Source: Ensifer sp. BR816 (GTDB lineage: Bacteria; Pseudomonadota; Alphaproteobacteria; Rhizobiales; Rhizobiaceae). From it: a DNA stretch of 64,000 nucleotides. The stretch's first letter is position 1; each line of letters starts with the position of its first letter. The position numbers and the translations under genes are program-made. Positions 1 to 64,000 of this stretch are shown piece after piece. The notes under the pieces were generated by a model. The model was not told where the DNA came from, made no database searches, and worked only from the letters and a program-made list of their open reading frames with translations. The stretch covers positions 3,124,604-3,188,603 of the forward strand of contig NZ_KB905370.1 of NCBI RefSeq assembly GCF_000378985.1, in the 5' to 3' direction.

Positions 1-710
1 TCCTCGAACCAGTCCCAGCGGCTGCCCTGGCTGAAGACATAGGTGAAGCAGAAAAGCGCGATCGAGATCAGGGCAAAGCCGGTCCAGTCGAACGGACGCT
101 GCACGGTCAGGGCTGGCGGTGGTCCGTCTGCCATCAGCAGCAGGCCGGCGGCCGCGAGCGCCAGCGGCACGACGCTGAAGAAGATCCACGTCCAGGACTG
201 GCTGTCGATGAGCCATCCCTCAAGCGCCGGCGCCATCGTTGCCGGGGCGACAACCGCGCCGATCGCGAACAGCGCCTGCAGGATCGGCTGGCGGGCGCGC
301 GGATAGGCGAGGAAAATGACCACCTGCCCGGCGACGAGCAGCGTGCCGCCGGAAAAACCCTGGATCAGCCGCAGCGCGATCAGCAGCTCCAGCCGCGCGG
401 TCATCGCGGCAATGCCGCAGGCCAGGCCCATGGCGAGGGTCGAACCGATGACCAGGCGCAGCGGATTGATACGCTTCGTCAGCCCGGCGGCGGCGATGAA
501 GCCGATGAGCTTGAAGGCGGTGTAGCCGACATCGAGCCAGGCGAACTCGTCCGGCGTGGCGTAGGTGTCGCCGATGATGTCGCCGCGCCCGAGCGATAGG
601 ACGGTGCCGGCGATCGCCTCGGTCAGCGCGGCAAGCACGATGCCGGCGACGAGAAGGGCGCCGGCCGCAGACCTGTCGCGGCGCTGCACGGTGGCGACGG
701 CCGTGCTCAT
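1..710 (-). CDS. MFS drug-efflux permease, DHA2/EmrB-like (3' part outside window)
   Basis: The ATG at 710 overlaps the stop of the upstream HlyD gene by four bases (ATGA), and the frame stays open to the left edge. About 236 N-terminal residues are visible. They form successive hydrophobic helices with short charged loops, as in 14-helix MFS exporters. The inner-membrane permease would pair with the adjacent EmrA-like adaptor, a classic two-gene tripartite pump arrangement in which the outer-membrane factor is often encoded elsewhere. The substrate is unknown; lipophilic toxins are usual for the family. Regulation is probably by the divergent TetR gene through the twin operators at 1752-1795. 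The family assignment rests on partial sequence plus context. Confidence 0.85.
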   Translation of the reverse strand, partial: MSTAVATVQRRDRSAAGALLVAGIVLAALTEAIAGTVLSLGRGDIIGDTYATPDEFAWLDVGYTAFKLIGFIAAAGLTKRINPLRLVIGSTLAMGLACGIAAMTARLELLIALRLIQGFSGGTLLVAGQVVIFLAYPRARQPILQALFAIGAVVAPATMAPALEGWLIDSQSWTWIFFSVVPLALAAAGLLLMADGPPPALTVQRPFDWTGFALISIALFCFTYVFSQGSRWDWFE

Positions 711-1741
711 GAGCCGCTTTCCAGATCGACCTCGACACGCGCCGACAGGCCGGGCACCAGTCGGCCGGGCAGCGGATTGTCGGCAAAGCGGATCTTCACC
801 GGCACGCGCTGGACGACGCGAACGAAGTTGCCCGTCGCATTGTCCGCCGGCAGCAGGCTGAAGGCGGAGCCGCTGCCGGGCGCGAAGCTGTCGACGACGC
901 CTTCAAGCGCCCCGTTCGGATAGCCGTCGATCGTGATGCGGACTTGCTGGCCGGGCCGGATATGTTCGAGCTGGGTTTCCTTGAAGTTCGCGACGATCCA
1001 GACATTGTCGACCGGCACGATGTCGAGCAGGGCGGCGCCCGGCGCCACCAGCCGGCCGAGGCGGACCTGGCGGTTGCCGATGACGCCGCCGACCGGGGCG
1101 CGCACCACGGTGCTGTCGAGATCGATCTCGGCGAGATCGCGGGCCGCCTCTGCCTGCGCCACGGCCGCAACCGCCGCTTCGCGCTGGGCGACGAGCACGG
1201 CGATGCGCTGCCGCTGCGCCTCCACCGTCGCGGCGGCGGCCGATACGCCTGCCTCGGCTCTCGAGCGCGCCGCCTCGCTTTCGTCGACATGGGCCTCGCT
1301 GATGGTGTTGCTGCGGATCAGTTCGCGGCGGCGGTCATGGGCCTTGATCGCCAGGTTCAACTCGGCCACGGCCGAGCGTTTCTGGGCTTCGGCCTGCCGG
1401 ATGAGGGCATGCTGGAGTTCGGTCTCCGCATCGACATTGATGCGCCTGGCCTCGGCCGCCTCGACATTGGCGACCGCCTGTGCCAGCCGCGCGCGGTAGT
1501 CGCGATCGTCGATCCGGAAGAGGACGTCGCCGACACGGACGGCCTGGTTGTCCTCGACCTCCACCGCCGTGACGTAACCCGCCACCTTCGGGGCGAGTGC
1601 GGTAACGTCGCCGCGGACATAGGCGTTGTCGGTCGACGCCGCGTCGCTCGACCGGGCCCTGGCCCAGCCACCAGCCACCGCCGCCACCGCGCCGAGGCAC
1701 AGCAGCAGGCCGACCATCTTTCTTTTGTTGAGCCCCGCCAT
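707..1741 (-). CDS. HlyD/EmrA-family membrane-fusion protein of an efflux pump
   Basis: 344 residues. A single N-terminal membrane anchor (about residues 9-27) is followed by a periplasmic adaptor. The first half of the lipoyl/barrel-sandwich domain includes DNAYVRGDVTALAPKVAGYV. A long alanine/glutamate-rich coiled-coil hairpin spans about residues 85-205. The second lipoyl half includes STVVRAPVGGVIGNRQV, and a beta-barrel follows. This is the EmrA architecture and length. A GGAGG ribosome site lies 6 bases before the ATG. The gene overlaps the MFS gene by ATGA, so the two are translationally coupled. It would bridge the inner-membrane permease to an outer-membrane channel. Confidence 0.92.
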   Translation of the reverse strand: MAGLNKRKMVGLLLCLGAVAAVAGGWARARSSDAASTDNAYVRGDVTALAPKVAGYVTAVEVEDNQAVRVGDVLFRIDDRDYRARLAQAVANVEAAEARRINVDAETELQHALIRQAEAQKRSAVAELNLAIKAHDRRRELIRSNTISEAHVDESEAARSRAEAGVSAAAATVEAQRQRIAVLVAQREAAVAAVAQAEAARDLAEIDLDSTVVRAPVGGVIGNRQVRLGRLVAPGAALLDIVPVDNVWIVANFKETQLEHIRPGQQVRITIDGYPNGALEGVVDSFAPGSGSAFSLLPADNATGNFVRVVQRVPVKIRFADNPLPGRLVPGLSARVEVDLESGS

Positions 1742-1751
1742 GACGACCTCC

Positions 1752-1795
1752 GGTAATGGACGTTACCATTGACACTTACGGTAATGATCGTTACC
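1752..1795. promoter_or_regulatory. Twin palindromic operators in the TetR/efflux divergent promoter
   Basis: Two 16-bp near-palindromes, GGTAATGGACGTTACC (1752-1767) and GGTAATGATCGTTACC (1780-1795), differ at two bases and sit 28 bp apart. Both keep perfect GGTAA/TTACC arms. They fill the 90-bp gap between the divergent emrA-like and tetR genes. A TTGACA hexamer (1769-1774) lies between them on the plus strand. This is the expected placement for TetR-family repression of both promoters. Binding by the adjacent TetR protein is inferred. Confidence 0.8.
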
Positions 1796-1831
1796 AGTCA
1801 AGTGGGTTCATCGTCATGAGAGGTTAAGTCT

Positions 1832-2458
1832 GTGGTCAAAGCAAAGTCGGGGCGGCCGGCGGTTCGCCGAGAAGCCCTTCTGCAAGCGGCTGCCGAGGTC
1901 TTCTTCGAGCAAGGCTACGCGGCCACCAGCATTGACGCGATCATCGAACGTGCGGGTGGATCAAAGCGGAACATCTACAACGAATTCGGCAACAAGGAGG
2001 GACTGTTCGCGGCGATCGTCACCGAGAATTCAGACAAGGTATTGTCGACCTTGGGCATTGAGGAGATCGAGCGGCACGATCTGCGGGAGACGCTTACAGC
2101 GTTTGGTCGGCATCTTTTGGCAGTTTACATGTCACCAGCAGTGATCGGCATTTATCGCATCGCCGTCACCGAGGCCAATCGCTTCCCCCATCTCGTGAAG
2201 TCGTTCTACGAGCAAGGACCGGCCCGCGCCACCTCGCGGCTCGCCGAGGTCCTGGAAGCCGCTCGCGAACGAGGAGACATCCGCACCACCGATTGCCGGC
2301 GCGCGGCGGGGCATTTTGTCGGCATGATTCGCGACAACCTTCACCTGGAAGTCGTTCTCGGGCTGCGTCCGCCGCCGTCGGACGAGGAAGCGCAGGCCGC
2401 GGTCGCTTCTGCCGTGGAAATCTTCCTGAACGGCGTTCGGCCATGCCAGGGCAAATAG
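1832..2458 (+). CDS. TetR/AcrR-family transcriptional regulator (AefR-like C-terminal domain)
   Basis: 208 residues. The N-terminal TetR helix-turn-helix covers about residues 12-58, with recognition-helix region AGGSKRNIYNEFGNKEGLFA. The C-terminal half is the all-helical ligand/dimer domain, resembling the AefR-like subgroup. The start is GTG at 1832: the only nearby ATG (1816) opens a 3-residue frame, and a GAGAGG Shine-Dalgarno lies just upstream. The gene is divergent from the EmrAB-like pair, with two matching operators between them. It is most likely the local repressor of the pump and of itself. The inducer is unknown. Confidence 0.92.
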   Translation: MVKAKSGRPAVRREALLQAAAEVFFEQGYAATSIDAIIERAGGSKRNIYNEFGNKEGLFAAIVTENSDKVLSTLGIEEIERHDLRETLTAFGRHLLAVYMSPAVIGIYRIAVTEANRFPHLVKSFYEQGPARATSRLAEVLEAARERGDIRTTDCRRAAGHFVGMIRDNLHLEVVLGLRPPPSDEEAQAAVASAVEIFLNGVRPCQGK

Positions 2459-2778
2459 GTCCGACGCATCAAGGGTAGTTTTGCGGAAGAGCGAGAAGTC
2501 CTACCAAGGATCCTTCCAAGTCCGGCTATTCGGGAGCCACCCATGGATGCCGCTGAACCTGTCACCCCTGGCGGAAAAACGCTGCGGAACCAATCGCCCT
2601 GCAAAGACCGACATTACCTTCTTTTTATAGTTCAAATAACGGGAAGTCCTAACGGCACTTCACGTTTTGAAATGAACCGTCACTTAAAATGACTTCCTAT
2701 TACGGATCAGCGCGGTCATGTAACTATTGAAGCTTGTCTGAGCCACCGCTCGACGACCAACGGACCAGAGCTGACAGC
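2459..2778. other. Intergenic region with AT-rich promoter-like segment and inverted repeat
   Basis: No gene is supported in these 320 bases. The part from about 2620 to 2700 is clearly more AT-rich than its surroundings and includes TAAAAT (2685-2690), a possible -10 element for the downstream gene. A 7-bp inverted repeat, GGAAGTC (2642-2648) and GACTTCC (2691-2697), brackets this stretch. It may be a regulator site for the 2779 gene or chance. Confidence 0.4.
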
Positions 2779-4158
2779 ATGGAGAGCCCGATCGCCTTGA
2801 ACCGCCTTGCCGAAAACAACGTCTTCCGTAAAGGTGATGTTTTCGTCCTCTTCGGCGAACTCTTCGGTCGCGGATACGCGACTGGCTTGGTCGAGGAGGC
2901 TCGGCGGGCTGGAATGGAGATCGTGGGAATTACGGTCGGGCGGCGCGACGAGAACAACGCACTGCGGCCTCTGAACGCCGAGGAACTTTCTGCCGCCGAA
3001 GGCCGATTGGGTGGCAGGATTATCAACATACCTCTCATGGCTGGCTTCGATCTCGACGCTCCGGCAGGCGGCCCCACCCCGACTGATCTCCTCGCGACGA
3101 TGACGCTGGAGAGCTGGCAGCATGACAGGCTCGACTGGGACTACATTGGGCTGTGCCGGGACATCGCCACCGCGCGGTTCACGAATTCGCTTTCACAGGT
3201 CATGGCCGTCCTCGACGGAATGATTGCCGACGGCCGCAATGTCTTTTTCGCCCACACGATGGCCGGAGGCATCCCGAAAGCGAAGGTGTTCCTGGTCGTT
3301 GCCAATCGAATCTACAAGGGTGTTGGTCCCCGCCACATGTCGTCGCAAACCCTGATCGACAGCGACATGGGCAAGCTCATCCTGCAGAATTTCGACGAAG
3401 TCTCGGCAATCACCTTTCGACATCTTATCGACTTCAGCGCGGCGATCCGGGAGCGCGTGGAGGCATCGGGCGGTCAGGTCCGCTATACGGCCTACGGTTA
3501 TCATGGAACGGCAATCCTGATAGACGGCAGCTACCGCTGGCAGACCTACACCAACTATACGCAAGGTTACGCCAAGATGCGGCTCGAAGGCATCGCGGAG
3601 GATGCCTGGGCAGCGGGCGTCAAGGCAACCGTCTATAACTGCCCCGAAATACGGACCAATTCTTCCGACGTATTCACCGGTATCGAGCTTCCCCTGATAC
3701 CGCTGCTACTTGCCTTGAGGAAGGAGAACGGGGGCCAATGGGCAGAGGAGCAGTGGCGGGACTGCCAGCAGCTTTTGGCAGACGGCTTCACGATGAAGGA
3801 TGTGTTCCAAAAAATTACCGATATGCAAGCCAACGAGGTCATGCATCCGTTCTACGACTTCTCGGCGTGGCCGATGGCCAACAGCCAAGCCCAGGCCGAT
3901 CTGACCATCGGCACGTCCATCGAGATCACGCAGATGCATCGGGACAGCAAGGCGATGATCAGCGACCTCCTGAGTGCTCTCGTGGTGGAGGCGACGGGGC
4001 AGCTCATTTTTGGCGCGTCTTCAGATCCCATTGGTCCCATCCGGTGGCTCAACCACGATATCGTGGCGCGCCGGCTTAACGCTTCCCACCTGCAAAGGGA
4101 GTCGCCCGCTCCGTTGATCGCGCAAGGGGCGAAAGCCTCTCACCTCGAGATGGCCTGA
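2779..4158 (+). CDS. Possible FabMG-type enoyl-ACP reductase; conserved protein
   Basis: 459 residues from the ATG at 2779. A TTG at 2734 is in frame but would add 15 atypical residues. The N-terminus has a glycine-rich, Rossmann-like stretch, GDVFVLFGELFGRGYATGLV, then ITVGRRDENNALRPLNAEEL. Further in are HTMAGGIPKAKVFLVVANR and a YGYHGTAIL segment. From memory of related proteins this matches those annotated as FabMG-family enoyl-ACP reductases, a metagenome-defined class associated with triclosan tolerance. I cannot confirm this by search. The alternative is an uncharacterised NAD(P)-dependent oxidoreductase. It stands alone between the TetR gene and the pho operon. Confidence 0.5.
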   Translation: MESPIALNRLAENNVFRKGDVFVLFGELFGRGYATGLVEEARRAGMEIVGITVGRRDENNALRPLNAEELSAAEGRLGGRIINIPLMAGFDLDAPAGGPTPTDLLATMTLESWQHDRLDWDYIGLCRDIATARFTNSLSQVMAVLDGMIADGRNVFFAHTMAGGIPKAKVFLVVANRIYKGVGPRHMSSQTLIDSDMGKLILQNFDEVSAITFRHLIDFSAAIRERVEASGGQVRYTAYGYHGTAILIDGSYRWQTYTNYTQGYAKMRLEGIAEDAWAAGVKATVYNCPEIRTNSSDVFTGIELPLIPLLLALRKENGGQWAEEQWRDCQQLLADGFTMKDVFQKITDMQANEVMHPFYDFSAWPMANSQAQADLTIGTSIEITQMHRDSKAMISDLLSALVVEATGQLIFGASSDPIGPIRWLNHDIVARRLNASHLQRESPAPLIAQGAKASHLEMA

Positions 4159-4438
4159 CAGCTTCCCAATAGGGGAGACATCGCGCCGCGCGGTCAGGGA
4201 GCAGGGGCACACCTCTTCTTCCTGCCGCCCTATAGCAGGGACCTCAATCCATCGAACAGGTCTTGCCTTCGCACCGGCCGAATGCGCCAAGTAGCTGTGA
4301 GCCCATTCATGGCCATCTTCCTTCGGCGCCCACCGCCTTTCCGGCGAACCTGTCTGCGATCGAACGCAGAGGACCGAGGGTAGGAGATGCGTATGGATTG
4401 CAACGGTCAGGCGTCCGGCAGGGCCGTTTCGCCGGCGC

Positions 4439-4474
4439 CTGTGAACTGTAACAGAACCGATAAGAAACTGACAT
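4439..4474 (+). promoter_or_regulatory. Candidate Pho box upstream of phoCDET
   Basis: The 388-base gap 4159-4546 contains no supported gene. Near its end are 7-mers in 11-base register, CTGTAAC (4446-4452), CCGATAA (4457-4463) and CTGACAT (4468-4474), each followed by a 4-base A-rich spacer. Against the PhoB half-site CTGTCAT they match 5/7, 3/7 and 6/7. A further CTGTGAA lies immediately 5' (4439-4445). The box sits 72 bp before the phoC start. In Sinorhizobium meliloti the phoCDET operon is PhoB-activated under phosphate starvation, which supports this reading. Confidence 0.7.
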
Positions 4475-4546
4475 CGCGCCTTCACGCAGCGCCGATATGG
4501 CAAGGTCACGAGGATCACCGGACTCCCCGGAAAGGACCTGCCGCCG

Positions 4547-5389
4547 ATGTTTCAGCTGAAGAACGTGACCCGCCAGTTCGGCAAGAAGCAAGCCGTCGAT
4601 GCCGTTTCCTTCGACATACCGCAGGGCCAGATGGTCGGGATTATCGGCCGGTCCGGGGCCGGCAAGTCGACGCTTCTGCGGATGATCAACCGGTTGGTCG
4701 ACCCCTCCTCCGGCTCGATCGACTTCGGCGGTATCGAGGTCTCCTCGCTCAAGGGCGCGGCGCTTCGCAACTGGCAGCGCGACTGCGCGATGATCTTCCA
4801 GCAGTTCAACCTGGTGCCGCGCCTCGACGTATTGACCAACGTGCTGCTCGGCCGGCTGAACCACCGTTCGACAGTTTCGAGCATCCTCAACCTGTTCAGC
4901 CGCGAAGAGCGGATCATGGCGATCGGCGCACTCGAGCGTCTCGGCATCGAGCAGACTGCGCTGCAGCCGGCCGGCACGCTTTCGGGCGGCCAGCAGCAGC
5001 GCGTCGCGATCGCGCGCGCCCTGATGCAGCAGCCGAAGGTGCTGCTCGCCGACGAGCCGATCGCATCGCTCGACCCGCTCAACGCCAAGATCGTGATGGA
5101 TGCGCTGCGCGATATCAACGAGCGAGACGGCATCACCGTCGTCACCAACCTCCACACGCTCGACACGGCACGCAACTATTGCGAACGGATCATCGGCATG
5201 GCGCATGGCCGGGTCGTCTTCGACGGCCAGCCGAAGGACCTCACTGCCGCAGCCGTCGCCGAGATCTACGGCGCTGACACGGCAATCGAGGAATCGATGA
5301 CCTCGACGAGCATCAACATTCCCGCGGCCTCCGCCCGCGAGGAAACCGCATCGGCCAGCCCAAAGCCGCTGGCACTGGCCGGCCTTTGA
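4547..5389 (+). CDS. phoC: Phosphate/phosphonate ABC transporter ATP-binding protein PhoC (PhnC family)
   Basis: 280 residues, with all ABC ATPase motifs intact: Walker [10 protein letters not shown] (residues 34-42), Q-loop in the FQQFNLV region, signature LSGGQQQR, Walker B VLLADEP, and the switch histidine in TNLHTLD. The PhnC-like N-terminus and [18 protein letters not shown] are typical of phosphonate importer ATPases. A C-terminal tail of about 30 Ser/Ala-rich residues extends beyond the usual length. A GGAAAGGA ribosome site precedes the ATG at 4547. It is first in the four-gene operon matching S. meliloti phoCDET and would energise the PhoE/PhoT channel in the cytoplasm. Confidence 0.93.
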
Positions 5390-5477
5390 GGCCGCCACGA
5401 TCGAATGCCCGCGTCAAGGGCGCACCTTTCGAACCGAAACTGGTCCGGCGCAGCCGGAAAAACGGGAGACAAACCTC

Positions 5478-6383
5478 ATGCTGAAGAAAGCTCTTCTGGG
5501 TGCCGTCGCGCTCATCGCCGTCGTCGGCCATGCCCAGGCAGAAGACCTCAAGGAGTTCCGCGTCGGCATCATCGGCGGCGAGAACGAGGCCGACCGCCTG
5601 CGCAACTATCAGTGCCTGGTCGACAAGCTCCCGGCCGCCATCGGCGTCGAGAAGGTCTCGCTGTTCCCGGCTGCCGATTATGACGGCGTTATCCAGGGCC
5701 TGCTCGGCGGCACGCTCGACTACGCCGAACTCGGCGCCTCCGGCTATGCCAAGATCTACCTGGCCAAGGCAGATGCCGCTGAGCCGATCCTGACGACGGT
5801 CCAGACCGACGGTTCAACCGGCTATCATTCCATCATGGTTGCCCGCAAGGATTCCGGCATCACCAAGATCGAGGATCTCAAGGGCAAGAAGCTCGGCTTT
5901 GCCGATCCGGACTCCACCTCCGGTTACCTCATTCCCCTCGTGACGCTGCCGGAAACGATCGGCGCCCCCGTGAAGGAGTATTTCGGCGAGACCGGCTTCG
6001 GTGGCGGCCATGAAAACCTCGTACTCGAAGTCCTGAAGGGTACCTTCGATGCCGGCACGACCTTCGGCTCGGGCGTCGGCGAGTTCAAGGACGGCTACAC
6101 GTCCGGCAACCTGCGCAAGATGGTCGACAAGGGCATCCTCGACATGAACGACCTCGTCGAATTGTGGCGCTCGCCGCTGATCCCGAACGGCCCGATCGTC
6201 GTGCGTACCTCGCTGAACGACGACATGAAGGCGAAGTTCAAACAGTTCATGCTGGACTTGCCGAAAACCGATGCCGCGTGCTTCTCGGCCATCCAGGGCG
6301 GCGAATTCAGCGGCTACACCGAAGTCAACGCCGACTTCTACAAGCCGATCATCGACGCCCGCAAGGCGACGATCGGCGGCTGA
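5478..6383 (+). CDS. phoD: Phosphate/phosphonate-binding periplasmic protein PhoD (PhnD family)
   Basis: 301 residues with a Sec signal peptide and likely cleavage after AQA at residue 21. The mature part starts like other PhnD-type proteins (FRVGIIGGENEADRLRNY) and carries the family's conserved GLLGGTLDYAELGASGYA and KGKKLGFADPDSTSGYL segments, which line the oxyanion-binding cleft. A strong ribosome site (CGGGAGACAAACCTC) precedes the ATG. It captures phosphate or phosphonate in the periplasm for PhoE/PhoT. It is followed by a stable hairpin, as expected for a component needed in excess. Confidence 0.93.
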   Translation: MLKKALLGAVALIAVVGHAQAEDLKEFRVGIIGGENEADRLRNYQCLVDKLPAAIGVEKVSLFPAADYDGVIQGLLGGTLDYAELGASGYAKIYLAKADAAEPILTTVQTDGSTGYHSIMVARKDSGITKIEDLKGKKLGFADPDSTSGYLIPLVTLPETIGAPVKEYFGETGFGGGHENLVLEVLKGTFDAGTTFGSGVGEFKDGYTSGNLRKMVDKGILDMNDLVELWRSPLIPNGPIVVRTSLNDDMKAKFKQFMLDLPKTDAACFSAIQGGEFSGYTEVNADFYKPIIDARKATIGG

Positions 6384-6403
6384 TCGCTTCAAACCATATG
6401 CCT

Positions 6404-6430
6404 GGCGCTGGCTGCCAAGCGGCCAGCGCC
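6404..6430 (+). terminator. Intra-operon hairpin between phoD and phoE
   Basis: Perfect 9-bp stem GGCGCTGGC (6404-6412) / GCCAGCGCC (6422-6430) with a 9-base loop, 20 bases after the phoD stop and without a T-run. It most likely acts as an mRNA 3'-end stabiliser or partial attenuator favouring the binding-protein message. The three other ABC operons here have a hairpin in the same position. Confidence 0.7.
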
Positions 6431-6491
6431 TCATCTTATGGGCGCCCAAAGGCGCCGACCTCCAAGAGGCCGGCTTCCGCCGGAAATCCCC

Positions 6492-7454
6492 ATGCCTGCT
6501 TCCGTGCTTTCCCGGCAGTTAAGCGACAATGGAGCACTGATCGAGCGTCACTGGCGGGAACTCAACGACCGCCGGCGTCTCTACACGACGCTCGGCCTTG
6601 CCGTTCTGGCGCTGACCCTCTTTGCCTCTCTGTGGTTTGCCAACGATTCCAATGCCGGAAAGTTCGTCGACCGCTTGCCGCATTTCTTCGATTTCGTCGG
6701 CGACCTGATGCCGCGCGATGCAATGGAAATCCTGCGCGCCCTGTTTGATCTACCCTCCCCCTATGACGACGGGAGCTTCAAGTACAACTATCCCGAGGGC
6801 CGCCTATATGTCACCGACAGCCTCTACATTCCCGAATACGTCCACAAGATGCTGGAGACGGTGAATATCGCTATCTTCTCGACGCTGATCGGTGCGTTCT
6901 TCGGCTTCATCCTGTGCTTCCTCGCGGCCCGCAACCTGACGCCCAGCGCTTGGGTGCGCGGCCCGGTTCGTCGGGTCATGGAAATTCTGCGCGCATTTCC
7001 GGAAGTGGTGATCGCCGGCTTCTTCCTGGCGATCCTCTCGCTCGGCCCGATCCCCGCGATCGCGGCGGTGTCGATCCACACGATCGGCGCGCTCGGCAAG
7101 CTGTTCTTCGAGGTGGTCGAGAATGCCGACATGAAGCCGGAGGAAGGGCTGCGCGCGGTCGGCGGCAATTGGATCGAGCGGGTCTGGTTCGGCATCGTGC
7201 CGCAGGTCTTGCCGAACTTCACCAGCTACTTTCTCCTGCGCCTGGAGATCAATGTGCGCGCCTCGACAATCATCGGCGCGGTCGGCGGCGGCGGGATCGG
7301 CGAACTTCTGCGCCTGTCGATCGGCCAGGGCCATCAGGCCAAGACGCTCGCGATCGTGCTTTTGCTCTTTGCCACGATTTTCGCCGTCGACCATTTTTCC
7401 GCCTGGCTCCGCCGCCGCCTCGTCGGCGACCAGGCCTTCCAGCTCGCCCAGTAG
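6492..7454 (+). CDS. phoE: Phosphate/phosphonate ABC transporter permease PhoE (PhnE family)
   Basis: 320 residues from the ATG at 6492. An ATG at 6438 is in frame but adds an arginine/proline-rich tail and lies close to the hairpin. There is one N-terminal helix (TLGLAVLALTLFASLWF), then after about 80 residues the multi-helix permease core. The core has the PhnE-type FLAARNLTPS segment and the EAA-like coupling loop around EEGLRAVGGNWIERVWFGIVPQ, which contacts the ATPase. It would form the heterodimeric inner-membrane channel with PhoT. The downstream gene follows after 9 bases. Confidence 0.9.
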   Translation: MPASVLSRQLSDNGALIERHWRELNDRRRLYTTLGLAVLALTLFASLWFANDSNAGKFVDRLPHFFDFVGDLMPRDAMEILRALFDLPSPYDDGSFKYNYPEGRLYVTDSLYIPEYVHKMLETVNIAIFSTLIGAFFGFILCFLAARNLTPSAWVRGPVRRVMEILRAFPEVVIAGFFLAILSLGPIPAIAAVSIHTIGALGKLFFEVVENADMKPEEGLRAVGGNWIERVWFGIVPQVLPNFTSYFLLRLEINVRASTIIGAVGGGGIGELLRLSIGQGHQAKTLAIVLLLFATIFAVDHFSAWLRRRLVGDQAFQLAQ

Positions 7455-7463
7455 GAGCTCGTC

Positions 7464-8978
7464 ATGATTGCCTCGACAAAGCCCAGCGCGCTCGAAATGG
7501 AAGCGATTGCCGCCCGCCACGCGCATCTCGTGCAATCCTCTTCGAAGGAGGGTCTGAAGCCGATGCTGATCTGCATTGGCCTGGTCCTCTACCTGGCCTT
7601 CAGTTGGTGGTTCTTTTCGATTGGCCATGTTCTCGCCAATGCCAATTGGGGCATTGCCGGCACTTACCTCGCCGACTGGGTGTCCTATGAAGTCCGTCCG
7701 GAAATCGAGATAAACCCCGACGGAACGATGGCGGTGTCCTACGGGCGTCATTCGCCGCTTGGGAAAGATCCGAACCCGGAATGGGTGATGCTCGACAAGG
7801 AAGAGGTGACGCGCGCCATCGAGGCGCCCGCTGCCGCCACTCAGGCGAGGTCAAAGGCGAGCTCCTCCTTCAACTTCATGGCGCCGGATGCGGCGCTCGG
7901 CGCCGCAAGTGCAGCCGACCAACAGACCGCTGTCGCGTCCCGCACTGAAGAGGTCGTCACGCGCGCAGTCGTAACCTACGATCGCGCGACGCGCATTGAA
8001 GTCTCCGACAAGCTTGTCGCGGCGACCCATGCCGGCGAAACCGTCACGATCATGGTCGACGGATCGGACAGGGTGACGGCGCAAGGCGACCTGCCTCCTT
8101 GGGCGACCCAGAAGCGTCGGGGCGCAAAGATCACGCTTTCCTTCGGCCTCACCGGCTGGGCTGAAATCGAAGGCAACGAGGTCTCGATCCGCAACCGCTT
8201 CTTCGGTTGGGCGAATTTCCTCTTCGACACCAATTCGCCCTTCTTCGGGAAGTCCTATGGCGAGGTAGCGCGCCTGATCCTGTCGGGAGACCGCATCGAT
8301 CCGGCGCGCTCGAACCTGTCGCTCGCCTGGGACAACATCCTCTACAATGCCGAATGGCAGCATCTCGATGTCTGGACGAAGCTGCTGCAGACCGTCGTCA
8401 TGGCCTTTGTCGGAACGGTATTCGCGTCGCTCATCGCCTTCCCGCTCTGCTTCCTTGCCGCCCGCAACATCACGCCGAGCCGTGTAACCAACCAGTTGGT
8501 CAAGCGCTTCTTCGACTTCCTGCGCTCGGTCGACATGTTCATCTGGGCGCTGTTCTTCACGCGCGCCTTCGGTCCCGGGCCGCTTGCCGGCATCTCGGCG
8601 ATCTTCTTCACCGACACCGGCACGCTCGGCAAGCTCTATTCCGAAGCGCTGGAAAACATCGACGACAAGCAGCGCGAAGGCGTCAAATCCGTCGGCGCTC
8701 CTCCGATCGCGGTACAGCGCTTCGGCGTGCTGCCGCAGGTGCTTCCCGTCTTTGCTAGCCAGGCGCTTTATTTCTGGGAATCGAATACGCGCTCGGCCAC
8801 GATTATTGGTGCGGTCGGCGCCGGCGGCATCGGGCTGAAGCTTTGGGAAGCCATGCGGACCAATTCGGATTGGGAAAATGTCGCCTATATGGTGCTTTTG
8901 ATCTTGATGGTTGTCTTCGTTTTCGACAGCATCTCGAACGCGTGCCGCTCCCGGCTGATGGGGCGCAGCGGACACTGA
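7464..8978 (+). CDS. phoT: Phosphate/phosphonate ABC transporter permease PhoT with large extracytoplasmic insert
   Basis: 504 residues, far longer than a typical PhnE (about 260-280). TM1 (about residues 36-56) is followed by roughly 250 hydrophilic residues before TM2 (LQTVVMAFVGTVFASLIAF). The canonical permease core and its EAA-like loop (REGVKSVGAPPIAVQRFGVLPQ) come after. If the N-terminus is cytoplasmic, the insert faces the periplasm and may dock PhoD or sense substrate; that is inference. The ribosome site TAGGAG precedes the ATG. It is last of the phoCDET set, with 124 bases to the next gene. Confidence 0.9.
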   Translation: MIASTKPSALEMEAIAARHAHLVQSSSKEGLKPMLICIGLVLYLAFSWWFFSIGHVLANANWGIAGTYLADWVSYEVRPEIEINPDGTMAVSYGRHSPLGKDPNPEWVMLDKEEVTRAIEAPAAATQARSKASSSFNFMAPDAALGAASAADQQTAVASRTEEVVTRAVVTYDRATRIEVSDKLVAATHAGETVTIMVDGSDRVTAQGDLPPWATQKRRGAKITLSFGLTGWAEIEGNEVSIRNRFFGWANFLFDTNSPFFGKSYGEVARLILSGDRIDPARSNLSLAWDNILYNAEWQHLDVWTKLLQTVVMAFVGTVFASLIAFPLCFLAARNITPSRVTNQLVKRFFDFLRSVDMFIWALFFTRAFGPGPLAGISAIFFTDTGTLGKLYSEALENIDDKQREGVKSVGAPPIAVQRFGVLPQVLPVFASQALYFWESNTRSATIIGAVGAGGIGLKLWEAMRTNSDWENVAYMVLLILMVVFVFDSISNACRSRLMGRSGH

Positions 8979-9102
8979 ACTCTTTTTGTGCTTCATAGCG
9001 ATGCGATCATGATGTTGTCATGCAAATCGGCTAGCTGCGCATCACACCCACAAGTGGTCGACTCGCCTCACCGCCAGGCGACGATCAAGAAAGTGAAGAC
9101 CA

Positions 9103-9810
9103 GTGCGCTACGCAATCTATTTCGCGCCGCCGGCCGATGACCGGCTGTCGCAGACCGCGTCCCGTTGGCTCGGCCGCGATGCCTTCCTCGACGGCGCCTT
9201 GGCTTGGCCGGAAATGATGGCGCTAGCAGGGGAGGAGCAGCGGGCCCTGACAGCCGAGCCCCGCCGCTACGGCTTCCATGGCACCTTGAAAGCGCCCTTC
9301 GCGCTTGCGGCGGAACGAAGCGAAACCGAGTTGATTGCCGCCTTCGATGAATTCGCAGCGGAGATCGAGTCTTTCGAAGTGCCCGAAATCACGCTTCACC
9401 AGATCGGTCCGTTCTTCGCGCTCGTACCGAGCGCGCCGTCCGCGCGACTGGAAAATTTGGGGGAGCAGGCGGTTCGCCGCTTCGAGCCTTTTCGTGCTCC
9501 CCTTTCCGAGGCCGATGTCGGCCGCCGGAATCCGGACAAGCTGACGCAGCGTCAGAGAGATTACCTAACGGCATGGGGCTACCCCTATGTCTTCGAGGAG
9601 TTCCAGTTTCATCTGACGCTTACCGGCCCCGTGCCGGAGGAGATGCGCTGCGCCATGCGCGAAACGCTTGAGGTCGCCTTTGACGCGTTCATCGGCCAGC
9701 CCCTCACCATCTCGACGGTCGCTCTTTTTGTCGAGCCGCAGCGCGGCGCCCCCTTCACGGTTCATTCCCTGCTGCCCCTCGGCAGCGCATCCGCACGAAA
9801 GATTGCATGA
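9103..9810 (+). CDS. DUF1045 phosphonate-operon protein, 2H phosphoesterase-like
   Basis: 235 residues with a GTG start. The two HxT signatures of the 2H phosphoesterase fold are present: H59-G-T61 in YGFHGTLKAPF and H170-L-T172 in FQFHLTLTG. This matches the DUF1045 family often found in C-P lyase operons. By analogy with PhnP, the cyclic phosphodiesterase of the E. coli pathway, it could open a cyclic ribose phosphate intermediate; that is inference. The gene is one base from phnM, so it is probably cotranscribed with phnM and phnN. Confidence 0.82.
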   Translation: MRYAIYFAPPADDRLSQTASRWLGRDAFLDGALAWPEMMALAGEEQRALTAEPRRYGFHGTLKAPFALAAERSETELIAAFDEFAAEIESFEVPEITLHQIGPFFALVPSAPSARLENLGEQAVRRFEPFRAPLSEADVGRRNPDKLTQRQRDYLTAWGYPYVFEEFQFHLTLTGPVPEEMRCAMRETLEVAFDAFIGQPLTISTVALFVEPQRGAPFTVHSLLPLGSASARKIA

Positions 9811-9811
9811 C

Positions 9812-10951
9812 ATGAGCAGCGAACAGGTTCTGAGCAATGCCCGCATCGTTCTCGAAGATGAAATTATCGATGGTTCGGTTCTGATACGCGACGGCAAGAT
9901 TACCGACATCTCGGAAGGCGCGAGTCGCGTTGGCGAAGATTTCGAGGGCGACTACCTACTTCCCGGCCTGATCGAGCTTCACACCGACCACCTGGAGGCG
10001 CATTACTCGCCGCGACCCGGCGTGCGCTGGCTGAAGATCGCCGCCATCCAGGCGCATGACGCCCAGGTCGTCACCTCCGGCATCACCACCGTCTTCGACT
10101 GTCTGCGCCTCGGCTCGGATGAGGAAAGCGGCTTCCCGAAGGGCGAAATGCGCAGCATGGCCGACGCCTTGGCGCAGGCGAAGGACGAGGGGCGGCTGCG
10201 CGCCGACCACCTCATCCACCTGCGCTGCGAGGTTTCGACCGCCGACGTTCTGGAGCACTACGACGATTTCCGCGACGACCCGCAGGTTCGTCTCGTCTCG
10301 CTTATGGATCATGCCCCCGGCCAGCGGCAGTTCCAGACGATGGAGCAATATATCCTCTACTACAAGACCAAGCGCGGCCTGACGGACGAGGCCTTCGCCG
10401 CCTTCGTCGAGCGCCAGCAGGCGCTGTCGGCACGCTATGCGGCGCCGCACCGCACGGCGCTCGCGCAAGCGTGCGCGGAACGCGGCATCACTGTCGCCAG
10501 CCACGACGACGCCACCCTCGCGCATGTAGAGGAGTCGATCGGCTATGGCGTCCGGCTGGCAGAGTTTCCGACGAGCTTCGAAGCGGCGGAAGCCTCCCAC
10601 CGGGCGGGACTGAGTGTTCTGATGGGGGCGCCCAACGTCGTGCGCGGCAAGTCGCATTCCGGCAACATCGCAGCGCGTGAGCTCGCGGAGCGCGGCGTGC
10701 TCGACGTGCTTTCGTCGGATTACGTGCCCTTCAGCCTGATCCATGCACCCTTCATCCTCGCCGACGAAGTCGAAAGCATCGACCTGCCGAGCGCGATCGC
10801 CCTGGTGACCGCAACGCCGGCGCGCACCGTCGGCCTCGCCGATCGCGGCCGGATCGCCGTCGGCCTGCGCGCCGATGTCGCGCGTGTCCATCGGCCCGAA
10901 GGCATTCCGGTTGTTCGCTCCGTATGGCGCGAAGGGCGGCGTGTCGCATGA
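9812..10951 (+). CDS. phnM: PhnM, alpha-D-ribose 1-methylphosphonate 5-triphosphate diphosphatase
   Basis: 379 residues from the ATG at 9812, one base past the preceding stop. It belongs to the amidohydrolase superfamily. The metal-binding region GLIELHTDHLEAHYSPRPGV lies near residue 52 and SHDDATLAHV near 230. FLRRG-type motifs of imidazolonepropionase relatives are absent. In the C-P lyase pathway it removes pyrophosphate from the ribosyl phosphonate triphosphate. It overlaps phnN by ATGA. The lyase core genes phnGHIJKL are not in this window, so they must lie elsewhere for the pathway to work. Confidence 0.92.
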   Translation: MSSEQVLSNARIVLEDEIIDGSVLIRDGKITDISEGASRVGEDFEGDYLLPGLIELHTDHLEAHYSPRPGVRWLKIAAIQAHDAQVVTSGITTVFDCLRLGSDEESGFPKGEMRSMADALAQAKDEGRLRADHLIHLRCEVSTADVLEHYDDFRDDPQVRLVSLMDHAPGQRQFQTMEQYILYYKTKRGLTDEAFAAFVERQQALSARYAAPHRTALAQACAERGITVASHDDATLAHVEESIGYGVRLAEFPTSFEAAEASHRAGLSVLMGAPNVVRGKSHSGNIAARELAERGVLDVLSSDYVPFSLIHAPFILADEVESIDLPSAIALVTATPARTVGLADRGRIAVGLRADVARVHRPEGIPVVRSVWREGRRVA

Positions 10952-11535
10952 TGTCGGCTGGGGAACCGCGCGGAGCGCTCATCGTCGTCGTCGGCCCGAG
11001 CGGTGCCGGCAAGGACAGCGTCATGGGCTGTGCCGCCCGCCATTTCGCCCAACGCCCGGACATCCTCTTCGTCCGGCGGGTCATCACCCGTCCATCGGAT
11101 GCCGGCAGTGAAGTGCATGAGAGCGTATCGGCGTCGGAGTTCGAGGAAATGCGGGAAAGCGGTGCCTTCGCCGTTTCGTGGCAGGCGCACGGCTTGAGCT
11201 ATGGCATCCCGCGCGAGATTGCCGAAAAGGTCGAAACCGGAATGACGGCGATCGTCAACGGCAGCCGCGCTGCCCTTCCCGCCATTCGCGCCGCCTTCGG
11301 CAAGGTGGCCGTCGCCCTGGTCACCGCCGATGCGCCGGTGCTGGCGAAACGCCTCGCCCAACGGGGGCGCGAAAGCGAGGAAGATGTTCTGCGTCGACTG
11401 AAGCGGCAAGTGCCTGACGTCGTCGCGGGGCCGGACGTGACCGTGATCGACAATAGCGGCCGGCTTGACGTCGCCGGCGAGCGTTTCATCGCCCTCGTCG
11501 AACTGCATTGCACGGAGCTGCATCACCCCGCCTGA
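10948..11535 (+). CDS. phnN: PhnN, ribose 1,5-bisphosphate phosphokinase
   Basis: 195 residues from the ATG at 10948, which overlaps the phnM stop (ATGATG). The fold is guanylate-kinase-like: the P-loop GPSGAGKD is at residues 16-23 and the RVITRPSDAGSEVHESVS nucleotide/phosphate region follows. It converts ribose 1,5-bisphosphate to PRPP at the end of phosphonate breakdown. The length is typical of PhnN. It is the last gene before a strong intrinsic terminator. Confidence 0.9.
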   Translation: MMSAGEPRGALIVVVGPSGAGKDSVMGCAARHFAQRPDILFVRRVITRPSDAGSEVHESVSASEFEEMRESGAFAVSWQAHGLSYGIPREIAEKVETGMTAIVNGSRAALPAIRAAFGKVAVALVTADAPVLAKRLAQRGRESEEDVLRRLKRQVPDVVAGPDVTVIDNSGRLDVAGERFIALVELHCTELHHPA

Positions 11536-11563
11536 CCGCGGACAACCGGATATTCTCGCCCCA

Positions 11564-11593
11564 AGCCCCGGATCAAAGGTCCGGGGCTTTTTC
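11564..11593 (+). terminator. Rho-independent terminator after phnN
   Basis: Perfect 9-bp stem AGCCCCGGA (11564-11572) / TCCGGGGCT (11580-11588) with a 7-base loop, running directly into a T-run (11588-11592). This is a textbook intrinsic terminator, closing the phn transcription unit before the hut operon. Confidence 0.9.
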
Positions 11594-11675
11594 GTTGTGG
11601 TCGCTCGCCCGGCACGCAGGTCGCGTTACCTCTTTGCCGGGGACCAAACATTTTTCGCTTGCTGTCGGATTTATT

Positions 11676-11687
11676 ATGTATATACAT
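11676..11687 (+). promoter_or_regulatory. Palindromic operator candidate upstream of hutI (HutC-like)
   Basis: ATGTATATACAT is a perfect 12-bp palindrome in an AT-rich island 25 bases before the hutI start. Another TACAT follows at 11691-11695. GTATATAC cores are typical of HutC-type GntR repressors of histidine utilisation. No hutC gene is present in this window, so the binder would be encoded elsewhere. Confidence 0.55.
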
Positions 11688-11712
11688 TATCTACATGAGA
11701 AAGGCGTAAGCG

Positions 11713-12960
11713 ATGAACGGATACGAGATCTCCAGCGCGGAACGGACCAGCCTTTGGCGCAATGCGCGCCTTGCGACCTTTCGTGAGGATCTGGGGCCGC
11801 TCGGCATCATCGAGAAGGGTGCTGTCGCCATGCGCGGCGACCGGATCGTCTATGCCGGCGCCGAAAGCGAACTCCCCTCCGCGCTGTCCGGCGCCGAGCG
11901 CGTGATCGATTGCGAAGGCCGCTGGATGACGCCGGCGCTGATCGACTGCCACACGCACCTCGTTCACGGTGGGAATCGCGCCCGCGAGTTCCAGATGCGG
12001 CTCGATAGCGCGACCTATGAAGAGATTGCCCGCGCCGGTGGCGGCATTGTCTCGACGGTGAAGGCAACCAATGCGCTGTCGGTCGACGAACTCGTCGAAG
12101 CCGCGCTGCCGCGGCTCGACACGCTGCTTTCCGAGGGCGTAGCGACGGTCGAAGTCAAATCGGGCTATGGCCTCAATATCGAGGCGGAACTGAACATGCT
12201 GCGGGCGGCGCGTAAACTCGCGCAAGCGCGCCCGGTGCGCATCGTCACCAGCTATCTCGCCGCCCACGCCACGCCGCCGGAATACAAGGGCCGGAATGCC
12301 GACTATATCGACGACGTCGTTCTCCCCGGCTTGAACCGGGCCCATGCGGAAGGACTTGTCGACGCGGTCGATGGCTTCTGCGAGGGGATCGCCTTCTCAC
12401 CGGCCGACATCGCGCGTGTGTTCGACGGCGCCAAGGCACTTGGCCTGCCGGTCAAGCTTCATGCCGAACAGCTTTCCGATCTCGGCGGTGCCAAGCTCGC
12501 GGCCTCCTATGGCGCGCTTTCCGCCGATCACCTCGAATATCTCGACGCCGACGGCGCTGCCGCGATGGCGAGGGCCGGTACCGTCGCCGTCCTGCTGCCG
12601 GGGGCGTTCTACACCCTTCGCGAAACGCAATTGCCGCCGGTCGAGGAACTGCGCGCCGCCGGCACGCGCATCGCCATTGCCACCGATTGCAACCCGGGAA
12701 CGTCGCCGCTGACGTCTCTTCTCCTGACCATGAACATGTCGGCGACGCTCTTCCGCCTGACGCTCGAAGAATGCCTCGCCGGCGTGACGCGCGAGGCGGC
12801 GCGCGCGCTCGGCATCCTCGGCGAAACCGGCACGATCGAAGCAGGAAAGTCGGCCGATCTGGCGCTCTGGGACATCGAAGCGCCGGCGGAGCTGATCTAC
12901 CGCATCGGTTTCAACCCCCTCTCCGAGCGGATTTTCAAGGGTGAAAGGATTGCCCAATGA
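11713..12960 (+). CDS. hutI: Imidazolonepropionase HutI
   Basis: 415 residues, the usual length for this enzyme. It is an amidohydrolase-fold protein with the metal motif [18 protein letters not shown], a [10 protein letters not shown] segment that binds substrate, then KLHAEQLSD and [11 protein letters not shown] carrying the later ligand and catalytic residues. It hydrolyses 4-imidazolone-5-propanoate to N-formimino-L-glutamate. An AGAAAGG ribosome site precedes the ATG. The stop overlaps the hutH start (ATGA), so the two are translationally coupled. Confidence 0.96.
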
Positions 12961-14492
12961 CCATTGTTCTGAAACCCGGTTCGGCACCGCTCAAGGACCT
13001 GGAGACGATCTACTGGACGGGTGAGCCGGCGCGCCTCGATCGCGCCTATGATGCCGGCATCGAGAAGGCCGCGGCGCGCATCGCCGAGATCGTCGCCGGC
13101 AACGCGCCGGTCTACGGCATCAATACCGGCTTCGGCAAGCTCGCCTCGATCAAGATCGACAGCGCCGATGTGGCGACCCTGCAGCGCAACCTCATCCTGT
13201 CGCATTGCTGCGGCGTCGGCCAGCCGCTGCCGGAGAACATCGTGCGCCTCATCATGGCGCTGAAGCTCATCTCGCTCGGGCGCGGCGCGTCCGGCGTGCG
13301 CCTCGAACTCGTCCGCCTGATCGAAGGGATGCTCGAGAAGGGCGTCATGCCGCTAATCCCGGAAAAAGGCTCAGTCGGCGCCTCGGGCGACCTTGCGCCG
13401 CTCGCCCATATGGCCGCCGTGATGATGGGCCATGGCGAAGCCTTCGTCGCCGGCGAGCGCATGAAGGGCGATGCTGCCTTGAGGGCGGCAGGACTTATGC
13501 CGGTGACGCTCGCCGCCAAGGAAGGCCTGGCGCTGATCAACGGCACTCAGGTTTCGACGGCGCTGGCGCTTGCGGGCCTGTTCCGCGCCCATCGGGCCGC
13601 GCAGGCGGCGCTCATCACCGGCGCGCTCTCGACCGATGCGGCCATGGGATCGTCCGCCCCCTTCCACCCGGATATCCATACGCTCCGCGGCCATCGCGGC
13701 CAGATCGACACTGCCGCCGCACTCCGGCGGCTGCTCGACGGGTCGGTCATTCGCCAGAGCCATCTCGAGGGCGACGAACGCGTGCAGGATCCCTATTGCA
13801 TCCGCTGCCAGCCGCAGGTCGACGGCGCCTGCCTCGACCTGCTGCGCTCGGTGGCCGCGACGCTCACCATCGAGGCGAATGCCGTCACCGACAATCCGCT
13901 GGTGCTCTCCGACAATTCCGTTGTCTCCGGCGGCAATTTTCATGCCGAGCCGGTGGCCTTCGCCGCCGACCAGATCGCGCTCGCCATCTGCGAGATCGGC
14001 GCCATTTCGCAGCGCCGCATTGCGCTCCTCGTCGATCCCGCCTTGAGCTACGGCCTGCCGGCCTTCCTCGCCAAGAAACCGGGTCTGAATTCCGGATTGA
14101 TGATCGCCGAAGTCACCTCCGCCGCACTGATGTCGGAGAACAAGCAGCTTTCGCATCCGGCATCCGTCGACTCGACGCCGACCTCGGCCAACCAGGAAGA
14201 TCACGTCTCGATGGCCTGCCACGGCGCCCGCCGGCTGCTGCAGATGACCGACAACCTGTTCTCCATCATCGGCATCGAGGCCTTGGCCGCCGTTCAGGGC
14301 ATCGAATTCCGGGCGCCGCTTGCGACCAGCCCGGAACTGCAGAATGCGGCCGCGGCCGTGCGCGCCGTTTCCCCGACGGTGGAGGAAGACCGCTACATGG
14401 CAGACGACCTGAGGTCCGCCGGCGAACTCGTCGCCTCCGGCCGGCTGGCCGCCGCCGTCTCCGACGGCATTCTCCCGCGACTGGAGGTTTGA
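12957..14492 (+). CDS. hutH: Histidine ammonia-lyase HutH
   Basis: 511 residues, full length. The Ala142-Ser143-Gly144 triad in [15 protein letters not shown], which cyclises to the MIO electrophile, is intact. The [13 protein letters not shown] tyrosine loop and the family's [14 protein letters not shown] and NPLVLSD segments are present. It deaminates L-histidine to trans-urocanate, the first step of the pathway. It is sandwiched between hutI (4-base overlap) and hutG (1-base gap), so all are expressed together. Confidence 0.97.
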
Positions 14493-14493
14493 C

Positions 14494-15300
14494 ATGGCCG
14501 TCTTCGAACTCCGGCAGGGCACCTCACCCGTCATTCTCGGCTTTCCCCACACGGGCACCCACGTTCCCCCGCCGATCCGGGAGCGCTTGAACGACAATGG
14601 CCGTATCCTCGCCGATACGGACTGGCACATCCACGAGCTCTATGAAGGCCTGCTGCCGGAAGCGACCACCGTCCGCGCCACCTTCCATCGCTATGTCATC
14701 GACGCCAATCGCGATCCGGAAGGCGTCAGCCTCTACCCGGGCCAGAACACGACCGGCCTCGTGCCGGAGACCGATTTCGATGGCGTACCGATCTGGAAGG
14801 AAGGCGAAGGCCCGACGGATGCCGATATCGCCGCGAGACTGCGGGATTTTCACGCCCCCTATCACGGCGCGCTTGCCGCCGAGATCGACCGGGTCAAGGC
14901 CATTCATGGCGTGGCGATCCTTTACGACTGCCACTCGATCCGCTCGCATATCCCGTTCCTCTTCGAGGGCAAGCTCCCGGACTTCAACATCGGCACCGAT
15001 ATGGGCAAGACCTGCGCCCCGGCGATCGAGCGCGCGGCGGCAGAAATTGCAAGCGAAGCAGAGGGTTACACCTACATCCTGAATGGTCGCTTCAAAGGCG
15101 GCTGGACGACCCGCCACTATGGCCGTCCCGAGATCGGCGTCCACGCGATTCAGATGGAATTGGCCCAATCGACGCACCTGGCGACGGAGGCGCCGCCATT
15201 CGCCCTCGACGCAGGCAAGGCCAAGCTGCTCCGCCATCATCTGAAGGCGATACTGGAACAGATCGAAGCGATCGCCCTCGGTCTTCGGGATCACACGTAA
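14494..15300 (+). CDS. hutG: N-formylglutamate deformylase HutG
   Basis: 268 residues of the N-formylglutamate amidohydrolase family. The metal and substrate motifs GFPHTGTHVP, DTDWHIHELYEGL, FHRYVIDANRDP and LYDCHSIRSHIP are visible. It hydrolyses N-formyl-L-glutamate to glutamate and formate. This enzyme type implies the five-step route that needs HutF (formiminoglutamate deiminase). No hutF is present in this window, so it must be encoded elsewhere. Start ATG at 14494, one base after hutH. Confidence 0.93.
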   Translation: MAVFELRQGTSPVILGFPHTGTHVPPPIRERLNDNGRILADTDWHIHELYEGLLPEATTVRATFHRYVIDANRDPEGVSLYPGQNTTGLVPETDFDGVPIWKEGEGPTDADIAARLRDFHAPYHGALAAEIDRVKAIHGVAILYDCHSIRSHIPFLFEGKLPDFNIGTDMGKTCAPAIERAAAEIASEAEGYTYILNGRFKGGWTTRHYGRPEIGVHAIQMELAQSTHLATEAPPFALDAGKAKLLRHHLKAILEQIEAIALGLRDHT

Positions 15301-15407
15301 ACTTGCAGAAATGCACGAATTCAAATGCTTATGGCGGAATGCTGATCCGATAGCGCAGCACATTCTCAAGCAACCCGCCGAGACCTCAAATTGACAGGGA
15401 GTGAGGC

Positions 15408-17087
15408 ATGAACATGAACAATCCGCGCCACAACATCCGCGACGTGCGCAGCCCGCGCGGAACCGAGATCAGCGCCAAGAGCTGGCTGACCGAAGCGCCG
15501 CTCCGGATGCTGATGAACAATCTCGACCCGGAAGTCGCCGAAAACCCCCATGAACTCGTCGTCTATGGCGGCATCGGCCGGGCCGCCCGCACCTGGGCGG
15601 ATTTCGACCGGATCGTCGCGACGTTGAAGGATCTCAACGAGGACGAGACCCTTCTCGTCCAGTCCGGCAAGCCGGTCGGCGTCTTCCGCACCCACAAGGA
15701 CGCGCCGCGCGTGCTGATCGCCAATTCCAACCTGGTGCCGCACTGGGCGACCTGGGACCATTTCAACGAGCTGGATAAGAAGGGTCTCGCCATGTACGGC
15801 CAGATGACCGCCGGTTCGTGGATCTATATCGGCAGCCAGGGCATCGTGCAGGGTACCTACGAAACCTTCGTCGAAGCCGGCCGCCAGCACTATGACGGCG
15901 ACCTCAAGGGCAAATGGGTGCTGACCGGCGGTCTCGGCGGCATGGGCGGCGCCCAGCCGCTCGCCGCCGTCATGGCCGGCGCCTGCTGCCTCGCCGTCGA
16001 ATGCAACCCGGATTCCATCGATTTCCGCCTTCGCACCCGCTACGTCGATGCCAAGGCCGAAACGCTTGACGAAGCGATGGAGATGATCGACCGCTGGACG
16101 GCTGCCGGCGAGGCAAAATCCGTCGGCCTGCTCGGCAACACGGCCGAGATCCTGCCGGAAATGGTCCGCCGCGGCATCCGCCCGGACATGGTAACGGATC
16201 AGACGTCAGCGCATGACCCGATCAACGGCTATCTGCCGAAGGGCTGGACCATGGCCGAGTGGAAGCAGAAGCGCGAAAGCGATCCGAAAGCCGTCGAAAA
16301 GGCCGCCCGCGCTTCGATGCGCGAGCATGTCGAAGCGATGATCGCCTTCCAGAACATGGGCGTCCCGACCTTCGACTACGGCAACAACATCCGCCAGGTC
16401 GCCAAGGAAGAAGGCCTCGAAAATGCCTTTGCCTTCCCGGGCTTCGTGCCTGCTTATATCCGTCCGCTGTTCTGCCGCGGCATCGGCCCGTTCCGCTGGG
16501 CGGCCCTGTCCGGCGATCCGGAGGATATCCGCAAGACCGATGCGAAGGTGAAGGAACTGCTGCCCGACAACAAGCACTTGCACAACTGGTTGGACATGGC
16601 CGCCGAGCGTATCGCCCTCCAGGGCCTGCCGGCGCGCATCTGCTGGGTGGGTCTTGGCGACCGCCACCGCCTCGGCCTCGCCTTCAACGAGATGGTCAGG
16701 ACCGGCGAGCTCAGCGCACCGGTCGTCATCGGCCGAGATCACCTCGACTCGGGATCCGTCGCCTCGCCGAACCGCGAGACCGAAGCGATGAAGGATGGGT
16801 CCGATGCGGTCTCCGATTGGCCGCTGCTGAACGCACTGCTCAACACCGCATCCGGTGCCACCTGGGTTTCGCTGCACCATGGCGGCGGCGTCGGCATGGG
16901 ATTTTCGCAGCATTCGGGCGTCGTCATCTGCTGCGACGGTTCGGAAGATGCCGCCCGCCGCATCGAACGGGTTCTCTGGAACGATCCGGCGACCGGCGTC
17001 ATGCGCCATGCCGATGCGGGCTATGACATCGCGGTCGATTGCGCCAAGGAACAGGGCCTACGGCTCCCGGGCATTCTCGGCAACTGA
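15408..17087 (+). CDS. hutU: Urocanate hydratase HutU
   Basis: 559 residues, full length, with the Rossmann-like NAD segment [20 protein letters not shown] and the conserved [14 protein letters not shown] region. It hydrates urocanate to imidazolonepropionate using tightly bound NAD+ as an electrophile. A GGGAGTGAGG ribosome site precedes the ATG at 15408. It is separated from hutG by 107 bases with no gene and is probably still cotranscribed. A GC hairpin follows the stop. Confidence 0.97.
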
Positions 17088-17093
17088 CGAATG

Positions 17094-17120
17094 GCGGGAG
17101 GCTGCCCCGCGGCCTCCCGC
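17094..17120. terminator. Hairpin between convergent hutU and MFS genes
   Basis: Perfect 9-bp stem GCGGGAGGC (17094-17102) / GCCTCCCGC (17112-17120) with a 9-base loop in the 43-base gap between converging genes. There is no strong T-run on either side. It is a likely bidirectional transcript end or RNA-stabilising stem. Confidence 0.65.
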
Positions 17121-17130
17121 TGCCCGGCTC

Positions 17131-18342
17131 TTACGATGCCGCAATCCGGGCGCGTTTGCCGTCGAGCACGAGGAGCAGCACGAGCCCTGCGAGCCCAGCG
17201 GCGGCGCCGAGCAGCGCGGTCCCGGAATAGTCGCTGAAGCGCGTACCGATCGCGAAGAGCACAGCACTGAGCGCTCCGCCCTGGAAGATGTTGACCGCGA
17301 TCAGCGAACTGCCGAGCCCCGGCCGATCGGCGATCAGGTCCTGGAGGTAGGTGATCGGAATGCTGATCAGCGCCGCCGCACCGAAACCGCTGACAAGCGT
17401 CAGCGCGTAGACGTGCCAGGGCCGGTCCGAAAAGCCGAGCAGCGCCAGATAGACCACATAGACAGCGGTGCCGAGCGCCAGGGCATCGACATGGCTGAGG
17501 CTGTATTGAACGCGGCCCCAGACCAGGATGAAAGCCACTTCCAACAGCGCCACGACGCCAACAACGATGCCGATATCGGTAGCGGTGCCGCCGGCCGCCC
17601 CGGTGACTATCAAGGGAAGGACCGCCGCATTGACATGCAGGGTCGAGGAGATGAGCGCGATTGCGGCAAGCCGCACGATCACAGGCGGCGAGAGGATTTC
17701 CGCGAAGGAAGCGAGATAGGAAAGCCGTTTCCCAAGGGCCGGACCGACTCCGGCTGTGGGCGGCAACAGGAAGCCGACCATCAGGAGGTTGGCGGCGCAG
17801 CAAAGGCTCGCCAGCAGATAGGCCGGCAGCATGCTGCCGCGCGCCGAGAGCACGAAGCCGACCACGCCCGGGACCAGTACCCAGGAAAGCGAGATGGCTG
17901 CCCTCACTGCCGAGTTGACCGCAGCCGCGTCCCTGCCGCCCATGTGGTTGGCCGCTGTGCGTACATTGGCGAAGAGGAGCGAATTGAGCGCACCGTAGAT
18001 CGGCAGAAGCAGCAGCGTAGCCAGCACGAAGCTCGCCTTCGCCGGCCAGGCATAGACCATCCCATAGCCGACGACACCGAAGAGAATGGCCGCCAGCATC
18101 AGCGTGCGGTAATTGCCGACGCGGTCCGCGACGATGCCGACGGTGACGCTGACAATGACGTTGAGCAAGGCGGCGGCGAAGATCAGTGCCGAGTAGAACG
18201 CGTCGCCCAGGCCCAGTTCGGTGATGCCGACCACCGACTGATACGGCGAGGTCGCGGCCCCGGCGAAGCCGAAGAGGAATATGGCGAGCATGCTCGCCCG
18301 AATGACCGGGTTTCGCATGGCAGTGAGCAGCGACGAAGACAT
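17131..18342 (-). CDS. MFS transporter resembling sugar-efflux (SET) family
   Basis: 403 residues from the ATG at 18342; a second in-frame ATG at 18318 (MRNPVIR) is possible. About twelve hydrophobic helices. The first-helix segment FLFGFAGAATSPYQS and the RAAISLSWVLVPGVVGFVLS stretch resemble the SetA/B group, where RAQLSLAWVIGPP-type sequence occurs. Substrate unknown; sugars or sugar conjugates fit the family and the neighbouring GH20. It lies 79 bases downstream of the MlrC gene on the same strand and is probably the last gene of the RpiR-linked unit. Confidence 0.75.
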   Translation of the reverse strand: MSSSLLTAMRNPVIRASMLAIFLFGFAGAATSPYQSVVGITELGLGDAFYSALIFAAALLNVIVSVTVGIVADRVGNYRTLMLAAILFGVVGYGMVYAWPAKASFVLATLLLLPIYGALNSLLFANVRTAANHMGGRDAAAVNSAVRAAISLSWVLVPGVVGFVLSARGSMLPAYLLASLCCAANLLMVGFLLPPTAGVGPALGKRLSYLASFAEILSPPVIVRLAAIALISSTLHVNAAVLPLIVTGAAGGTATDIGIVVGVVALLEVAFILVWGRVQYSLSHVDALALGTAVYVVYLALLGFSDRPWHVYALTLVSGFGAAALISIPITYLQDLIADRPGLGSSLIAVNIFQGGALSAVLFAIGTRFSDYSGTALLGAAAGLAGLVLLLVLDGKRARIAAS

Positions 18343-18421
18343 GGAGGGGCATTCCGCGGAAGAGGCGAGGTCAATTCTGCCCACCCAAACCATCGGGCGG
18401 GGTCGTGCGGCTGTGGCGGCG

Positions 18422-19855
18422 TCAGGTCCAGCGGGCGGACAGCCGCGCCTTGGGCGTGAAGTCGAAGTCGCGATCGAAGGGGAAGATCGGCCGCTGCCGC
18501 CGCTCGCTCGCGAGCTTCTCGATGTCCTGATTGACGACACCGTCGGTGAGCGCCAACAGGTTGGGATTGGCGATCGGCGCGAGTTCCGGTGAAAGGTAAC
18601 CGGACTTGACCACCAGCAGGCGGACCGCCTCTGGGTCGAGACCGAGCCGGCGGAAATCCTCGATATCGTGATAGGGGCGCCGCCGGGCCGAAAGCACGAC
18701 GGTGATGCCGCCCGCATCAACGACCGCCTGGCGCTCCGCAAGGGAGCCGGGATCGTCGAGCCTGACGACCTTCGCCGCGGCTTCGACGGCAGCGCTCGAG
18801 GGGTCGAGGCTCCCGCCGATCCGAAGGGCCAGGGTCGAACCCTCGCCTGCGGCAAAGCAGGCATCGACCGCCGGCTGATCGGCAATTCCGGCAATGAGCG
18901 CGCCCTGCCAATCACGTGCCAGAAGCGCCTTCAACACATCGGCACGGTCGCCGACGCCCCCGCCGGTCGGGTTGTCGCCGGAGTCCGCCAGAATGACCGG
19001 CTTCGTCGCCGCGCCTTCGGCAATGTCGAGCATCGCATCAAGGGTTCCGGTTACCGGACCGAAGCGGAAGTTTTCCCGGGAATCCCAGTAGCTTGCGGCG
19101 ATTTCCTCCGCCGCTTTCAAAGCGGCTTCCTGGTCCGATCCGGTCACGACCGCGCAGGCGGTGGAGCGCGGCTCATCCGCCCAGACGTAACCCACCATCA
19201 GATTGGCATCGAGAACCCCGGCCCGTTCATCAATCTCGGGCAGGATTCGATAAAGGCTTGCCGCAGGCTCATCCTCCGTCGAGGTCCTCTCTCCGGGCAG
19301 AAGCAGCGGCACCGGCGCCCAGGCGACGCCCGGTCGCGCGCCTGTGCGCAGCGCCTCGACCAGCATGGTCCAAGCCCGCACCATAGTCTCGCGCGTATCG
19401 ATATGCGGGGCCGTCCGGTAGGCAGCGAAGATGTCGATCTGGTCGATGATCCGCTGGCTGACATTGCCGTGCAGGTCATAGCTGACGGCAATCGGGCAGC
19501 TGGGACCGACGACGGCACGGGCGGCCGAAATCCAATCGCCCTCCGCATCGTCCAAGCCGTCGACCTTGATCGCGCCATGCATGGCGAGATACAGTCCGTC
19601 GACCGGCAGGGCGGCCTTCAACCCCTCCAGGAACTCCGCCTTGAAGGCCTCATAGGCCGGCCGCGAAACGGGTCCGCCGGGGACGGCGCGGGCATGGAGC
19701 AGCGGAACATGTTCCACATCCTCTGCGTCGAGGAAGCTGAAATAGTCGGCCCGCAGCAAGTCCTCGCCCCTCAGGACTCGAAAGTCCTCGACCGACATCA
19801 GCACGGGCGAATAGGTGCTGCATTCCGTATGGATTCCACCGACGGCGATCCGCAT
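18422..19855 (-). CDS. MlrC/M81-family metallopeptidase-like protein (copy 1)
   Basis: 477 residues from the ATG at 19855 (MRIAVGGIHTECSTYSP, the usual family N-terminus). A GTG at 19867 overlapping the GH20 stop is an alternative. Family hallmarks are GGIHTEC, LYLAMHGA, the metal-binding D-x-H in SYDLHGNVS, APHIDTRET, and DSGDNPTGGGVGD in the C-terminal MlrC domain. The named member, MlrC, cleaves the linear microcystin tetrapeptide. Cellular substrates elsewhere are largely unknown. It lies 8 bases downstream of GH20. A diverged paralogue is at 24552. Confidence 0.88.
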   Translation of the reverse strand: MRIAVGGIHTECSTYSPVLMSVEDFRVLRGEDLLRADYFSFLDAEDVEHVPLLHARAVPGGPVSRPAYEAFKAEFLEGLKAALPVDGLYLAMHGAIKVDGLDDAEGDWISAARAVVGPSCPIAVSYDLHGNVSQRIIDQIDIFAAYRTAPHIDTRETMVRAWTMLVEALRTGARPGVAWAPVPLLLPGERTSTEDEPAASLYRILPEIDERAGVLDANLMVGYVWADEPRSTACAVVTGSDQEAALKAAEEIAASYWDSRENFRFGPVTGTLDAMLDIAEGAATKPVILADSGDNPTGGGVGDRADVLKALLARDWQGALIAGIADQPAVDACFAAGEGSTLALRIGGSLDPSSAAVEAAAKVVRLDDPGSLAERQAVVDAGGITVVLSARRRPYHDIEDFRRLGLDPEAVRLLVVKSGYLSPELAPIANPNLLALTDGVVNQDIEKLASERRQRPIFPFDRDFDFTPKARLSARWT

Positions 19856-19863
19856 GCGCAAAC

Positions 19864-21783
19864 TCACAAGATCGGGCTCAGGGGAGCGATCGCCGCAAAG
19901 CGTAGCCAGTCCTTCTCGGCCTTCGGCGTCCAGGCCGCCTCGGCGATCGCCGGCAAGCGCGGGAAGACGAGCCGGTTGAAGTAGCCGCGCGACAGAAAAT
20001 GCTCCGACCAGATGCAGGCCTGCACACCCTTCATGCGGCTCTTCAGCTCTTCCGGGAACTCGCCTTCCGCCTCGTAGGCATAGGTATGCGCCGGCGTTGC
20101 CGTGCCGGCCCAGCTTGCGCCGGGCTCCTGCCAGGCTTCCGCCTGGGCCATGTCGAGGTAGTAGGCCTGGCCGGGCGTCATGACGACGTCATAACCCTCG
20201 TGCGCCAGTTCGATGCCGACCTTGGGGTTCTCCCAGGCCATCAGCAGCGTGTCCTCGGTTCCGACACCGCCGCCATGGGCGACCTCGTTCCAGCCGACCA
20301 GCTTCCGGCCGCGCGCCGTCAGCATCTGCTTCACCTTCTTCAGGAAGAAGGACTGCAGCGCGAAGGTGCCGGAGATGCCTTCCTCCTCCATCAGCCTGCG
20401 CGCCAGCGGCGAGGCGAGCCACGAGCCGTTCGCCACCTCGTCGCCGCCGATGTGGATATAGCGGCTCGGGAAAAGCTCGACCATTTCGTCGAAGACCTTC
20501 TCGAGGAATTCGTAGGTGAGTGGGACGGCTGGATTGAGCGCATTGTTGGGGTAGCCCTGGACGGAATGATAGCTCTCCGGCGCCTCCTGGCCATCCGCGA
20601 GTTCGGGAAGCGCGACGAGGGCCGCGGTGCTGTGGCCGGGAATGTCGATCTCCGGCACCACCTCGACATTAAGCGCGGCCGCATGCGCGACGATGGCCTT
20701 GACCTCCTCCTGGCTGTAAAAGCCGCCCGCGGGCTCCGCCCCGTTGCCGAGCTGCGGCAGCAGTGGCTCGTCCGGCCCGCGCAGCACGCCGAGCGTCGCC
20801 AGGGTCGGAAAAGCCTTGATCTCAAGGCGCCACGCCTCATCGTCGGTCAGGTGCCAATGGAAGATGTTGAGCTTGAACCAGGCAAGAATGTCGATCAGCC
20901 GCAGGACGTCGGCCGCCGGATAGAACTGCCGCGACACGTCGAGATGGCAGCCGCGCCAAGCATAGCGCGGTTGGTCGGCAATCGTACCCGAGGCAGGAAA
21001 ACGGAATTTGCCGGCATGGCTGCGCGCCCCGTCGAGGAGTTGCGCGAGCGTCGTCAGGCCGTACTGCCGTCCGGCGGCACCCCCGTATTCGAGCCGGATG
21101 TCATCGCCGGAGAAGCCAAGCCTGTAAGCCTCGCCTCCGAGTTCGCTTTTCTCCACAAAGATAACCGGCACCCCTTGCTCCGATGGTGCGAGGCTGAAGG
21201 GAGCGTGCCCGGCGGCAAAGAGCCGATGAAACAGTGCCAGCACGTTCGAGACCGCCTCGACATCCTCCGCGCTGCTTCCCGCGGCCGGGTAGAGGACCAC
21301 GGGAAATCCTTCTCCTGCTACGGCGTCGATCTTCGCCGGCCAGGGCTGTAGCGCGAATGGCAGGTCAAGCCTGCCTTCGGGCAGACGGGCCGGCGGCGGT
21401 TCGCTGGTGGCTCCCTCGAGCCGAAGGTCCGAGACCGCCACCGGCACATGCTTGCCGTCGGAGAGCGTCAGGTAGGCCGATTTCGCCCCGTCGGTGCAAT
21501 GCCTGGCCTGCCGATGCAGGCCGCTGACGATGAAGGTCCAGCCTTCCCCCGGCTGAAGGACCAGCCCTTCGGGTGGCGCGAATTCATGGAAATTGGCGTT
21601 GCGGCGCAGGAAGACGGCGTTCTCGCAGGCAGCCGGATCGATGACGCGGGTGAGCGAGGTGTAGACGAGACGGAAGCCGCTAAGCGGTTTACCGGACAGA
21701 TTGAAGAGCGTGAAAGTGAAGCGTCCGTTGGGGTCGCCATCCGGCTGCCAGGCAGATTCAAGGCGATATGAGACCGGCTGCAT
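19864..21783 (-). CDS. Glycoside hydrolase family 20 beta-N-acetylhexosaminidase
   Basis: 639 residues. The ATG at 21783 is favoured over the ATG at 21789 because a GGAGG site sits 6 bases before it and would abut the other. The N-terminal beta-sandwich domain is followed by the GH20b-like segment (about residues 150-275) and the TIM barrel. YAWRGCHLDVSRQFYP and the catalytic HIGGDEV (Asp448-Glu449) are intact for substrate-assisted retaining hydrolysis. No signal peptide is visible, so it is probably cytoplasmic, acting on imported GlcNAc/GalNAc-containing oligosaccharides. It follows the SDR gene by 22 bases. Confidence 0.92.
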   Translation of the reverse strand: MQPVSYRLESAWQPDGDPNGRFTFTLFNLSGKPLSGFRLVYTSLTRVIDPAACENAVFLRRNANFHEFAPPEGLVLQPGEGWTFIVSGLHRQARHCTDGAKSAYLTLSDGKHVPVAVSDLRLEGATSEPPPARLPEGRLDLPFALQPWPAKIDAVAGEGFPVVLYPAAGSSAEDVEAVSNVLALFHRLFAAGHAPFSLAPSEQGVPVIFVEKSELGGEAYRLGFSGDDIRLEYGGAAGRQYGLTTLAQLLDGARSHAGKFRFPASGTIADQPRYAWRGCHLDVSRQFYPAADVLRLIDILAWFKLNIFHWHLTDDEAWRLEIKAFPTLATLGVLRGPDEPLLPQLGNGAEPAGGFYSQEEVKAIVAHAAALNVEVVPEIDIPGHSTAALVALPELADGQEAPESYHSVQGYPNNALNPAVPLTYEFLEKVFDEMVELFPSRYIHIGGDEVANGSWLASPLARRLMEEEGISGTFALQSFFLKKVKQMLTARGRKLVGWNEVAHGGGVGTEDTLLMAWENPKVGIELAHEGYDVVMTPGQAYYLDMAQAEAWQEPGASWAGTATPAHTYAYEAEGEFPEELKSRMKGVQACIWSEHFLSRGYFNRLVFPRLPAIAEAAWTPKAEKDWLRFAAIAPLSPIL

Positions 21784-21805
21784 GGGCATCCTCCAATGGG
21801 ATTGG

Positions 21806-22582
21806 TCAATAATGGCTGGACTGCGAGAAGGTGCGGGCGAGTTCGGCCTGGCCGGCGGTGAGGCCGCAATCGACCGGCAGGCAGACGCCGGATATGGCGC
21901 CCGCCTGCGGCCCGGCCAGGAAATGGACGGCATTGGCGACGTCTTCGGGATTGACGATGCGCTGCAGCGGATACCAGCGTTTCGCCTCCTCGAAGACTTC
22001 CGGATTGGCAGCGGCGCGGGCCTCCCAGGCCCGGGTGCGCACCGTGCCCGGCGCGACCGCATTCGAGCGAATGCCGAACTTGCCGTATTCGACAGCGATC
22101 AGCCGGGTCAGATGCAGAAGGCCGGCCTTGGCGCAGCTGTAGGCCGGATGACCGAAAACGCTTATTCCGTTGACGGAAGCGATGTTGACGACCGAGCCCC
22201 TGCTCTCCTTCAGCATGTCCTCGACTGCCCGGAAGCAGAGGAAGGCGGCTTCGAGATTGAGGGCATTGTCCATCCGCCAGATGTCCTGCGTCGTTTCCTG
22301 CAGGCTGACGGCGCGCGCAGCGCCGGCATTGTTGACGAGCGTATGGACGACGCCAAGCGCGGCCGCGGCTGCGGCCATGGCGGTCACGCTCGCCGCATCC
22401 GTCACGTCGCAGGCGACGGCCGCGAACCGGTCCTCTGCGCCGAGATCGCGCGCAACTTCAGCTGCCGCATCGCCATCGATATCGGCGAGAAGGACGATGT
22501 CGTGTCCATCCAACAGGCGACGGGCGATGGCCCGGCCGATGTCGCCGGCTGCGCCTGTGACGATCGCTACGGATTTCGGCAT
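21806..22582 (-). CDS. Short-chain dehydrogenase/reductase (classical, active-site intact)
   Basis: 258 residues from the ATG at 22582 (MPKSVAIVTGA). An in-frame ATG at 22633 would overlap the RpiR gene. The NAD(P)-binding TGAAGDIGRA, NNAGAA, catalytic Ser in NIASVNG and YSCAKAG (Tyr-x-x-x-Lys) are all present. PVDCGLTAGQ near the C-terminus is typical of sugar- or polyol-type SDRs. It would oxidise or reduce a carbonyl/alcohol on a catabolic intermediate. It lies in the minus-strand unit between RpiR and GH20. Confidence 0.9.
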   Translation of the reverse strand: MPKSVAIVTGAAGDIGRAIARRLLDGHDIVLLADIDGDAAAEVARDLGAEDRFAAVACDVTDAASVTAMAAAAAALGVVHTLVNNAGAARAVSLQETTQDIWRMDNALNLEAAFLCFRAVEDMLKESRGSVVNIASVNGISVFGHPAYSCAKAGLLHLTRLIAVEYGKFGIRSNAVAPGTVRTRAWEARAAANPEVFEEAKRWYPLQRIVNPEDVANAVHFLAGPQAGAISGVCLPVDCGLTAGQAELARTFSQSSHY

Positions 22583-22601
22583 GCGGGCTTGTTCTGCCAC
22601 A

Positions 22602-23465
22602 TCAGTCTCCGAGAAGCTGGCGATCGTCGCCATCCCTGTGCGCCACCAGCTGCTGCTTGATGCGCCTGAGCGTTGCAGTGGCCTGTGGCTGGACCCGATA
22701 GGCCACCAGGCTGGCAAGGATGTCGACCAGCGCCACATAGGCGATGCGCGTGGATGTCGGACGGTAGATGTTGTTGCCCTCAGGCAGATCGACCGGAACG
22801 GTGACGTCGGCGGCGCGAGCAACCGGGCTGCCGGTCTGGGTGAGCGCGATGGTCGGCACCTTGGCGTCGCGGGCGAGGCTGAAGGCGCGCACCAGCTCGG
22901 TGTTGCGCCCGGAAAAGGACGAGCCGATGATCACGTCGCTCTGCCTGGCCGCTGCCGCGAGCATCAATTGCATGCTGTGGTCGGAACTCGCGGTGATGCG
23001 CAAACCGAGACGGAACAGGCGGTTCTGCAGTTCCCCCGCGATCATCGAGGAATTGCCGCCCGATCCGAAGGCATAGATCATTTCCGCCCCGGCCAACCGG
23101 TCAGCGGCCTGTTCGAGGGCGGCAAGGTCGAGCGAGCGATGCAGCAGGAACAGCGCGTTCTGCGCCTTGGTGATGATGTCCTGGGCGACGTCGCCGGTCT
23201 CCTGGCTTTTCGGCTCGGGCTTGAGATAGCGCATACCGACATAGGCCGTACGTGCCAGTTGCACCTTGAAATCGGAAAAACTCTCGCAACCCAAGCGCCG
23301 ACAGAAGCGTGTCACCGTCGGCGGGGAGACATCAGCCTTGCCGGCGAGCTCGATGATCGATGCGTTGACGGCAAATTCGAAATCATTGAGCAGAATATCG
23401 GCGATCCGGCTTTCCGATTGCGAAAGCCGCTCCTTCTCATGCTGCAGGGTTGCGAAAATATCCAT
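22602..23465 (-). CDS. RpiR-family transcriptional regulator (HTH + SIS domain)
   Basis: 287 residues from the ATG at 23465, preceded by AGGAG. The N-terminal RpiR helix-turn-helix (IIELAGKADVSPPTVTRFCR) is followed by a SIS sugar-phosphate isomerase-like domain with FGSGGNSSMIAGELQNRL and GSSFSGRNTEL. RpiR/MurR proteins usually bind phosphosugars, including amino-sugar derivatives. It sits inside the RidA-RpiR-SDR-GH20-MlrC-MFS unit. Candidate operators are the TGAAA/TTTCA-type sites at 23947-24032, and possibly 35515-35602 in front of the sugar ABC operon. Confidence 0.9.
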   Translation of the reverse strand: MDIFATLQHEKERLSQSESRIADILLNDFEFAVNASIIELAGKADVSPPTVTRFCRRLGCESFSDFKVQLARTAYVGMRYLKPEPKSQETGDVAQDIITKAQNALFLLHRSLDLAALEQAADRLAGAEMIYAFGSGGNSSMIAGELQNRLFRLGLRITASSDHSMQLMLAAAARQSDVIIGSSFSGRNTELVRAFSLARDAKVPTIALTQTGSPVARAADVTVPVDLPEGNNIYRPTSTRIAYVALVDILASLVAYRVQPQATATLRRIKQQLVAHRDGDDRQLLGD

Positions 23466-23531
23466 CCGGACGGCCACTCCTATTTCTGATTGGGCCGCGG
23501 GATGCGGGCGGAAAACCGCACACACCTTTCC

Positions 23532-23933
23532 TTATCCCGCGACATGGGCGTCCTTAGGCTTGTAGGCGACGCAGTCGATCTCCACCTTGCAATCGACCAT
23601 CATCGAAGACTGCACGCAGGCACGGGCCGGCGGATGAGCTCCAAAATATTCCTGATAGATCTTGTTGAAGCTCCAGAAATCGCGCGGGTCGTCAAGCCAG
23701 ACGCCGACTCTCACCACATGCTGGATACCGTAGTCGGCCTCCCTCAAAATGGCCAGCAGATTGCCGATCGCCTTGTGGGTTTGCGCTACGATGCTGCCTT
23801 CGATCACCTCGCCGTTCTCCATGGCCACCTGCCCGGAGACGTAAAGCCAGCCGTCAGCTTCCACGGCTCGCGCGAAGGGCAGCGGTTTACCGCCCGCCCC
23901 CATCTGTTCGGCGCCATAACGTTTGAGTGACAT
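23532..23933 (-). CDS. RidA/YjgF/TdcF-family protein (copy 1)
   Basis: 133 residues, the standard trimer-subunit length. The substrate-carboxylate arginine is in ARACVQS, and the conserved YVSGQVA and VRVGVWLDD segments are visible. RidA proteins hydrolyse reactive enamine/imine intermediates made by PLP enzymes; other subgroups act in specific catabolic pathways. It is the first gene of the minus-strand RpiR unit, 66 bases upstream of rpiR. An AAAGGT ribosome site precedes its ATG. Its promoter region is shared with the divergent NTF2-like gene. Confidence 0.9.
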   Translation of the reverse strand: MSLKRYGAEQMGAGGKPLPFARAVEADGWLYVSGQVAMENGEVIEGSIVAQTHKAIGNLLAILREADYGIQHVVRVGVWLDDPRDFWSFNKIYQEYFGAHPPARACVQSSMMVDCKVEIDCVAYKPKDAHVAG

Positions 23934-23946
23934 TAGCGGACCTTTT

Positions 23947-24032
23947 GCAAATTATTTTCGTGTTGCGTTGACAAATCACCATACAAAGCGGAATTTGGCC
24001 AGAGAAAAACATAGTTCATGAAAAGAATTTCA
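23947..24032. promoter_or_regulatory. Divergent control region with two GAAAA-x-AATTT sites (candidate RpiR operators)
   Basis: In the 116-bp gap between RidA and the NTF2-like gene: site B GCAAATTATTTTCG (23947-23960), whose complement reads CGAAAATAATTTGC, and site A TGAAAAGAATTTCA (24019-24032), with TGAAA/TTTCA inverted arms. TTGCGTTGACAAA (23963-23975) lies between them. The same three elements, with identical 72-bp A-B spacing, precede the Gfo/sugar ABC operon (35515-35602). RpiR binding is inferred from location. Confidence 0.6.
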
Positions 24033-24049
24033 ATACGAGGCGAAAACAC

Positions 24050-24538
24050 ATGCGGGATCCCTTCCGGAATCCGTTCCCAGGCGGCGACGCCGCCAGGCAC
24101 TCTATCTGGGAGATGCTGGTGACCCGGGACATTGACGCTTTCCTCTCGGCCGACTGGTCGATGGTGGCGGGCGATTTCGTCGAAGACGGCTTCATCGGCA
24201 TCGACGGAAAGCGAAAGACCGATCCTGACGACTGGCGGCTCACCTTCCCGTCGCTCGCCGCCTATCGCGAAGAGTGGCTCCGCCAGGCACGGGACTTCGC
24301 CGAACAGTCCTTCGCCGAGGATGTGCGCACGGCGATCTTCACGACGACGACGCTCGAAGACATCGAAGTCAGTGGCGACCGGGCGCTCGCCCGCAAGAAG
24401 TTCGATGGCGAGATCAGGAAGGCCGACGGCAGCGTCGATGTCTTGAAGTGGCAAACGGTCTATTATTGCCGGCTGCATGAAGGCCGGTGGAAGATCTCTG
24501 GCTTCACCGGTTATCTGCCGAACCCGATGAGTGATTGA
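24050..24538 (+). CDS. SnoaL/NTF2-like domain protein of unknown function
   Basis: 162 residues with composition and pattern of the NTF2/SnoaL-like cone fold: an N-terminal helix (WEMLVTRDIDAFLSADWSMV), a middle helix, then C-terminal strands (FTTTTLEDIEVSGDRALARKKFDG, WQTVYYCRLHEGRWKISGF). No catalytic residues can be assigned; such proteins may be small isomerases/hydratases or ligand carriers. GAGG precedes the ATG. The TGAAA/TTTCA site A lies 18 bases upstream. It reads into the second MlrC gene 13 bases later, so the two are cotranscribed. Confidence 0.72.
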   Translation: MRDPFRNPFPGGDAARHSIWEMLVTRDIDAFLSADWSMVAGDFVEDGFIGIDGKRKTDPDDWRLTFPSLAAYREEWLRQARDFAEQSFAEDVRTAIFTTTTLEDIEVSGDRALARKKFDGEIRKADGSVDVLKWQTVYYCRLHEGRWKISGFTGYLPNPMSD

Positions 24539-24551
24539 GAGGGCGACGGCA

Positions 24552-26027
24552 TTGCGCATTTTCACAGCGGCCCTGGCGACCGAAACCAACACCTTCTCTC
24601 CGATCTGCATCGACAGGCGCGCCTTCGAAGCGTCGCTCTATGCGCCTCCGGGCAAGCATCCGGAAACGCCGACGCTCTGCACCGCGCCGATCACTGTCGG
24701 CCGCCGCGTGGCGGCCGAGAAGGGCTGGCAGCTGATCGAGGGAACGGCCGCCTGGGCGGACCCGGCCGGGCTGGTCAACCGGCAGACTTTTGAGGATTTG
24801 CGCGACGAGATCCTCGGGCAGTTGCGTGCGGCACTCCCGGTCGATGCCGTCGTGCTTGGCCTGCACGGGGCGATGGTCGCCGACGGCTACGAGGACACCG
24901 AGGGCGACCTCCTGGCGCGCGTGCGCGAGATCGTCGGGCCGGAAGTGCTCGTCTGCGTCGAGCTCGACCCGCACAGCCATCTCACCGAAAAGCGCGTCGC
25001 GGCCGCCGATTTCTTCGTCTTCTTCAAGGAATTCCCGCACACGGATTTCGTCGATCGCGCCGAAGACCTCTGGCGCATCGTCATCGATACGCTCGAAGGG
25101 CGCATCCGCCCGGTGATGTCGGTATTCGATTGCCGGATGATCGACGTGTTTCCGACATCGCGCGAACCGATGCGCAGCTTCGTCGACAAGCTGATAGGGA
25201 TCGAGCGCGAGGATCCGGACGTCCTGTCGCTGTCGGTCGTGCACGGCTTCATGGCCGGCGACGTCCCGGAAATGGGTACCAAGATGGTTGTCGTGACCGA
25301 CGGCCGCCCGGAGAGGGGTCAGACGCTCGCCCGCGAACTCGGCCTCGAACTTTTCGAAAGGCGCGGCACCTTCCGCATGCCGGAGATCGACGAGAGGCAG
25401 GCGGTCGCCGCGGCGATCGCAGCACCCGCCGGCCCGGTGGTCATCGCCGACATGTGGGACAATCCCGGCGGCGGCACGGCGGGCGATGCGACCGTGGTGC
25501 TGGAGGAGCTTCTCGCCAAAGGCGTCACCGATGCGGCGATCGGCACGATCTGGGATCCGATGGCCGTGCAGATCTGCATGGCGGCCGGCGAAGGCGCGGA
25601 AATCCCCTTGCGCTTCGGCGCAAAATCGGCTCCCGGCACGGGCGATCCGATCGACGGCACCGTCACGGTGGTACGGCTGGTGCGCAATGCCGAAATGCGC
25701 TTCGGCGAGAGCTTCGCGCCCTTCGGCGATGCCGCACACATCCAGTATCGCGGTATCGACATCATCTTGAATTCGACACGCGCCCAGAGCTTCGACCCGA
25801 GCCTGTTCTCGGTCATGGGTATCGATCCGAGCGCGAAGAAAATCCTGGTGGTCAAATCGACGAACCACTTCTACGCCTCATTCTCGAAGATCGCGTCGCA
25901 AATTCTCTACTGCTCGGCCGGAACACCCTACCCCAACGATCCGGCGAAAACGCCCTATCGGCGCGCGCGGCGCGATATCTGGCCGATCATGAGCGATCCG
26001 CACGCATCGGAGCTGGGCGCAGCTTGA
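24552..26027 (+). CDS. MlrC/M81-family metallopeptidase-like protein (copy 2)
   Basis: 491 residues. The TTG at 24552 is chosen because GAGAGGG lies 8 bases upstream and the product then begins (M)RIFTAALATETNTFSP, the family norm. A GTG at 24531 is weaker. Motifs: LGLHGAMVADGYED, ELDPHSHLT (D-x-H metal site), EFPHTDFVDRA, and the MlrC C-terminal DMWDNPGGGTAGDATVV. It is clearly diverged from copy 1, so the two probably act on different substrates or steps. The gene converges on the LysR gene with a 37-base gap. Confidence 0.88.
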   Translation: MRIFTAALATETNTFSPICIDRRAFEASLYAPPGKHPETPTLCTAPITVGRRVAAEKGWQLIEGTAAWADPAGLVNRQTFEDLRDEILGQLRAALPVDAVVLGLHGAMVADGYEDTEGDLLARVREIVGPEVLVCVELDPHSHLTEKRVAAADFFVFFKEFPHTDFVDRAEDLWRIVIDTLEGRIRPVMSVFDCRMIDVFPTSREPMRSFVDKLIGIEREDPDVLSLSVVHGFMAGDVPEMGTKMVVVTDGRPERGQTLARELGLELFERRGTFRMPEIDERQAVAAAIAAPAGPVVIADMWDNPGGGTAGDATVVLEELLAKGVTDAAIGTIWDPMAVQICMAAGEGAEIPLRFGAKSAPGTGDPIDGTVTVVRLVRNAEMRFGESFAPFGDAAHIQYRGIDIILNSTRAQSFDPSLFSVMGIDPSAKKILVVKSTNHFYASFSKIASQILYCSAGTPYPNDPAKTPYRRARRDIWPIMSDPHASELGAA

Positions 26028-26064
26028 TGGAAAGGCCGCGGCCGGGGGGCGTCCCAGCTTGCTG

Positions 26065-26961
26065 TCAGGGCGGTGATGCCGCCTCTTCTTTCAGCCATGA
26101 GGCGAACGCCTCGGCGCCGGGGCTGAGCCGTCGGTTTTGCGGTAAGACGATCCAGTAGGCGATCTGGTCGGACCGGACGGAATGCGCGAAAGGTTGCACG
26201 AGCCGCCCGGCCGACAGATGGTCGCGCACCATATTGAGGCGCCCGATCGCAACGCCCTGCCCGTTGAGAGCAGCTTGAAGCACGATGTTGTAGTCGGTCA
26301 GTTGAAGCATCCGGCCGCGCCGATAATCGACACCGGCTTCGCCGCACCAAAGCTGCCAGTCCACGAGCTTGCTGGACTCGAGCAGGGTCTGGGCGAGCAA
26401 ATCCGTCGGCCTGGCGAAGCGTGATCCATCCCCATAGAGCGTCGGGCTCAACACGGGGCTTAGCTCTTCATTCATCAACCGCTCCGCCATCACCCCATCC
26501 CACTGCCCGGCGCCGAAGCGGATGGCGAGGTCGACATCGCCGGTTTCGAAGGTCGTGAGACCCAATGTCGGATCGAGTTCGACCTCGATCTCAGGATGCC
26601 CGATCATGAATCGGGAAAGGCGGGAGACCAGCCAGTTGGCGGCAAAGGAGGGAAGGACGCTGACGCGCACGCGTTGCCGGACCGCGCGGCGGCGCATCTC
26701 GGAAGTCGCGCCGGCGATGATCCCGAAGGCTTCGGTGGTCCTGCCGAGATAGGCCGCCCCCTCGGCCGTCAATTCGATGCTCTTGGCTTTGCGGACGAAC
26801 AGCCGCACGCCGAGCGTGTCCTCGAGCTGCTTGATGTGGTGGCTTACGGCACTCTGGGTGATCAGCAACTCTTCGCCCGCCCTGCGGAAGCTGAGCAAGC
26901 GGCCCACCGCCTCGAAAGCCCGCAAGGCCTGCAGCGGCGGCATGGTGCTGGATGTACGCAT
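26065..26961 (-). CDS. LysR-family regulator, GcvA-like
   Basis: 298 residues from the ATG at 26961 (MRTSSTMPPLQALRAFEAVG); 26943 is an alternative ATG. The winged HTH SFRRAGEELLITQSAVSHHIKQLE is followed by the periplasmic-binding-like effector domain. The GcvA/AmpR-type N-terminus PPLxALRAFEA and the VLPSFAANWLVSRL opening of the effector domain support the subgroup. It is divergent from the RidA2-aminotransferase pair, the likely target, with an inverted repeat CTATGG/CCATAG between them. Confidence 0.9.
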   Translation of the reverse strand: MRTSSTMPPLQALRAFEAVGRLLSFRRAGEELLITQSAVSHHIKQLEDTLGVRLFVRKAKSIELTAEGAAYLGRTTEAFGIIAGATSEMRRRAVRQRVRVSVLPSFAANWLVSRLSRFMIGHPEIEVELDPTLGLTTFETGDVDLAIRFGAGQWDGVMAERLMNEELSPVLSPTLYGDGSRFARPTDLLAQTLLESSKLVDWQLWCGEAGVDYRRGRMLQLTDYNIVLQAALNGQGVAIGRLNMVRDHLSAGRLVQPFAHSVRSDQIAYWIVLPQNRRLSPGAEAFASWLKEEAASPP

Positions 26962-26972
26962 GGGTTTTTTCA

Positions 26973-27004
26973 CTATGGCATTAGCCTGATCGATCGCACC
27001 ATAG
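26973..27004. promoter_or_regulatory. Inverted repeat in LysR/RidA2 divergent promoter
   Basis: CTATGG (26973-26978) and CCATAG (26999-27004) form exact 6-bp arms 20 bases apart. Flanking bases extend the match to 7 of 8. The repeat lies 11 bases upstream of the LysR start codon and 68 bases upstream of RidA2. This is plausible for LysR autoregulation and activation; no binding evidence is available from sequence alone. Confidence 0.5.
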
Positions 27005-27071
27005 CGCAGTTTGAATTGGAAGCAATCGCAGGACCGTCGCATTCTCCCGGCATTTCCAACGGGAGACCGCC

Positions 27072-27545
27072 ATGTCAGCAACCATCGCATCCAAACTCTC
27101 CGCCCTCGGCCATCGACTGCCGGAAGCCTCAGCGCCGGCGGCGAATTACGTCTCGACGGCTCGAGCCGGCAACCTCCTTATCGTCTCGGGCCAGATCAGC
27201 GTCAGAGACGACGAGGTCCTGACCGGGATCCTCGGCACCGGTGTTTCGCACGAGGAAGGTCGCATCGCGGCCGAATACGCTGCGATCAGCGTCCTGTCGC
27301 AGATTGCCACTGCGACCGATGGCACGTTGGCAGCGGTCCGGCGTGTCGTTCGGCTCGGGGTCTTCATCGCCTCGACGCCGGACTTTGCGGAGCACTCGCA
27401 GGTCGCCAATGGCGCATCGGACCTGTTCGTCGCGGTGTTCGGCGAAGCGGGGCGGCACGCGCGTGCCGCAGTGGGCGTGGCCGCGCTGCCCGCCGGTGCC
27501 ATGGTCGAGGTCGATGCACTGGTGGATCTGGAGCCTGCGGCATGA
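27072..27545 (+). CDS. RidA/YjgF-family protein (copy 2, long form)
   Basis: 157 residues, about 25 longer than canonical RidA because of a longer N-terminus and an insert. The core has NLLIVSGQISVRDDE, VRRVVRLGVFIAS and ARAAVGVAALPAGAMVEVDAL, the last with the arginine usually contacting substrate. The sequence is distant from copy 1 at 23532. Its stop overlaps the start of a PLP class V aminotransferase (ATGA), which fits the known role of RidA-type proteins in clearing imines formed by PLP enzymes. A GGGAGACC ribosome site precedes the ATG. Confidence 0.85.
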   Translation: MSATIASKLSALGHRLPEASAPAANYVSTARAGNLLIVSGQISVRDDEVLTGILGTGVSHEEGRIAAEYAAISVLSQIATATDGTLAAVRRVVRLGVFIASTPDFAEHSQVANGASDLFVAVFGEAGRHARAAVGVAALPAGAMVEVDALVDLEPAA

Positions 27546-28732
27546 ACGATGCACTCGACGTGGAGCAGCTTCGTACGGAGACTCCCGGCTGCGCGGCTGG
27601 AATGCACTTCAATCATTCCGGCGCCTCGCTGCCCTCGCAATCGGTGCTTGCGGCGATCTGGGACTATCTCCGCCACGAAGCGCTCGAGGGACCGATGGAG
27701 GCGGCAAATGGAGCGAGCGCGCTTCTCGAAGAGGTGCGCGCCGATATGGCCGCGCTCATCGGTGCCAATCCGAACGAGATTGCCTTCCTCGGCAGCGGCT
27801 CGACCGCCTGGGGCGCGGCTTTCTCGGCCTTGCCGCCGCTTGTTGCGGGCGACCGCATTCTCGTCGGTCGTCAGGAATGGGGCGGCAATCTCGCCACGAT
27901 GCAGAATGCCGCGGCCCGGGCCGGAGCACGGATCGAGACCATTCCCGTCCGTGTCGACGGCGGCGTCGACGCCTCGGCGCTGGCATCGATGATCGACGAT
28001 CACGTGCGCCTCGTATCGCTCACATGGGTGCCCGCGAATGGTGGCCTGATCAACGATGCGGCGGCCGTGGGCCGCGTGACCAAGGCGTCCGGCATTCCCT
28101 ATTTCATCGATGCGGGCCAGGCTCTCGGCCAGATCCCCATCGACGTCACTACGCTCGGATGTGACGTATTGAAGGCCGCGGGCCGGAAATTTCTTCGAGG
28201 ACCGCGCGGAACGGCGGTCCTCTATGTCAGGCAAGAGTTCCTGCCACGGCTGACGCCGAGTTCTCTCGATGTGCTTTCGGGGCCGATCGTCGACGGGGTC
28301 GTCAAGATTCGTAACGACGCCCGCCGGTTCGAAGCAGGCGAGATTTCCCCGGCGCTGATTTTCGGATTGGGCGCTGCCATTCGCCAGGCACGGTCGCTCG
28401 GCATCGAGGCAATTCGTGCGAGGATCAACACCCTGGCGAATGAATTGCGCGACAATCTGCGCGGCATTCCGAAAGTGACGCTGCGGGATCTCGGAACGGA
28501 ACTCTCCGGCATAGTCTCCTTCACCGTCGAAGGCATTCCCGCAGCCAACGCTCGCGCAGCCCTCGCCGAAAGGAAAATCGCGATCGGTGCGAATGGTGTT
28601 CCCTATACGCCGCTCGACATGACCGCACGGGGACTCGACCAGATCGCCAGGGCATCGGTAAGCTATCTGAACACCCCATCGGAGATTGCCTTTCTGTCCG
28701 AGGCAGTCGCCGACATAGCAAGGCGAGCGTGA
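27542..28732 (+). CDS. Class V aminotransferase / cysteine desulfurase-like PLP enzyme
   Basis: 396 residues from the ATG at 27542. NifS/isopenicillin-epimerase-like fold type I: FNHSGASLPSQSV at the N-terminus, the cofactor segment IPYFIDAGQALGQIP, and the probable Schiff-base lysine in AAGRKFLRGPRGTAVLYV. The RGPRG motif after the lysine is shared with class V lyases and epimerases. No SufS-type catalytic Cys loop is obvious, so a lyase, racemase or aminotransferase is likelier than a desulfurase. It is translationally coupled to RidA2 and probably controlled by the divergent LysR. Confidence 0.87.
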   Translation: MNDALDVEQLRTETPGCAAGMHFNHSGASLPSQSVLAAIWDYLRHEALEGPMEAANGASALLEEVRADMAALIGANPNEIAFLGSGSTAWGAAFSALPPLVAGDRILVGRQEWGGNLATMQNAAARAGARIETIPVRVDGGVDASALASMIDDHVRLVSLTWVPANGGLINDAAAVGRVTKASGIPYFIDAGQALGQIPIDVTTLGCDVLKAAGRKFLRGPRGTAVLYVRQEFLPRLTPSSLDVLSGPIVDGVVKIRNDARRFEAGEISPALIFGLGAAIRQARSLGIEAIRARINTLANELRDNLRGIPKVTLRDLGTELSGIVSFTVEGIPAANARAALAERKIAIGANGVPYTPLDMTARGLDQIARASVSYLNTPSEIAFLSEAVADIARRA

Positions 28733-28806
28733 CAGCGCTCATCATCATCCGCCAGCCTGTGAACGCGTGAGGGCAGCCTGGCAAAACGTGAAAATCGGAG
28801 CATGCG

Positions 28807-29586
28807 ATGGATCTGGGTATAAAAGGCAAGCGGGCGCTGGTTTGCGCCGGTTCGAAGGGGCTGGGCCGCGGCGTTGCGGAAAAACTCGCCGAGGCGGGCG
28901 TTATCCTGACGCTCAATGCCCGCGAACCGAAACAGCTTCGCGAGACGGCGCGCGCCATCAGCAAGGACTTTGGCGTTCAAGTCGAAATCGTCGCCGCCGA
29001 CGTGACAACCGAGGAGGGCCGCAATGCCGTCCTGCGGGCGGAGCCGCGGCCGGACATACTGATCACCAATGCCGGCGGCCCGCCGCCGGGTGATTGGTCG
29101 AGCGTGACGGAAGGCAACTGGCTGGAGGCAATCAGGACAAACATGCTGGCGCCGATCCTGCTCATGAAGGCGGTCATTCCCGGCATGATCGAGCGGAAGT
29201 GGGGACGGATCGTCAACATCACCTCTGCCTCGGTGAAGTCGCCGATCCCGGAACTCTGTCTTTCCAATGGCGCCCGCACCGGGCTTACCGGCTTCGTCGC
29301 CGGCACGGCCCGTCAGGTCGCCCGCCACGGCGTCATCATCAACAATCTGCTGCCCGGTTCGCATGAGACGGAGCGTCTGGAAAAGCTCCTCGAAAAATCC
29401 GCAAAGGCTCGCGGGGTTTCACTCGATCAGGTTCGCGCCGAGGAATATGCGCAGAACCCGACCGGACGCGTCGGCACGCCGAGCGAGTTCGGCGCCGCCG
29501 CGGCATTCCTCTGCAGCCAGTATGCCGGCTATATCGTCGGCCAGAACCTGCTGCTCGACGGCGGCGCGCTGAACTCGACGCTGTGA
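28807..29586 (+). CDS. SDR-fold protein with altered catalytic residues
   Basis: 259 residues with an SDR Rossmann fold: cofactor loop CAGSKGLGRG, TNAGGPPPG, GRIVNITSASV with the catalytic-type Ser, and a GGALNSTL C-terminus. In alignment with FabG the Tyr-x-x-x-Lys pair is replaced by Ser153-Asn-Gly-Ala-Arg157, so the normal proton donor and lysine are missing. An atypical FabG-like subgroup with a poorly conserved site is known. It may be non-canonical or non-catalytic. It lies 74 bases after the aminotransferase and is probably in the same unit. Confidence 0.88.
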   Translation: MDLGIKGKRALVCAGSKGLGRGVAEKLAEAGVILTLNAREPKQLRETARAISKDFGVQVEIVAADVTTEEGRNAVLRAEPRPDILITNAGGPPPGDWSSVTEGNWLEAIRTNMLAPILLMKAVIPGMIERKWGRIVNITSASVKSPIPELCLSNGARTGLTGFVAGTARQVARHGVIINNLLPGSHETERLEKLLEKSAKARGVSLDQVRAEEYAQNPTGRVGTPSEFGAAAAFLCSQYAGYIVGQNLLLDGGALNSTL

Positions 29587-29597
29587 AGTGTGGGCCG

Positions 29598-29612
29598 CCC
29601 GGCGACGCCGGG
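29598..29612. terminator. Short GC hairpin between convergent SDR and GNAT genes
   Basis: 6-bp stem CCCGGC (29598-29603) / GCCGGG (29607-29612) with a 3-base loop fills the 27-base gap between convergent stops. It lacks a T-run, so any role in transcript ending is tentative. Confidence 0.4.
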
Positions 29613-29613
29613 T

Positions 29614-30114
29614 TCAGTCGGCGATGCGTCGAACCATGATGATATCGTCGACTTCCCGGCCGTTGCGAATGCAGCCGCCGGGAATGCGGCCGACCGCCTC
29701 GAACCCCTCTCGGCGATAGAAGGCGATTGCTGTCGCGTTCTCGGCGCTGACCGACAGCTCCAATTGCCGGATGCCTTCACTCCGCGCGTGGTCAGTCACG
29801 GCCGTGAGAAGCAGCCGGGCAACACCGGTTCCTCGCGTGCTCCGATTGACGTAAACCATGACGACGGTGGCGCGGTGCGCCATCTTGCTGGCACGCTGCC
29901 GCAGCAGGCCCATGATGCCCACCGGTTCACCAGTGCGGAATGCGACGAAGACGGGATTGTCGGTCAGCCGCCGACGCCATTCGTCGTCCGGCAGCTTCTC
30001 CCAATCCTCGGCGCTGCTGGCGAAGGAATCGGGCTCCATTCGCAGCGCTTCGAGCCGAATGCGCCGAAAGGGTTCGACGTCGTCCTGGCCGAGCAGTCGT
30101 ATCGAGATGCTCAC
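29614..30114 (-). CDS. GNAT-family N-acetyltransferase
   Basis: 166 residues from the GTG at 30114, 2 bases after the ATPase stop. A GNAT fold with the acetyl-CoA pyrophosphate loop in STRGTGVARLLLTAV (R-G-T-G-V-A), strand MVYVNRS before it, and C-terminal NATAIAFYRREGFEAVGRIPG, typical of the family. Substrate unknown. Its place as the last gene of the sugar ABC operon suggests an amine-bearing substrate such as an amino sugar, which is inference only. Confidence 0.87.
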   Translation of the reverse strand: MSISIRLLGQDDVEPFRRIRLEALRMEPDSFASSAEDWEKLPDDEWRRRLTDNPVFVAFRTGEPVGIMGLLRQRASKMAHRATVVMVYVNRSTRGTGVARLLLTAVTDHARSEGIRQLELSVSAENATAIAFYRREGFEAVGRIPGGCIRNGREVDDIIMVRRIAD

Positions 30115-30116
30115 CC

Positions 30117-31247
30117 TCAGGCCGCCGGATCGAACAGGGCAAGATCGATGTCTGTCATCTCGACGCGACGCTCGAACGCGGTGCCGTTTTCGTCGAACAG
30201 GTGGCAATCGGCCGCGCGTATGCCGGTCGTGACCTGATCGTCCGTCCGGATGGCAGCGGTGCCCGGCAGCATGGCGCAATAATTCTCGCCCTCGCCACCG
30301 ATCCCAGCATAGGCGACGGTGTGCGCACCAAGGCGCTCGATGACCGAGGGATTGACGGTCAGCGTCAGGTCGCCGGCGCCCATCTGGATATGCTCCGGCC
30401 GAACGCCGAGCGTCAGCGTGCGGCCAACCATGCCGCTGCGCGGGGCGACGGGAACAAGCGCCGTCTGGCCTCGATAGTCGACCTCGACGCCGGCATCGCT
30501 CGCACCCGTACAGGTGACCGGGAGGAAGTTCATCTTCGGATGGCCTATGAAGCCAGCGACGAAAATGTTGGCCGGTTTGTGATAGAGCTCGAGCGGCGCG
30601 CCGGTCTGGGCGATTTCACCGGCATTCAGCACGACGATCCGGTCCGCCATCGTCATCGCCTCGACCTGGTCGTGGGTGACGTAGATCATCGTTGCCTTCA
30701 ATTGCCGGTGCAACTTGGCAAGCTCGATACGCATGTCGGCGCGCAGCGCCGCGTCGAGGTTCGAGAGCGGTTCGTCGAAGAGAAATATCTTCGGCTCGCG
30801 CACGATCGCCCGGCCGATCGCCACGCGCTGACGCTGGCCACCCGAGAGCATGCCCGGCTTCTGCTGCAGGCGCTGGTCGAGATGGAGAATGCGCGCCGCA
30901 TGCTCGACCTTCGACTTGAGCTTCTCCTCGGCCAGCTTTTCCACCCGCAGCGGAAAGGCGATGTTCTCGAACACGGTCATGTGCGGATAGAGCGCATAGG
31001 ACTGGAAGACCATGGCAATGCCGCGCTTGACCGGCGGCAGGTCGTTGACCCGCTTGCCGTCGATGACGATGTCGCCTGCCGTCGTCTCGTCGAGGCCGGC
31101 GATCATTCGAAGCAGGGTGGACTTGCCGCAGCCGGAGGGCCCGACGAAGACCACGAACTCACCGTTCTTCACCTCGAGCTCGATGCTCTTCAGCACCTCG
31201 TAGGTGCCGTAGGATTTCTGAACCCGTTTGAGATTGAGCTGTCCCAA
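30117..31247 (-). CDS. Sugar ABC transporter ATP-binding protein (UgpC/MsmK/MalK type)
   Basis: 376 residues from the TTG at 31247, supported by a GGAGA site 9-10 bases upstream and by the family-typical start (M)GQLNLKRVQKSYG. Walker A GPSGCGKST, signature LSGGQRQR, Walker B IFLFDEPLSNLD and TLGVRPEHIQMG in the C-terminal TOBE/regulatory domain are intact. It energises the CUT1-type permeases encoded upstream in the same operon. It follows the binding-protein gene after an 86-base gap with a strong hairpin. Confidence 0.93.
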   Translation of the reverse strand: MGQLNLKRVQKSYGTYEVLKSIELEVKNGEFVVFVGPSGCGKSTLLRMIAGLDETTAGDIVIDGKRVNDLPPVKRGIAMVFQSYALYPHMTVFENIAFPLRVEKLAEEKLKSKVEHAARILHLDQRLQQKPGMLSGGQRQRVAIGRAIVREPKIFLFDEPLSNLDAALRADMRIELAKLHRQLKATMIYVTHDQVEAMTMADRIVVLNAGEIAQTGAPLELYHKPANIFVAGFIGHPKMNFLPVTCTGASDAGVEVDYRGQTALVPVAPRSGMVGRTLTLGVRPEHIQMGAGDLTLTVNPSVIERLGAHTVAYAGIGGEGENYCAMLPGTAAIRTDDQVTTGIRAADCHLFDENGTAFERRVEMTDIDLALFDPAA

Positions 31248-31296
31248 GTAACTATCTCCGGCCACGGCGAATGCGGCTTGTCCGCGAACATGAGGA

Positions 31297-31326
31297 GGGA
31301 CCGCGCGGGGCAAGCCTCGCGGTCCC
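31297..31326 (-). terminator. Intra-operon hairpin after the sugar-binding-protein gene
   Basis: Perfect 9-bp stem GGGACCGCG (31297-31305) / CGCGGTCCC (31318-31326), starting 7 bases past the binding-protein stop on the minus strand. No T-run follows. It probably stabilises the upstream mRNA or partly attenuates ATPase expression. Confidence 0.7.
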
Positions 31327-31333
31327 GATGCGC

Positions 31334-32548
31334 TTACTTGTACTGTTCGAGGTCGGCCGCCGCCTTCTTCAGGGCATCGGCCGGCTCGGCCTTGCCGGTA
31401 ACGACCGACTGGACCATCTCGATCATCGTGTTCTGAAGACCCTTATAGTCGGTGAACAGCGGTTCCGGCCCACCGAAGGAAATACCGTCGATGAACGGCT
31501 TCCAGTAAGGGTTGGCCGCAACCATGTCGTTGACCGCCTTGCCCGGACGCAGCGGCGTCAAGCCCTCCTGGGCCTCGTAGATCGGCTGGTTCTCGGCATT
31601 GGTCAGGAATTTGGCGAATTCGATCGCCTTTTCCTCGACGTCAGTGCCGCTGAAGACGGCGAGGCTGTCCGTGATCAAAAGCGTGCCCTGCCCCTTGGCG
31701 CTCGGGCCGAGCGGCAGCGGTGCGACGCCCCAGTCGATCTTCGTTTCCTTGAGCCGGTTCACCGCGCCGACCGAGGCGTGGATCATGCCGAGCTTGCCGT
31801 CGAGGAAGATCGCCCGAACCTCGTTCTGCTCATAGGAGGTCGGCCCTTCCTCGGCATAGGGAACGATGTCCTTGAGCGCCGTCAGCGCTTCGAGGTTTTC
31901 CTTGCTGTCGAGCGTGATCTTGCCGTCCGCATCGATCACCGAGCCGTTATTGGTGTAAACCCAATGCAGGAACTGGTGCATGGTGTTGTCGAAAGTCTTG
32001 GCGACCACGCCGAAGCCCGCAATGCCGGTCTTCTCCTTGATGGTCTTGGCGTATTCCAGCTCTTCCGCCCAGGTCGTCGGCGGCTTCTCCGGGTCGAGGC
32101 CGGCCTGCTTGAACAGTGCCTTGTTCCAATAGAGCGACTTGGTCGAGAAGGCGACCGGAACGCCCCATTGCTTGCCGCCGGTCGTCACCGTGTCCATGAT
32201 ATAGGGGTAGTAGGATTTCTTCTCTTCCTCCGTGAAGGTGATCGGCACGATCAGCTCGTTATCCGCGAATTCCTTGAGCGTGCGCGAGCCAACATAGGCG
32301 AGCGCCACGGGCGTGCCGGAAGCGGCAAGCGTCGTCACCTTGTCCTGGCATTGGCCCCAGCCGACCACTTCCGAGGCGATCTTGTAGCCGGGATTGGCCG
32401 CCTCCCATTTCTTGATGAAATCGGCATGCGCCGGCTGCATCTTGTCGCCGCAGGCGAGGAAGGTGATCTCTGTGTCAGCCAAGGCAGGCAGTGCTGTCGT
32501 GGCGAGAAGCGCGAAAGTTCCGGCAATCAATGAGGCATGCTTTGTCAT
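31334..32548 (-). CDS. Sugar ABC transporter substrate-binding protein (CUT1 family)
   Basis: 404 residues with a Sec signal peptide (cleavage after ALPALA, residue 24). The family-1 extracellular binding fold shows FIKKWEAANPGYKI near the start, VPVAFSTKSLYWNKALFKQAGLDP, and KAIEFAKFLTNAENQ near the end. Many aromatic residues (Trp/Tyr) suggest a carbohydrate ligand; the specific sugar cannot be read from sequence. A GAGGGGAA ribosome site precedes the ATG. Confidence 0.92.
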   Translation of the reverse strand: MTKHASLIAGTFALLATTALPALADTEITFLACGDKMQPAHADFIKKWEAANPGYKIASEVVGWGQCQDKVTTLAASGTPVALAYVGSRTLKEFADNELIVPITFTEEEKKSYYPYIMDTVTTGGKQWGVPVAFSTKSLYWNKALFKQAGLDPEKPPTTWAEELEYAKTIKEKTGIAGFGVVAKTFDNTMHQFLHWVYTNNGSVIDADGKITLDSKENLEALTALKDIVPYAEEGPTSYEQNEVRAIFLDGKLGMIHASVGAVNRLKETKIDWGVAPLPLGPSAKGQGTLLITDSLAVFSGTDVEEKAIEFAKFLTNAENQPIYEAQEGLTPLRPGKAVNDMVAANPYWKPFIDGISFGGPEPLFTDYKGLQNTMIEMVQSVVTGKAEPADALKKAAADLEQYK

Positions 32549-32582
32549 GGTATTCCCCTCGCTTATGAGCTCGTTGTTGCGG

Positions 32583-33440
32583 TTACTGTTTCACGGCGCC
32601 GGCGGTCAGGCCCGCGACGAGATAGCGTTGCATCAGGAAGATGAGGATGACTGCCGGCGCGATGCCGACGAAACTCGCCGCCATCAGCTCGTTCCAGATG
32701 ACTTCCTGCCGGCCGAAATAGGCATAGAGCCCGATCGGCAGCGGCATGTATTCGGTCTTCGAGTTGAAGGTCAGCGCGAAGATGAATTGCTGGGCATAGG
32801 AACCGATGAAGGTGGTGATCGCGACGACGGTGATGCCCGGCATGGCGATCGGCAGGATCACCCGGCGCAGCGTGTAGAAATGGCTCGCCCCGTCGACGAA
32901 GGCCGCCTCGTCCAGTTCCCGCGGGATGCGCATCATGTAGGTGCGCAACAGCCAGATGCCCGAGGGGATGAGGAAAGCGACGCCCGGCACGATCATCGCG
33001 AAATAGGTGTTGAGCACGCCGAGACTGCGCATCAGCCGGAAGAGCGGAATGAGCAGCACCGCGCCGGAAAACATATTGACCGCCAGGAACGCCGCCAGCA
33101 GCGCGCCGCTGCCGCGGAACTTGAAGCGGGCAAAGGCGTAGGCGGACGGCACGACCAGCACCAGCACGACCGCGGTGACGATGGTCGAGATGAAGAAGGA
33201 ATTGAAGATGTAGCGGGCAAAGCCCGGCACGCTCACCCACATCGTGCGATAGGCCTCGAAGGAACCGTTCTCCGGCAGGAAGCGATAGGGGGAGGAAAAC
33301 AAGAGCCCGAGCGGCTTCAGCGACACCAGGAAGCCCTCGACGAAGGGGGAGAGGATGAAGCTCAGGAAGACGAAGATACCCGCATAGATGCCGGCGAGCT
33401 CGTACCAGCGATAGCGGTTGATCATGGCGGGCTGGTTCAT
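32583..33440 (-). CDS. Sugar ABC transporter permease (MalG-like)
   Basis: 285 residues with about six membrane helices and a MalG-type EAA loop (ELDEAAFVDGASHFYTLRRVILPIAMPGI) that couples to the ATPase. Its ATG overlaps the stop of the upstream permease (ATGA). It forms a heterodimeric channel with the product of 33437-34321. Confidence 0.92.
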   Translation of the reverse strand: MNQPAMINRYRWYELAGIYAGIFVFLSFILSPFVEGFLVSLKPLGLLFSSPYRFLPENGSFEAYRTMWVSVPGFARYIFNSFFISTIVTAVVLVLVVPSAYAFARFKFRGSGALLAAFLAVNMFSGAVLLIPLFRLMRSLGVLNTYFAMIVPGVAFLIPSGIWLLRTYMMRIPRELDEAAFVDGASHFYTLRRVILPIAMPGITVVAITTFIGSYAQQFIFALTFNSKTEYMPLPIGLYAYFGRQEVIWNELMAASFVGIAPAVILIFLMQRYLVAGLTAGAVKQ

Positions 33441-34321
33441 CGGCTTTCTCCCGAGGCAAGACGGTGGGTGACGCGGAAATAGGCGATGCAGAAGATCGAC
33501 AGGAAGATGCAGATCAGCACGGCGCGCGCCGCCCCCTCCCCGTATTTCTTCGAGCCGATAGCGGTGCGATAGGTGTCGATGATCATCGTCGTCGTGTCGC
33601 CGTTCGGGCCGCCCTGGGTCAGGATCCAGATGATGTCGAAGGAGTTGAAGGTGGCGATCAGCGACAGCATCGACATGGTGATCATCGACGGCACCAGCAG
33701 CGGCAGGGTGATGCGGCGGAAGCGGTAGAAGCGCCCTGCCCCGTCGGTCCAGGCGGCCTCGTAGAGATCCTGCGGAATCGCCTGCATCGAGGCGAGCATG
33801 TAGAGCGTCACCAGCGGCACGCCGATCCAGACGTCGGTGATGATCGTCGCCCAGAAGGCCGTCGAGCCGTGCGCGAGGAAGGCGACCGGCCCGTCGACCA
33901 GCCCCGAGTTCTGCAGCATGCCGGAGATCATCCCGAACTGGCCGTTATACATCCAGCCCCACATGAAGATGCCGATCGCCATCGGCACGATCCAGGGCGG
34001 CATGGTCAGCACCCGGAACAGCGCCCGTCCCGGCACGGCGGCGTTCAGCATCACTGCGCCGAAGGTGCCGATGATCATCTTGATCGTCACGGAAAAAGCG
34101 GTCCAGACGAAGGTGCGGGCGATCACTTCCGCAAAGGTGGCGTTGAAGATCTTATCGTAGTTGGCGGTGCCCACCCAGTTGGTCGTCTTCTTCAGCGAGG
34201 CATCCGTAAAGGAGAGGATGAACGTATCGACCAGCGGATAGGCGACGATCACCGTCACGTAGAGCACGGCTGGAAAAAGCAGGATCCAGGCGAAGATGAC
34301 GGTGCTGCGGCGAACACTCAT
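33437..34321 (-). CDS. Sugar ABC transporter permease (MalF-like)
   Basis: 294 residues from the ATG at 34321 with an AGGAA site upstream; an ATG at 34345 overlaps the previous gene. About six helices and an EAA loop (DLYEAAWTDGAGRFYRFRRITLPLLVPSM). It lacks the large MalF periplasmic P2 loop, as in most CUT1 importers. Partner of the adjacent MalG-like permease. Confidence 0.92.
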   Translation of the reverse strand: MSVRRSTVIFAWILLFPAVLYVTVIVAYPLVDTFILSFTDASLKKTTNWVGTANYDKIFNATFAEVIARTFVWTAFSVTIKMIIGTFGAVMLNAAVPGRALFRVLTMPPWIVPMAIGIFMWGWMYNGQFGMISGMLQNSGLVDGPVAFLAHGSTAFWATIITDVWIGVPLVTLYMLASMQAIPQDLYEAAWTDGAGRFYRFRRITLPLLVPSMITMSMLSLIATFNSFDIIWILTQGGPNGDTTTMIIDTYRTAIGSKKYGEGAARAVLICIFLSIFCIAYFRVTHRLASGESR

Positions 34322-34334
34322 CCCTCGTTCCTCG

Positions 34335-35495
34335 TCAGGCCGCACGGGCGTGCAGGGCTTCGTCGAAGCGGTCCCAGAGCGGTCTGAGATCGACGACCTG
34401 CCGCTTCATGCGCGCCTCGTCGATGGAGAGCGCCAGGATGCCGGCCTCCAGTGCATCGAGCGGCGAGACGGGGAGCGGACCGCCATGCTGGACGTGGGCG
34501 ACGATCTCGGCCGCCATCTGCTCGTCCGCACCATAGTGCTGGGAGAGCGCCGTCTCCTTGGCATATTTCTTCTCGACCACTTTCTTGCCGGAGAGCACCT
34601 CGTGCACGTCGAGATAGCCGCGGATGAAGTCGCCCTCCGCCATGCCGCGCGATCCCATCACGCAGAAACGGCGGAACTGGTCCGGAACATTGAGGTTGGT
34701 GTGGAAATTCATCGCCACGCCATTGGCGTATTCGATGATCGCAACCTGATAGTCGATGATGTCGCCGTCGCTGTCGAAGACCTTGTCGGAAGCGAGCCAG
34801 CCGCTCGGCTTGCTATGGAAAAGCTGCAGGTCGTTGATGCCGTCGCGGGCCGGATCATTGGGGGGCGTGAAGCTCTTGCGGCCACCGAAACTCGCCACCC
34901 GCTCCGGCCGGGCGCCGACGACGCCGTTGTAGAGATCGAGGTCGTGGCAGCACTTTTCCAGCATGAAGCTGCCGGCATAGCGTCCGTAGCGGCGCCAGTC
35001 GCGCATGAAGAAGGCGCCATGATAGGGTTCGATGTGCTCGGCCGCCTCGATCGAAACGATCTCGCCGAGCGTTCCGGCGGCCTGGGCGGCGCGAAGGTCG
35101 CGATACATCGGCGCATAACGCAGGACCAGCCCCACCATCAGCCGGTCGTGGCCATGTTTCGCCAGGAGCGCCGCAAGCTCGACGCTCTGCTCGATGGTGC
35201 TGACGATCGGCTTTTCGCAGAACACCTTGAGGCCTGCCTCTAGACCGATGCGGATATGGTCGAGATGCATGTGGTTCGGAGAGCCGATCATCAGTAGGTC
35301 GAGCTTCTCGCCGGCGATCAGTTCCTCGGGCGTGGCATAGGCCTTTCCCGCCGAAATGCCGTTTTCCGCGAGCGTGGCAAGGCCGGCCGGCGCCGGATCG
35401 ACATAGCCCGCGATCTCGAAGTTCTCGTCGATCGCCTTGAAGACATAGCCCAGATATCCAAGACGGAATCCGAGTCCGATTATCCCGACCTTCAT
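34335..35495 (-). CDS. Gfo/Idh/MocA-family NAD(P)-dependent oxidoreductase
   Basis: 386 residues. An N-terminal Rossmann fold (KVGIIGLGFRLGYLG) is followed by the EKP-type catalytic motif CEKPIVSTIEQSVEL and a C-terminal substrate domain with a C-C-H-D-L-D segment near EKCCHDLDLYNGV. Family members oxidise sugars, inositols or sugar derivatives. It is the first gene of the sugar ABC operon, 13 bases before the first permease, so it most likely acts on the imported compound. It is preceded by the shared regulatory architecture at 35515-35602. Confidence 0.92.
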   Translation of the reverse strand: MKVGIIGLGFRLGYLGYVFKAIDENFEIAGYVDPAPAGLATLAENGISAGKAYATPEELIAGEKLDLLMIGSPNHMHLDHIRIGLEAGLKVFCEKPIVSTIEQSVELAALLAKHGHDRLMVGLVLRYAPMYRDLRAAQAAGTLGEIVSIEAAEHIEPYHGAFFMRDWRRYGRYAGSFMLEKCCHDLDLYNGVVGARPERVASFGGRKSFTPPNDPARDGINDLQLFHSKPSGWLASDKVFDSDGDIIDYQVAIIEYANGVAMNFHTNLNVPDQFRRFCVMGSRGMAEGDFIRGYLDVHEVLSGKKVVEKKYAKETALSQHYGADEQMAAEIVAHVQHGGPLPVSPLDALEAGILALSIDEARMKRQVVDLRPLWDRFDEALHARAA

Positions 35496-35514
35496 GCTGA
35501 TGCCGTTCCCATTT

Positions 35515-35602
35515 CGTAATTATTTTTCGTAGACTGGGATAGAATTTTCGTTGCGTCAACAAAAATTCGAATATTCGAAGAGATTGTGAAATTCATTTTC
35601 AC
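35515..35602. promoter_or_regulatory. Upstream control region of sugar ABC operon: two GAAAA-x-AATTT sites plus palindrome
   Basis: Site D CGTAATTATTTTTCG (35515-35529; complement CGAAAAATAATTACG) and site C GTGAAATTCATTTTCAC (35586-35602, perfect 6-bp arms) start 72 bp apart (35515 and 35587 for the TGAAA core). TTGCGTCAACAAA (35551-35563) lies between them, as does a perfect 14-bp palindrome TTCGAATATTCGAA (35566-35579). The first three match the layout at 23947-24032. This is the probable operon promoter; the regulator is inferred to be the RpiR protein. Confidence 0.6.
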
Positions 35603-35658
35603 GGCGCTTCAGGCATGACGTTCGCCGCCGCAGTCCGCTCTTCGAGGTCGACGAGGCT

Positions 35659-36399
35659 CTAGGCGCGGGTGCGGCCCGCGAGGGCACGCTCCAAAGCTTG
35701 AAGCGCGTCATGAATGAGCACCGCGAGCGCTGCGACGATGAGCCCGCCCTGCAGGACAAAGGCGAGATTGTTCGACTGCAGCCCGGCGATAATGACCTCG
35801 CCGAGCGTCTTCGCCGCAACTGTCGAGCCGATCGTTGCCGTCGCAAGGCTGATCACGACGGAAAGCCTGATGCCGGTCAGGATCACCGGCAAGGCCAAAG
35901 GAAGTTCGATCTGGACAAGCCTTTGGCGTTCGGTCATGCCGGCGCCGCGCGCAGCCTCGATCACAGCCGGTGGTAGTGTCGTCAGTCCGGTCAGGGCATT
36001 TTCGAAGATCGGCAACAACCCGTAGAGAAAAAGCGCAATCAGCGTCGGTTTTTCGCCGAAGCCGAAGATCGGGACTGCGAGCGCCAGCACCGCCACCGGC
36101 GGGAAGGTCTGACCGATATTCACGAGACTGCGCGACAGCGGCAAGAATTCGGCGCCGGCGTCCCGCGTCACGAGGATCGCCAGCGACACGGCAACGACGG
36201 TCGCGGCAAAGGTCGCGACGAGCACGGTTCGAAGATGGAGGAGCGTCAGCCACAAAAGGCTGCCTCGATTGTAGACCGCCGGGGCGTTCTCCTGCACCAG
36301 AGGGTTGAGCAGCGGTTCGAACCAGCCGGGTTGAAGCAGAAAGGCGAGCAACAGCACGAATACCGTCAGCCGCAAGAGAGTGGGAAGCGATGGCATCAC
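35659..36399 (-). CDS. Osmoprotectant-type ABC permease (YehW/OpuCB-like)
   Basis: 246 residues with an N-terminal helix and about five further helices. The family EAA loop is in PPAVIEAARGAGMTERQRLVQIELPLALPVIL. The LVNIGQTFPPVAVLALAVP segment is typical of glycine-betaine/choline permeases of the OpuC/Yeh group. Its ATG overlaps the ATPase stop by 4 bases. It is the last gene of a four-gene importer operon with two permeases, matching yehZYXW organisation. Confidence 0.88.
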   Translation of the reverse strand: MMPSLPTLLRLTVFVLLLAFLLQPGWFEPLLNPLVQENAPAVYNRGSLLWLTLLHLRTVLVATFAATVVAVSLAILVTRDAGAEFLPLSRSLVNIGQTFPPVAVLALAVPIFGFGEKPTLIALFLYGLLPIFENALTGLTTLPPAVIEAARGAGMTERQRLVQIELPLALPVILTGIRLSVVISLATATIGSTVAAKTLGEVIIAGLQSNNLAFVLQGGLIVAALAVLIHDALQALERALAGRTRA

Positions 36400-37334
36400 C
36401 GCGGCCTCGCGGCGCGTTTCACCAGGCCATCAAGGCTGACCTTGCCGATGACGGCGCCGTTCACCGCCGTGACCGGCAATGCGGACCGCCCCGACCACAG
36501 GAGTTCGGAAAGCGCCTCGCGCTGGCTCAAGGTTTCCGGAATCGCCGTGCCTTCAGCCGTGCCGGGCTCGACCGCATCGCCGGCCGTCTCGATGGCAAGC
36601 AGGCGGAACGGTCTTTCCGTGGCGCCGATCAGTTCCTCGACGAAGGGCGTCGCCGGCCGCACCAGCATTTCCGCGGGCGCCGCGTATTGCAGGACCTCGC
36701 CCTTGTCCATGACGGCGATCTTGTCGGCGAGATGAAACGCCTCCTCCATATCGTGGGTGACGAGGATGATCGTCGTGCCGAAATGCTTCTGAATGGCGAT
36801 GAGATCGTCCTGCGCCTTGGCGCGGATGATCGGATCGAGGGCGCCAAAGGGTTCGTCCATCAAAAGCAGGTTCGGTTCCGCCGCAAGCGCCCGCGCGACG
36901 CCGACCCGCTGCTGCTGGCCGCCGGAGAGCTCGTGCGGATAGCGCGGCCCGAAAAAATCCGGATCGAGCTGGAACAGCGTCAGCAGCTCCTCGACCTTCG
37001 CCTTTATCCGCGGCTTCTCCCAGCCGAGCAGCGTCGGCACGGTGGCAATGTTCTCGGCGACAGTGCGATGCGGGAAGAGACCATGGCCCTGGATCGCATA
37101 GCCGATCCGGCGACGCAGCTCGAATTCGGGCACGGAGCGATTGTCCTCGCCGTCGATCCTGATCATCCCGGAGGTCGGCTCGACCAGACGGTTGACCATT
37201 CGGATGAGCGTCGTCTTGCCGGAGCCCGATGTCCCGACGATGACAGTGATCGTATGCGGCATCACGGTCAACGAGACGTCGCTGACCACCTCGGTTTCGT
37301 CATAACGCTTGGTGACGCAGTCGAATTCGATCAT
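36396..37334 (-). CDS. Osmoprotectant-type ABC transporter ATPase (YehX/OpuCA-like, CBS-like tail)
   Basis: 312 residues: Walker A GTSGSGKTT, IGYAIQGHGLFPHRTVAENIA (quaternary-amine importer Q-loop), signature LSGGQQQR, Walker B LLLMDEPFGALDP, and H-loop ILVTHDMEEA. The C-terminal ~70 residues end in a CBS-like unit (SGRSALPVTAVNGAVIGKVSLDGLV), where OpuCA senses ionic strength. Only one repeat is clear. It overlaps both neighbouring permease genes by ATGA. Confidence 0.92.
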   Translation of the reverse strand: MIEFDCVTKRYDETEVVSDVSLTVMPHTITVIVGTSGSGKTTLIRMVNRLVEPTSGMIRIDGEDNRSVPEFELRRRIGYAIQGHGLFPHRTVAENIATVPTLLGWEKPRIKAKVEELLTLFQLDPDFFGPRYPHELSGGQQQRVGVARALAAEPNLLLMDEPFGALDPIIRAKAQDDLIAIQKHFGTTIILVTHDMEEAFHLADKIAVMDKGEVLQYAAPAEMLVRPATPFVEELIGATERPFRLLAIETAGDAVEPGTAEGTAIPETLSQREALSELLWSGRSALPVTAVNGAVIGKVSLDGLVKRAARPR

Positions 37335-38530
37335 GCCGCCTTACCCCGACTGTGCTTCGGACCCGTCACTTCGATCAGCCCGTCAAGCACGATCGCCGCC
37401 GTGAAGGCGAGCACGACCGTCGGAACCGCACCGAGCAGCACGAGATCCATGGCCGTCTGGCCGATCCCCTGGAAGACGAAGACGCCGAAGCCGCCGCCAC
37501 CTATGAGGGCAGCGATCGTGGCAAGGCCGATGTTCTGGACGAGCACGATGCGGATGCCCGTAAGGATGACCGGAAAGGCCAAGGGAAACTCGACGCGGAC
37601 GAGCCGCTGCCCTTCGGTCATGCCGAGGCCGCGTGCGGCATCGTTGGCGGCGCGCGGTACGCCGGCGAGCCCGACGACCGTGTTGGCGACCACGGGCAGC
37701 AGCGAGTAGAGAAAAAGCGCAACGAAGGCCGGAGCGACGCCGATGCCGCGCACGCCGATTGCATGAGCGCCCGGAACATGGGTCGCAATCCAGCCGAGCG
37801 GCCCGATCAGAATGCCGAAGAGAGCAATCGAAGGGATCGTCTGGACGGCGTTCAAGACGTTCAAGACCGCTGCCCGCAGGCGGTCGACCCGATGGCAGAG
37901 AATGCCGAGCGGCAGTCCGACGACCGCTGCGGCGGCAAGCGATCCGAGCGCCAGCGTCAGGTGGCGGCCGGCTTCGGCCCAGAACGTGTCGGCCCGGTTT
38001 GCATATTCCTTGAGGATCGACAGCCCGTCCCAACGTCCCGTCGCCAGCATTCCGCCGATGAGCGCCAGGGCCCCGGCGAGGAAAAGAAGCCTGAGGCCGG
38101 GACCGGGGGTGAGCCGCGTCAAGGCATCGGCAACCAGGAGCGCGAAGGCGAAGACGAGAATCCAGAAGCCGGCGGCCGGCGAGACGCGTGCATAGGCATT
38201 ATCCGCCGGCGTCAGGCTGCCGGCAGCGCTGCCGATCAGAAAGCAGAGCGCGACGAGAACCGCAAAGGCCGCCACCATACGGACGAGAACGGATGTCTTC
38301 AAAAGCGCTACGACGGCGCCGAACGTCACGAGTGCTAGAAGCCCGTAGCCCAGCGATGGCGGCAAGGCCTCGAGGACCGCCTTTCCCTCGCCCTGCACGA
38401 TGCGGTTTGCCCGGAACGTCGCAAAAGGAGCCAGAAATGCGCCATAGACCGCGAGAGCCGCAATGATCACGCCGAGCTTATCGAAAAGAAAGGTCCTGCG
38501 CTCTGTTTCTCGGATGACACCGATCGCCAT
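37331..38530 (-). CDS. Osmoprotectant-type ABC permease, long form (YehY-like)
   Basis: 399 residues from the ATG at 38530; an upstream GTG at 38551 is less likely. It is longer than the partner permease because of an N-terminal multi-helix region (about residues 20-190) before the canonical core. YehY-type permeases share this layout. EAA loop: NDAARGLGMTEGQRLVRVEFPLAFPVILTG. Together with 35659-36399 it should form the channel. Confidence 0.88.
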   Translation of the reverse strand: MAIGVIRETERRTFLFDKLGVIIAALAVYGAFLAPFATFRANRIVQGEGKAVLEALPPSLGYGLLALVTFGAVVALLKTSVLVRMVAAFAVLVALCFLIGSAAGSLTPADNAYARVSPAAGFWILVFAFALLVADALTRLTPGPGLRLLFLAGALALIGGMLATGRWDGLSILKEYANRADTFWAEAGRHLTLALGSLAAAAVVGLPLGILCHRVDRLRAAVLNVLNAVQTIPSIALFGILIGPLGWIATHVPGAHAIGVRGIGVAPAFVALFLYSLLPVVANTVVGLAGVPRAANDAARGLGMTEGQRLVRVEFPLAFPVILTGIRIVLVQNIGLATIAALIGGGGFGVFVFQGIGQTAMDLVLLGAVPTVVLAFTAAIVLDGLIEVTGPKHSRGKAA

Positions 38531-38558
38531 GAAATGTTCCGCTCGACGCACGATTGAG

Positions 38559-38586
38559 GCGTTGCCCGACAGGCGCCGGACAACGC
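38559..38586 (-). terminator. Hairpin between osmoprotectant-binding protein and permease genes
   Basis: Stem GCGTTG (38559-38564) / CAACGC (38581-38586), then one mismatch and three more pairs (CCG/CGG). It begins 9 bases past the binding-protein stop on the minus strand. A T6 run lies on the plus-strand side (38587-38592), which is an A-run for this operon. Likely mRNA stabiliser or partial attenuator. Confidence 0.6.
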
Positions 38587-38595
38587 TTTTTTCAG

Positions 38596-39513
38596 CTACT
38601 TAAGGAAGCCGTTCTTCTTCAAGAAGTCCTCGGCGACCGCTTTCGCCGGCTCGCCACCCACCTGCACCCGGCCGTTCAACTCCTGCAGGGTGACGAGATC
38701 GAGCTTTTCGAAGACGGGCTTCAGAAGCGCCTCGATATTCGGATTCTCCTTCAGCACGGCTTCGCGGATGATCGGCGTCGGCTGATAGACCGGCTGCACG
38801 TTCTTGTCGTCCTCGAGAACGACGAGACCGGACGGCGCGATGCCGCCGTCGGTGCCGTAGACCATCGCGGCGTTGGCGCCGTTCGTCTGGTTGGCGGCGG
38901 CGGCGATGGTGGCGGCCGTATCGCCGCCCGACAACGTGATCAGTTGCTCCGGCTTCAGCGTGAAGGAATAGGCGGTCTGGAACGCGGGCAATGCCGCCGC
39001 CGAGTTCACGAATTCGGACGATGCCGCCAGGATGACCTCGCCGCCGTCGCTGACATATTTGCCGAAGTCGGAAAGCGTCTTGAGGCTATTCTTCTCGGCC
39101 ACCTCCTTGCGCAGCGCGATCGCCCAGGTGTTGTTGGCCGGCGAAGGCGTCAGCCAGACGATCTTGTTGGCATCGTAGTCGAGCTTCTTTGCCAACTCAT
39201 AGGCCTTGCCGGCATCCTTCCAGGTGGGATCGTCAGCCTTTTCGAAGAAGAAGGCGGCGTTGCCGGTATATTCCGGATAGACATCGATCTCGCCGGCCGT
39301 GATCGCTTTTCGCACGACGGGCGTGGCACCGAGTTGGACCCGGTCCGTGGTCTTGATGTCGTTGGCATTCAGTACCGCGAGAATGATGTTGCCGAGAACG
39401 CCGCCCTCCGTGTCGATCTTGGAGGAAACCACGACGTCGGCCTTGGCTGCCGCGGAGGTCAGCGCAACGGCCAGAGCAGTGCCGATCAATGTCTTCATCA
39501 GGGTCAGGCGCAT
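38596..39513 (-). CDS. Osmoprotectant-binding periplasmic protein (OsmF/YehZ-like)
   Basis: 305 residues from the ATG at 39513, preceded by GAGGGAGA. Sec signal peptide with cleavage near AAAKA (about residue 25). The family signature ATPVVRKAITAGEIDVYPEYTGNAAF is clear. Quaternary-amine binders of this clade take glycine betaine, choline or related solutes, usually with moderate affinity. First gene of the four-gene operon. Confidence 0.9.
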   Translation of the reverse strand: MRLTLMKTLIGTALAVALTSAAAKADVVVSSKIDTEGGVLGNIILAVLNANDIKTTDRVQLGATPVVRKAITAGEIDVYPEYTGNAAFFFEKADDPTWKDAGKAYELAKKLDYDANKIVWLTPSPANNTWAIALRKEVAEKNSLKTLSDFGKYVSDGGEVILAASSEFVNSAAALPAFQTAYSFTLKPEQLITLSGGDTAATIAAAANQTNGANAAMVYGTDGGIAPSGLVVLEDDKNVQPVYQPTPIIREAVLKENPNIEALLKPVFEKLDLVTLQELNGRVQVGGEPAKAVAEDFLKKNGFLK

Positions 39514-39860
39514 GATTTTCTCCCTCGATTGGTCCCGTCGTTCGTCACGGGTTCCCCGCAGCGTCCGGTCAAACCATCCATATATGTCAGGGTTCGGCAA
39601 AGAATAGAGCAGCGCGCAACAGGACCTGGAGTTGAACTTCGGAATGTCGGGGCCGCAGTACGTCTTGTCAGGTTGCAATCCGCATCAATGTCGGTCACTG
39701 TCTCCCGAGGTCCGCCATTGAAGCCTCAGCCCTCAGGACCCTAGATCGATCGGCCTTATTCCATTTTTGTATGCGAGCATGACCCGAGGCGGCTGAAACT
39801 AGCCAACGGCCTACTGCTGTAGCCGCCCGCGCAGCCTTTAAAACCAGCTCGGGGGATTTG
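39514..39860. other. Intergenic region between divergent osmoprotectant operon and DUF4126 gene
   Basis: No gene is supported in these 347 bases; short frames here lack family features. It should hold promoters for both flanking units. A 7-bp inverted repeat GGCGGCT/AGCCGCC occurs around 39790-39830, with a long loop. I see no recognisable operator. Confidence 0.5.
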
Positions 39861-40322
39861 ATGTCCGTCTATGTTCTTGCGTTTCTGTTCGGGGTCGTCG
39901 CTGGCCTGCGGGCGATGACCGCACCGGCAGCCGTCAGCATCGCCGCCGCGGCCGGCTGGCTGCCCGTCGCCAATAGCTGGGCAGCGTTCATGGGCTACCG
40001 ATTCACGCCCTATGTCTTCGGGCTTCTGGCGCTGGTCGAATACGTCACCGACCAACTCCCGAGCACACCGAGCCGCAAGGTTCCGCAGCAATTCGGCGCC
40101 CGCATCGTCAGCGGCGGTTTCTGCGGCGCGGTGATTGGCACGGCCAGCGGCTCCTTGATCGGCGGCGCAGTTGCCGGAATGATCGGTGCGATCATCGGCA
40201 CCCTTGGCGGCTATGAAGCACGCAAGCGCCTCGTCGCGATGATCGGCGGCAAGGACCTGCCGATCGCTCTTCTCGAAGATCTTGTCGCTATTCTTCTCGC
40301 ATTGTGGGTGGTGTCCTCATGA
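39861..40322 (+). CDS. DUF4126-family membrane protein
   Basis: 153 residues from the ATG at 39861, with GGGGGA upstream; an adjacent TTG is less likely. Four or so hydrophobic segments, including a glycine-rich GAVIGTASGSLIGGAVAGMIGAIIGTLGGYEARK that resembles glycine-zipper helices. The N-terminal FLFGVVAGLRAMTAPAAVS is characteristic of DUF4126. Function unknown. Its stop overlaps the start of the flavin disulfide reductase-like gene (ATGA), suggesting functional coupling. Confidence 0.82.
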   Translation: MSVYVLAFLFGVVAGLRAMTAPAAVSIAAAAGWLPVANSWAAFMGYRFTPYVFGLLALVEYVTDQLPSTPSRKVPQQFGARIVSGGFCGAVIGTASGSLIGGAVAGMIGAIIGTLGGYEARKRLVAMIGGKDLPIALLEDLVAILLALWVVSS

Positions 40323-41695
40323 CCAGGCATTTCGACGCGATCATCATCGGCGCCGGCCAGGCTGGCCCGTCGCTCGCCGGACGGCTGACGGAAGCCGGCA
40401 AATCGGTAGCACTCGTCGAGCGCAATCTCTTCGGCGGCACCTGCGTCAATACCGGCTGCATGCCGACCAAGGCCATGGTCGCGAGCGCCTACGCCATCCA
40501 CACGGCACGGCGCGGCGCCGAATACGGCATGACGACCGGCCCCGTTTCCGTCGATTTCGCCCGCGTGATGGCGCGCAAGGAGAAGGTGACGTTGGATGCC
40601 CGTGGGGGCATCGAGTCCTGGCTGAAGGGCATGAAGAACTGCACGGTGCTCTCCGGCCATGCGCGCTTCGAAAGCCCGACCGACATTCGCGTCGGCGACG
40701 AACTGCTTTCGGGCGGACAGATATTTCTCAATGTGGGCGGGCGCGCGGCGATCCCGGATTTTCCCGGTATCAACGAGGTTCCCTATCTCACCAACAGCTC
40801 GATCATGGCGCTCGACCATCTGCCCAGGCATCTGGTTATCGTCGGCGGCAGCTATATCGGGCTCGAATTTGCCCAGATGTTCCGTCGCTTCGGCTCCGAG
40901 GTCACCGTCATCGAAAAAGGCCCTCGCCTGATCGCGCGCGAGGACCCGGACGTCTCGGACGCGATCCGCGCCATCCTCGAAAATGAGGGGATCCGCATTC
41001 GCCTCAATGCCGAATGCATCCGCTTCGCCCCGCATCCCGACGGCATCGCCGCCGGCGTGGATTGCACCTCGGGCGCCCCGGAAGTCGTCGGCTCCGATGT
41101 CCTGCTCGCGACCGGCCGCCGGCCCAACACGGACGATCTCGGGCTCGGCAAGGCCGGCGTGAAGACCGATGCGCGCGGCTATGTCGAGGTAGACGACATG
41201 CTGCGCACCAACGTGCCGCATATCTTCGCGATGGGCGACTGCAACGGCCGCGGCGCCTTCACCCATACGTCCTATAACGATTTCGAGATCATCGCCGCAA
41301 ACCTCATCGACAACGACCCGCGCCGGGTCAGCGACCGCATCCAGACCTACGCGCTCTATATAGATCCGCCGCTTGGCCGCGCCGGCATGACCGAAACCGA
41401 GGCGCGCAAGAGCGGCCGCAAGCTGATGATCGGTACAAGGCCGATGACGCGCGTCGGCCGTGCCGTCGAGAAGGGCGAAACGCAAGGCTTCATGAAGGTG
41501 ATCGTCGACGCCGACACGAAGGAAATCCTCGGCGCCTCGATCCTTGGAACGGGCGGCGACGAGGCCATCCAGAGCATCCTCGACGTGATGTATGCGAAGC
41601 GGCCCTATACGACGATCAGCCGCGCCATGCATATCCACCCGACCGTGTCGGAACTGATCCCCACCGTGTTCGGCGATCTCTCGCCTGCCAAATAG
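40319..41695 (+). CDS. FAD-dependent pyridine nucleotide-disulfide oxidoreductase (MerA/Lpd-like)
   Basis: 458 residues. FAD-binding GAGQAG (residues 11-16), the redox disulfide Cys42-VNTG-Cys47 in GGTCVNTGCMPTKA, NAD-binding GGSYIGLEFAQMF, second FAD motif THIFAMGDCNGRG-like (PHIFAMGDCNGRGAF), and a C-terminal dimer-interface HIHPTVSELIP. It lacks the N-terminal HMA domain and C-terminal Cys pair of true mercuric reductase, so it is a MerA-like oxidoreductase of unknown substrate. Translationally coupled to the DUF4126 gene. Confidence 0.88.
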   Translation: MTRHFDAIIIGAGQAGPSLAGRLTEAGKSVALVERNLFGGTCVNTGCMPTKAMVASAYAIHTARRGAEYGMTTGPVSVDFARVMARKEKVTLDARGGIESWLKGMKNCTVLSGHARFESPTDIRVGDELLSGGQIFLNVGGRAAIPDFPGINEVPYLTNSSIMALDHLPRHLVIVGGSYIGLEFAQMFRRFGSEVTVIEKGPRLIAREDPDVSDAIRAILENEGIRIRLNAECIRFAPHPDGIAAGVDCTSGAPEVVGSDVLLATGRRPNTDDLGLGKAGVKTDARGYVEVDDMLRTNVPHIFAMGDCNGRGAFTHTSYNDFEIIAANLIDNDPRRVSDRIQTYALYIDPPLGRAGMTETEARKSGRKLMIGTRPMTRVGRAVEKGETQGFMKVIVDADTKEILGASILGTGGDEAIQSILDVMYAKRPYTTISRAMHIHPTVSELIPTVFGDLSPAK

Positions 41696-41704
41696 TGCAC
41701 GGAT

Positions 41705-42481
41705 TCAGAGCACCCCAGTCAGCTCGAGGGTCTGGTAGCCGGCCAAAAGGGTGATCAGAATTCCGACAAGCCGCAGGAGCGTCTTCTCCTTCAGCGCCTT
41801 GACCATCCAACCGGCCAGCGGCGCCGCCAGGACGCCGCCCGCGATCAGCCCGCCAACCGATGCCAGATAGTCGCGGAAATCGCCCGCTTCCTCCCAGTGG
41901 CCGGTGACGATCGTGGCAAGGAAGCTCAGCGACACCGAAAGCGCAATCAGGAATTCGCTCGCATTGACGGTGCCGATGACGAAGCGCGGTTGTCCGCCGG
42001 CGCCGAGCAGGCCGGTCGTGGCGACGGGGCCCCAGCCACCGCCGCCCGCCGCATCGAGGAAGCCGGCAGTTGCGCCGAGCGGCGCGACGATTCGCATTTT
42101 GACCGGGTTCGTCGGAATTCGATGAAACGACCGATAGAGCAGCCAGCTCCCGACAATGGCGAGATAGGCCGTGACGAATGGCTTGGCCTGGTCTCCATCG
42201 AACGAGGTAAGCACGAAAGCGCCGATGATGCCTCCGCCGATGCCAAAGGGCACGAGCCGTCGGAACAGTTTCCAGTCGATATTGCGGTGATAGAGATGGG
42301 CCGAGCCGGATGCGGCGGTGGTGAACAGTTCCGCGGCATGGGCCGATGCCGAGGCTTGCGCCGGCGGCACGCCGAAGGCGAGGAGCACCGTCGAGGAGAT
42401 CACGCCATAGGCCATTCCAAGTGCACCATCGACCGCCTGAGCCAGAAACCCGACCGCCGCGAACAGTAGGAAGTCTTCCAT
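41705..42481 (-). CDS. TauE/SafE-family sulfite exporter-like permease
   Basis: 258 residues from the ATG at 42481 with GGAG 8 bases upstream. About eight helices in two repeats. The family motifs GFLAQAVDGALGMAYGV and GATAGFLDAAGGGGWGPVATTGLL are clear. Members export or import organosulfur anions or sulfite; the substrate here is unknown. It converges on the flavoprotein gene with a 9-base gap and stands alone. Confidence 0.9.
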   Translation of the reverse strand: MEDFLLFAAVGFLAQAVDGALGMAYGVISSTVLLAFGVPPAQASASAHAAELFTTAASGSAHLYHRNIDWKLFRRLVPFGIGGGIIGAFVLTSFDGDQAKPFVTAYLAIVGSWLLYRSFHRIPTNPVKMRIVAPLGATAGFLDAAGGGGWGPVATTGLLGAGGQPRFVIGTVNASEFLIALSVSLSFLATIVTGHWEEAGDFRDYLASVGGLIAGGVLAAPLAGWMVKALKEKTLLRLVGILITLLAGYQTLELTGVL

Positions 42482-42766
42482 GGGAGGCTCCGCAACAGGA
42501 TTCGTTTTATATAGCGAAGCCTCGCGTGTGCACCGACACGGAGGCTTATCGCTCGACGGAACTGCGTTCATGGTGCCCTTGGGCTCGCAAATAAACGGAG
42601 CATGCGTCCGGCTTGTTCCGCGAGTACGGCTCAATCCGGGCGTGTTCTTCAATACTGCAGGGATCGCGGCGTGGCGAGTGGGCCGTTCAGACGAAAACGC
42701 AAGCAACTGGCTGTCTGGGCCACCATTTGCGGGCGCATGTTCGCGCCCGCGCCGTTCTCACTATCG

Positions 42767-43309
42767 CTACTTCACGGGGATCATCAGGTGGGCATAGGGA
42801 GTGCCCGCCCACATGACATAGGGCTTGGAGGTGTCGGGCTTGGGATCCGTCGGATAGCCTTGCATCATGTCAGCCGCGTTCACGATCATGACATGCGGGC
42901 CGGTCTGTACCCAGTTGTTGCCCTCTTCGGGTTTCGTCGCGTAGGGATCGGTGTTGCTCGCGTCGGTGCCGCCGGCAAGCATGTACATGAAGCCCACCTT
43001 GCCCTTGGGCGGCTCCTTCTTGCCGATCCAGGCCATCGCCCATTCCATTGCATTGGCATCGCCGCACATCGGGTCGGGGCCGGGCGTGACCGGGTTGTCC
43101 GGCATGCACCAAAAGCCGTTCGTGCCCTCCCTCAAGGTGCGCATCGTGCCCTTCTCATCCATGGCATGGATGGCAGCGCCGCTTGCGACCGCCGCGGGTG
43201 CTGCGGATTCGGCGCTCTTGATCAGCGCAGCGTCGTCGGCGGCTGCACCCTGCCCTGCGACCAAACTGCTCGCCGCCAAAATGGCAGCAGCCGTCAGAAG
43301 CCGTTTCAT
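42767..43309 (-). CDS. Secreted protein of unknown function
   Basis: 180 residues with a Sec signal peptide (MKRLLTAAAILAASSLVAG, cleavage near GAAA). The mature part has a single Cys pair region (FWCMPDNPVTPGPDPMCGDANAM) and is rich in Met, Pro and Gly: VGFMYMLAGGTDASNTDP, PHVMIVNAADMMQGYP, PYVMWAGTPYAHLMIPV. It recalls hypothetical periplasmic proteins in other rhizobia, but I assign no family. No operon partner; gaps on both sides (285 and 163 bases) have no gene. Confidence 0.75.
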   Translation of the reverse strand: MKRLLTAAAILAASSLVAGQGAAADDAALIKSAESAAPAAVASGAAIHAMDEKGTMRTLREGTNGFWCMPDNPVTPGPDPMCGDANAMEWAMAWIGKKEPPKGKVGFMYMLAGGTDASNTDPYATKPEEGNNWVQTGPHVMIVNAADMMQGYPTDPKPDTSKPYVMWAGTPYAHLMIPVK

Positions 43310-43472
43310 GGCCGTTCTCCCGGATCGTGTTCATGGTTTTTCATGCTATCGGCCCGCGGCTGTGCCCAGCCGCATTAGCGACCGCTAAAATGATAGCAGA
43401 ACGGACCAAGCCGGACAATTCAGCAGGGCTGGCCGCGCCGGCAACGCTCGTCACCCGAGTGGCGCGCGTTCA

Positions 43473-44273
43473 TCAACCTTTTCCCCGGCTGAACCATCGC
43501 AGCGACATGCAGGAAAGCCCGGCGTCGATCTTTCCGATCTCGGTCGTCTTCAAGGCAACGACCCTATAACCGGCCTTGTCGAGCATCTCGATCGTGCGTG
43601 GAAAATCGGCGCCGACCATCACCACCTCGTTGACGCGAAGTGCATTGGCGGCCGCTTCCTCGCCTTCCGGAATGAGCATCTGCCGGAATTTCTCAAAGAC
43701 GCCCGAGCGCGCCAGGCGGCTGGTGGAGAGCACCGTTTCCTCGTCGAGCAGCGAGCAATCGGTCTTGAAGTGGAGGACGCCCTCCGGCGTTTCGACAATC
43801 TCGCTCTTGCGGCCAAGCTTGTCCAAGCAAGCCTGCAACGCCTCGGCGCCCGCCCTGTCGGTGCGGGCAGAAAGACCGATCATCACGCTTTCCTGGGTCG
43901 TGAGAACGTCGCCGCCATCGGCGTAGCCCGCCGACAGATCGAGAACCGTGTCGAACAGGTCGCGGAGCGTCGGCACCATCTCTTCGGCTTCCCGAACACG
44001 CGTGGCGGCGCCCGGACGCAGAACGATCGCGCCCTCGGTAAAGACCAGCGCCGGGTCTTCGACGAAGATCGAATCCGGGAAGGTCTCCAGCGGCGGCAGC
44101 ACCGTCGTCTCGACGCCGGCCGCGCGCATCGCCGCCAGATAGGCGTCGTGTTCGGCCTTGACGCCCACATAGCTCGGGCTGCCGCGGTCCTGCGCCCGCA
44201 AGCCGTCGACAACGGAACGCGCCGGCTCCCGGGCGATGATCGAATTGAAGTGATAGACCGGACGCGATGTCAT
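43473..44273 (-). CDS. Dimethylarginine dimethylaminohydrolase (DDAH) family amidinohydrolase
   Basis: 266 residues. Pentein-fold motifs: IFVEDPALVFTEGAIVLRPG (substrate Asp), YADGGDVL, LHFKTDCSLLD (catalytic His) and nucleophile Cys255 in GLSCMSLRW. It would hydrolyse methylated arginine, or arginine-like guanidines, to citrulline-type product plus amine. The length fits bacterial DDAH. It is upstream of nothing obvious; OsmC starts on the same strand 21 bases further upstream, so the two may be cotranscribed. Confidence 0.87.
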   Translation of the reverse strand: MTSRPVYHFNSIIAREPARSVVDGLRAQDRGSPSYVGVKAEHDAYLAAMRAAGVETTVLPPLETFPDSIFVEDPALVFTEGAIVLRPGAATRVREAEEMVPTLRDLFDTVLDLSAGYADGGDVLTTQESVMIGLSARTDRAGAEALQACLDKLGRKSEIVETPEGVLHFKTDCSLLDEETVLSTSRLARSGVFEKFRQMLIPEGEEAAANALRVNEVVMVGADFPRTIEMLDKAGYRVVALKTTEIGKIDAGLSCMSLRWFSRGKG

Positions 44274-44294
44274 CGAGAAACTTTCCCCTCTCAG

Positions 44295-44723
44295 TTATCC
44301 GGTGACCCGGCTGACGAATTCCGGATTGCCGCAGAGCGTATTGCTGACCGTGCAGATTTCCTCTTCCGCCGCTTCGGCGATTGCGTGGCGCACCACGTCA
44401 TCGATATCGCCGCGGATGACGAATTCGACATCGAAGCGCGCCACCCGTGATGGTTCGTCATGCGCCTTTTCGCCAGTCACCTTGGCGGAGACTTCGACAA
44501 GCCTGTCGAGTACGCCGAAGCGGCTTGCAGCGATCCGCGCGCTGAGCACCAGGCAGCTGGCAAGCGAGGCGTAGAGAAGGTCGAGCGGGCCGAAACCAGC
44601 CTGCGACGGGCTGGTGACGATGTCGAGCGTACCGCCTGTGACAGAAGTCACATGCGGGAAACCCGTTCGCCCGACGGTCGCCGTCGCGCCGGTTTCCCTT
44701 GACTTCACTCTGAGCTCGGCCAT
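44295..44723 (-). CDS. OsmC-family peroxide-resistance-like protein
   Basis: 142 residues with the OsmC alpha/beta fold. The N-terminal conserved PLDLLYASLASCLVLSARIAA contains the first redox Cys, and ICTVSNTLCGNPEF contains the C-terminal Cys pair region. Likely thiol-dependent hydroperoxide reductase of the OsmC/YhfA type. It lies between DDAH and FucU-like genes on the same strand with short gaps (21 and 16 bases). Confidence 0.85.
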   Translation of the reverse strand: MAELRVKSRETGATATVGRTGFPHVTSVTGGTLDIVTSPSQAGFGPLDLLYASLASCLVLSARIAASRFGVLDRLVEVSAKVTGEKAHDEPSRVARFDVEFVIRGDIDDVVRHAIAEAAEEEICTVSNTLCGNPEFVSRVTG

Positions 44724-44739
44724 TGCCGATCCTCTGCGT

Positions 44740-45195
44740 TCACGCCGTTTCCGGCGGAATGACGCCCTTGGTCAGGATGAAACAGCCGTAGAAGCGCGTC
44801 TCGCCGGTCGTGATGACGCAATAGGCCTTCTTCGCCTGCTCGTAAAAGGCGAAACGCTCGATGCCATACATCGGCGCCGGCTTGCCCTCGGCGCGATCGA
44901 TCTCGGCCTGCACCTCGCGCTGGACGGTTGGAACCTCGTCGGGGGCACCCATCACTTCCATGCGGCCGACCGACGGCTGCAGCGGCGTGTCGAGCGGCAG
45001 AACGGAGAGCACGGCCCTCACCGCGCGCGCGGCCGAAACATTGTCGATGTGGAGCAACTTGCCGAGCGTCGTCTGCCGAGCGATCGCATCCGATGGGAAA
45101 TTGGTGTCCGAAATCACGAGCGTGTCGGCGTGTCCCATCGATCGGAGTGCATGCAGCACATCCGCATTGAGAGCCGGGTCGATATTCTTGAGCAT
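44740..45195 (-). CDS. RbsD/FucU-family sugar mutarotase
   Basis: 151 residues from the ATG at 45195 with TGAGGAGAA upstream. Begins MLKNIDPALNADVLHALRSMGHADTLVI, the FucU/RbsD hallmark with the catalytic His region (MGHAD), and carries MYGIERFAFYEQAKKAYCVI near the C-terminus. It catalyses anomer interconversion of a pyranose such as fucose or ribose. Close to the ALDH and deoC genes in the DeoR locus, so deoxy sugar or pentose metabolism is suggested. Confidence 0.87.
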   Translation of the reverse strand: MLKNIDPALNADVLHALRSMGHADTLVISDTNFPSDAIARQTTLGKLLHIDNVSAARAVRAVLSVLPLDTPLQPSVGRMEVMGAPDEVPTVQREVQAEIDRAEGKPAPMYGIERFAFYEQAKKAYCVITTGETRFYGCFILTKGVIPPETA

Positions 45196-45333
45196 GCCTG
45201 TTCTCCTCAAACGCCGGCGGGACCTGCGGCGCATTGGGTCGCATCAGGCCTTTTCCGGGGTCGGTCGTCAACAGGATGTTCGGTTTCTCCACGCCTCCGA
45301 GGCGTTCCCGCGAACGGGACGGGCATCGGCCCC

Positions 45334-47718
45334 CTACTCGCCGTAGGGGATCCAGATGTTCTTGACGTCGACGGCGCGCCGCAGGAACGGCTGCCCTTCG
45401 GCTGCCGAACGGTCCGACCAGTCGACCGCCTTGCCGTAGTCGACGAAGGTTCGCTTCAGATTGCCGACCGACAGCTTCTCGACGAGCGTCGACAGTTCCA
45501 GCGATCCGAAGGCCCAGAGCGCGTCGACGTCGTTGTGGGCTGCCAGAGTCTTGGCAAGTTCGATCGCCGATCCGGTGACGATATTGACGACACCGGCCGG
45601 AACGTCGGAGGTTTCGAGGACGGAATAGAAATCCGTGGCGGCAAGCGGATGCGGCTCGCTCGGGATACTAACGACGCGATTGCCGACGGCGATCAGTGGC
45701 GCGACGAGGCTGACGAAGCCGAGCAGCGGCGCCTCCGGCGGGCAGATCACCCCGACGACGCCCTGCGGCTCCGGCATCGCGAGCGCCACGCCGCGCAAGG
45801 GCGGCTGATGCACGACGCCCTCATATTTGTCCGCCCAGGCGCCATAGCTGAAGAGACGGGCGATCGAGGCCTCGACCTCGGCCTTCGCATTGGCCGCCGA
45901 GGCGCCGGTCATGGCGGCGATGCGATCGGCAAATTCCGCCGCCCGACCGGCGAGGTTCTCGGCAATATAATAGAGGATCTGGGCGCGGTTATGCGTCGTC
46001 GCCGAAGACCAGGCCGAGGCCGCCTGTGCCGCGACGACCGCGTTGCGGATATCCTTGCGGTTGCCCTCGCCGACCTCGCCGATGACCTTGCCCTTCGGCG
46101 ACAGGATCGGGCGCGAATAGTTGCCATCCGGCCGCGCCTGCTTGCCGCCGATGAAGAGCTTAGCCGTGCGGTCGAGCGTTGGCAGAGCGAAATCGCCAGC
46201 GGCCGGCCTCACGGCCGGCAGAGCGGATTCGGCGCGGAGTTTCCGGCCGAGCCAGGCCTTGGGCTTCAGATATTCGTAGCACCCCTCCTTGCCGCCTTCG
46301 CGGCCAAAGCCGGATTCGCGCTTTCCGCCGAAGCCGCTCGAGGCGTCGAAGAGATTGGTGGCATTGACCCAGACAACGCCCGCCGCAAGCTTGGCGGCGA
46401 CATGCAGGGCGAGCCCGATCGTCTCGCTCCAGACGCTGGCGGCAAGGCCGTAGCGGCTGTGATTGGCAAGCTGGACCGCCTCTTCCGGCGTGCGGAAGGT
46501 CATCGATACGGCGACCGGGCCGAAGATTTCCTCCGTGGCGACGACCGAGGTCGGCTGGACAGCGGTGAGCAGCGTCGGCGGATAGAAGCTGCCGCCCTTG
46601 GGCAGCTCGATCTGCGGCTGGTAAAGCGCGGCCCCTTCGGTAACGCCCTGGCTGACGAGGTTTTCGATCCGCTGCAACTGCACCGGCGCGACGATCGCCG
46701 CCATGTCGATCGCCTTGTCGAGCGGATGGCCGACCCTAAGCGTCCCCATGCGCCGCTTCAGGCGTTCGTAAAACAAGTGTGCCACGCCCTCCTGAACAAG
46801 CACCCGCGAGCCGGCGCAGCAGACCTGGCCTTGATTGAACCAGATCGCGTCCACAACGCCTTCCACCGCGCCGTCGATATCGGCGTCGTCGAAAACGATG
46901 AAGGGCGACTTGCCGCCGAGTTCCAGCGTCAGCGACTTGCCGGTGCCCGCGGTCTTTTCGCGGATCAGGCGGCCGACCTCGGTCGAGCCGGTAAAGGCGA
47001 TCTTGTCGATGTCGTCGTGCTCGACGATCAGCGCACCGGTCTCGCCCTCGCCGGTGACGACGTTCAGCACGCCCGGCGGCAGGCCGGCAGCAGAGGCAAG
47101 CTCGGCGAAGAGCAGCGCCGTCAGCGGCGTGAACTCCGCCGGCTTCAGAATGACCGTGTTGCCGAGCGCCAGTGCCGGTGCCACTTTCCAGGCGAGCATC
47201 AGGAAGGGGAAGTTCCAGGGAATGACCTGGCCGACGACGCCGACCGGCACCTGATCGGCGAATTCCGTTTCCTGCAGCTGCGCCCAGCCGGCGTGGTGGT
47301 AGAAGTGGCGGGCGGCAAGCGGAATGTCGATGTCGCGCGTCTCGCGGATCGGCTTGCCGTTGTCGAGCGCCTCGACCACGGCGATCAGCCGGGCGTGACG
47401 CTGGATCATTCGCGCCAGCGCATAGAGATGCCGGGCCCGGGCGTGGCCGGAGAGCTTCGCCCAGGGGCCTTGCGCCTTGCGGGCGGCGGCGACCGCCGCG
47501 TTGACGTCCTCACGACCGCCGAGCGCGATCTTCGCCAGCAGCGCGCCGGTCGCCGGCTCGAAACTGTCGAATGTCTTGCCCGACGCGGAAGCGGCGAAGC
47601 GGCCGTTGATGAAGTGGCCGAGCTCCCCCTTGTGGCGGGCGAGCCAGGCCCGGGCTTCGGTGTCGCCCTCGGGTGCAGGGCCGTATGACATTTCGTCGAA
47701 AAACCTGGCGACGCTCAT
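45334..47718 (-). CDS. ALDH16-type aldehyde dehydrogenase with degenerate second domain
   Basis: 794 residues from the ATG at 47718, 4 bases after the deoC stop; ALDH16 proteins are about this long. The N-terminal ALDH domain is complete: VIPWNFPFLMLAWK, FTGSTEVGR, catalytic Glu in LELGGKSPF and Cys300 in NQGQVCCAGSR. The C-terminal ALDH-like half (from about residue 510) keeps VVGVICPPEAPLLGFVS but has no recognisable Glu/Cys pair. It is the family's known pseudo-domain. Oxidises an aldehyde, possibly acetaldehyde from DeoC; inference. Confidence 0.9.
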   Translation of the reverse strand: MSVARFFDEMSYGPAPEGDTEARAWLARHKGELGHFINGRFAASASGKTFDSFEPATGALLAKIALGGREDVNAAVAAARKAQGPWAKLSGHARARHLYALARMIQRHARLIAVVEALDNGKPIRETRDIDIPLAARHFYHHAGWAQLQETEFADQVPVGVVGQVIPWNFPFLMLAWKVAPALALGNTVILKPAEFTPLTALLFAELASAAGLPPGVLNVVTGEGETGALIVEHDDIDKIAFTGSTEVGRLIREKTAGTGKSLTLELGGKSPFIVFDDADIDGAVEGVVDAIWFNQGQVCCAGSRVLVQEGVAHLFYERLKRRMGTLRVGHPLDKAIDMAAIVAPVQLQRIENLVSQGVTEGAALYQPQIELPKGGSFYPPTLLTAVQPTSVVATEEIFGPVAVSMTFRTPEEAVQLANHSRYGLAASVWSETIGLALHVAAKLAAGVVWVNATNLFDASSGFGGKRESGFGREGGKEGCYEYLKPKAWLGRKLRAESALPAVRPAAGDFALPTLDRTAKLFIGGKQARPDGNYSRPILSPKGKVIGEVGEGNRKDIRNAVVAAQAASAWSSATTHNRAQILYYIAENLAGRAAEFADRIAAMTGASAANAKAEVEASIARLFSYGAWADKYEGVVHQPPLRGVALAMPEPQGVVGVICPPEAPLLGFVSLVAPLIAVGNRVVSIPSEPHPLAATDFYSVLETSDVPAGVVNIVTGSAIELAKTLAAHNDVDALWAFGSLELSTLVEKLSVGNLKRTFVDYGKAVDWSDRSAAEGQPFLRRAVDVKNIWIPYGE

Positions 47719-47722
47719 CGGA

Positions 47723-48736
47723 TTATCCAATCGGGTGTCTGTTGAGGGCCGAGTAGGCGCCGCTGACATGGTGCTCGAGCTGGCGCTCGATGTCTGCCAA
47801 CAGGCTCGATGCCCCGACGCGGAAGAGATCCGGCTCGAGCCATTCGCGGCCGAGCTCTTCCTTCATGAGGAACTGGTAGTTCAGCACATCCTTGGCCGCG
47901 GAGATTCCGCCGGCGGGCTTGTAGCCGACCTTGATGCCCGTGCGCTCCTGATAGGCGCGGATCATCCTGAGCATGATAAGGGTCACGAGCAGCGTCGCGT
48001 TCACACCCTCCTTGCCGGTCGAAGTCTTGATGAAATCGGCACCGGCCATCATGCAGATGAGCGAGGCGCGGGCGACGTTGCGCAGCGTCTTGAGGTCGCC
48101 GGTCGCGAGGATCGCCTTGACATGCGCATCGCCGCAGGCCTCGCGGAAATCACGCATCTCGTCATAGAGCGCCTGCCAGTTGCCCGTCAGCACATGTTCG
48201 CGGGTGATGACGATGTCGATTTCCTTTGCGCCGTCGGCGACCGAGGCCTCGATTTCCTTGAGCTTGACATCATGCGGCACGAGGCCAGCCGGAAAGCCCG
48301 TGGAAACCGCGGCCACCGGAATTCCGGAACCCTGAAGCGCCTCCACCGCCGTCGACACGAAACGGTGATAGACGCAGACCGCGCCGGTCGTGATTTCGCG
48401 ATCGCCCATGCCGAGCGCATCGAGAAGGTCCTGGCGCACCGGCTGGCGCGCCTTGGCGCAGAGACGCTTCACGCGTTCCGTCGTGTCGTCGCCGTTGAGC
48501 GTCGTAAGGTCGATGCAGGTGACCGCCTTCAAGAGCCAGGCGGCCTGCGCATCCTTTTTGACCGTCCGGCGACCCGGTAGTGTTGCGACGCGCCTCTCGG
48601 CCGCGGAAAGATTGACGCGCTGGTCGAACACCCAGGAAAGGTCGAGATCGACGCCGTCGTTGCGCGGCCAGTTATGACCGGCGCCAGCGGGCTTGGCAGA
48701 AATCGCCGACACCGCCTTGAGAGCAAGGTCTTCCAA
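47723..48736 (-). CDS. deoC: Deoxyribose-phosphate aldolase DeoC (long form)
   Basis: 337 residues. The TTG start at 48736 is supported by GAGGAG 7 bases upstream. A class I aldolase barrel: CIDLTTLN, the Schiff-base lysine in ADFIKTSTGKEGVN, and GYKPAGGISAAKDVL. It is longer than E. coli DeoC (259 aa) because of an ~70-residue N-terminal extension, as in the long bacterial/animal type. Cleaves 2-deoxyribose 5-phosphate to acetaldehyde and glyceraldehyde 3-phosphate. The ALDH gene follows by 4 bases. Confidence 0.93.
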   Translation of the reverse strand: MEDLALKAVSAISAKPAGAGHNWPRNDGVDLDLSWVFDQRVNLSAAERRVATLPGRRTVKKDAQAAWLLKAVTCIDLTTLNGDDTTERVKRLCAKARQPVRQDLLDALGMGDREITTGAVCVYHRFVSTAVEALQGSGIPVAAVSTGFPAGLVPHDVKLKEIEASVADGAKEIDIVITREHVLTGNWQALYDEMRDFREACGDAHVKAILATGDLKTLRNVARASLICMMAGADFIKTSTGKEGVNATLLVTLIMLRMIRAYQERTGIKVGYKPAGGISAAKDVLNYQFLMKEELGREWLEPDLFRVGASSLLADIERQLEHHVSGAYSALNRHPIG

Positions 48737-48797
48737 GCGACTACTCCTCGATTTCTCCCTGCCGGGACCGGGCAGCCTGCAGAGCAGCCCCAGTGGA

Positions 48798-48826
48798 TTG
48801 TTATTTTTCTATCGGATTTTTGTTAT
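48798..48826 (-). promoter_or_regulatory. Direct repeats in deoC promoter (candidate DeoR-family operator)
   Basis: TTGTTAT occurs at 48798-48804 and 48820-48826, 22 bp apart (two helical turns). On the coding strand of deoC they read ATAACAA within an A-rich island. DeoR-type repressors often use phased direct repeats. The adjacent DeoR gene (48890-49636) is on the same strand, so the repeats could also serve it only indirectly. Confidence 0.5.
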
Positions 48827-48889
48827 CATTCCATCAAGACCGGTGAGTGTCAAGCGACGACGCCGGACGAAGTCGCGAGACTATCATAT

Positions 48890-49636
48890 TTATCCCGCCA
48901 GCGCCTCAAGCGCCGAAAGCGATGCCTCACCGTCTTCGGTAATCACCGCCCGGAATGCGGTGAGTGGCGCGAAAAATGCCGGTTTCAACTTGCCGATCTT
49001 GCTCCTGTCCACCACGAGGTAGTTTTCGCGGGCGAGTGAAATCACCTTCTGCTTGACCGGCACTTCGTGAAAGTGAACGCATGTCGCGCCGCGGGCGGGG
49101 TCGACGCCGGCGGCCGAAACGAAGGCGACGTTGATGCCTAGATGATCGAGCGTCTCGAGACCTGAATTGCCCGAGAACGACGCCGATGACGGGTAGTAGA
49201 CACCGCCAAGCATGACGATCCGCGCATTTGGCTTGCGCGTCAGCCGGTCGGCCACGTTGAGGGAGTAACATACCGCCGTGATTGAATAATTTTCCGGTAT
49301 CACATCAACGAGATACTCAAGCGTCGTGCCACAATCAATGAAGATCGTGTCGTCGGGACGGATGTGCCGGGCAGCATGAATGCAAGCCTCGCGCTTCGCC
49401 GTCGCATGACTGTCGGCCGCGAGCGCGAGGTCATAAGGGACGTCGGCCTCGATATCGGCCGCAGGCACGATATGCCCGCCGAGATATCCGAACAGGTCCG
49501 GATTGTCGGCAACGTCGCGGCGAACGGTCATTTCCGAAACGCCCAGGAAAGCGGCCGCGTCTCTCAGATGCAGCACGCGACGCGCCGAAAGCGCATTGGC
49601 CAAGGCGATAATCCGTGTGGTCTTGCGACTGGCCAT
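48890..49636 (-). CDS. DeoR-family transcriptional repressor
   Basis: 248 residues. N-terminal DeoR HTH (LRDAAAFLGVSEMTVRRDVADN) and DeoRC sensor domain with FIDCGTTLEYLV, GGVYYPSSASFSGNSGLE and VDRSKIGK, the phosphosugar-binding pattern. Ends 153 bases upstream of deoC on the same strand. Likely local repressor of deoC-ALDH16 relieved by a deoxyribose/ribose phosphate. Confidence 0.92.
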   Translation of the reverse strand: MASRKTTRIIALANALSARRVLHLRDAAAFLGVSEMTVRRDVADNPDLFGYLGGHIVPAADIEADVPYDLALAADSHATAKREACIHAARHIRPDDTIFIDCGTTLEYLVDVIPENYSITAVCYSLNVADRLTRKPNARIVMLGGVYYPSSASFSGNSGLETLDHLGINVAFVSAAGVDPARGATCVHFHEVPVKQKVISLARENYLVVDRSKIGKLKPAFFAPLTAFRAVITEDGEASLSALEALAG

Positions 49637-49764
49637 GGCCCATCCCGAGTCTGCGTCCCAGGTCAGCCTGCGCCCCCGCGAGCGACGACCTGCAGCCCAA
49701 CAAGTTTTGTTAGAAATATCACAAAATCAGGCGTCTCGGCAAGCTCAGCAGGAACCTGCGGCGC

Positions 49765-50472
49765 TTACACATGAAATGCGTCTCGCAAGCCGCCGCCCTT
49801 TTTCGTCAGTCGGAGGTCGAGGTCCGCCTCGATGTGATCGATGTGCCGCAGCATCAGCGTGCAGGCTCCTTCGACATCCTTCTTTTCCAGGGCATCGACG
49901 ATCTGCTGATGTTCGTTGTGACCACAGCTCGAGATCACCGATTGCCCGTAAAGCGCGATCACGAGCGAAGAGCGGGCAACGAGCTCGTCCATGAAACGCA
50001 TGAGAATGGCATTACCGCTGATGGCGGCGACGGCAAGGTGAAAATCGCCGGAGGCCTTGATCTCGGCACGGCGGGCCGGCGCGCCGCGCTGGTTCGTCAG
50101 CCGCTCCTCCTCCGCAAGCAACTCTCTGAGTTCCTTGATCTGCGCTTTGCCGATATGGGGCGCCGCCTCGCGGAGTATGACCGGCTCCAGCAGGCGACGC
50201 GTCGCGAAGATCTGCTGCGCCTCGGTCACGGACGGATAGGCGACAAAGGCGCCACGATTCTTCTCGACATTGACCAGCCCTTCATAGGAGAGGGCTTGAA
50301 GGGCGGCGCGAACCAAAGTGCGGCTGACATTGAACAGGCTGCCGACGTCGTTTTCGGAAAGCTTCGTACCGGGCGCCAGCCGCCGCTCGACGATCGCTTC
50401 GCGGATCGCGTCACGGATATGGGCGCCGATATCGATGGCGTTGTCCGCCGGGGCAGGATTGGCTGAGGTCAT
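49765..50472 (-). CDS. GntR-family (FadR subgroup) transcriptional regulator
   Basis: 235 residues. N-terminal winged HTH (PGTKLSENDVGSLFNVSRTLVRAALQALSYEGLV) and an FCD all-helical effector domain with DFHLAVAAISGN and HNEHQQIVDALEKKD carrying metal-binding histidines. Divergent from a polyamine-type ABC operon, which it likely controls through the operator in the 255-bp gap. Confidence 0.92.
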   Translation of the reverse strand: MTSANPAPADNAIDIGAHIRDAIREAIVERRLAPGTKLSENDVGSLFNVSRTLVRAALQALSYEGLVNVEKNRGAFVAYPSVTEAQQIFATRRLLEPVILREAAPHIGKAQIKELRELLAEEERLTNQRGAPARRAEIKASGDFHLAVAAISGNAILMRFMDELVARSSLVIALYGQSVISSCGHNEHQQIVDALEKKDVEGACTLMLRHIDHIEADLDLRLTKKGGGLRDAFHV

Positions 50473-50558
50473 AGAACAGGGAATCCGGGACAGAGCCGAT
50501 ACTGTAGCGCGCGAAATGCTCGAAGTTAATCATTAATTGCACGCAACCAGTCCTTTTA

Positions 50559-50601
50559 ATTGTATACGATAATAGGCAATTTTTGGCAACAAACGCCTAT
50601 T
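50559..50601. promoter_or_regulatory. GntR operator candidates in the GntR/ABC divergent promoter
   Basis: ATTGTATACGAT (50559-50570) fits the FadR-subgroup pattern T-x-G-T-x-x-A-C-x-A. Immediately beside it, AATAGGC (50571-50577) and GCCTATT (50595-50601) form exact 7-bp inverted arms 17 bases apart. Both lie in an AT-rich island of the 255-bp gap, about 130-170 bp before the ATPase start. Confidence 0.6.
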
Positions 50602-50727
50602 AAATGTGCAACCAATCCGGTCGGTTTGCCACTGGATCGGCGGCGCCTGAGAAACTTCGCCACGGAATCAGGCCCTTAGAAAACTGGCACGCTTGATGCT
50701 TCGCTCCTGTCGCAAGGAGAAAGCGGC

Positions 50728-51816
50728 ATGTCCAAAGCAGCAGAGATCGATATCGCTTCCGTTTCCAAGGTGTATGGCACGACGACCGCAGTCCATGCCA
50801 TCAGCCTGAAGATTCCGGCCGGCAGCTACTGCTGCTTCCTCGGGCCCTCGGGCTGCGGCAAGACGTCGACGCTCAGGATGATAGCCGGCCACGAAAGCAT
50901 CTCCTCCGGCGATATCCGCCTCGGCAATGTCGTGGTGACCGATTTCCCGCCAGCCAAGCGGGGCACCGCGATGATGTTCCAGTCCTACGCCCTGTTTCCG
51001 CACCTCGACCTTGTCGACAACGTCGCCTTCAGCCTGAAGATGAAGGGCGTCGAGAAGGACGAGCGCCGGGCGAAGGGGCTGGAAATGTTGACCCTCATGC
51101 AAATGGGGGCCTATGCGGCGCGCCGGCCGACGCAGCTTTCCGGCGGCCAGCAACAGCGCGTGGCGCTCGCCCGGGCGCTGATCACCGATCCGGAAGCGCT
51201 GCTGCTCGATGAACCGCTTTCCGCGCTCGATCCCTTCCTGAAGATCCGCATGCGCGCCGAGCTCAAGAAGCTGCAGAAGACACTCGGCATCACCTTCGTC
51301 CATGTGACGCACAGCCAGGAAGAGGCGATGGCGCTCGCCGACCTCGTCGTCATCATGAACAACGGCCGCATCGAGCAGGCGGCGCCACCTCGGACCGTCT
51401 TCGAAAAGCCCGCAACCGCCTTCGTCGCCCGCTTCATGGGTGACCACAACGTACTTTCCGGCCGTGTAGCCGCGATCGACAACGATATCGTCACGCTCAC
51501 TGCGCCCGAAGGCCAGACGTTTACGGTCCGCGACATCGCGCAGGAAGTCGGAAAGCCGATCGACATCGGCATCCGCACCGACCGGGTGCGCCTCGAGCCG
51601 GCATCCGAAAGGTCGCTCGGCTTCCAGGGTGTCGTCTCGAATGTCGAATATCGCGGCGCGTCCGTGAAGATCACTGTGATCGGCGCCGGCAGCGACGACT
51701 TCACAGTGGTCGTCTCCGATGCCGACTACTTCAGGAGACCGGTATCGGTCGGCGACGCGGTGTCGCTCAGTTGGGCCCTCGAGGACGTGATCCCTCTCGG
51801 CCGTCTTTCAGCCTGA
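50728..51816 (+). CDS. ABC transporter ATP-binding protein (PotA/spermidine-putrescine type)
   Basis: 362 residues. Walker A GPSGCGKTS, Q-loop MMFQSYALFPHLD, signature LSGGQQQR, Walker B LLLDEPLSALDPFL, H-loop VHVTHSQEEA and a C-terminal TOBE domain. SKAAEIDIASVSKVYG start with GCAAGGAGAA upstream. First gene of an import operon ending in a racemase. Confidence 0.93.
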   Translation: MSKAAEIDIASVSKVYGTTTAVHAISLKIPAGSYCCFLGPSGCGKTSTLRMIAGHESISSGDIRLGNVVVTDFPPAKRGTAMMFQSYALFPHLDLVDNVAFSLKMKGVEKDERRAKGLEMLTLMQMGAYAARRPTQLSGGQQQRVALARALITDPEALLLDEPLSALDPFLKIRMRAELKKLQKTLGITFVHVTHSQEEAMALADLVVIMNNGRIEQAAPPRTVFEKPATAFVARFMGDHNVLSGRVAAIDNDIVTLTAPEGQTFTVRDIAQEVGKPIDIGIRTDRVRLEPASERSLGFQGVVSNVEYRGASVKITVIGAGSDDFTVVVSDADYFRRPVSVGDAVSLSWALEDVIPLGRLSA

Positions 51817-51893
51817 ACGGGGCCAGAAGCAACCATCCGCCCGATCCTGCAAAAAACCGTCAATCAAGCACCACCAAAAAGGGGAACGACAGC

Positions 51894-53192
51894 ATGACCA
51901 CTGAAACGAAGACTGCCTCGCCGGCGAAGGGCATCTCGCGGCGCTCGCTCTTGAAGACCGGTGCCGCCGCGGTCGGCGCCATCGCGGGCTCCGGCGCCAT
52001 CACCGGCTTCCCGACCATCTGGGCGCAGAACCCGATCACGCTTCGCCAGTTCGGCACCGGTGTCTCGAACATCAACGCGATCGCCGAGAAGTGCAAGGAA
52101 GACCTCGGCATCACGCTCGAAATGACCGCGACCGACTCCGACGCCGCCGCCCAGCGGGCCGTCACCCAGCCGGATTCTTACGACATCGCCGACATCGAAT
52201 ACTGGATTGCCAAGAAGGTCTTCCCGAGCGGCGTCATGCAGCCGATGGATGTCAGCAAGATCAAGTATTACGACAAGATCGTGCCGCTCTTCATCGACGG
52301 CAAGCTGAAACCCGACAGCGTGGTCGCCCAGGGCACGGCGCCGCACACCGTCGGCTTCGTCGAGGCGCAAGATTCCAAAACCTTCGCCAAGGAGCCGACG
52401 CAGTGGATGACGCTCATCCCCACCATCTACAACGCCGACACGCTCGGCATTCGCCCGGATCTCGTCGGCCGCGAGATCACCACTTGGGCCGACATCATGG
52501 ATCCTGCCTTCAAGGGCAAAGCGGCGATCCTCAACATCCCGTCGATCGGCATCATGGACGCCGCAATGATCATGGAGGCCATGGGCAACATCAAATATGC
52601 CGACAAGGGCAACATGACGACGGACGAGATCGACCAGACGATCGATTTCCTCATCAAGGCCAAGCAGGATGGCCAGTTCCGCGCCTTCTGGAAGTCCTTC
52701 GACGAGAGCGTCAACCTCATGGCCTCCGGCGAGGTCGTCATCCAGTCGATGTGGTCGCCGGCCGTTGCCGCCGTGCGTTCGAAGGGCATTGCCTGCAAGT
52801 ACCAGCCGCTGAAGGAAGGCTATCGCGCCTGGGGCGGCGGCCTCGGCCTTGCCGCGCATCTTGAGGGCGCACAGCTCGACGCGGCTTACGAATACATCAA
52901 CTGGTATCTCTCCGGCTGGGTCGGCGCCTATCTCAACCGCCAGGGTTATTATTCGGCCGCCATGGAAACCGCGAAGACCCACATGTCCGAGGATGAATGG
53001 GGCTTCTGGGTCGAGGGCAAGCCCGCCAAGGGCGATATCCTCTCTCCGGAAGGCAAGGTGATGGAAAAGGCCGGAGCAGTCCGCGACGGTGGCTCGTTCG
53101 AGGAACGCATGGGCAAGGTCGCCTGCTGGAACTCGGTGATGGACGAGGACCGCTACATGGTGCGCCGCTGGAACGAATTCATCGCGGCTTAA
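51894..53192 (+). CDS. Tat-exported ABC substrate-binding protein (polyamine/spermidine-type)
   Basis: 432 residues from the ATG at 51894 with AAGGGGAA upstream. Twin-arginine signal SRRSLLKTGAAAVGAIAG, then a periplasmic binding fold: VAQGTAPHTVGFVEAQ, LGIRPDLVGREITTWADIMDP (PotD-like) and AAHLEGAQLDAAYEYINWYLSG. Ligand unknown; a racemase at the operon end suggests an amino acid or hydantoin derivative. Followed by a 91-bp palindromic repeat. Confidence 0.9.
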   Translation: MTTETKTASPAKGISRRSLLKTGAAAVGAIAGSGAITGFPTIWAQNPITLRQFGTGVSNINAIAEKCKEDLGITLEMTATDSDAAAQRAVTQPDSYDIADIEYWIAKKVFPSGVMQPMDVSKIKYYDKIVPLFIDGKLKPDSVVAQGTAPHTVGFVEAQDSKTFAKEPTQWMTLIPTIYNADTLGIRPDLVGREITTWADIMDPAFKGKAAILNIPSIGIMDAAMIMEAMGNIKYADKGNMTTDEIDQTIDFLIKAKQDGQFRAFWKSFDESVNLMASGEVVIQSMWSPAVAAVRSKGIACKYQPLKEGYRAWGGGLGLAAHLEGAQLDAAYEYINWYLSGWVGAYLNRQGYYSAAMETAKTHMSEDEWGFWVEGKPAKGDILSPEGKVMEKAGAVRDGGSFEERMGKVACWNSVMDEDRYMVRRWNEFIAA

Positions 53193-53208
53193 GCTACGCT
53201 ACCTCATT

Positions 53209-53299
53209 CCCCTCCCCAACCCTCCCCACAAGGGGGAGGGGGTCCGGAGAGGGCGCGCACAAAAGCTCCCTCCCCCTTGTGGGGAGGGTTGGGGAGGGG
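53209..53299. repeat. 91-bp GC-rich palindromic repeat element
   Basis: Perfect 32-bp inverted arms at 53209-53240 and 53268-53299 around a 27-base centre, in the gap between binding-protein and permease genes. Each arm itself includes the CCCTCCCC-ACA-AGGGGGAGGG motif common in rhizobial intergenic repeats (RIME-like). In RNA it would form a very stable hairpin within the operon. Confidence 0.9.
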
Positions 53300-53350
53300 T
53301 CTTCCGGCTCCTCCCCATAGAAGTTTCCACAATGTCGGTCAGGATGGCAG

Positions 53351-54268
53351 ATGGCGACGATCGCTTCCACAGAACCAAATGAGACGAGCGGGCGCGCGCG
53401 AAGCGGCGGCCTCCGGTTGCCCCCGCGCTCGCTGGTCGCCTATCTCCAGGCCACACCCCTTCTCCTGATCCTCGGCTTCTTCTTCATCCTGCCGATCCTC
53501 ACCATCATTGTCGTCAGCTTCTGGGACTACGATTTCGCCGGGCTCTACCCGGATTTCCTGGCGATGAACTATGCCGATACGCTCGGCTCCTGGGTCACCT
53601 GGAAGACCTATCTCAATACGCTGAAGTTCACGGCGATCACCTGGGCACTGACGCTCGTCATCGGCTTCTGGGTCGCCTATTTCCTCGCCTTTCACATCCG
53701 CACGACGACGATGCAGATGGTGCTCTTCCTCGTCTGCACCGTGCCTTTCCTCACCTCCAACATCATCCGGATGATCTCCTGGATCCCGGTCCTTGGCCGC
53801 AACGGCCTCGTCAACTCCACGCTGGTCCAACTCGGCATCATACCCCAGCCGATCGAATGGCTGCTCTATTCCGATTTCGCCGTCGTGCTCGCCATGGTGC
53901 ATCTCAACACGCTGTTCATGGTGACGCCGATCTTCAATACGCTGATACGCATCGACCGCTCGCTGATCGAGGCGGCGCGCGATTGTGGCGCGACCGGCTG
54001 GCAGGTGCTCTGGAATGTCATCCTGCCCTTGGCGAAGCCCGGCATGGCGATCGGCTCGATCTTCGTCGTGACACTGGTCATGGCCGACTTCTCGACCGTT
54101 CAAGTCATGTCGGGCGGCCAGAGCGCGTCGGTCGCGTTGATGATGAAGAACCAGATGTCGCTGCTGCAATACCCGGCGGCGGCCGCCAATGCTGTCGTGC
54201 TGCTCATCGTGGTGCTGCTGATGGTCGCGGCGATCCTCAGTGTCGTCGATATTCGCAAGGAGCTCTGA
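53351..54268 (+). CDS. ABC transporter permease (PotB-like)
   Basis: 305 residues with six main helices (LLILGFFFILPILTIIVVSF first) and a PotB-type EAA loop (LIEAARDCGATGWQVLWNVILPLAKPGM). Start ATG at 53351 with AGGATGG upstream. Gives way to the second permease after one base. Confidence 0.9.
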   Translation: MATIASTEPNETSGRARSGGLRLPPRSLVAYLQATPLLLILGFFFILPILTIIVVSFWDYDFAGLYPDFLAMNYADTLGSWVTWKTYLNTLKFTAITWALTLVIGFWVAYFLAFHIRTTTMQMVLFLVCTVPFLTSNIIRMISWIPVLGRNGLVNSTLVQLGIIPQPIEWLLYSDFAVVLAMVHLNTLFMVTPIFNTLIRIDRSLIEAARDCGATGWQVLWNVILPLAKPGMAIGSIFVVTLVMADFSTVQVMSGGQSASVALMMKNQMSLLQYPAAAANAVVLLIVVLLMVAAILSVVDIRKEL

Positions 54269-54269
54269 C

Positions 54270-55091
54270 ATGAACCACGAAAGACGCGGCAAGGAATTCT
54301 ATGTGCTCGCAGCCTTCTTCGCGCTGTTCGTGCTGTTCCTCTATGGCCCGCTGTCGGCGGTCCTGATCCTCTCCTTCCAGGGACCTGACGGCGGCCTCAC
54401 CTTCCCGCTGAACGGTGTCTCGTTGCACTGGTTCTACAATCTCTTCGAGAAGCAGGCGGTCGGCGATTTCGGCGCCTCGTTTCGGCGTTCCTTCACGCTG
54501 GGGCTGATGGTCGTGGTGGTCAACGTCGTCGTCGCGCTGCTTGCCGGCCTTGCCTTCCGCTATCGTTTCCGCGGCTCGACGGCGCTGTTCTACGTGACCG
54601 TCGCAAGCCTCGTGGTGCCGTCGATCATCATCTCGCTCGGGATCGGCGTCGTCTTCCAGCAGTTCGGATTGAAGCCCGCCTGGTACTCATCCGGCTTCGG
54701 CGCGCATCTCACCTGGACGCTGCCCTTCGGTGTGCTGATCATGTTCGCGGTGTTCAACCGCTTCTCGCCCGCCTACGAGGAGGCCGCGCGCGATCTCGGC
54801 GCAACGCCATGGCAGACCTTCCGCCACGTGGTGCTACCGATGATCGCGCCCAGCCTGATCGGCGTCGGCCTGTTCGGCTTTACCCTCTCCTATGACGAGT
54901 TCGCCCGCACGCTGATGACCTCCGGCAGCTACAACACGCTGCCGCTCGAAATCTACGGCATGACCACCAATGTGACGACGCCGGTGCTTTACGCGCTCGG
55001 CACGGTGACGACGCTGTTCTCCTTCACCATCATCCTCGTGGCGCTTGCCATCATTCTGATGCTGAGGCGCCGGCCGGCAAGGATAAGCTGA
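54270..55091 (+). CDS. ABC transporter permease (PotC-like)
   Basis: 273 residues from the ATG at 54270 with AAGGAG upstream. Six helices and EAA loop (AYEEAARDLGATPWQTFRHVVLPMIAPSLIG). Forms the heterodimeric channel with the PotB-like permease. The racemase gene follows after 5 bases. Confidence 0.9.
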   Translation: MNHERRGKEFYVLAAFFALFVLFLYGPLSAVLILSFQGPDGGLTFPLNGVSLHWFYNLFEKQAVGDFGASFRRSFTLGLMVVVVNVVVALLAGLAFRYRFRGSTALFYVTVASLVVPSIIISLGIGVVFQQFGLKPAWYSSGFGAHLTWTLPFGVLIMFAVFNRFSPAYEEAARDLGATPWQTFRHVVLPMIAPSLIGVGLFGFTLSYDEFARTLMTSGSYNTLPLEIYGMTTNVTTPVLYALGTVTTLFSFTIILVALAIILMLRRRPARIS

Positions 55092-55096
55092 CATCC

Positions 55097-55834
55097 ATGC
55101 GCATTCTGATTGTCAATCCGAACACCACCGTCTCGATGACCGAAAAGGCCGCACAGGCTGCGCGAGCGGTCGCTGCTCACGGCACCGAAATCATCGCGGC
55201 CACGTCGAAGGGCGGACCTGCCTCGATCGAAGGGCACTACGACGGAGCGATCGCCGTGCCCGGCCTGCTTGCAGAAATCCGCGCGGGAGAAGCGGCGGGA
55301 GCGGATGCCGCGATCATCGCCTGCTTCGACGATACGGGCCTGGAGGCTGCGCGAGCGCTCGCCGATATCCCGGTCGTCGGGCTCTGTGAATCCGCGGTGA
55401 TGACCGCCGCTCTGCTTGCGCAGCGCTTCACCGTCGTCACGACGCTCGAGCGCTCACGCGTCCTTATCGAAAACTTGATCAGGCACTACGGGATGGGCGA
55501 TCGGGCGAAGGTCCGCGCCGCCGATATCCCGGTCCTCGAACTGGAGGACAAGGCCTCCGGCGCGCTCGTCAGGCTCAAGCGACAGGTCGAGCGGGCGCTC
55601 GAGGAAGACGGCGCGGAGGCGATCGTGCTCGGTTGCGCCGGCATGGCGGACCTTGCGCAGTCTCTGCAACGCGATTATGGCGTACCCGTCATCGACGGCG
55701 TCTCGGCGGCGGTCAAGCAGGCCGAAGCGCTGGTGGCGCAGGGACTTTCGACCAGCAAGCGCGGCTCCTATGCCTCCCCCCTCCCGAAGCCCTATACGGG
55801 CCTGATGAGCGCCTTCGCGCCAGCATCTGCCTGA
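55097..55834 (+). CDS. Asp/Glu/hydantoin racemase-family protein
   Basis: 245 residues. Both catalytic cysteines are present: IIACFDDTGLEAAR and IVLGCAGMADLAQ, with MRILIVNPNTTVSMTE at the N-terminus. This is the hydantoin racemase/HyuE-like subgroup. Last gene of the GntR-linked ABC operon, implying that an imported chiral amino acid or hydantoin is isomerised before breakdown. Confidence 0.9.
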   Translation: MRILIVNPNTTVSMTEKAAQAARAVAAHGTEIIAATSKGGPASIEGHYDGAIAVPGLLAEIRAGEAAGADAAIIACFDDTGLEAARALADIPVVGLCESAVMTAALLAQRFTVVTTLERSRVLIENLIRHYGMGDRAKVRAADIPVLELEDKASGALVRLKRQVERALEEDGAEAIVLGCAGMADLAQSLQRDYGVPVIDGVSAAVKQAEALVAQGLSTSKRGSYASPLPKPYTGLMSAFAPASA

Positions 55835-55971
55835 TCTGCGCCTAACGGATCCCTCTGGTTGCAGCGGGAAAGGTGGCGTCGCCGCAGTTGCTCCCTTAAT
55901 GCTCGGTTGACAACGCTCTTCGAAGGTTGAAAGAGTGATGCACACTCGAAGCGGGCAGCGTTGGGAGGACT

Positions 55972-58900
55972 ATGTCGATGCGCGCGTTTCTCGCCCTTTC
56001 CACTCTTCTCTTCACGCTTCTTCCCCTTGTTACGCCGGTTACCGCGGCCGAACCCGAGCGCAAGATCGAGATTACCAGCGATGCCGACTATTTCGGCTTC
56101 GACCTGCGCACCGAGCAGAATGTCTCGCTCGACGAGTGCCATAGCGCCTGCATTGCCGACGGCGCCTGCAAGGCCTTCACCTACAATCCAAAGGTGAAGT
56201 GGTGCTTCCTGAAATCGGATTTCAATCAACTGAACACATTCAAGGGGGCCATTGCCGGGAAGGTCGTCGAGACCGTCACCGGCGAGCCGGATCTCGGCGC
56301 ACCCCCTCGCCTCTCCTTCGTCTCGGATGACCTCTTGCAGCAGGCGCGCGACGTCAAGGCCGGGCTCGCCTTGGCCGATGATCAAATGGGTTTCGGCGTC
56401 AACGGGTTGATCGAAGCGGCGCGTCGTCAGTTGACAGCCGGCAACTTCGTCGCCGCGCTCAAGGCATTGCGCGGCGCGCTGGCGATCACCCCGGAAGACG
56501 GCAATTTGTGGCTGGAGACCGCCAGAACGGCCAACCGGTTCAGCGGCGGCACGGATCTGGCGAGCGAGGCGGCCCTTGCCGCGCTCAACGGCTATCAACT
56601 GACGAGGACCGCCCAGAGCCGCGCCGATGCACTCGCCGTTCTCGCCCAGGCGCTCGACAACCTGCAGAACTATCGCGCCGCCCTCAGCGCCTACAAGGCA
56701 AGCCTTGAGCTCGTGCAGGCAAAGACCGTGGAAACGGCCTATCTCGACCTCAAGGCGCGCCAGGGTTTTCGCGTCACTGGCAACACGATCGATGCGGATG
56801 GCGCAAGCCCGCGCGCCTGCGTTCAGTTCTCCGAGCAGCTGTTGAAGAACGGCCCCGATTACGCCTCCTTCGTGACGCTCGACGGCGTTGCCCCGAAGGC
56901 GGTCGAGGCCAAGGGCAGCGAGATCTGCGTCGAAGGCCTGGCGCATGGCCAGCGCTACAAGCTCGTGCTGCGGCAGGGACTGCCCTCCTCCGTCGACGAA
57001 GTCATCGAGACGCCGGTCAGCCTCGACATCTATGTCAAAGACCGCGCGCCGATGGTGCGCTTCACCGGCGACAGCTTCGTGCTGCCGTCGACCGCACGGC
57101 GCGGCATCCCGATCGTCTCGGTCAATACGGAAAGCGCCAATCTCAAGCTCTATCGCATCGGCGACCGCAGCATCTCGTCGCTGCTGACGAGCTCGCAGTT
57201 CCTCACCCAGCTTGACGGCTATAGTGCCGAGCGCATCGAGGCCGAGAGCGGCGAGCTCGTCTGGCAAGGCAGCATCGACATCAGGACCGAACTCAACAAG
57301 GAAGTCGTGACGAGCTTCCCGGTCGACGAGGCGCTGCCGAAGCGCAAACCCGGCGTCTATGTGCTGACGGCGGCGTCCGCGACCGCCCTCAGCCAGGATT
57401 GGGACGCGCGCGCCACGCAATGGTTCGTCGTCTCCGATATCGGTATCTCGACCTATGCCGGAACCGATGGGCTCTCCGTCTTCGCGCGTTCGCTTGCCAG
57501 CGCCAAGCCGCTGGCCGACGTCGAACTGCAGCTGGTTGCCAAGAACAATGAAGTGCTCGGCACCGCCACGACCGACGCGGAAGGCAGAGCGATCTTCGCC
57601 GCCGGGTTGATCCGCGGCACGGCGAGCATGATGCCGGCCGTCATCTCGGCCAGGAAAGGCGAGGATGATTACGTCTTCCTCGATATGACGCGCGCCGGCT
57701 TCGATCTTTCCGACCGCGGCGTCACCGGCCGCGCCGCACCCGGCGCGATCGACATCTACGCCTGGACGGAGCGGGGCATCTACCGGACCGGCGAGACGGT
57801 ACATGCCGCAGCCCTTGCCCGCGACGTCAATGGCCAGGCGATCGAGAACCTGCCGCTCACCTTTGTCTTCCTGCGCCCGGATGGGGTCGAGGACCGCCGT
57901 ATGATCAGCAATGGCGGCAAGCTCGGCGGCCATACGCTCGATCTGCCCGTTCCGGAAAATGCGATGCGCGGCACCTGGACGATGCAGATCTTCACAGACC
58001 CCAAGGGCTCGGCGATCGGCGAGAAGCAGTTCCTCGTCGATGACTTCGTACCCGACCGCACCGAATTCGACCTGACGAGCGAGGCAAAGACCATCGAAGT
58101 CGGCACGCCGATTGAGGTCGCCGTCGACGGTCGCTTTCTCTACGGGGCGCCGGCCGCGGGCCTGACACTCGAAGGCGACGTTGCGGTCAAGCCGACGCGT
58201 GAGAGCGAAGCCTTCAAGGGCTATTTCTTCGGCCTCGCCGATGAGGAAGCAAGCGAAGATACCCGCGTGCCGCTCGAAGGGCTCGAACCGCTCGATCAGG
58301 ACGGAAAGGCCGTTTTTGCCGTCGATCTCGGCGAGGTGCCGGCGACGACGCAATTGCTCGATGCCACGGTCACTGTGCGTATGCGCGAGGCCGGCGGCCG
58401 CGCCGTCGAGCGCGCGTTGACGCTGCCCGTCCAGCCGGACGGGCCGATGATCGGCATCAAGCCGGAATTTCCCGGCGACCTTGCCGAGAACTCCGTCGGC
58501 AAGTTCCATGTCATCGCCATCGACGCCAATGGTGCAAAAGTCTCGATGCCCGGCCTCTTTTGGAAGCTGATCAGCGTCGAGCGGAACTACCAGTGGTATC
58601 GCGACGGCAGCGCCTGGAAATACGAGCCGGTCATCTCGACGAAACAGGTAGCGAACGGGACTGTCGACGTGACCGAGGACGGTGCGTCCGTCGCCGTGCC
58701 GGTCGGCTGGGGCCGCTATCGTCTGGAAATCGAGACCGCGGCCGCCGATGGCCCGACCTCCAGCGTCGAGTTCGATGCCGGCTGGTATGTCGAGGCCACG
58801 TCGACGGAAACGCCGGATGGACTCGAGATCGCCCTCGACAAGGAGAATTACGCGGTCGGCGAGACGGCGAAGCTCAAGGTCTCGCCCCGTTTCGCGGGCG

Positions 58901-61428
58901 AATTGCTGGTGACCGTCGGCACGGAAAACCTGATTGCGACGAAGACCGCAACGATCGCCGAGACGGGCGGCGAAGTGGAGCTGCCGGTGACCGCCGATTG
59001 GGGTGCCGGCGCCTATGTGACTGCGACGCTCTATCGCCCCGGCGAGGCTCAGGAAAGCCGCATGCCGATGCGGGCGATCGGCATCAAGTGGCTCGCCGTC
59101 GATCCGGCCGATCGCAAGCTTGCAGTCAGTCTCGACGCTCCCGAGAAGACTCAGCCGCGCCAACCCCTCGAGATCAACCTCCAGGTACGCGGCGCCGGCG
59201 CGAACGAGGACGCCTATGTCACGGTCGCCGCCGTCGATGTCGGCATCCTGAACCTGACGCGCTATGAGGCGCCCGACCCGGACGGCTGGTATTTCGGCCA
59301 AAGGCGGCTCGGTCTCGAAATCCGCGATCTCTACGGCCGGCTCATCGATGGCTCGCTCGGCGCGACCGGACGGCTGCGCACGGGCGGCGACGGCGGGCAG
59401 ATGCCGCTGCAGGGCAGCCCTCCGACCGAGAAGCTGGTTGCCTTCTTCTCCGGGCCGGTGAAGCTCGACGCCGAAGGCACGGCGCATGTGCGCTTCGACA
59501 TCCCGCAGTTCAACGGCACGGCCCGCGTCATGGCGGTCGCCTGGACGAAGTCCGGCGTCGGCGATGCGGTGAAGGACGTCGTCATCCGCGACCCGATCGT
59601 CGTCACCGCCAGCCTGCCGAAGTTCCTGGCGCCCGCAGACCGGGCCGATCTCAGGCTCGATATCGCCAACACGGACGGACCGGCCGGCGACTATCAGTTG
59701 CAGGTGACCACCAACGGCCCGGTGACCGTCGAACAGACCGGTCCTTCGCAAACCGTGCAACTCGAAGCCGGTGGCAAATCGGCCGTGACGCTGCCGCTCA
59801 CCGGCCAATATCCGGGCAGCGGGCTCGTCACCGTCACGCTTTCGAACGCCGCCGGCCTGTCGCTGGAGCAGGCGGTCAACATCCCGGTCCGCCCGGCCGC
59901 ACTGCCGGTCACCGAGCGCCAGGTCGTTAGCATCGCCGCCGGCAGCAGCCTGACCGTCGACGATCAATTGCTCGCCGACAGCCTGCTGCAGGGTGCCTCG
60001 GTCAGCCTCAACGTCACCCGCTCGGCCGCTTTCGACATCCCGGCGCTGCTGATGTCGCTCGACCGCTATCCCTATGGCTGCGCCGAACAGACGACGAGCC
60101 GCGCCCTGCCGCTGCTCTATCTCAGCGAGCTCTCCAAACAATCCGGGCTTGCCGAAGACGGCGAGGTGGCGAAGCGGGTGCAGGAGGCGATCTACCGCGT
60201 GCTTTCTTACCAGTCCTCTTCGGGGAGCTTCGGCCTGTGGAGCCCCGGCTCCGGCGATCTCTGGCTCGACGCCTACGTCACCGACTTCCTGACCCGCGCC
60301 CGCGAGCAGAAGTTCGACGTGCCGGAACAGGCGATGGTGCAGGCGCTCGAGAACCTGCAGAACGCGCTGAGCTATGAGACGAACGTCAAGGATCGCGGCA
60401 ACGAGATCGCCTATGCGCTCTACGTGCTCGCCCGCAACCGTAAGGCCGCGATCAGCGATCTTCGCTACTATGCCGACACGCTGCTTTCGGATTTCCCGAC
60501 ACCGCTTGCCAAGGCGCACATCGCCGCAGCACTCGGGCTCTACGGCGATGCCGGACGGTCGCAGGACATCTTCGCGGCCGCCGTCAACATGTCGACCGGG
60601 CTCGTCAATGTCAGCCTCGCCCGTTCCGACTACGGCTCGTCGCTGCGCGACGATGCGGCGGTGCTAGCGCTCGCGGCCGAAAGCCGGCCGGTGCCGCCGA
60701 TCATCCCGGAACTTTCGAAGATCGTCGCCAGGGAGTGGGAGCAGGCCCGTTACACCAGCACCCAGGAACAGGCCTGGATGCTGCTCGCCGCGCGCGCCGT
60801 CCAGCACGGCGACGAGGATATGAAGCTCGAGGTCAACGGCGCCCAGCGCACCGGCAGCTATGCCGCACGGATGACGGGTGATGCGCTGATCGAGCATCCC
60901 GTCGTCATCCGCAACAATGGCACTGACCCCGTTTCCGCCGTGGTGACCACCGTTGCGGCACCCGCCCAGCCGCTCTCGGCCGGCGGCGACGGCTTCGCCA
61001 TCGAGCGAACCTATTACACACTCGACGGCGCCGAGGCGAATGTCAGCCAGGCACGGCAGAACGAACGCTACGTGGTCGTGCTGAAGGCGACGGAGAGCAA
61101 CGACTGGCCGTCGCGCGTGCTGATCACCGACCTGCTCCCGGCCGGCTTCGAGATCGACAATCCGAGCCTCGTCGACAGTGCCCAACTCTCGAATTTCGAA
61201 TGGATCGGCGAGGTCCAGGCCGCCCACACCGAGTTCCGCAGCGACCGCTTCGTCGCGGCCTTCGACCGGTCGACCGGCGACAATCGCGAGATTACGCTCG
61301 CCTATGTCGTGCGCGCGGTGACGCCCGGAACCTACGATCATCCGGCCGCAAGCGTCGAGGACATGTACCGGCCGCAGTTCTCGGCACGCACGGCGACGGG
61401 CCGCATGGAGGTGCTGGCGGCACAGTAG
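55972..61428 (+). CDS. Bacterial alpha-2-macroglobulin family protein with N-terminal PAN/Apple-like domain
   Basis: 1818 residues. Sec signal peptide (cleavage after TAA, residue 26) with no lipobox cysteine, unlike the lipoprotein YfhM. A PAN/Apple-like module holds Cys56, 60, 66 and 78 (residues ~40-85). Macroglobulin-type beta domains follow, then the thioester motif GCAEQ (Cys1370-Gln1373) in YPYGCAEQTTSRALPLL, and a C-terminal receptor-binding-like region. Such proteins trap proteases in the periplasm and pair with PbpC. GGGAGGAC precedes the ATG. pbpC follows after 8 bases. Confidence 0.94.
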   Translation: MSMRAFLALSTLLFTLLPLVTPVTAAEPERKIEITSDADYFGFDLRTEQNVSLDECHSACIADGACKAFTYNPKVKWCFLKSDFNQLNTFKGAIAGKVVETVTGEPDLGAPPRLSFVSDDLLQQARDVKAGLALADDQMGFGVNGLIEAARRQLTAGNFVAALKALRGALAITPEDGNLWLETARTANRFSGGTDLASEAALAALNGYQLTRTAQSRADALAVLAQALDNLQNYRAALSAYKASLELVQAKTVETAYLDLKARQGFRVTGNTIDADGASPRACVQFSEQLLKNGPDYASFVTLDGVAPKAVEAKGSEICVEGLAHGQRYKLVLRQGLPSSVDEVIETPVSLDIYVKDRAPMVRFTGDSFVLPSTARRGIPIVSVNTESANLKLYRIGDRSISSLLTSSQFLTQLDGYSAERIEAESGELVWQGSIDIRTELNKEVVTSFPVDEALPKRKPGVYVLTAASATALSQDWDARATQWFVVSDIGISTYAGTDGLSVFARSLASAKPLADVELQLVAKNNEVLGTATTDAEGRAIFAAGLIRGTASMMPAVISARKGEDDYVFLDMTRAGFDLSDRGVTGRAAPGAIDIYAWTERGIYRTGETVHAAALARDVNGQAIENLPLTFVFLRPDGVEDRRMISNGGKLGGHTLDLPVPENAMRGTWTMQIFTDPKGSAIGEKQFLVDDFVPDRTEFDLTSEAKTIEVGTPIEVAVDGRFLYGAPAAGLTLEGDVAVKPTRESEAFKGYFFGLADEEASEDTRVPLEGLEPLDQDGKAVFAVDLGEVPATTQLLDATVTVRMREAGGRAVERALTLPVQPDGPMIGIKPEFPGDLAENSVGKFHVIAIDANGAKVSMPGLFWKLISVERNYQWYRDGSAWKYEPVISTKQVANGTVDVTEDGASVAVPVGWGRYRLEIETAAADGPTSSVEFDAGWYVEATSTETPDGLEIALDKENYAVGETAKLKVSPRFAGELLVTVGTENLIATKTATIAETGGEVELPVTADWGAGAYVTATLYRPGEAQESRMPMRAIGIKWLAVDPADRKLAVSLDAPEKTQPRQPLEINLQVRGAGANEDAYVTVAAVDVGILNLTRYEAPDPDGWYFGQRRLGLEIRDLYGRLIDGSLGATGRLRTGGDGGQMPLQGSPPTEKLVAFFSGPVKLDAEGTAHVRFDIPQFNGTARVMAVAWTKSGVGDAVKDVVIRDPIVVTASLPKFLAPADRADLRLDIANTDGPAGDYQLQVTTNGPVTVEQTGPSQTVQLEAGGKSAVTLPLTGQYPGSGLVTVTLSNAAGLSLEQAVNIPVRPAALPVTERQVVSIAAGSSLTVDDQLLADSLLQGASVSLNVTRSAAFDIPALLMSLDRYPYGCAEQTTSRALPLLYLSELSKQSGLAEDGEVAKRVQEAIYRVLSYQSSSGSFGLWSPGSGDLWLDAYVTDFLTRAREQKFDVPEQAMVQALENLQNALSYETNVKDRGNEIAYALYVLARNRKAAISDLRYYADTLLSDFPTPLAKAHIAAALGLYGDAGRSQDIFAAAVNMSTGLVNVSLARSDYGSSLRDDAAVLALAAESRPVPPIIPELSKIVAREWEQARYTSTQEQAWMLLAARAVQHGDEDMKLEVNGAQRTGSYAARMTGDALIEHPVVIRNNGTDPVSAVVTTVAAPAQPLSAGGDGFAIERTYYTLDGAEANVSQARQNERYVVVLKATESNDWPSRVLITDLLPAGFEIDNPSLVDSAQLSNFEWIGEVQAAHTEFRSDRFVAAFDRSTGDNREITLAYVVRAVTPGTYDHPAASVEDMYRPQFSARTATGRMEVLAAQ

Positions 61429-61436
61429 TAGGCGCG

Positions 61437-63806
61437 ATGTCCATTTGGCAGTTGCTTGAACGGATGAGAGCGAGCCGCGAAGGTGCGGCATCACCCCCCT
61501 CTGCCCTGCCGGGCATCTCCCCCACAAGGGGGGAGATAGACGAGGCAGCTACCTCAGCGGACGAGCTCCAGGCGCATTCGTCAGCTTTGGGCGGCGCCAC
61601 CAAATCCGCCACGTTTTGCAGACCGGGGGCTAACCACTTGCCGATCTCCCCCCCTGTGGGGGAGATGCCCGGCAGGGCAGAGGGGGGTAGCACCGGCCCA
61701 ATCAATCCGGTCGGATCCCGACAGTTCCGGCTTCGAACAATCGTCCTAAGCACCTTGTCGACTGGCTTCATCCTGGCTGGTCTCGCCCTCGGCCTCGAAT
61801 GGGCGGACCGGGCATTCCCGCCGCCACTTGAGCGCGCCCAGATCTTCTCGCGCGAGGTTGTCGACAAGGATGGACGCCTGTTGCGCGCCTTCGCCACCCC
61901 CGACGGTCGCTGGCGGCTGAAGACGACGGTCAAGGATGTCGACCCGCGTTTCCTCGACATGCTTATCGCCTATGAGGATCAGCGGTTTCGCGATCACCAC
62001 GGCGTCGACCCGCTGGCGCTCGGACGGGCAGCGCTGCAATTCGTCACCAATGGCCGCATCGTTTCCGGCGCCTCGACGCTCTCGATGCAGGTGGCGCGGC
62101 TGATCGAGCCGCGCGAGCGGCGGACATGGACGGCGAAGCTGTTGCAGCTCGCACGCGCCATCCAGATCGAGCGGCGCCTCAGCAAGGATCAGATCCTCGA
62201 CCTTTATCTCACCCATGCCCCCTATGGCGGCAATCTCGAAGGCGTGCGTGCCGCAAGTCTCGCCTGGTTCGGCAAGGAGCCGCGCCGGCTCTCGGTCGGC
62301 GAGGCGGCCCTGCTCGTCGCGCTGCCGCAATTGCCCGAGAAGCGTCGCCCGGACCGCAACCTGGCGGCCGCCGATGCCGCACGAGAACGGGTGCTCGGCC
62401 GCGCCGCGGTCGCCAAAGTCATCGGCCAAGGCGAGGCGGAGCGCGCGGCGATGACCGCCATTCCGACCCGCCGGCTGCAACTGCCGGCCCATGCGGCGCA
62501 CCTCGCAGAAACTGCGCTTCGCAAGGACCCGAAGGCGCTCCGCCACGAGACGACGCTCCGACGCGAAATCCAGCGCGGACTGGAAGCGGTGGCGCAAGAG
62601 GGCGCTGAGCGGTTGGGGCCGAAGGTTTCCGTGGCAATGGTCATGGCCGATGCGAGAACCGGCGAGATCGTCGGCAAGGTCGGTTCGGCCGATTATTTCG
62701 ACGCCAGCCGATCCGGATGGATCGACATGACCCGGATCACCCGCTCGCCCGGATCGACGCTGAAACCGTTCATTTATGGGCTTGCCTTCGAAGAGGGCAT
62801 CGTCAGCCAGGAGACAATCATCGAGGATCGGCCGGCGGATTTCTTCGGCTATCGGCCCCGCAACTTCGACATGAGCTACCAGGGCGATGTCAGCGTGCGT
62901 GAGGCGCTGCAGCTTTCGCTCAATGTGCCGGCAATCCGGCTGCTCGATGCGGTCGGGCCGGCGCGGCTGATGGTGCGCTTCCGCCGTGCCGAGGTGCGGC
63001 CGAAGCTGCCGCCGAACGAAGCGCCGGGATTGGCCATCGGCCTCGGCGGCGTCGGCATCACGCTTCGCGATCTCGTGCAGCTTTACGCTGGCCTTGCCAA
63101 TCGCGGCTGGCCGGTTCGGCTCGGCGACGGTATCGAGGGAAAGCCGGGGTTGATCGACGGCGAGCCGCTGCTTTCGACGGTCGCCACCTGGCAGGTCGCC
63201 GACATCCTCTCCGGCGTGCTGCCTCCGGCCGGGACCCGCCAGCGCGGCATCGCCTACAAGACGGGCACCAGCTATGGCTATCGCGACGCCTGGTCGGTCG
63301 GCTTCGACGGCCGGTATGTGCTCGGGGTCTGGGTGGGGCGGCCGGACAATGGCGCCGTGCCGGGGCTGACCGGCTATGGCGCGGCCGCGCCGATCCTGTT
63401 TGAAGGCTTTGCCAAGACTGGCATCGCCATTACGCCGCTGCCGGATGCACCGGCCGGCGCCCTCCGCCTCGCCCAGGCCGACCTGCCGATCGGGCACCGG
63501 CGCTTCTCGTTGACGGCGAACGGCCTGCCATCGACATCGATACGCGAGGGCGCACCGCAGATCGTCTTCCCGCCGGAGGGAGCGCGCGTCGATCTCGGCG
63601 CAAGCGCCGGCCTGACACTCACGCCGCTGACGCTGAAAATGCAGGGCGGCCGGGCCCCGTTCCGCTGGCTGGCGAACGGCCAACCGCTGCCGGACGTGAC
63701 GCGCCGCCGCGTCAGCCAATGGCTGCCCGACGGCGGCGGCTATTCGACGCTGACCGTCATCGACGCGCTGGGCCGAGCCTCTACGGTGCGCGTTTTTGTC
63801 GAATGA
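61437..63806 (+). CDS. pbpC: Penicillin-binding protein 1C (PbpC) with repeat-encoded N-terminal insert
   Basis: 789 residues from the ATG at 61437. An N-terminal cytoplasmic tail of about 100 residues is followed by a TM helix (101-121), the GT51 transglycosylase (Glu180 in YEDQRF), the transpeptidase with Ser440-Thr-Leu-Lys443, SLN motif and Lys608-Thr-Gly, and a BiPBP C-terminal domain ending in VFVE. E. coli PbpC has only ~12 residues before its TM. Residues 19-84 are encoded by a palindromic repeat in frame (61493-61688). Start could be internal; the only later in-frame candidate is a TTG inside the TM region. Confidence 0.93.
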   Translation: MSIWQLLERMRASREGAASPPSALPGISPTRGEIDEAATSADELQAHSSALGGATKSATFCRPGANHLPISPPVGEMPGRAEGGSTGPINPVGSRQFRLRTIVLSTLSTGFILAGLALGLEWADRAFPPPLERAQIFSREVVDKDGRLLRAFATPDGRWRLKTTVKDVDPRFLDMLIAYEDQRFRDHHGVDPLALGRAALQFVTNGRIVSGASTLSMQVARLIEPRERRTWTAKLLQLARAIQIERRLSKDQILDLYLTHAPYGGNLEGVRAASLAWFGKEPRRLSVGEAALLVALPQLPEKRRPDRNLAAADAARERVLGRAAVAKVIGQGEAERAAMTAIPTRRLQLPAHAAHLAETALRKDPKALRHETTLRREIQRGLEAVAQEGAERLGPKVSVAMVMADARTGEIVGKVGSADYFDASRSGWIDMTRITRSPGSTLKPFIYGLAFEEGIVSQETIIEDRPADFFGYRPRNFDMSYQGDVSVREALQLSLNVPAIRLLDAVGPARLMVRFRRAEVRPKLPPNEAPGLAIGLGGVGITLRDLVQLYAGLANRGWPVRLGDGIEGKPGLIDGEPLLSTVATWQVADILSGVLPPAGTRQRGIAYKTGTSYGYRDAWSVGFDGRYVLGVWVGRPDNGAVPGLTGYGAAAPILFEGFAKTGIAITPLPDAPAGALRLAQADLPIGHRRFSLTANGLPSTSIREGAPQIVFPPEGARVDLGASAGLTLTPLTLKMQGGRAPFRWLANGQPLPDVTRRRVSQWLPDGGGYSTLTVIDALGRASTVRVFVE
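61493..61688. repeat. 196-bp palindromic repeat inside the pbpC reading frame
   Basis: Two 45-bp inverted arms, 61493-61537 and 61644-61688, match at 44 of 45 positions around a 106-base centre. The arms carry the CATCTCCCC-CACA-type core resembling rhizobial RIME-class elements. The whole element is translated in frame as PbpC residues 19-84, with no stop codon. Confidence 0.9.
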
Positions 63807-63818
63807 TGCTCGAAGCCC

Positions 63819-63851
63819 ATTGGTCGGAAGGACGCAGCGCTTCCGACCAAT
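63819..63851. terminator. Hairpin after pbpC
   Basis: Perfect 12-bp stem ATTGGTCGGAAG (63819-63830) / CTTCCGACCAAT (63840-63851) with a 9-base loop, 12 bases past the pbpC stop. No T-run follows on either strand. A transcript-end or RNA-stabilising structure between converging genes. Confidence 0.7.
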
Positions 63852-63862
63852 CACTCCCTCCA

Positions 63863-64000
63863 TCAGGCTGATAGGGCTGTCTTTGCTTCGGCGCCTCGCG
63901 GTTCGTGGCGCGGCGTCACCATCACCAGCGGCATCCCCGCCTCGAGGCAGGCCGCAATGAAGGCCTCCCGCGCCACCGCCGCCGGTGTCATCCTGTTCAG
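63863..64000 (-). CDS. Possible 3' end of a minus-strand gene (partial, unknown)
   Basis: An open minus-strand frame enters from the right edge and stops with TGA at 63863-63865, giving 45 visible C-terminal residues including REAFIAACLEAGMPLVMVTP. Third codon positions are strongly G/C, as in genuine genes of this DNA, and the stop lies just after the pbpC hairpin. Too little is visible to name a family. Confidence 0.45.
   Translation of the reverse strand: MNRMTPAAVAREAFIAACLEAGMPLVMVTPRHEPRGAEAKTALSA

Follow-up and report, generated by a model that had tools for sequence, protein, structure and literature searches.

The locus raises the question of whether a single RpiR-family regulator controls two gene units that carry similar paired sites ahead of them. 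In the window (the whole 64,000-nucleotide stretch of Ensifer sp. BR816 DNA that was analysed), these are a RidA/RpiR unit and an operon for a Gfo oxidoreductase and a sugar-type ABC transporter, which the first-pass annotation had proposed to form one split regulon. The genes concerned are:

18422..19867, minus strand, second M81/MlrC-like protein, under the NCBIfam cut-off for a true microcystinase
19864..22062, minus strand, GH20 beta-N-acetylhexosaminidase, start uncertain
21806..22576, minus strand, SDR oxidoreductase, start uncertain
22602..23525, minus strand, RpiR-family regulator (HTH_6 + SIS), start codon uncertain
23532..23933, minus strand, RidA family gene, first in the RpiR unit
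24050..24538, plus strand, conserved hypothetical protein, divergent
24531..26027, plus strand, M81/MlrC-family protein, divergent
30117..34345, minus strand, sugar-type ABC transporter: permease, permease, SBP (31334-32548), ATPase (30117-31313)
34335..35495, minus strand, Gfo/Idh/MocA oxidoreductase, first in the transporter operon

No sugar kinase is listed in the syntenic S. meliloti stretch. The regulator belongs to the MurR/RpiR family according to Pfam (HTH_6, 66.2 bits with a cut-off of 28.3; SIS, 48.8 bits with a cut-off of 25). Its best NCBIfam model is HexR, at 195.6 bits, under the NF008451 cut-off of 296, and the protein (22602-23525) is the genome's top match to that model. HexR itself was ruled out as the binder, since 0 proteins of the genome score above its cut-off.

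The four sites of the first-pass annotation were recovered at 23947, 24019, 35515 and 35587 with a spacing of exactly 72 bp in both pairs, and the minus-strand start codons of RidA (23933) and Gfo (35495) lie exactly 14 and 20 bases from the first sites. The core it had suggested for all four, GAAAA-x-AATTT, fits the sites at 23947 and 24019 but not the Gfo sites, which read GAAAA-TG-AATTT and GAAAAATAATTACG. The operators are one 15-bp near-palindrome, approximately NGAAAATAAWTTACA in the gene-proximal position (op2) and TGWAAATNAWTTWCA in the upstream position (op1) in the consensus of the genus promoters. The sites and the putative promoter elements are:

23946..23960, minus strand, RidA-unit gene-proximal operator (op2), CGAAAATAATTTGCA; GAAAATAATTTGCA is invariant in 28/28
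24019..24032, minus strand, RidA-unit upstream operator (op1), TGAAATTCTTTTCA; from sequence, genus conservation and the site-model test
35515..35529, minus strand, Gfo-operon gene-proximal operator (op2), CGAAAAATAATTACG; begins one base past the putative -10
35587..35601, minus strand, Gfo-operon upstream operator (op1), TGAAAATGAATTTCA; from sequence and genus conservation
35554..35559, minus strand, putative Gfo -35, TTGACG; op2 begins 25 nt after the end of TTGAC
35531..35536, minus strand, putative Gfo -10, CAGTCT; 17-bp spacer, weak match
23968..23973, plus strand, putative -35 of the divergent hypothetical/MlrC unit, TTGACA, in a conserved block
23991-23996, plus strand, putative -10 of the divergent hypothetical/MlrC unit, GAATTT

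Inspection by eye found no good -35/-10 for the RidA-unit promoter. The element TTGCGT-x-x-ACAAA, said to be enclosed by both pairs, is indeed present at positions 23963 and 35551; the window as a whole has few matches to it (3 vs 0.47 expected, with at most one mismatch). It occurs in only 3/32 Gfo and 1/28 RidA promoters of the genus, which rules it out as a third common signal, and it overlies TTGAC boxes on opposite strands, the minus-strand TTGACG of Gfo and the plus-strand TTGACA of the divergent unit.

A motif check in orthologous loci found the paired sites kept across the RidA and Gfo promoters of the genus. The Gfo operators are 72 bp apart in 32/32 promoters (21 plus 11 more, the latter seen in a pattern check only and standing outside the 92-promoter spacing test below), and the RidA operators, counted as 15-base sites, are 72-73 bp apart in 28/28. 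Two loci (L014 and L030) gave no RidA match, and in both the pair is seen by eye ahead of RpiR. Paired sites also occur in other families of the same order. Weak single-site matches in the window number 11 vs 7.2 expected when up to three mismatches are allowed, a count equalled or exceeded by 13 of 100 shuffled sequences, which is chance level. The case rests on conservation. The whole genome has 106 matches with at most two mismatches, the reversed control 12; both sets of matches were set aside as evidence, except for the pair that led to an Opp-type ABC operon. A loose pair pattern, which fits the Gfo pair and cannot match the 14-base RidA site, had two matches in this genome, one in the Gfo promoter and one at the Opp operon, and 0 in the reversed control; in other genomes of the same search it matched unrelated places too. 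Among 397 genomes of the order, the -35/op2 pattern was found in 23 of the 34 with an RpiR ortholog vs 12 of the 363 without.

The Opp-type operon, 1.3 Mb away in this genome, is preceded by the same operator pair, and the regulon is probably larger than the first-pass annotation proposed. In other genera an RpiR relative adjoins the Opp operon: among 22 Opp loci examined, the pair is present in 18 and an RpiR relative (57-62%) lies nearby in 16, while four (L227, L243, L244 and L245) are without the pair. Of 21 genus genomes searched, this one alone showed the Opp arm. Five others encode proteins of about 50% identity and showed no pair in the part of the upstream region that was read, and with the loose pattern the Opp pair was absent from the other 19 genus genomes searched.

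The RpiR and Gfo units are also linked by gene order. Outside the genus, Gfo-ABC operon genes are present in 32/33 RpiR-ortholog regions; RpiR stands directly behind them, on the same strand, in 17/33 loci, and GH20 comes next after RpiR in 16 of these 17 runs. RpiR and Gfo occur together in 32/33 genus genomes, and the remaining one (G028) is without either, a co-loss. Three genomes carry the RidA/RpiR and Gfo units 0.3-1.1 Mb apart on one contig, with both pairs kept. Gene order, the co-loss in G028 and the common operators give comparative support to one RpiR and one split regulon, a reading that we consider well supported at the level of sequence.

To score the spacing we used a site model built on the op2 sites of the remaining gene classes, without any spacing given. 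The best partner site fell at 72-74 bp (84 promoters) or 93-95 bp (8 promoters, from two clades) in 92/92 promoters, that is, at about 7 or 9 helical turns, and base-shuffled sequence matched the observed partner score in 77 of 9,200 shuffles. The promoters of related genomes do not count as independent cases. Opp promoters were admitted only where the pair had already been found, and the outgroup RidA stretches had room for just 91-107 offsets. In further pattern matches the spacing was 72-73 or 93-94 bp in 12/12, and no case of an 8-turn spacing (~83 bp) was seen. Two like operators at nearly integral helical turns, a Lac-like spacing, were thus found in 92/92 promoters but in 0/12 of clade f6 (genera g9 and g109). 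In the 12 f6 Gfo promoters op2 is kept, op1 was not found and shuffles equalled the best partner score in 723 of 1,200, so the pair is not universal. Besides these 12, the test left out the L200 Gfo promoter (no site), loci where the Gfo start lies beyond the fetched stretch (L187, L194, L199, L202) or where the stretch has no Gfo match (L190, L195, L201, L203, L204, L205), the L201 RidA promoter (no match) and the four pairless Opp loci.

The fixed helix-turn spacing of the paired sites suggests that the regulator bends DNA into a small loop, and favours a looping tetramer. It is likely, in our judgement, that the HexR-like RpiR binds the operator pairs at the RidA, Gfo and Opp units and represses by looping; from the sites, their conservation, the linkage and the phase-locked spacing we infer RpiR as the binder, repression rather than activation, the loop and an effector. 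RpiR would act on the Gfo-sugar ABC operon, on the Opp-type ABC operon and on the RidA-RpiR-SDR-GH20-MlrC2 unit that encodes it, together with the hypothetical-MlrC unit divergent from the latter. In front of Gfo and Opp, op2 would cover the expected start point, beginning about one base past the -10, with op1 72-74 bp upstream (93-95 bp in two clades) and the promoter in between. Two dimers of one RpiR tetramer would hold both operators, closing a short loop that would exclude polymerase. RpiR would be released by an effector, which may be a phosphorylated amino sugar derived from the imported compound. One sugar-sensing regulator would in this way probably control several separate sets of uptake and enzyme genes.

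RpiR could also run the regulon through sites that act separately, with op2 blocking the start of transcription and op1 serving as an upstream activator site that touches polymerase, although this seems unlikely to us. Op1 would then stand at about -71 or -92 relative to the inferred start point, the geometry of class I activators, for which helical phasing is needed too. For HexR, repression through sites downstream and activation through sites upstream has been suggested (PMC11906056), and S. pneumoniae NanR, of the same family, is an activator (PMC12713135). Moreover, the distance from TTGAC to op2 is constant at most Gfo and Opp promoters, hence op1 is phased with the promoter as well. Against this, TTGAC/T upstream of op2 is absent in 27/28 RidA promoters (at 27 nt in one) and the operators are still 72-73 bp apart, so the conserved quantity runs from operator to operator. 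Less probable still are independent RpiR dimers that form no loop, at a spacing inherited from an ancestral promoter. Orthologous promoters do have common ancestry, and RccR binds ahead of aceE at two 15-bp palindromes that are 68 bp apart, seen as a double ChIP peak, in a paper whose main text does not contain the word 'loop' (PMC5489143). Nevertheless, the distance from op2 to ATG varies between 16 and 27 while the operators stay 72 bp apart in 32/32 genus Gfo promoters, the spacers of different promoter classes, compared in eight representatives, share 24-42% identity, and in two clades the spacing is longer by about 21 bp. Finally, RpiR-family matches are present elsewhere in the genome, but they are weak, none passes the HexR cut-off and RpiR orthologs track sites and units across genera, which makes binding by another paralog or a different regulator very improbable.

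A wider and more tentative reading is that a HexR-like RpiR family of the order obeys a design rule, in which two operators flank the promoter at a distance of about 7 or 9 turns, with looping built into the regulators. The rule would link the GH20 hexosaminidase, M81/MlrC, RidA, the Gfo oxidoreductase and two unrelated ABC transporters in shuffled combinations, and the regulon may serve amino-sugar-peptide uptake and breakdown. This points to a common regulator, perhaps a common substrate, for M81/MlrC, GH20, RidA and two poorly known transporters. That the operator spacing keeps its helical phase at all three types of promoter also bears on how RpiR tetramers use DNA, a matter for which the literature covered here holds a looping proposal for one member. 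No prior report of the regulon was among the matches listed in a search of titles and abstract starts in the open-licence literature, whose scope did not include S. meliloti 1021 locus tags.

Several described regulators resemble the present system in part, as far as the sections of the papers used here go. HexR is likewise an HTH_6 and SIS regulator, and its predicted site TGTAATTAAATTACA and putative site TGAAAAAAAATTACA (PMC11906056) closely resemble the present consensus by eye; it differs in its target genes (central carbon metabolism), and paired, phase-locked sites are a feature of the present system. RccR, an RpiR-family protein of Pseudomonas that is tetrameric (PMC12713135), as are the RpiR structures published so far (PMC12713135), also has two 15-bp sites ahead of a target gene, although its core is TGTAGT/ACTACA and 28-bp sites are used too (PMC5489143); its 68 bp, which may be a gap or a start-to-start distance, is only roughly comparable with our 72 bp. 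NanR of S. pneumoniae, an RpiR regulator, exists as dimer and tetramer and binds near-palindromic 18-bp sites such as TCTGAAAGTACTTTTAGA, and looping was proposed for it (PMC12713135, preprint); unlike the regulator as proposed here it is an activator, with five sites across the nan cluster, and the text seen gives no fixed two-site spacing. The short-range repression loops of the Lac repressor, a protein of another family, span 6-8 turns (PMC5081198) and are held, as proposed here, by pairs of operators.

The first-pass annotation had described four sites in the window, paired at two 72-bp spacings and set at short distances from the RidA and Gfo start codons, and all of these were confirmed. 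The sites are 15-bp near-palindromic candidate RpiR operators, op1 upstream and op2 gene-proximal, and the window contains:

Minus strand: RidA, RpiR, SDR, GH20 and a second M81/MlrC-like protein (the RidA unit)
Plus strand, divergent from the RidA unit: a hypothetical protein and M81/MlrC
Minus strand: Gfo and a sugar-type ABC operon

Among the matches listed, from which records of its own genome were possibly excluded, Sinorhizobium plasmid records at 88% were the best for the window, and the genome that holds it is Sinorhizobium-type. S. meliloti pSymA carries the same genes with less distance between them; between MlrC and the ABC operon it has VOC and GNAT genes in place of the LysR gene, class V aminotransferase and SDR of the window (26065-29586). 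The conserved hypothetical protein (24050-24538) had no Pfam or NCBIfam match, and it adjoins MlrC in 16/16 loci with a window-like layout.

Alignment within the genus placed both operators in 28/28 RidA and 21/21 Gfo upstream regions, with poorly conserved sequence flanking them. Spacing was exactly 72 in 32/32 Gfo promoters of the genus (the 21 aligned and 11 more), despite a distance from op2 to the ATG that ranges from 16 to 27, and, counting 15-base sites, 73 in 27 RidA promoters and 72 in one. TTGCGT-x-x-ACAAA, previously read as a third shared element, was not conserved across the genus promoters. In two genus members (loci L014 and L030) the pair stands directly before RpiR, with no RidA match at the locus.

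For a spacing test, we built the site model from gene-proximal sites of other gene classes only and, as far as the sequence reached, scored all positions at upstream offsets of 20 to 150, admitting Opp promoters only if a pair had already been found. The best partner site fell at 72-74 in 84/92 promoters and at 93-95 in 8/92, counts that overstate independence because the genomes are related; base shuffles equalled or exceeded the observed partner-site score in 77 of 9,200. The longer spacing belongs to five Gfo promoters in genus g87 of family f16 (94-95) and three Opp promoters in genus g158 (93-94), and the 21-bp difference between 73 and 94 amounts to two helical turns. The same model found no second site in 12/12 promoters of clade f6. 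Upstream of Gfo in this clade (genera g9 and g109; loci L062, L174-L183 and L193), a conserved block around ATTGGTAT occupies the place expected for op1. Identity between spacers of different promoter classes was 24-42% among eight representatives, so recent copying does not account for the common layout.

A putative -35 box, TTGAC/T, ends 25 nt before op2 in the Gfo promoters of the genus (21/21), in f6 (12/12), f16 (5/5) and g158 (3/3), and in 10/15 other Opp and 2/5 other Gfo promoters. RidA promoters of the genus lack it before op2 in 27 of 28 cases, the remaining one having it at 27 nt, and still keep the distance between operators; the conserved quantity is therefore operator to operator. 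As read from sequence, the anatomy of the pair fits a repression loop enclosing the promoter, in which an RpiR tetramer would hold both operators. The main alternative is that op1 is a class I activator site instead of a loop partner. Counted from the inferred start, op1 lies at about -71 or -92, which is also where a class I activator could bind.

The annotation had also proposed that one RpiR controls both units. An RpiR ortholog is present in 32/33 genus genomes, and Gfo in the same 32. In three of them the two genes lie far apart on one contig (1.13 Mb in G018, 0.70 Mb in G002 and 0.30 Mb in G031) and both operator pairs are kept. Across the order, a clear ortholog (above 320 bits) occurs in 34/397 genomes, this one included, and we read the regions of all 33 others. 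Gfo-ABC operon genes were found in 32/33, the exception (L195) being a short contig, and in 17/33 RpiR continues the run Gfo-permease-permease-SBP-ATPase, GH20 coming after it in 16 of these 17. What the window carries as two units is thus a single gene run elsewhere, which outside the genus we infer to be one transcript.

The two-site pattern matched this genome twice (reversed control, 0), at the Gfo promoter and 1.3 Mb away, where it precedes an SBP_bac_5-OppB-OppC-OppDF operon. Among 21 genus genomes searched, only this one has the operon; five others encode proteins about 50% identical to its products, and no operator pair was found near these in the stretch read. Close relatives of the operon occur in other genera of the family, and a survey of 22 Opp loci, this one included, found the pair at 18, an M81/MlrC match at 19 and an RpiR relative (57-62% identity) at 16; in this genome and in G431 no RpiR lies near the Opp pair. 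We also scanned 394 genomes of the family for pairs 63-95 bp apart, start to start, leaving the gap from op1 to TTGAC free and using a pattern that cannot catch sites with T at position 3; this gave 12 matches (9 at 72-73, 3 at 93-94) and 0 in the control. Eleven were places already known from the Opp survey. The sole new one, in genome G767, precedes GH20, OppB/OppC/OppDF homologs (31-47% identity) and, in the place of the SBP, an ORF of 552 aa, so that by its predicted genes this locus unites the GH20 arm with the Opp arm; a search for RpiR confined to the 18 kb at the pair found none. Taken together, GH20, M81 and Opp hint at an amino-sugar-peptide compound as the substrate of the proposed regulon.

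An M81/MlrC gene separates OppA from the operator pair at most related Opp loci. Here the corresponding interval contains a short stretch (8217-8424 of the fetched stretch L091; G000:C1 ~4452217-4452424) whose resemblance to the M81/MlrC C-terminus is suggestive only: a 20-residue match scored 58, whereas none of 200 shuffles in its own frame scored above 47, but one shuffle of another frame also reached 58.

According to one account, RpiR structures in print are tetrameric and looping is proposed for S. pneumoniae NanR (PMC12713135). The best NCBIfam model for the RpiR of the window was HexR, with a score under the cut-off. By eye, the HexR site resembles the candidate operator found here (PMC11906056), and RccR also has a two-site promoter (PMC5489143).
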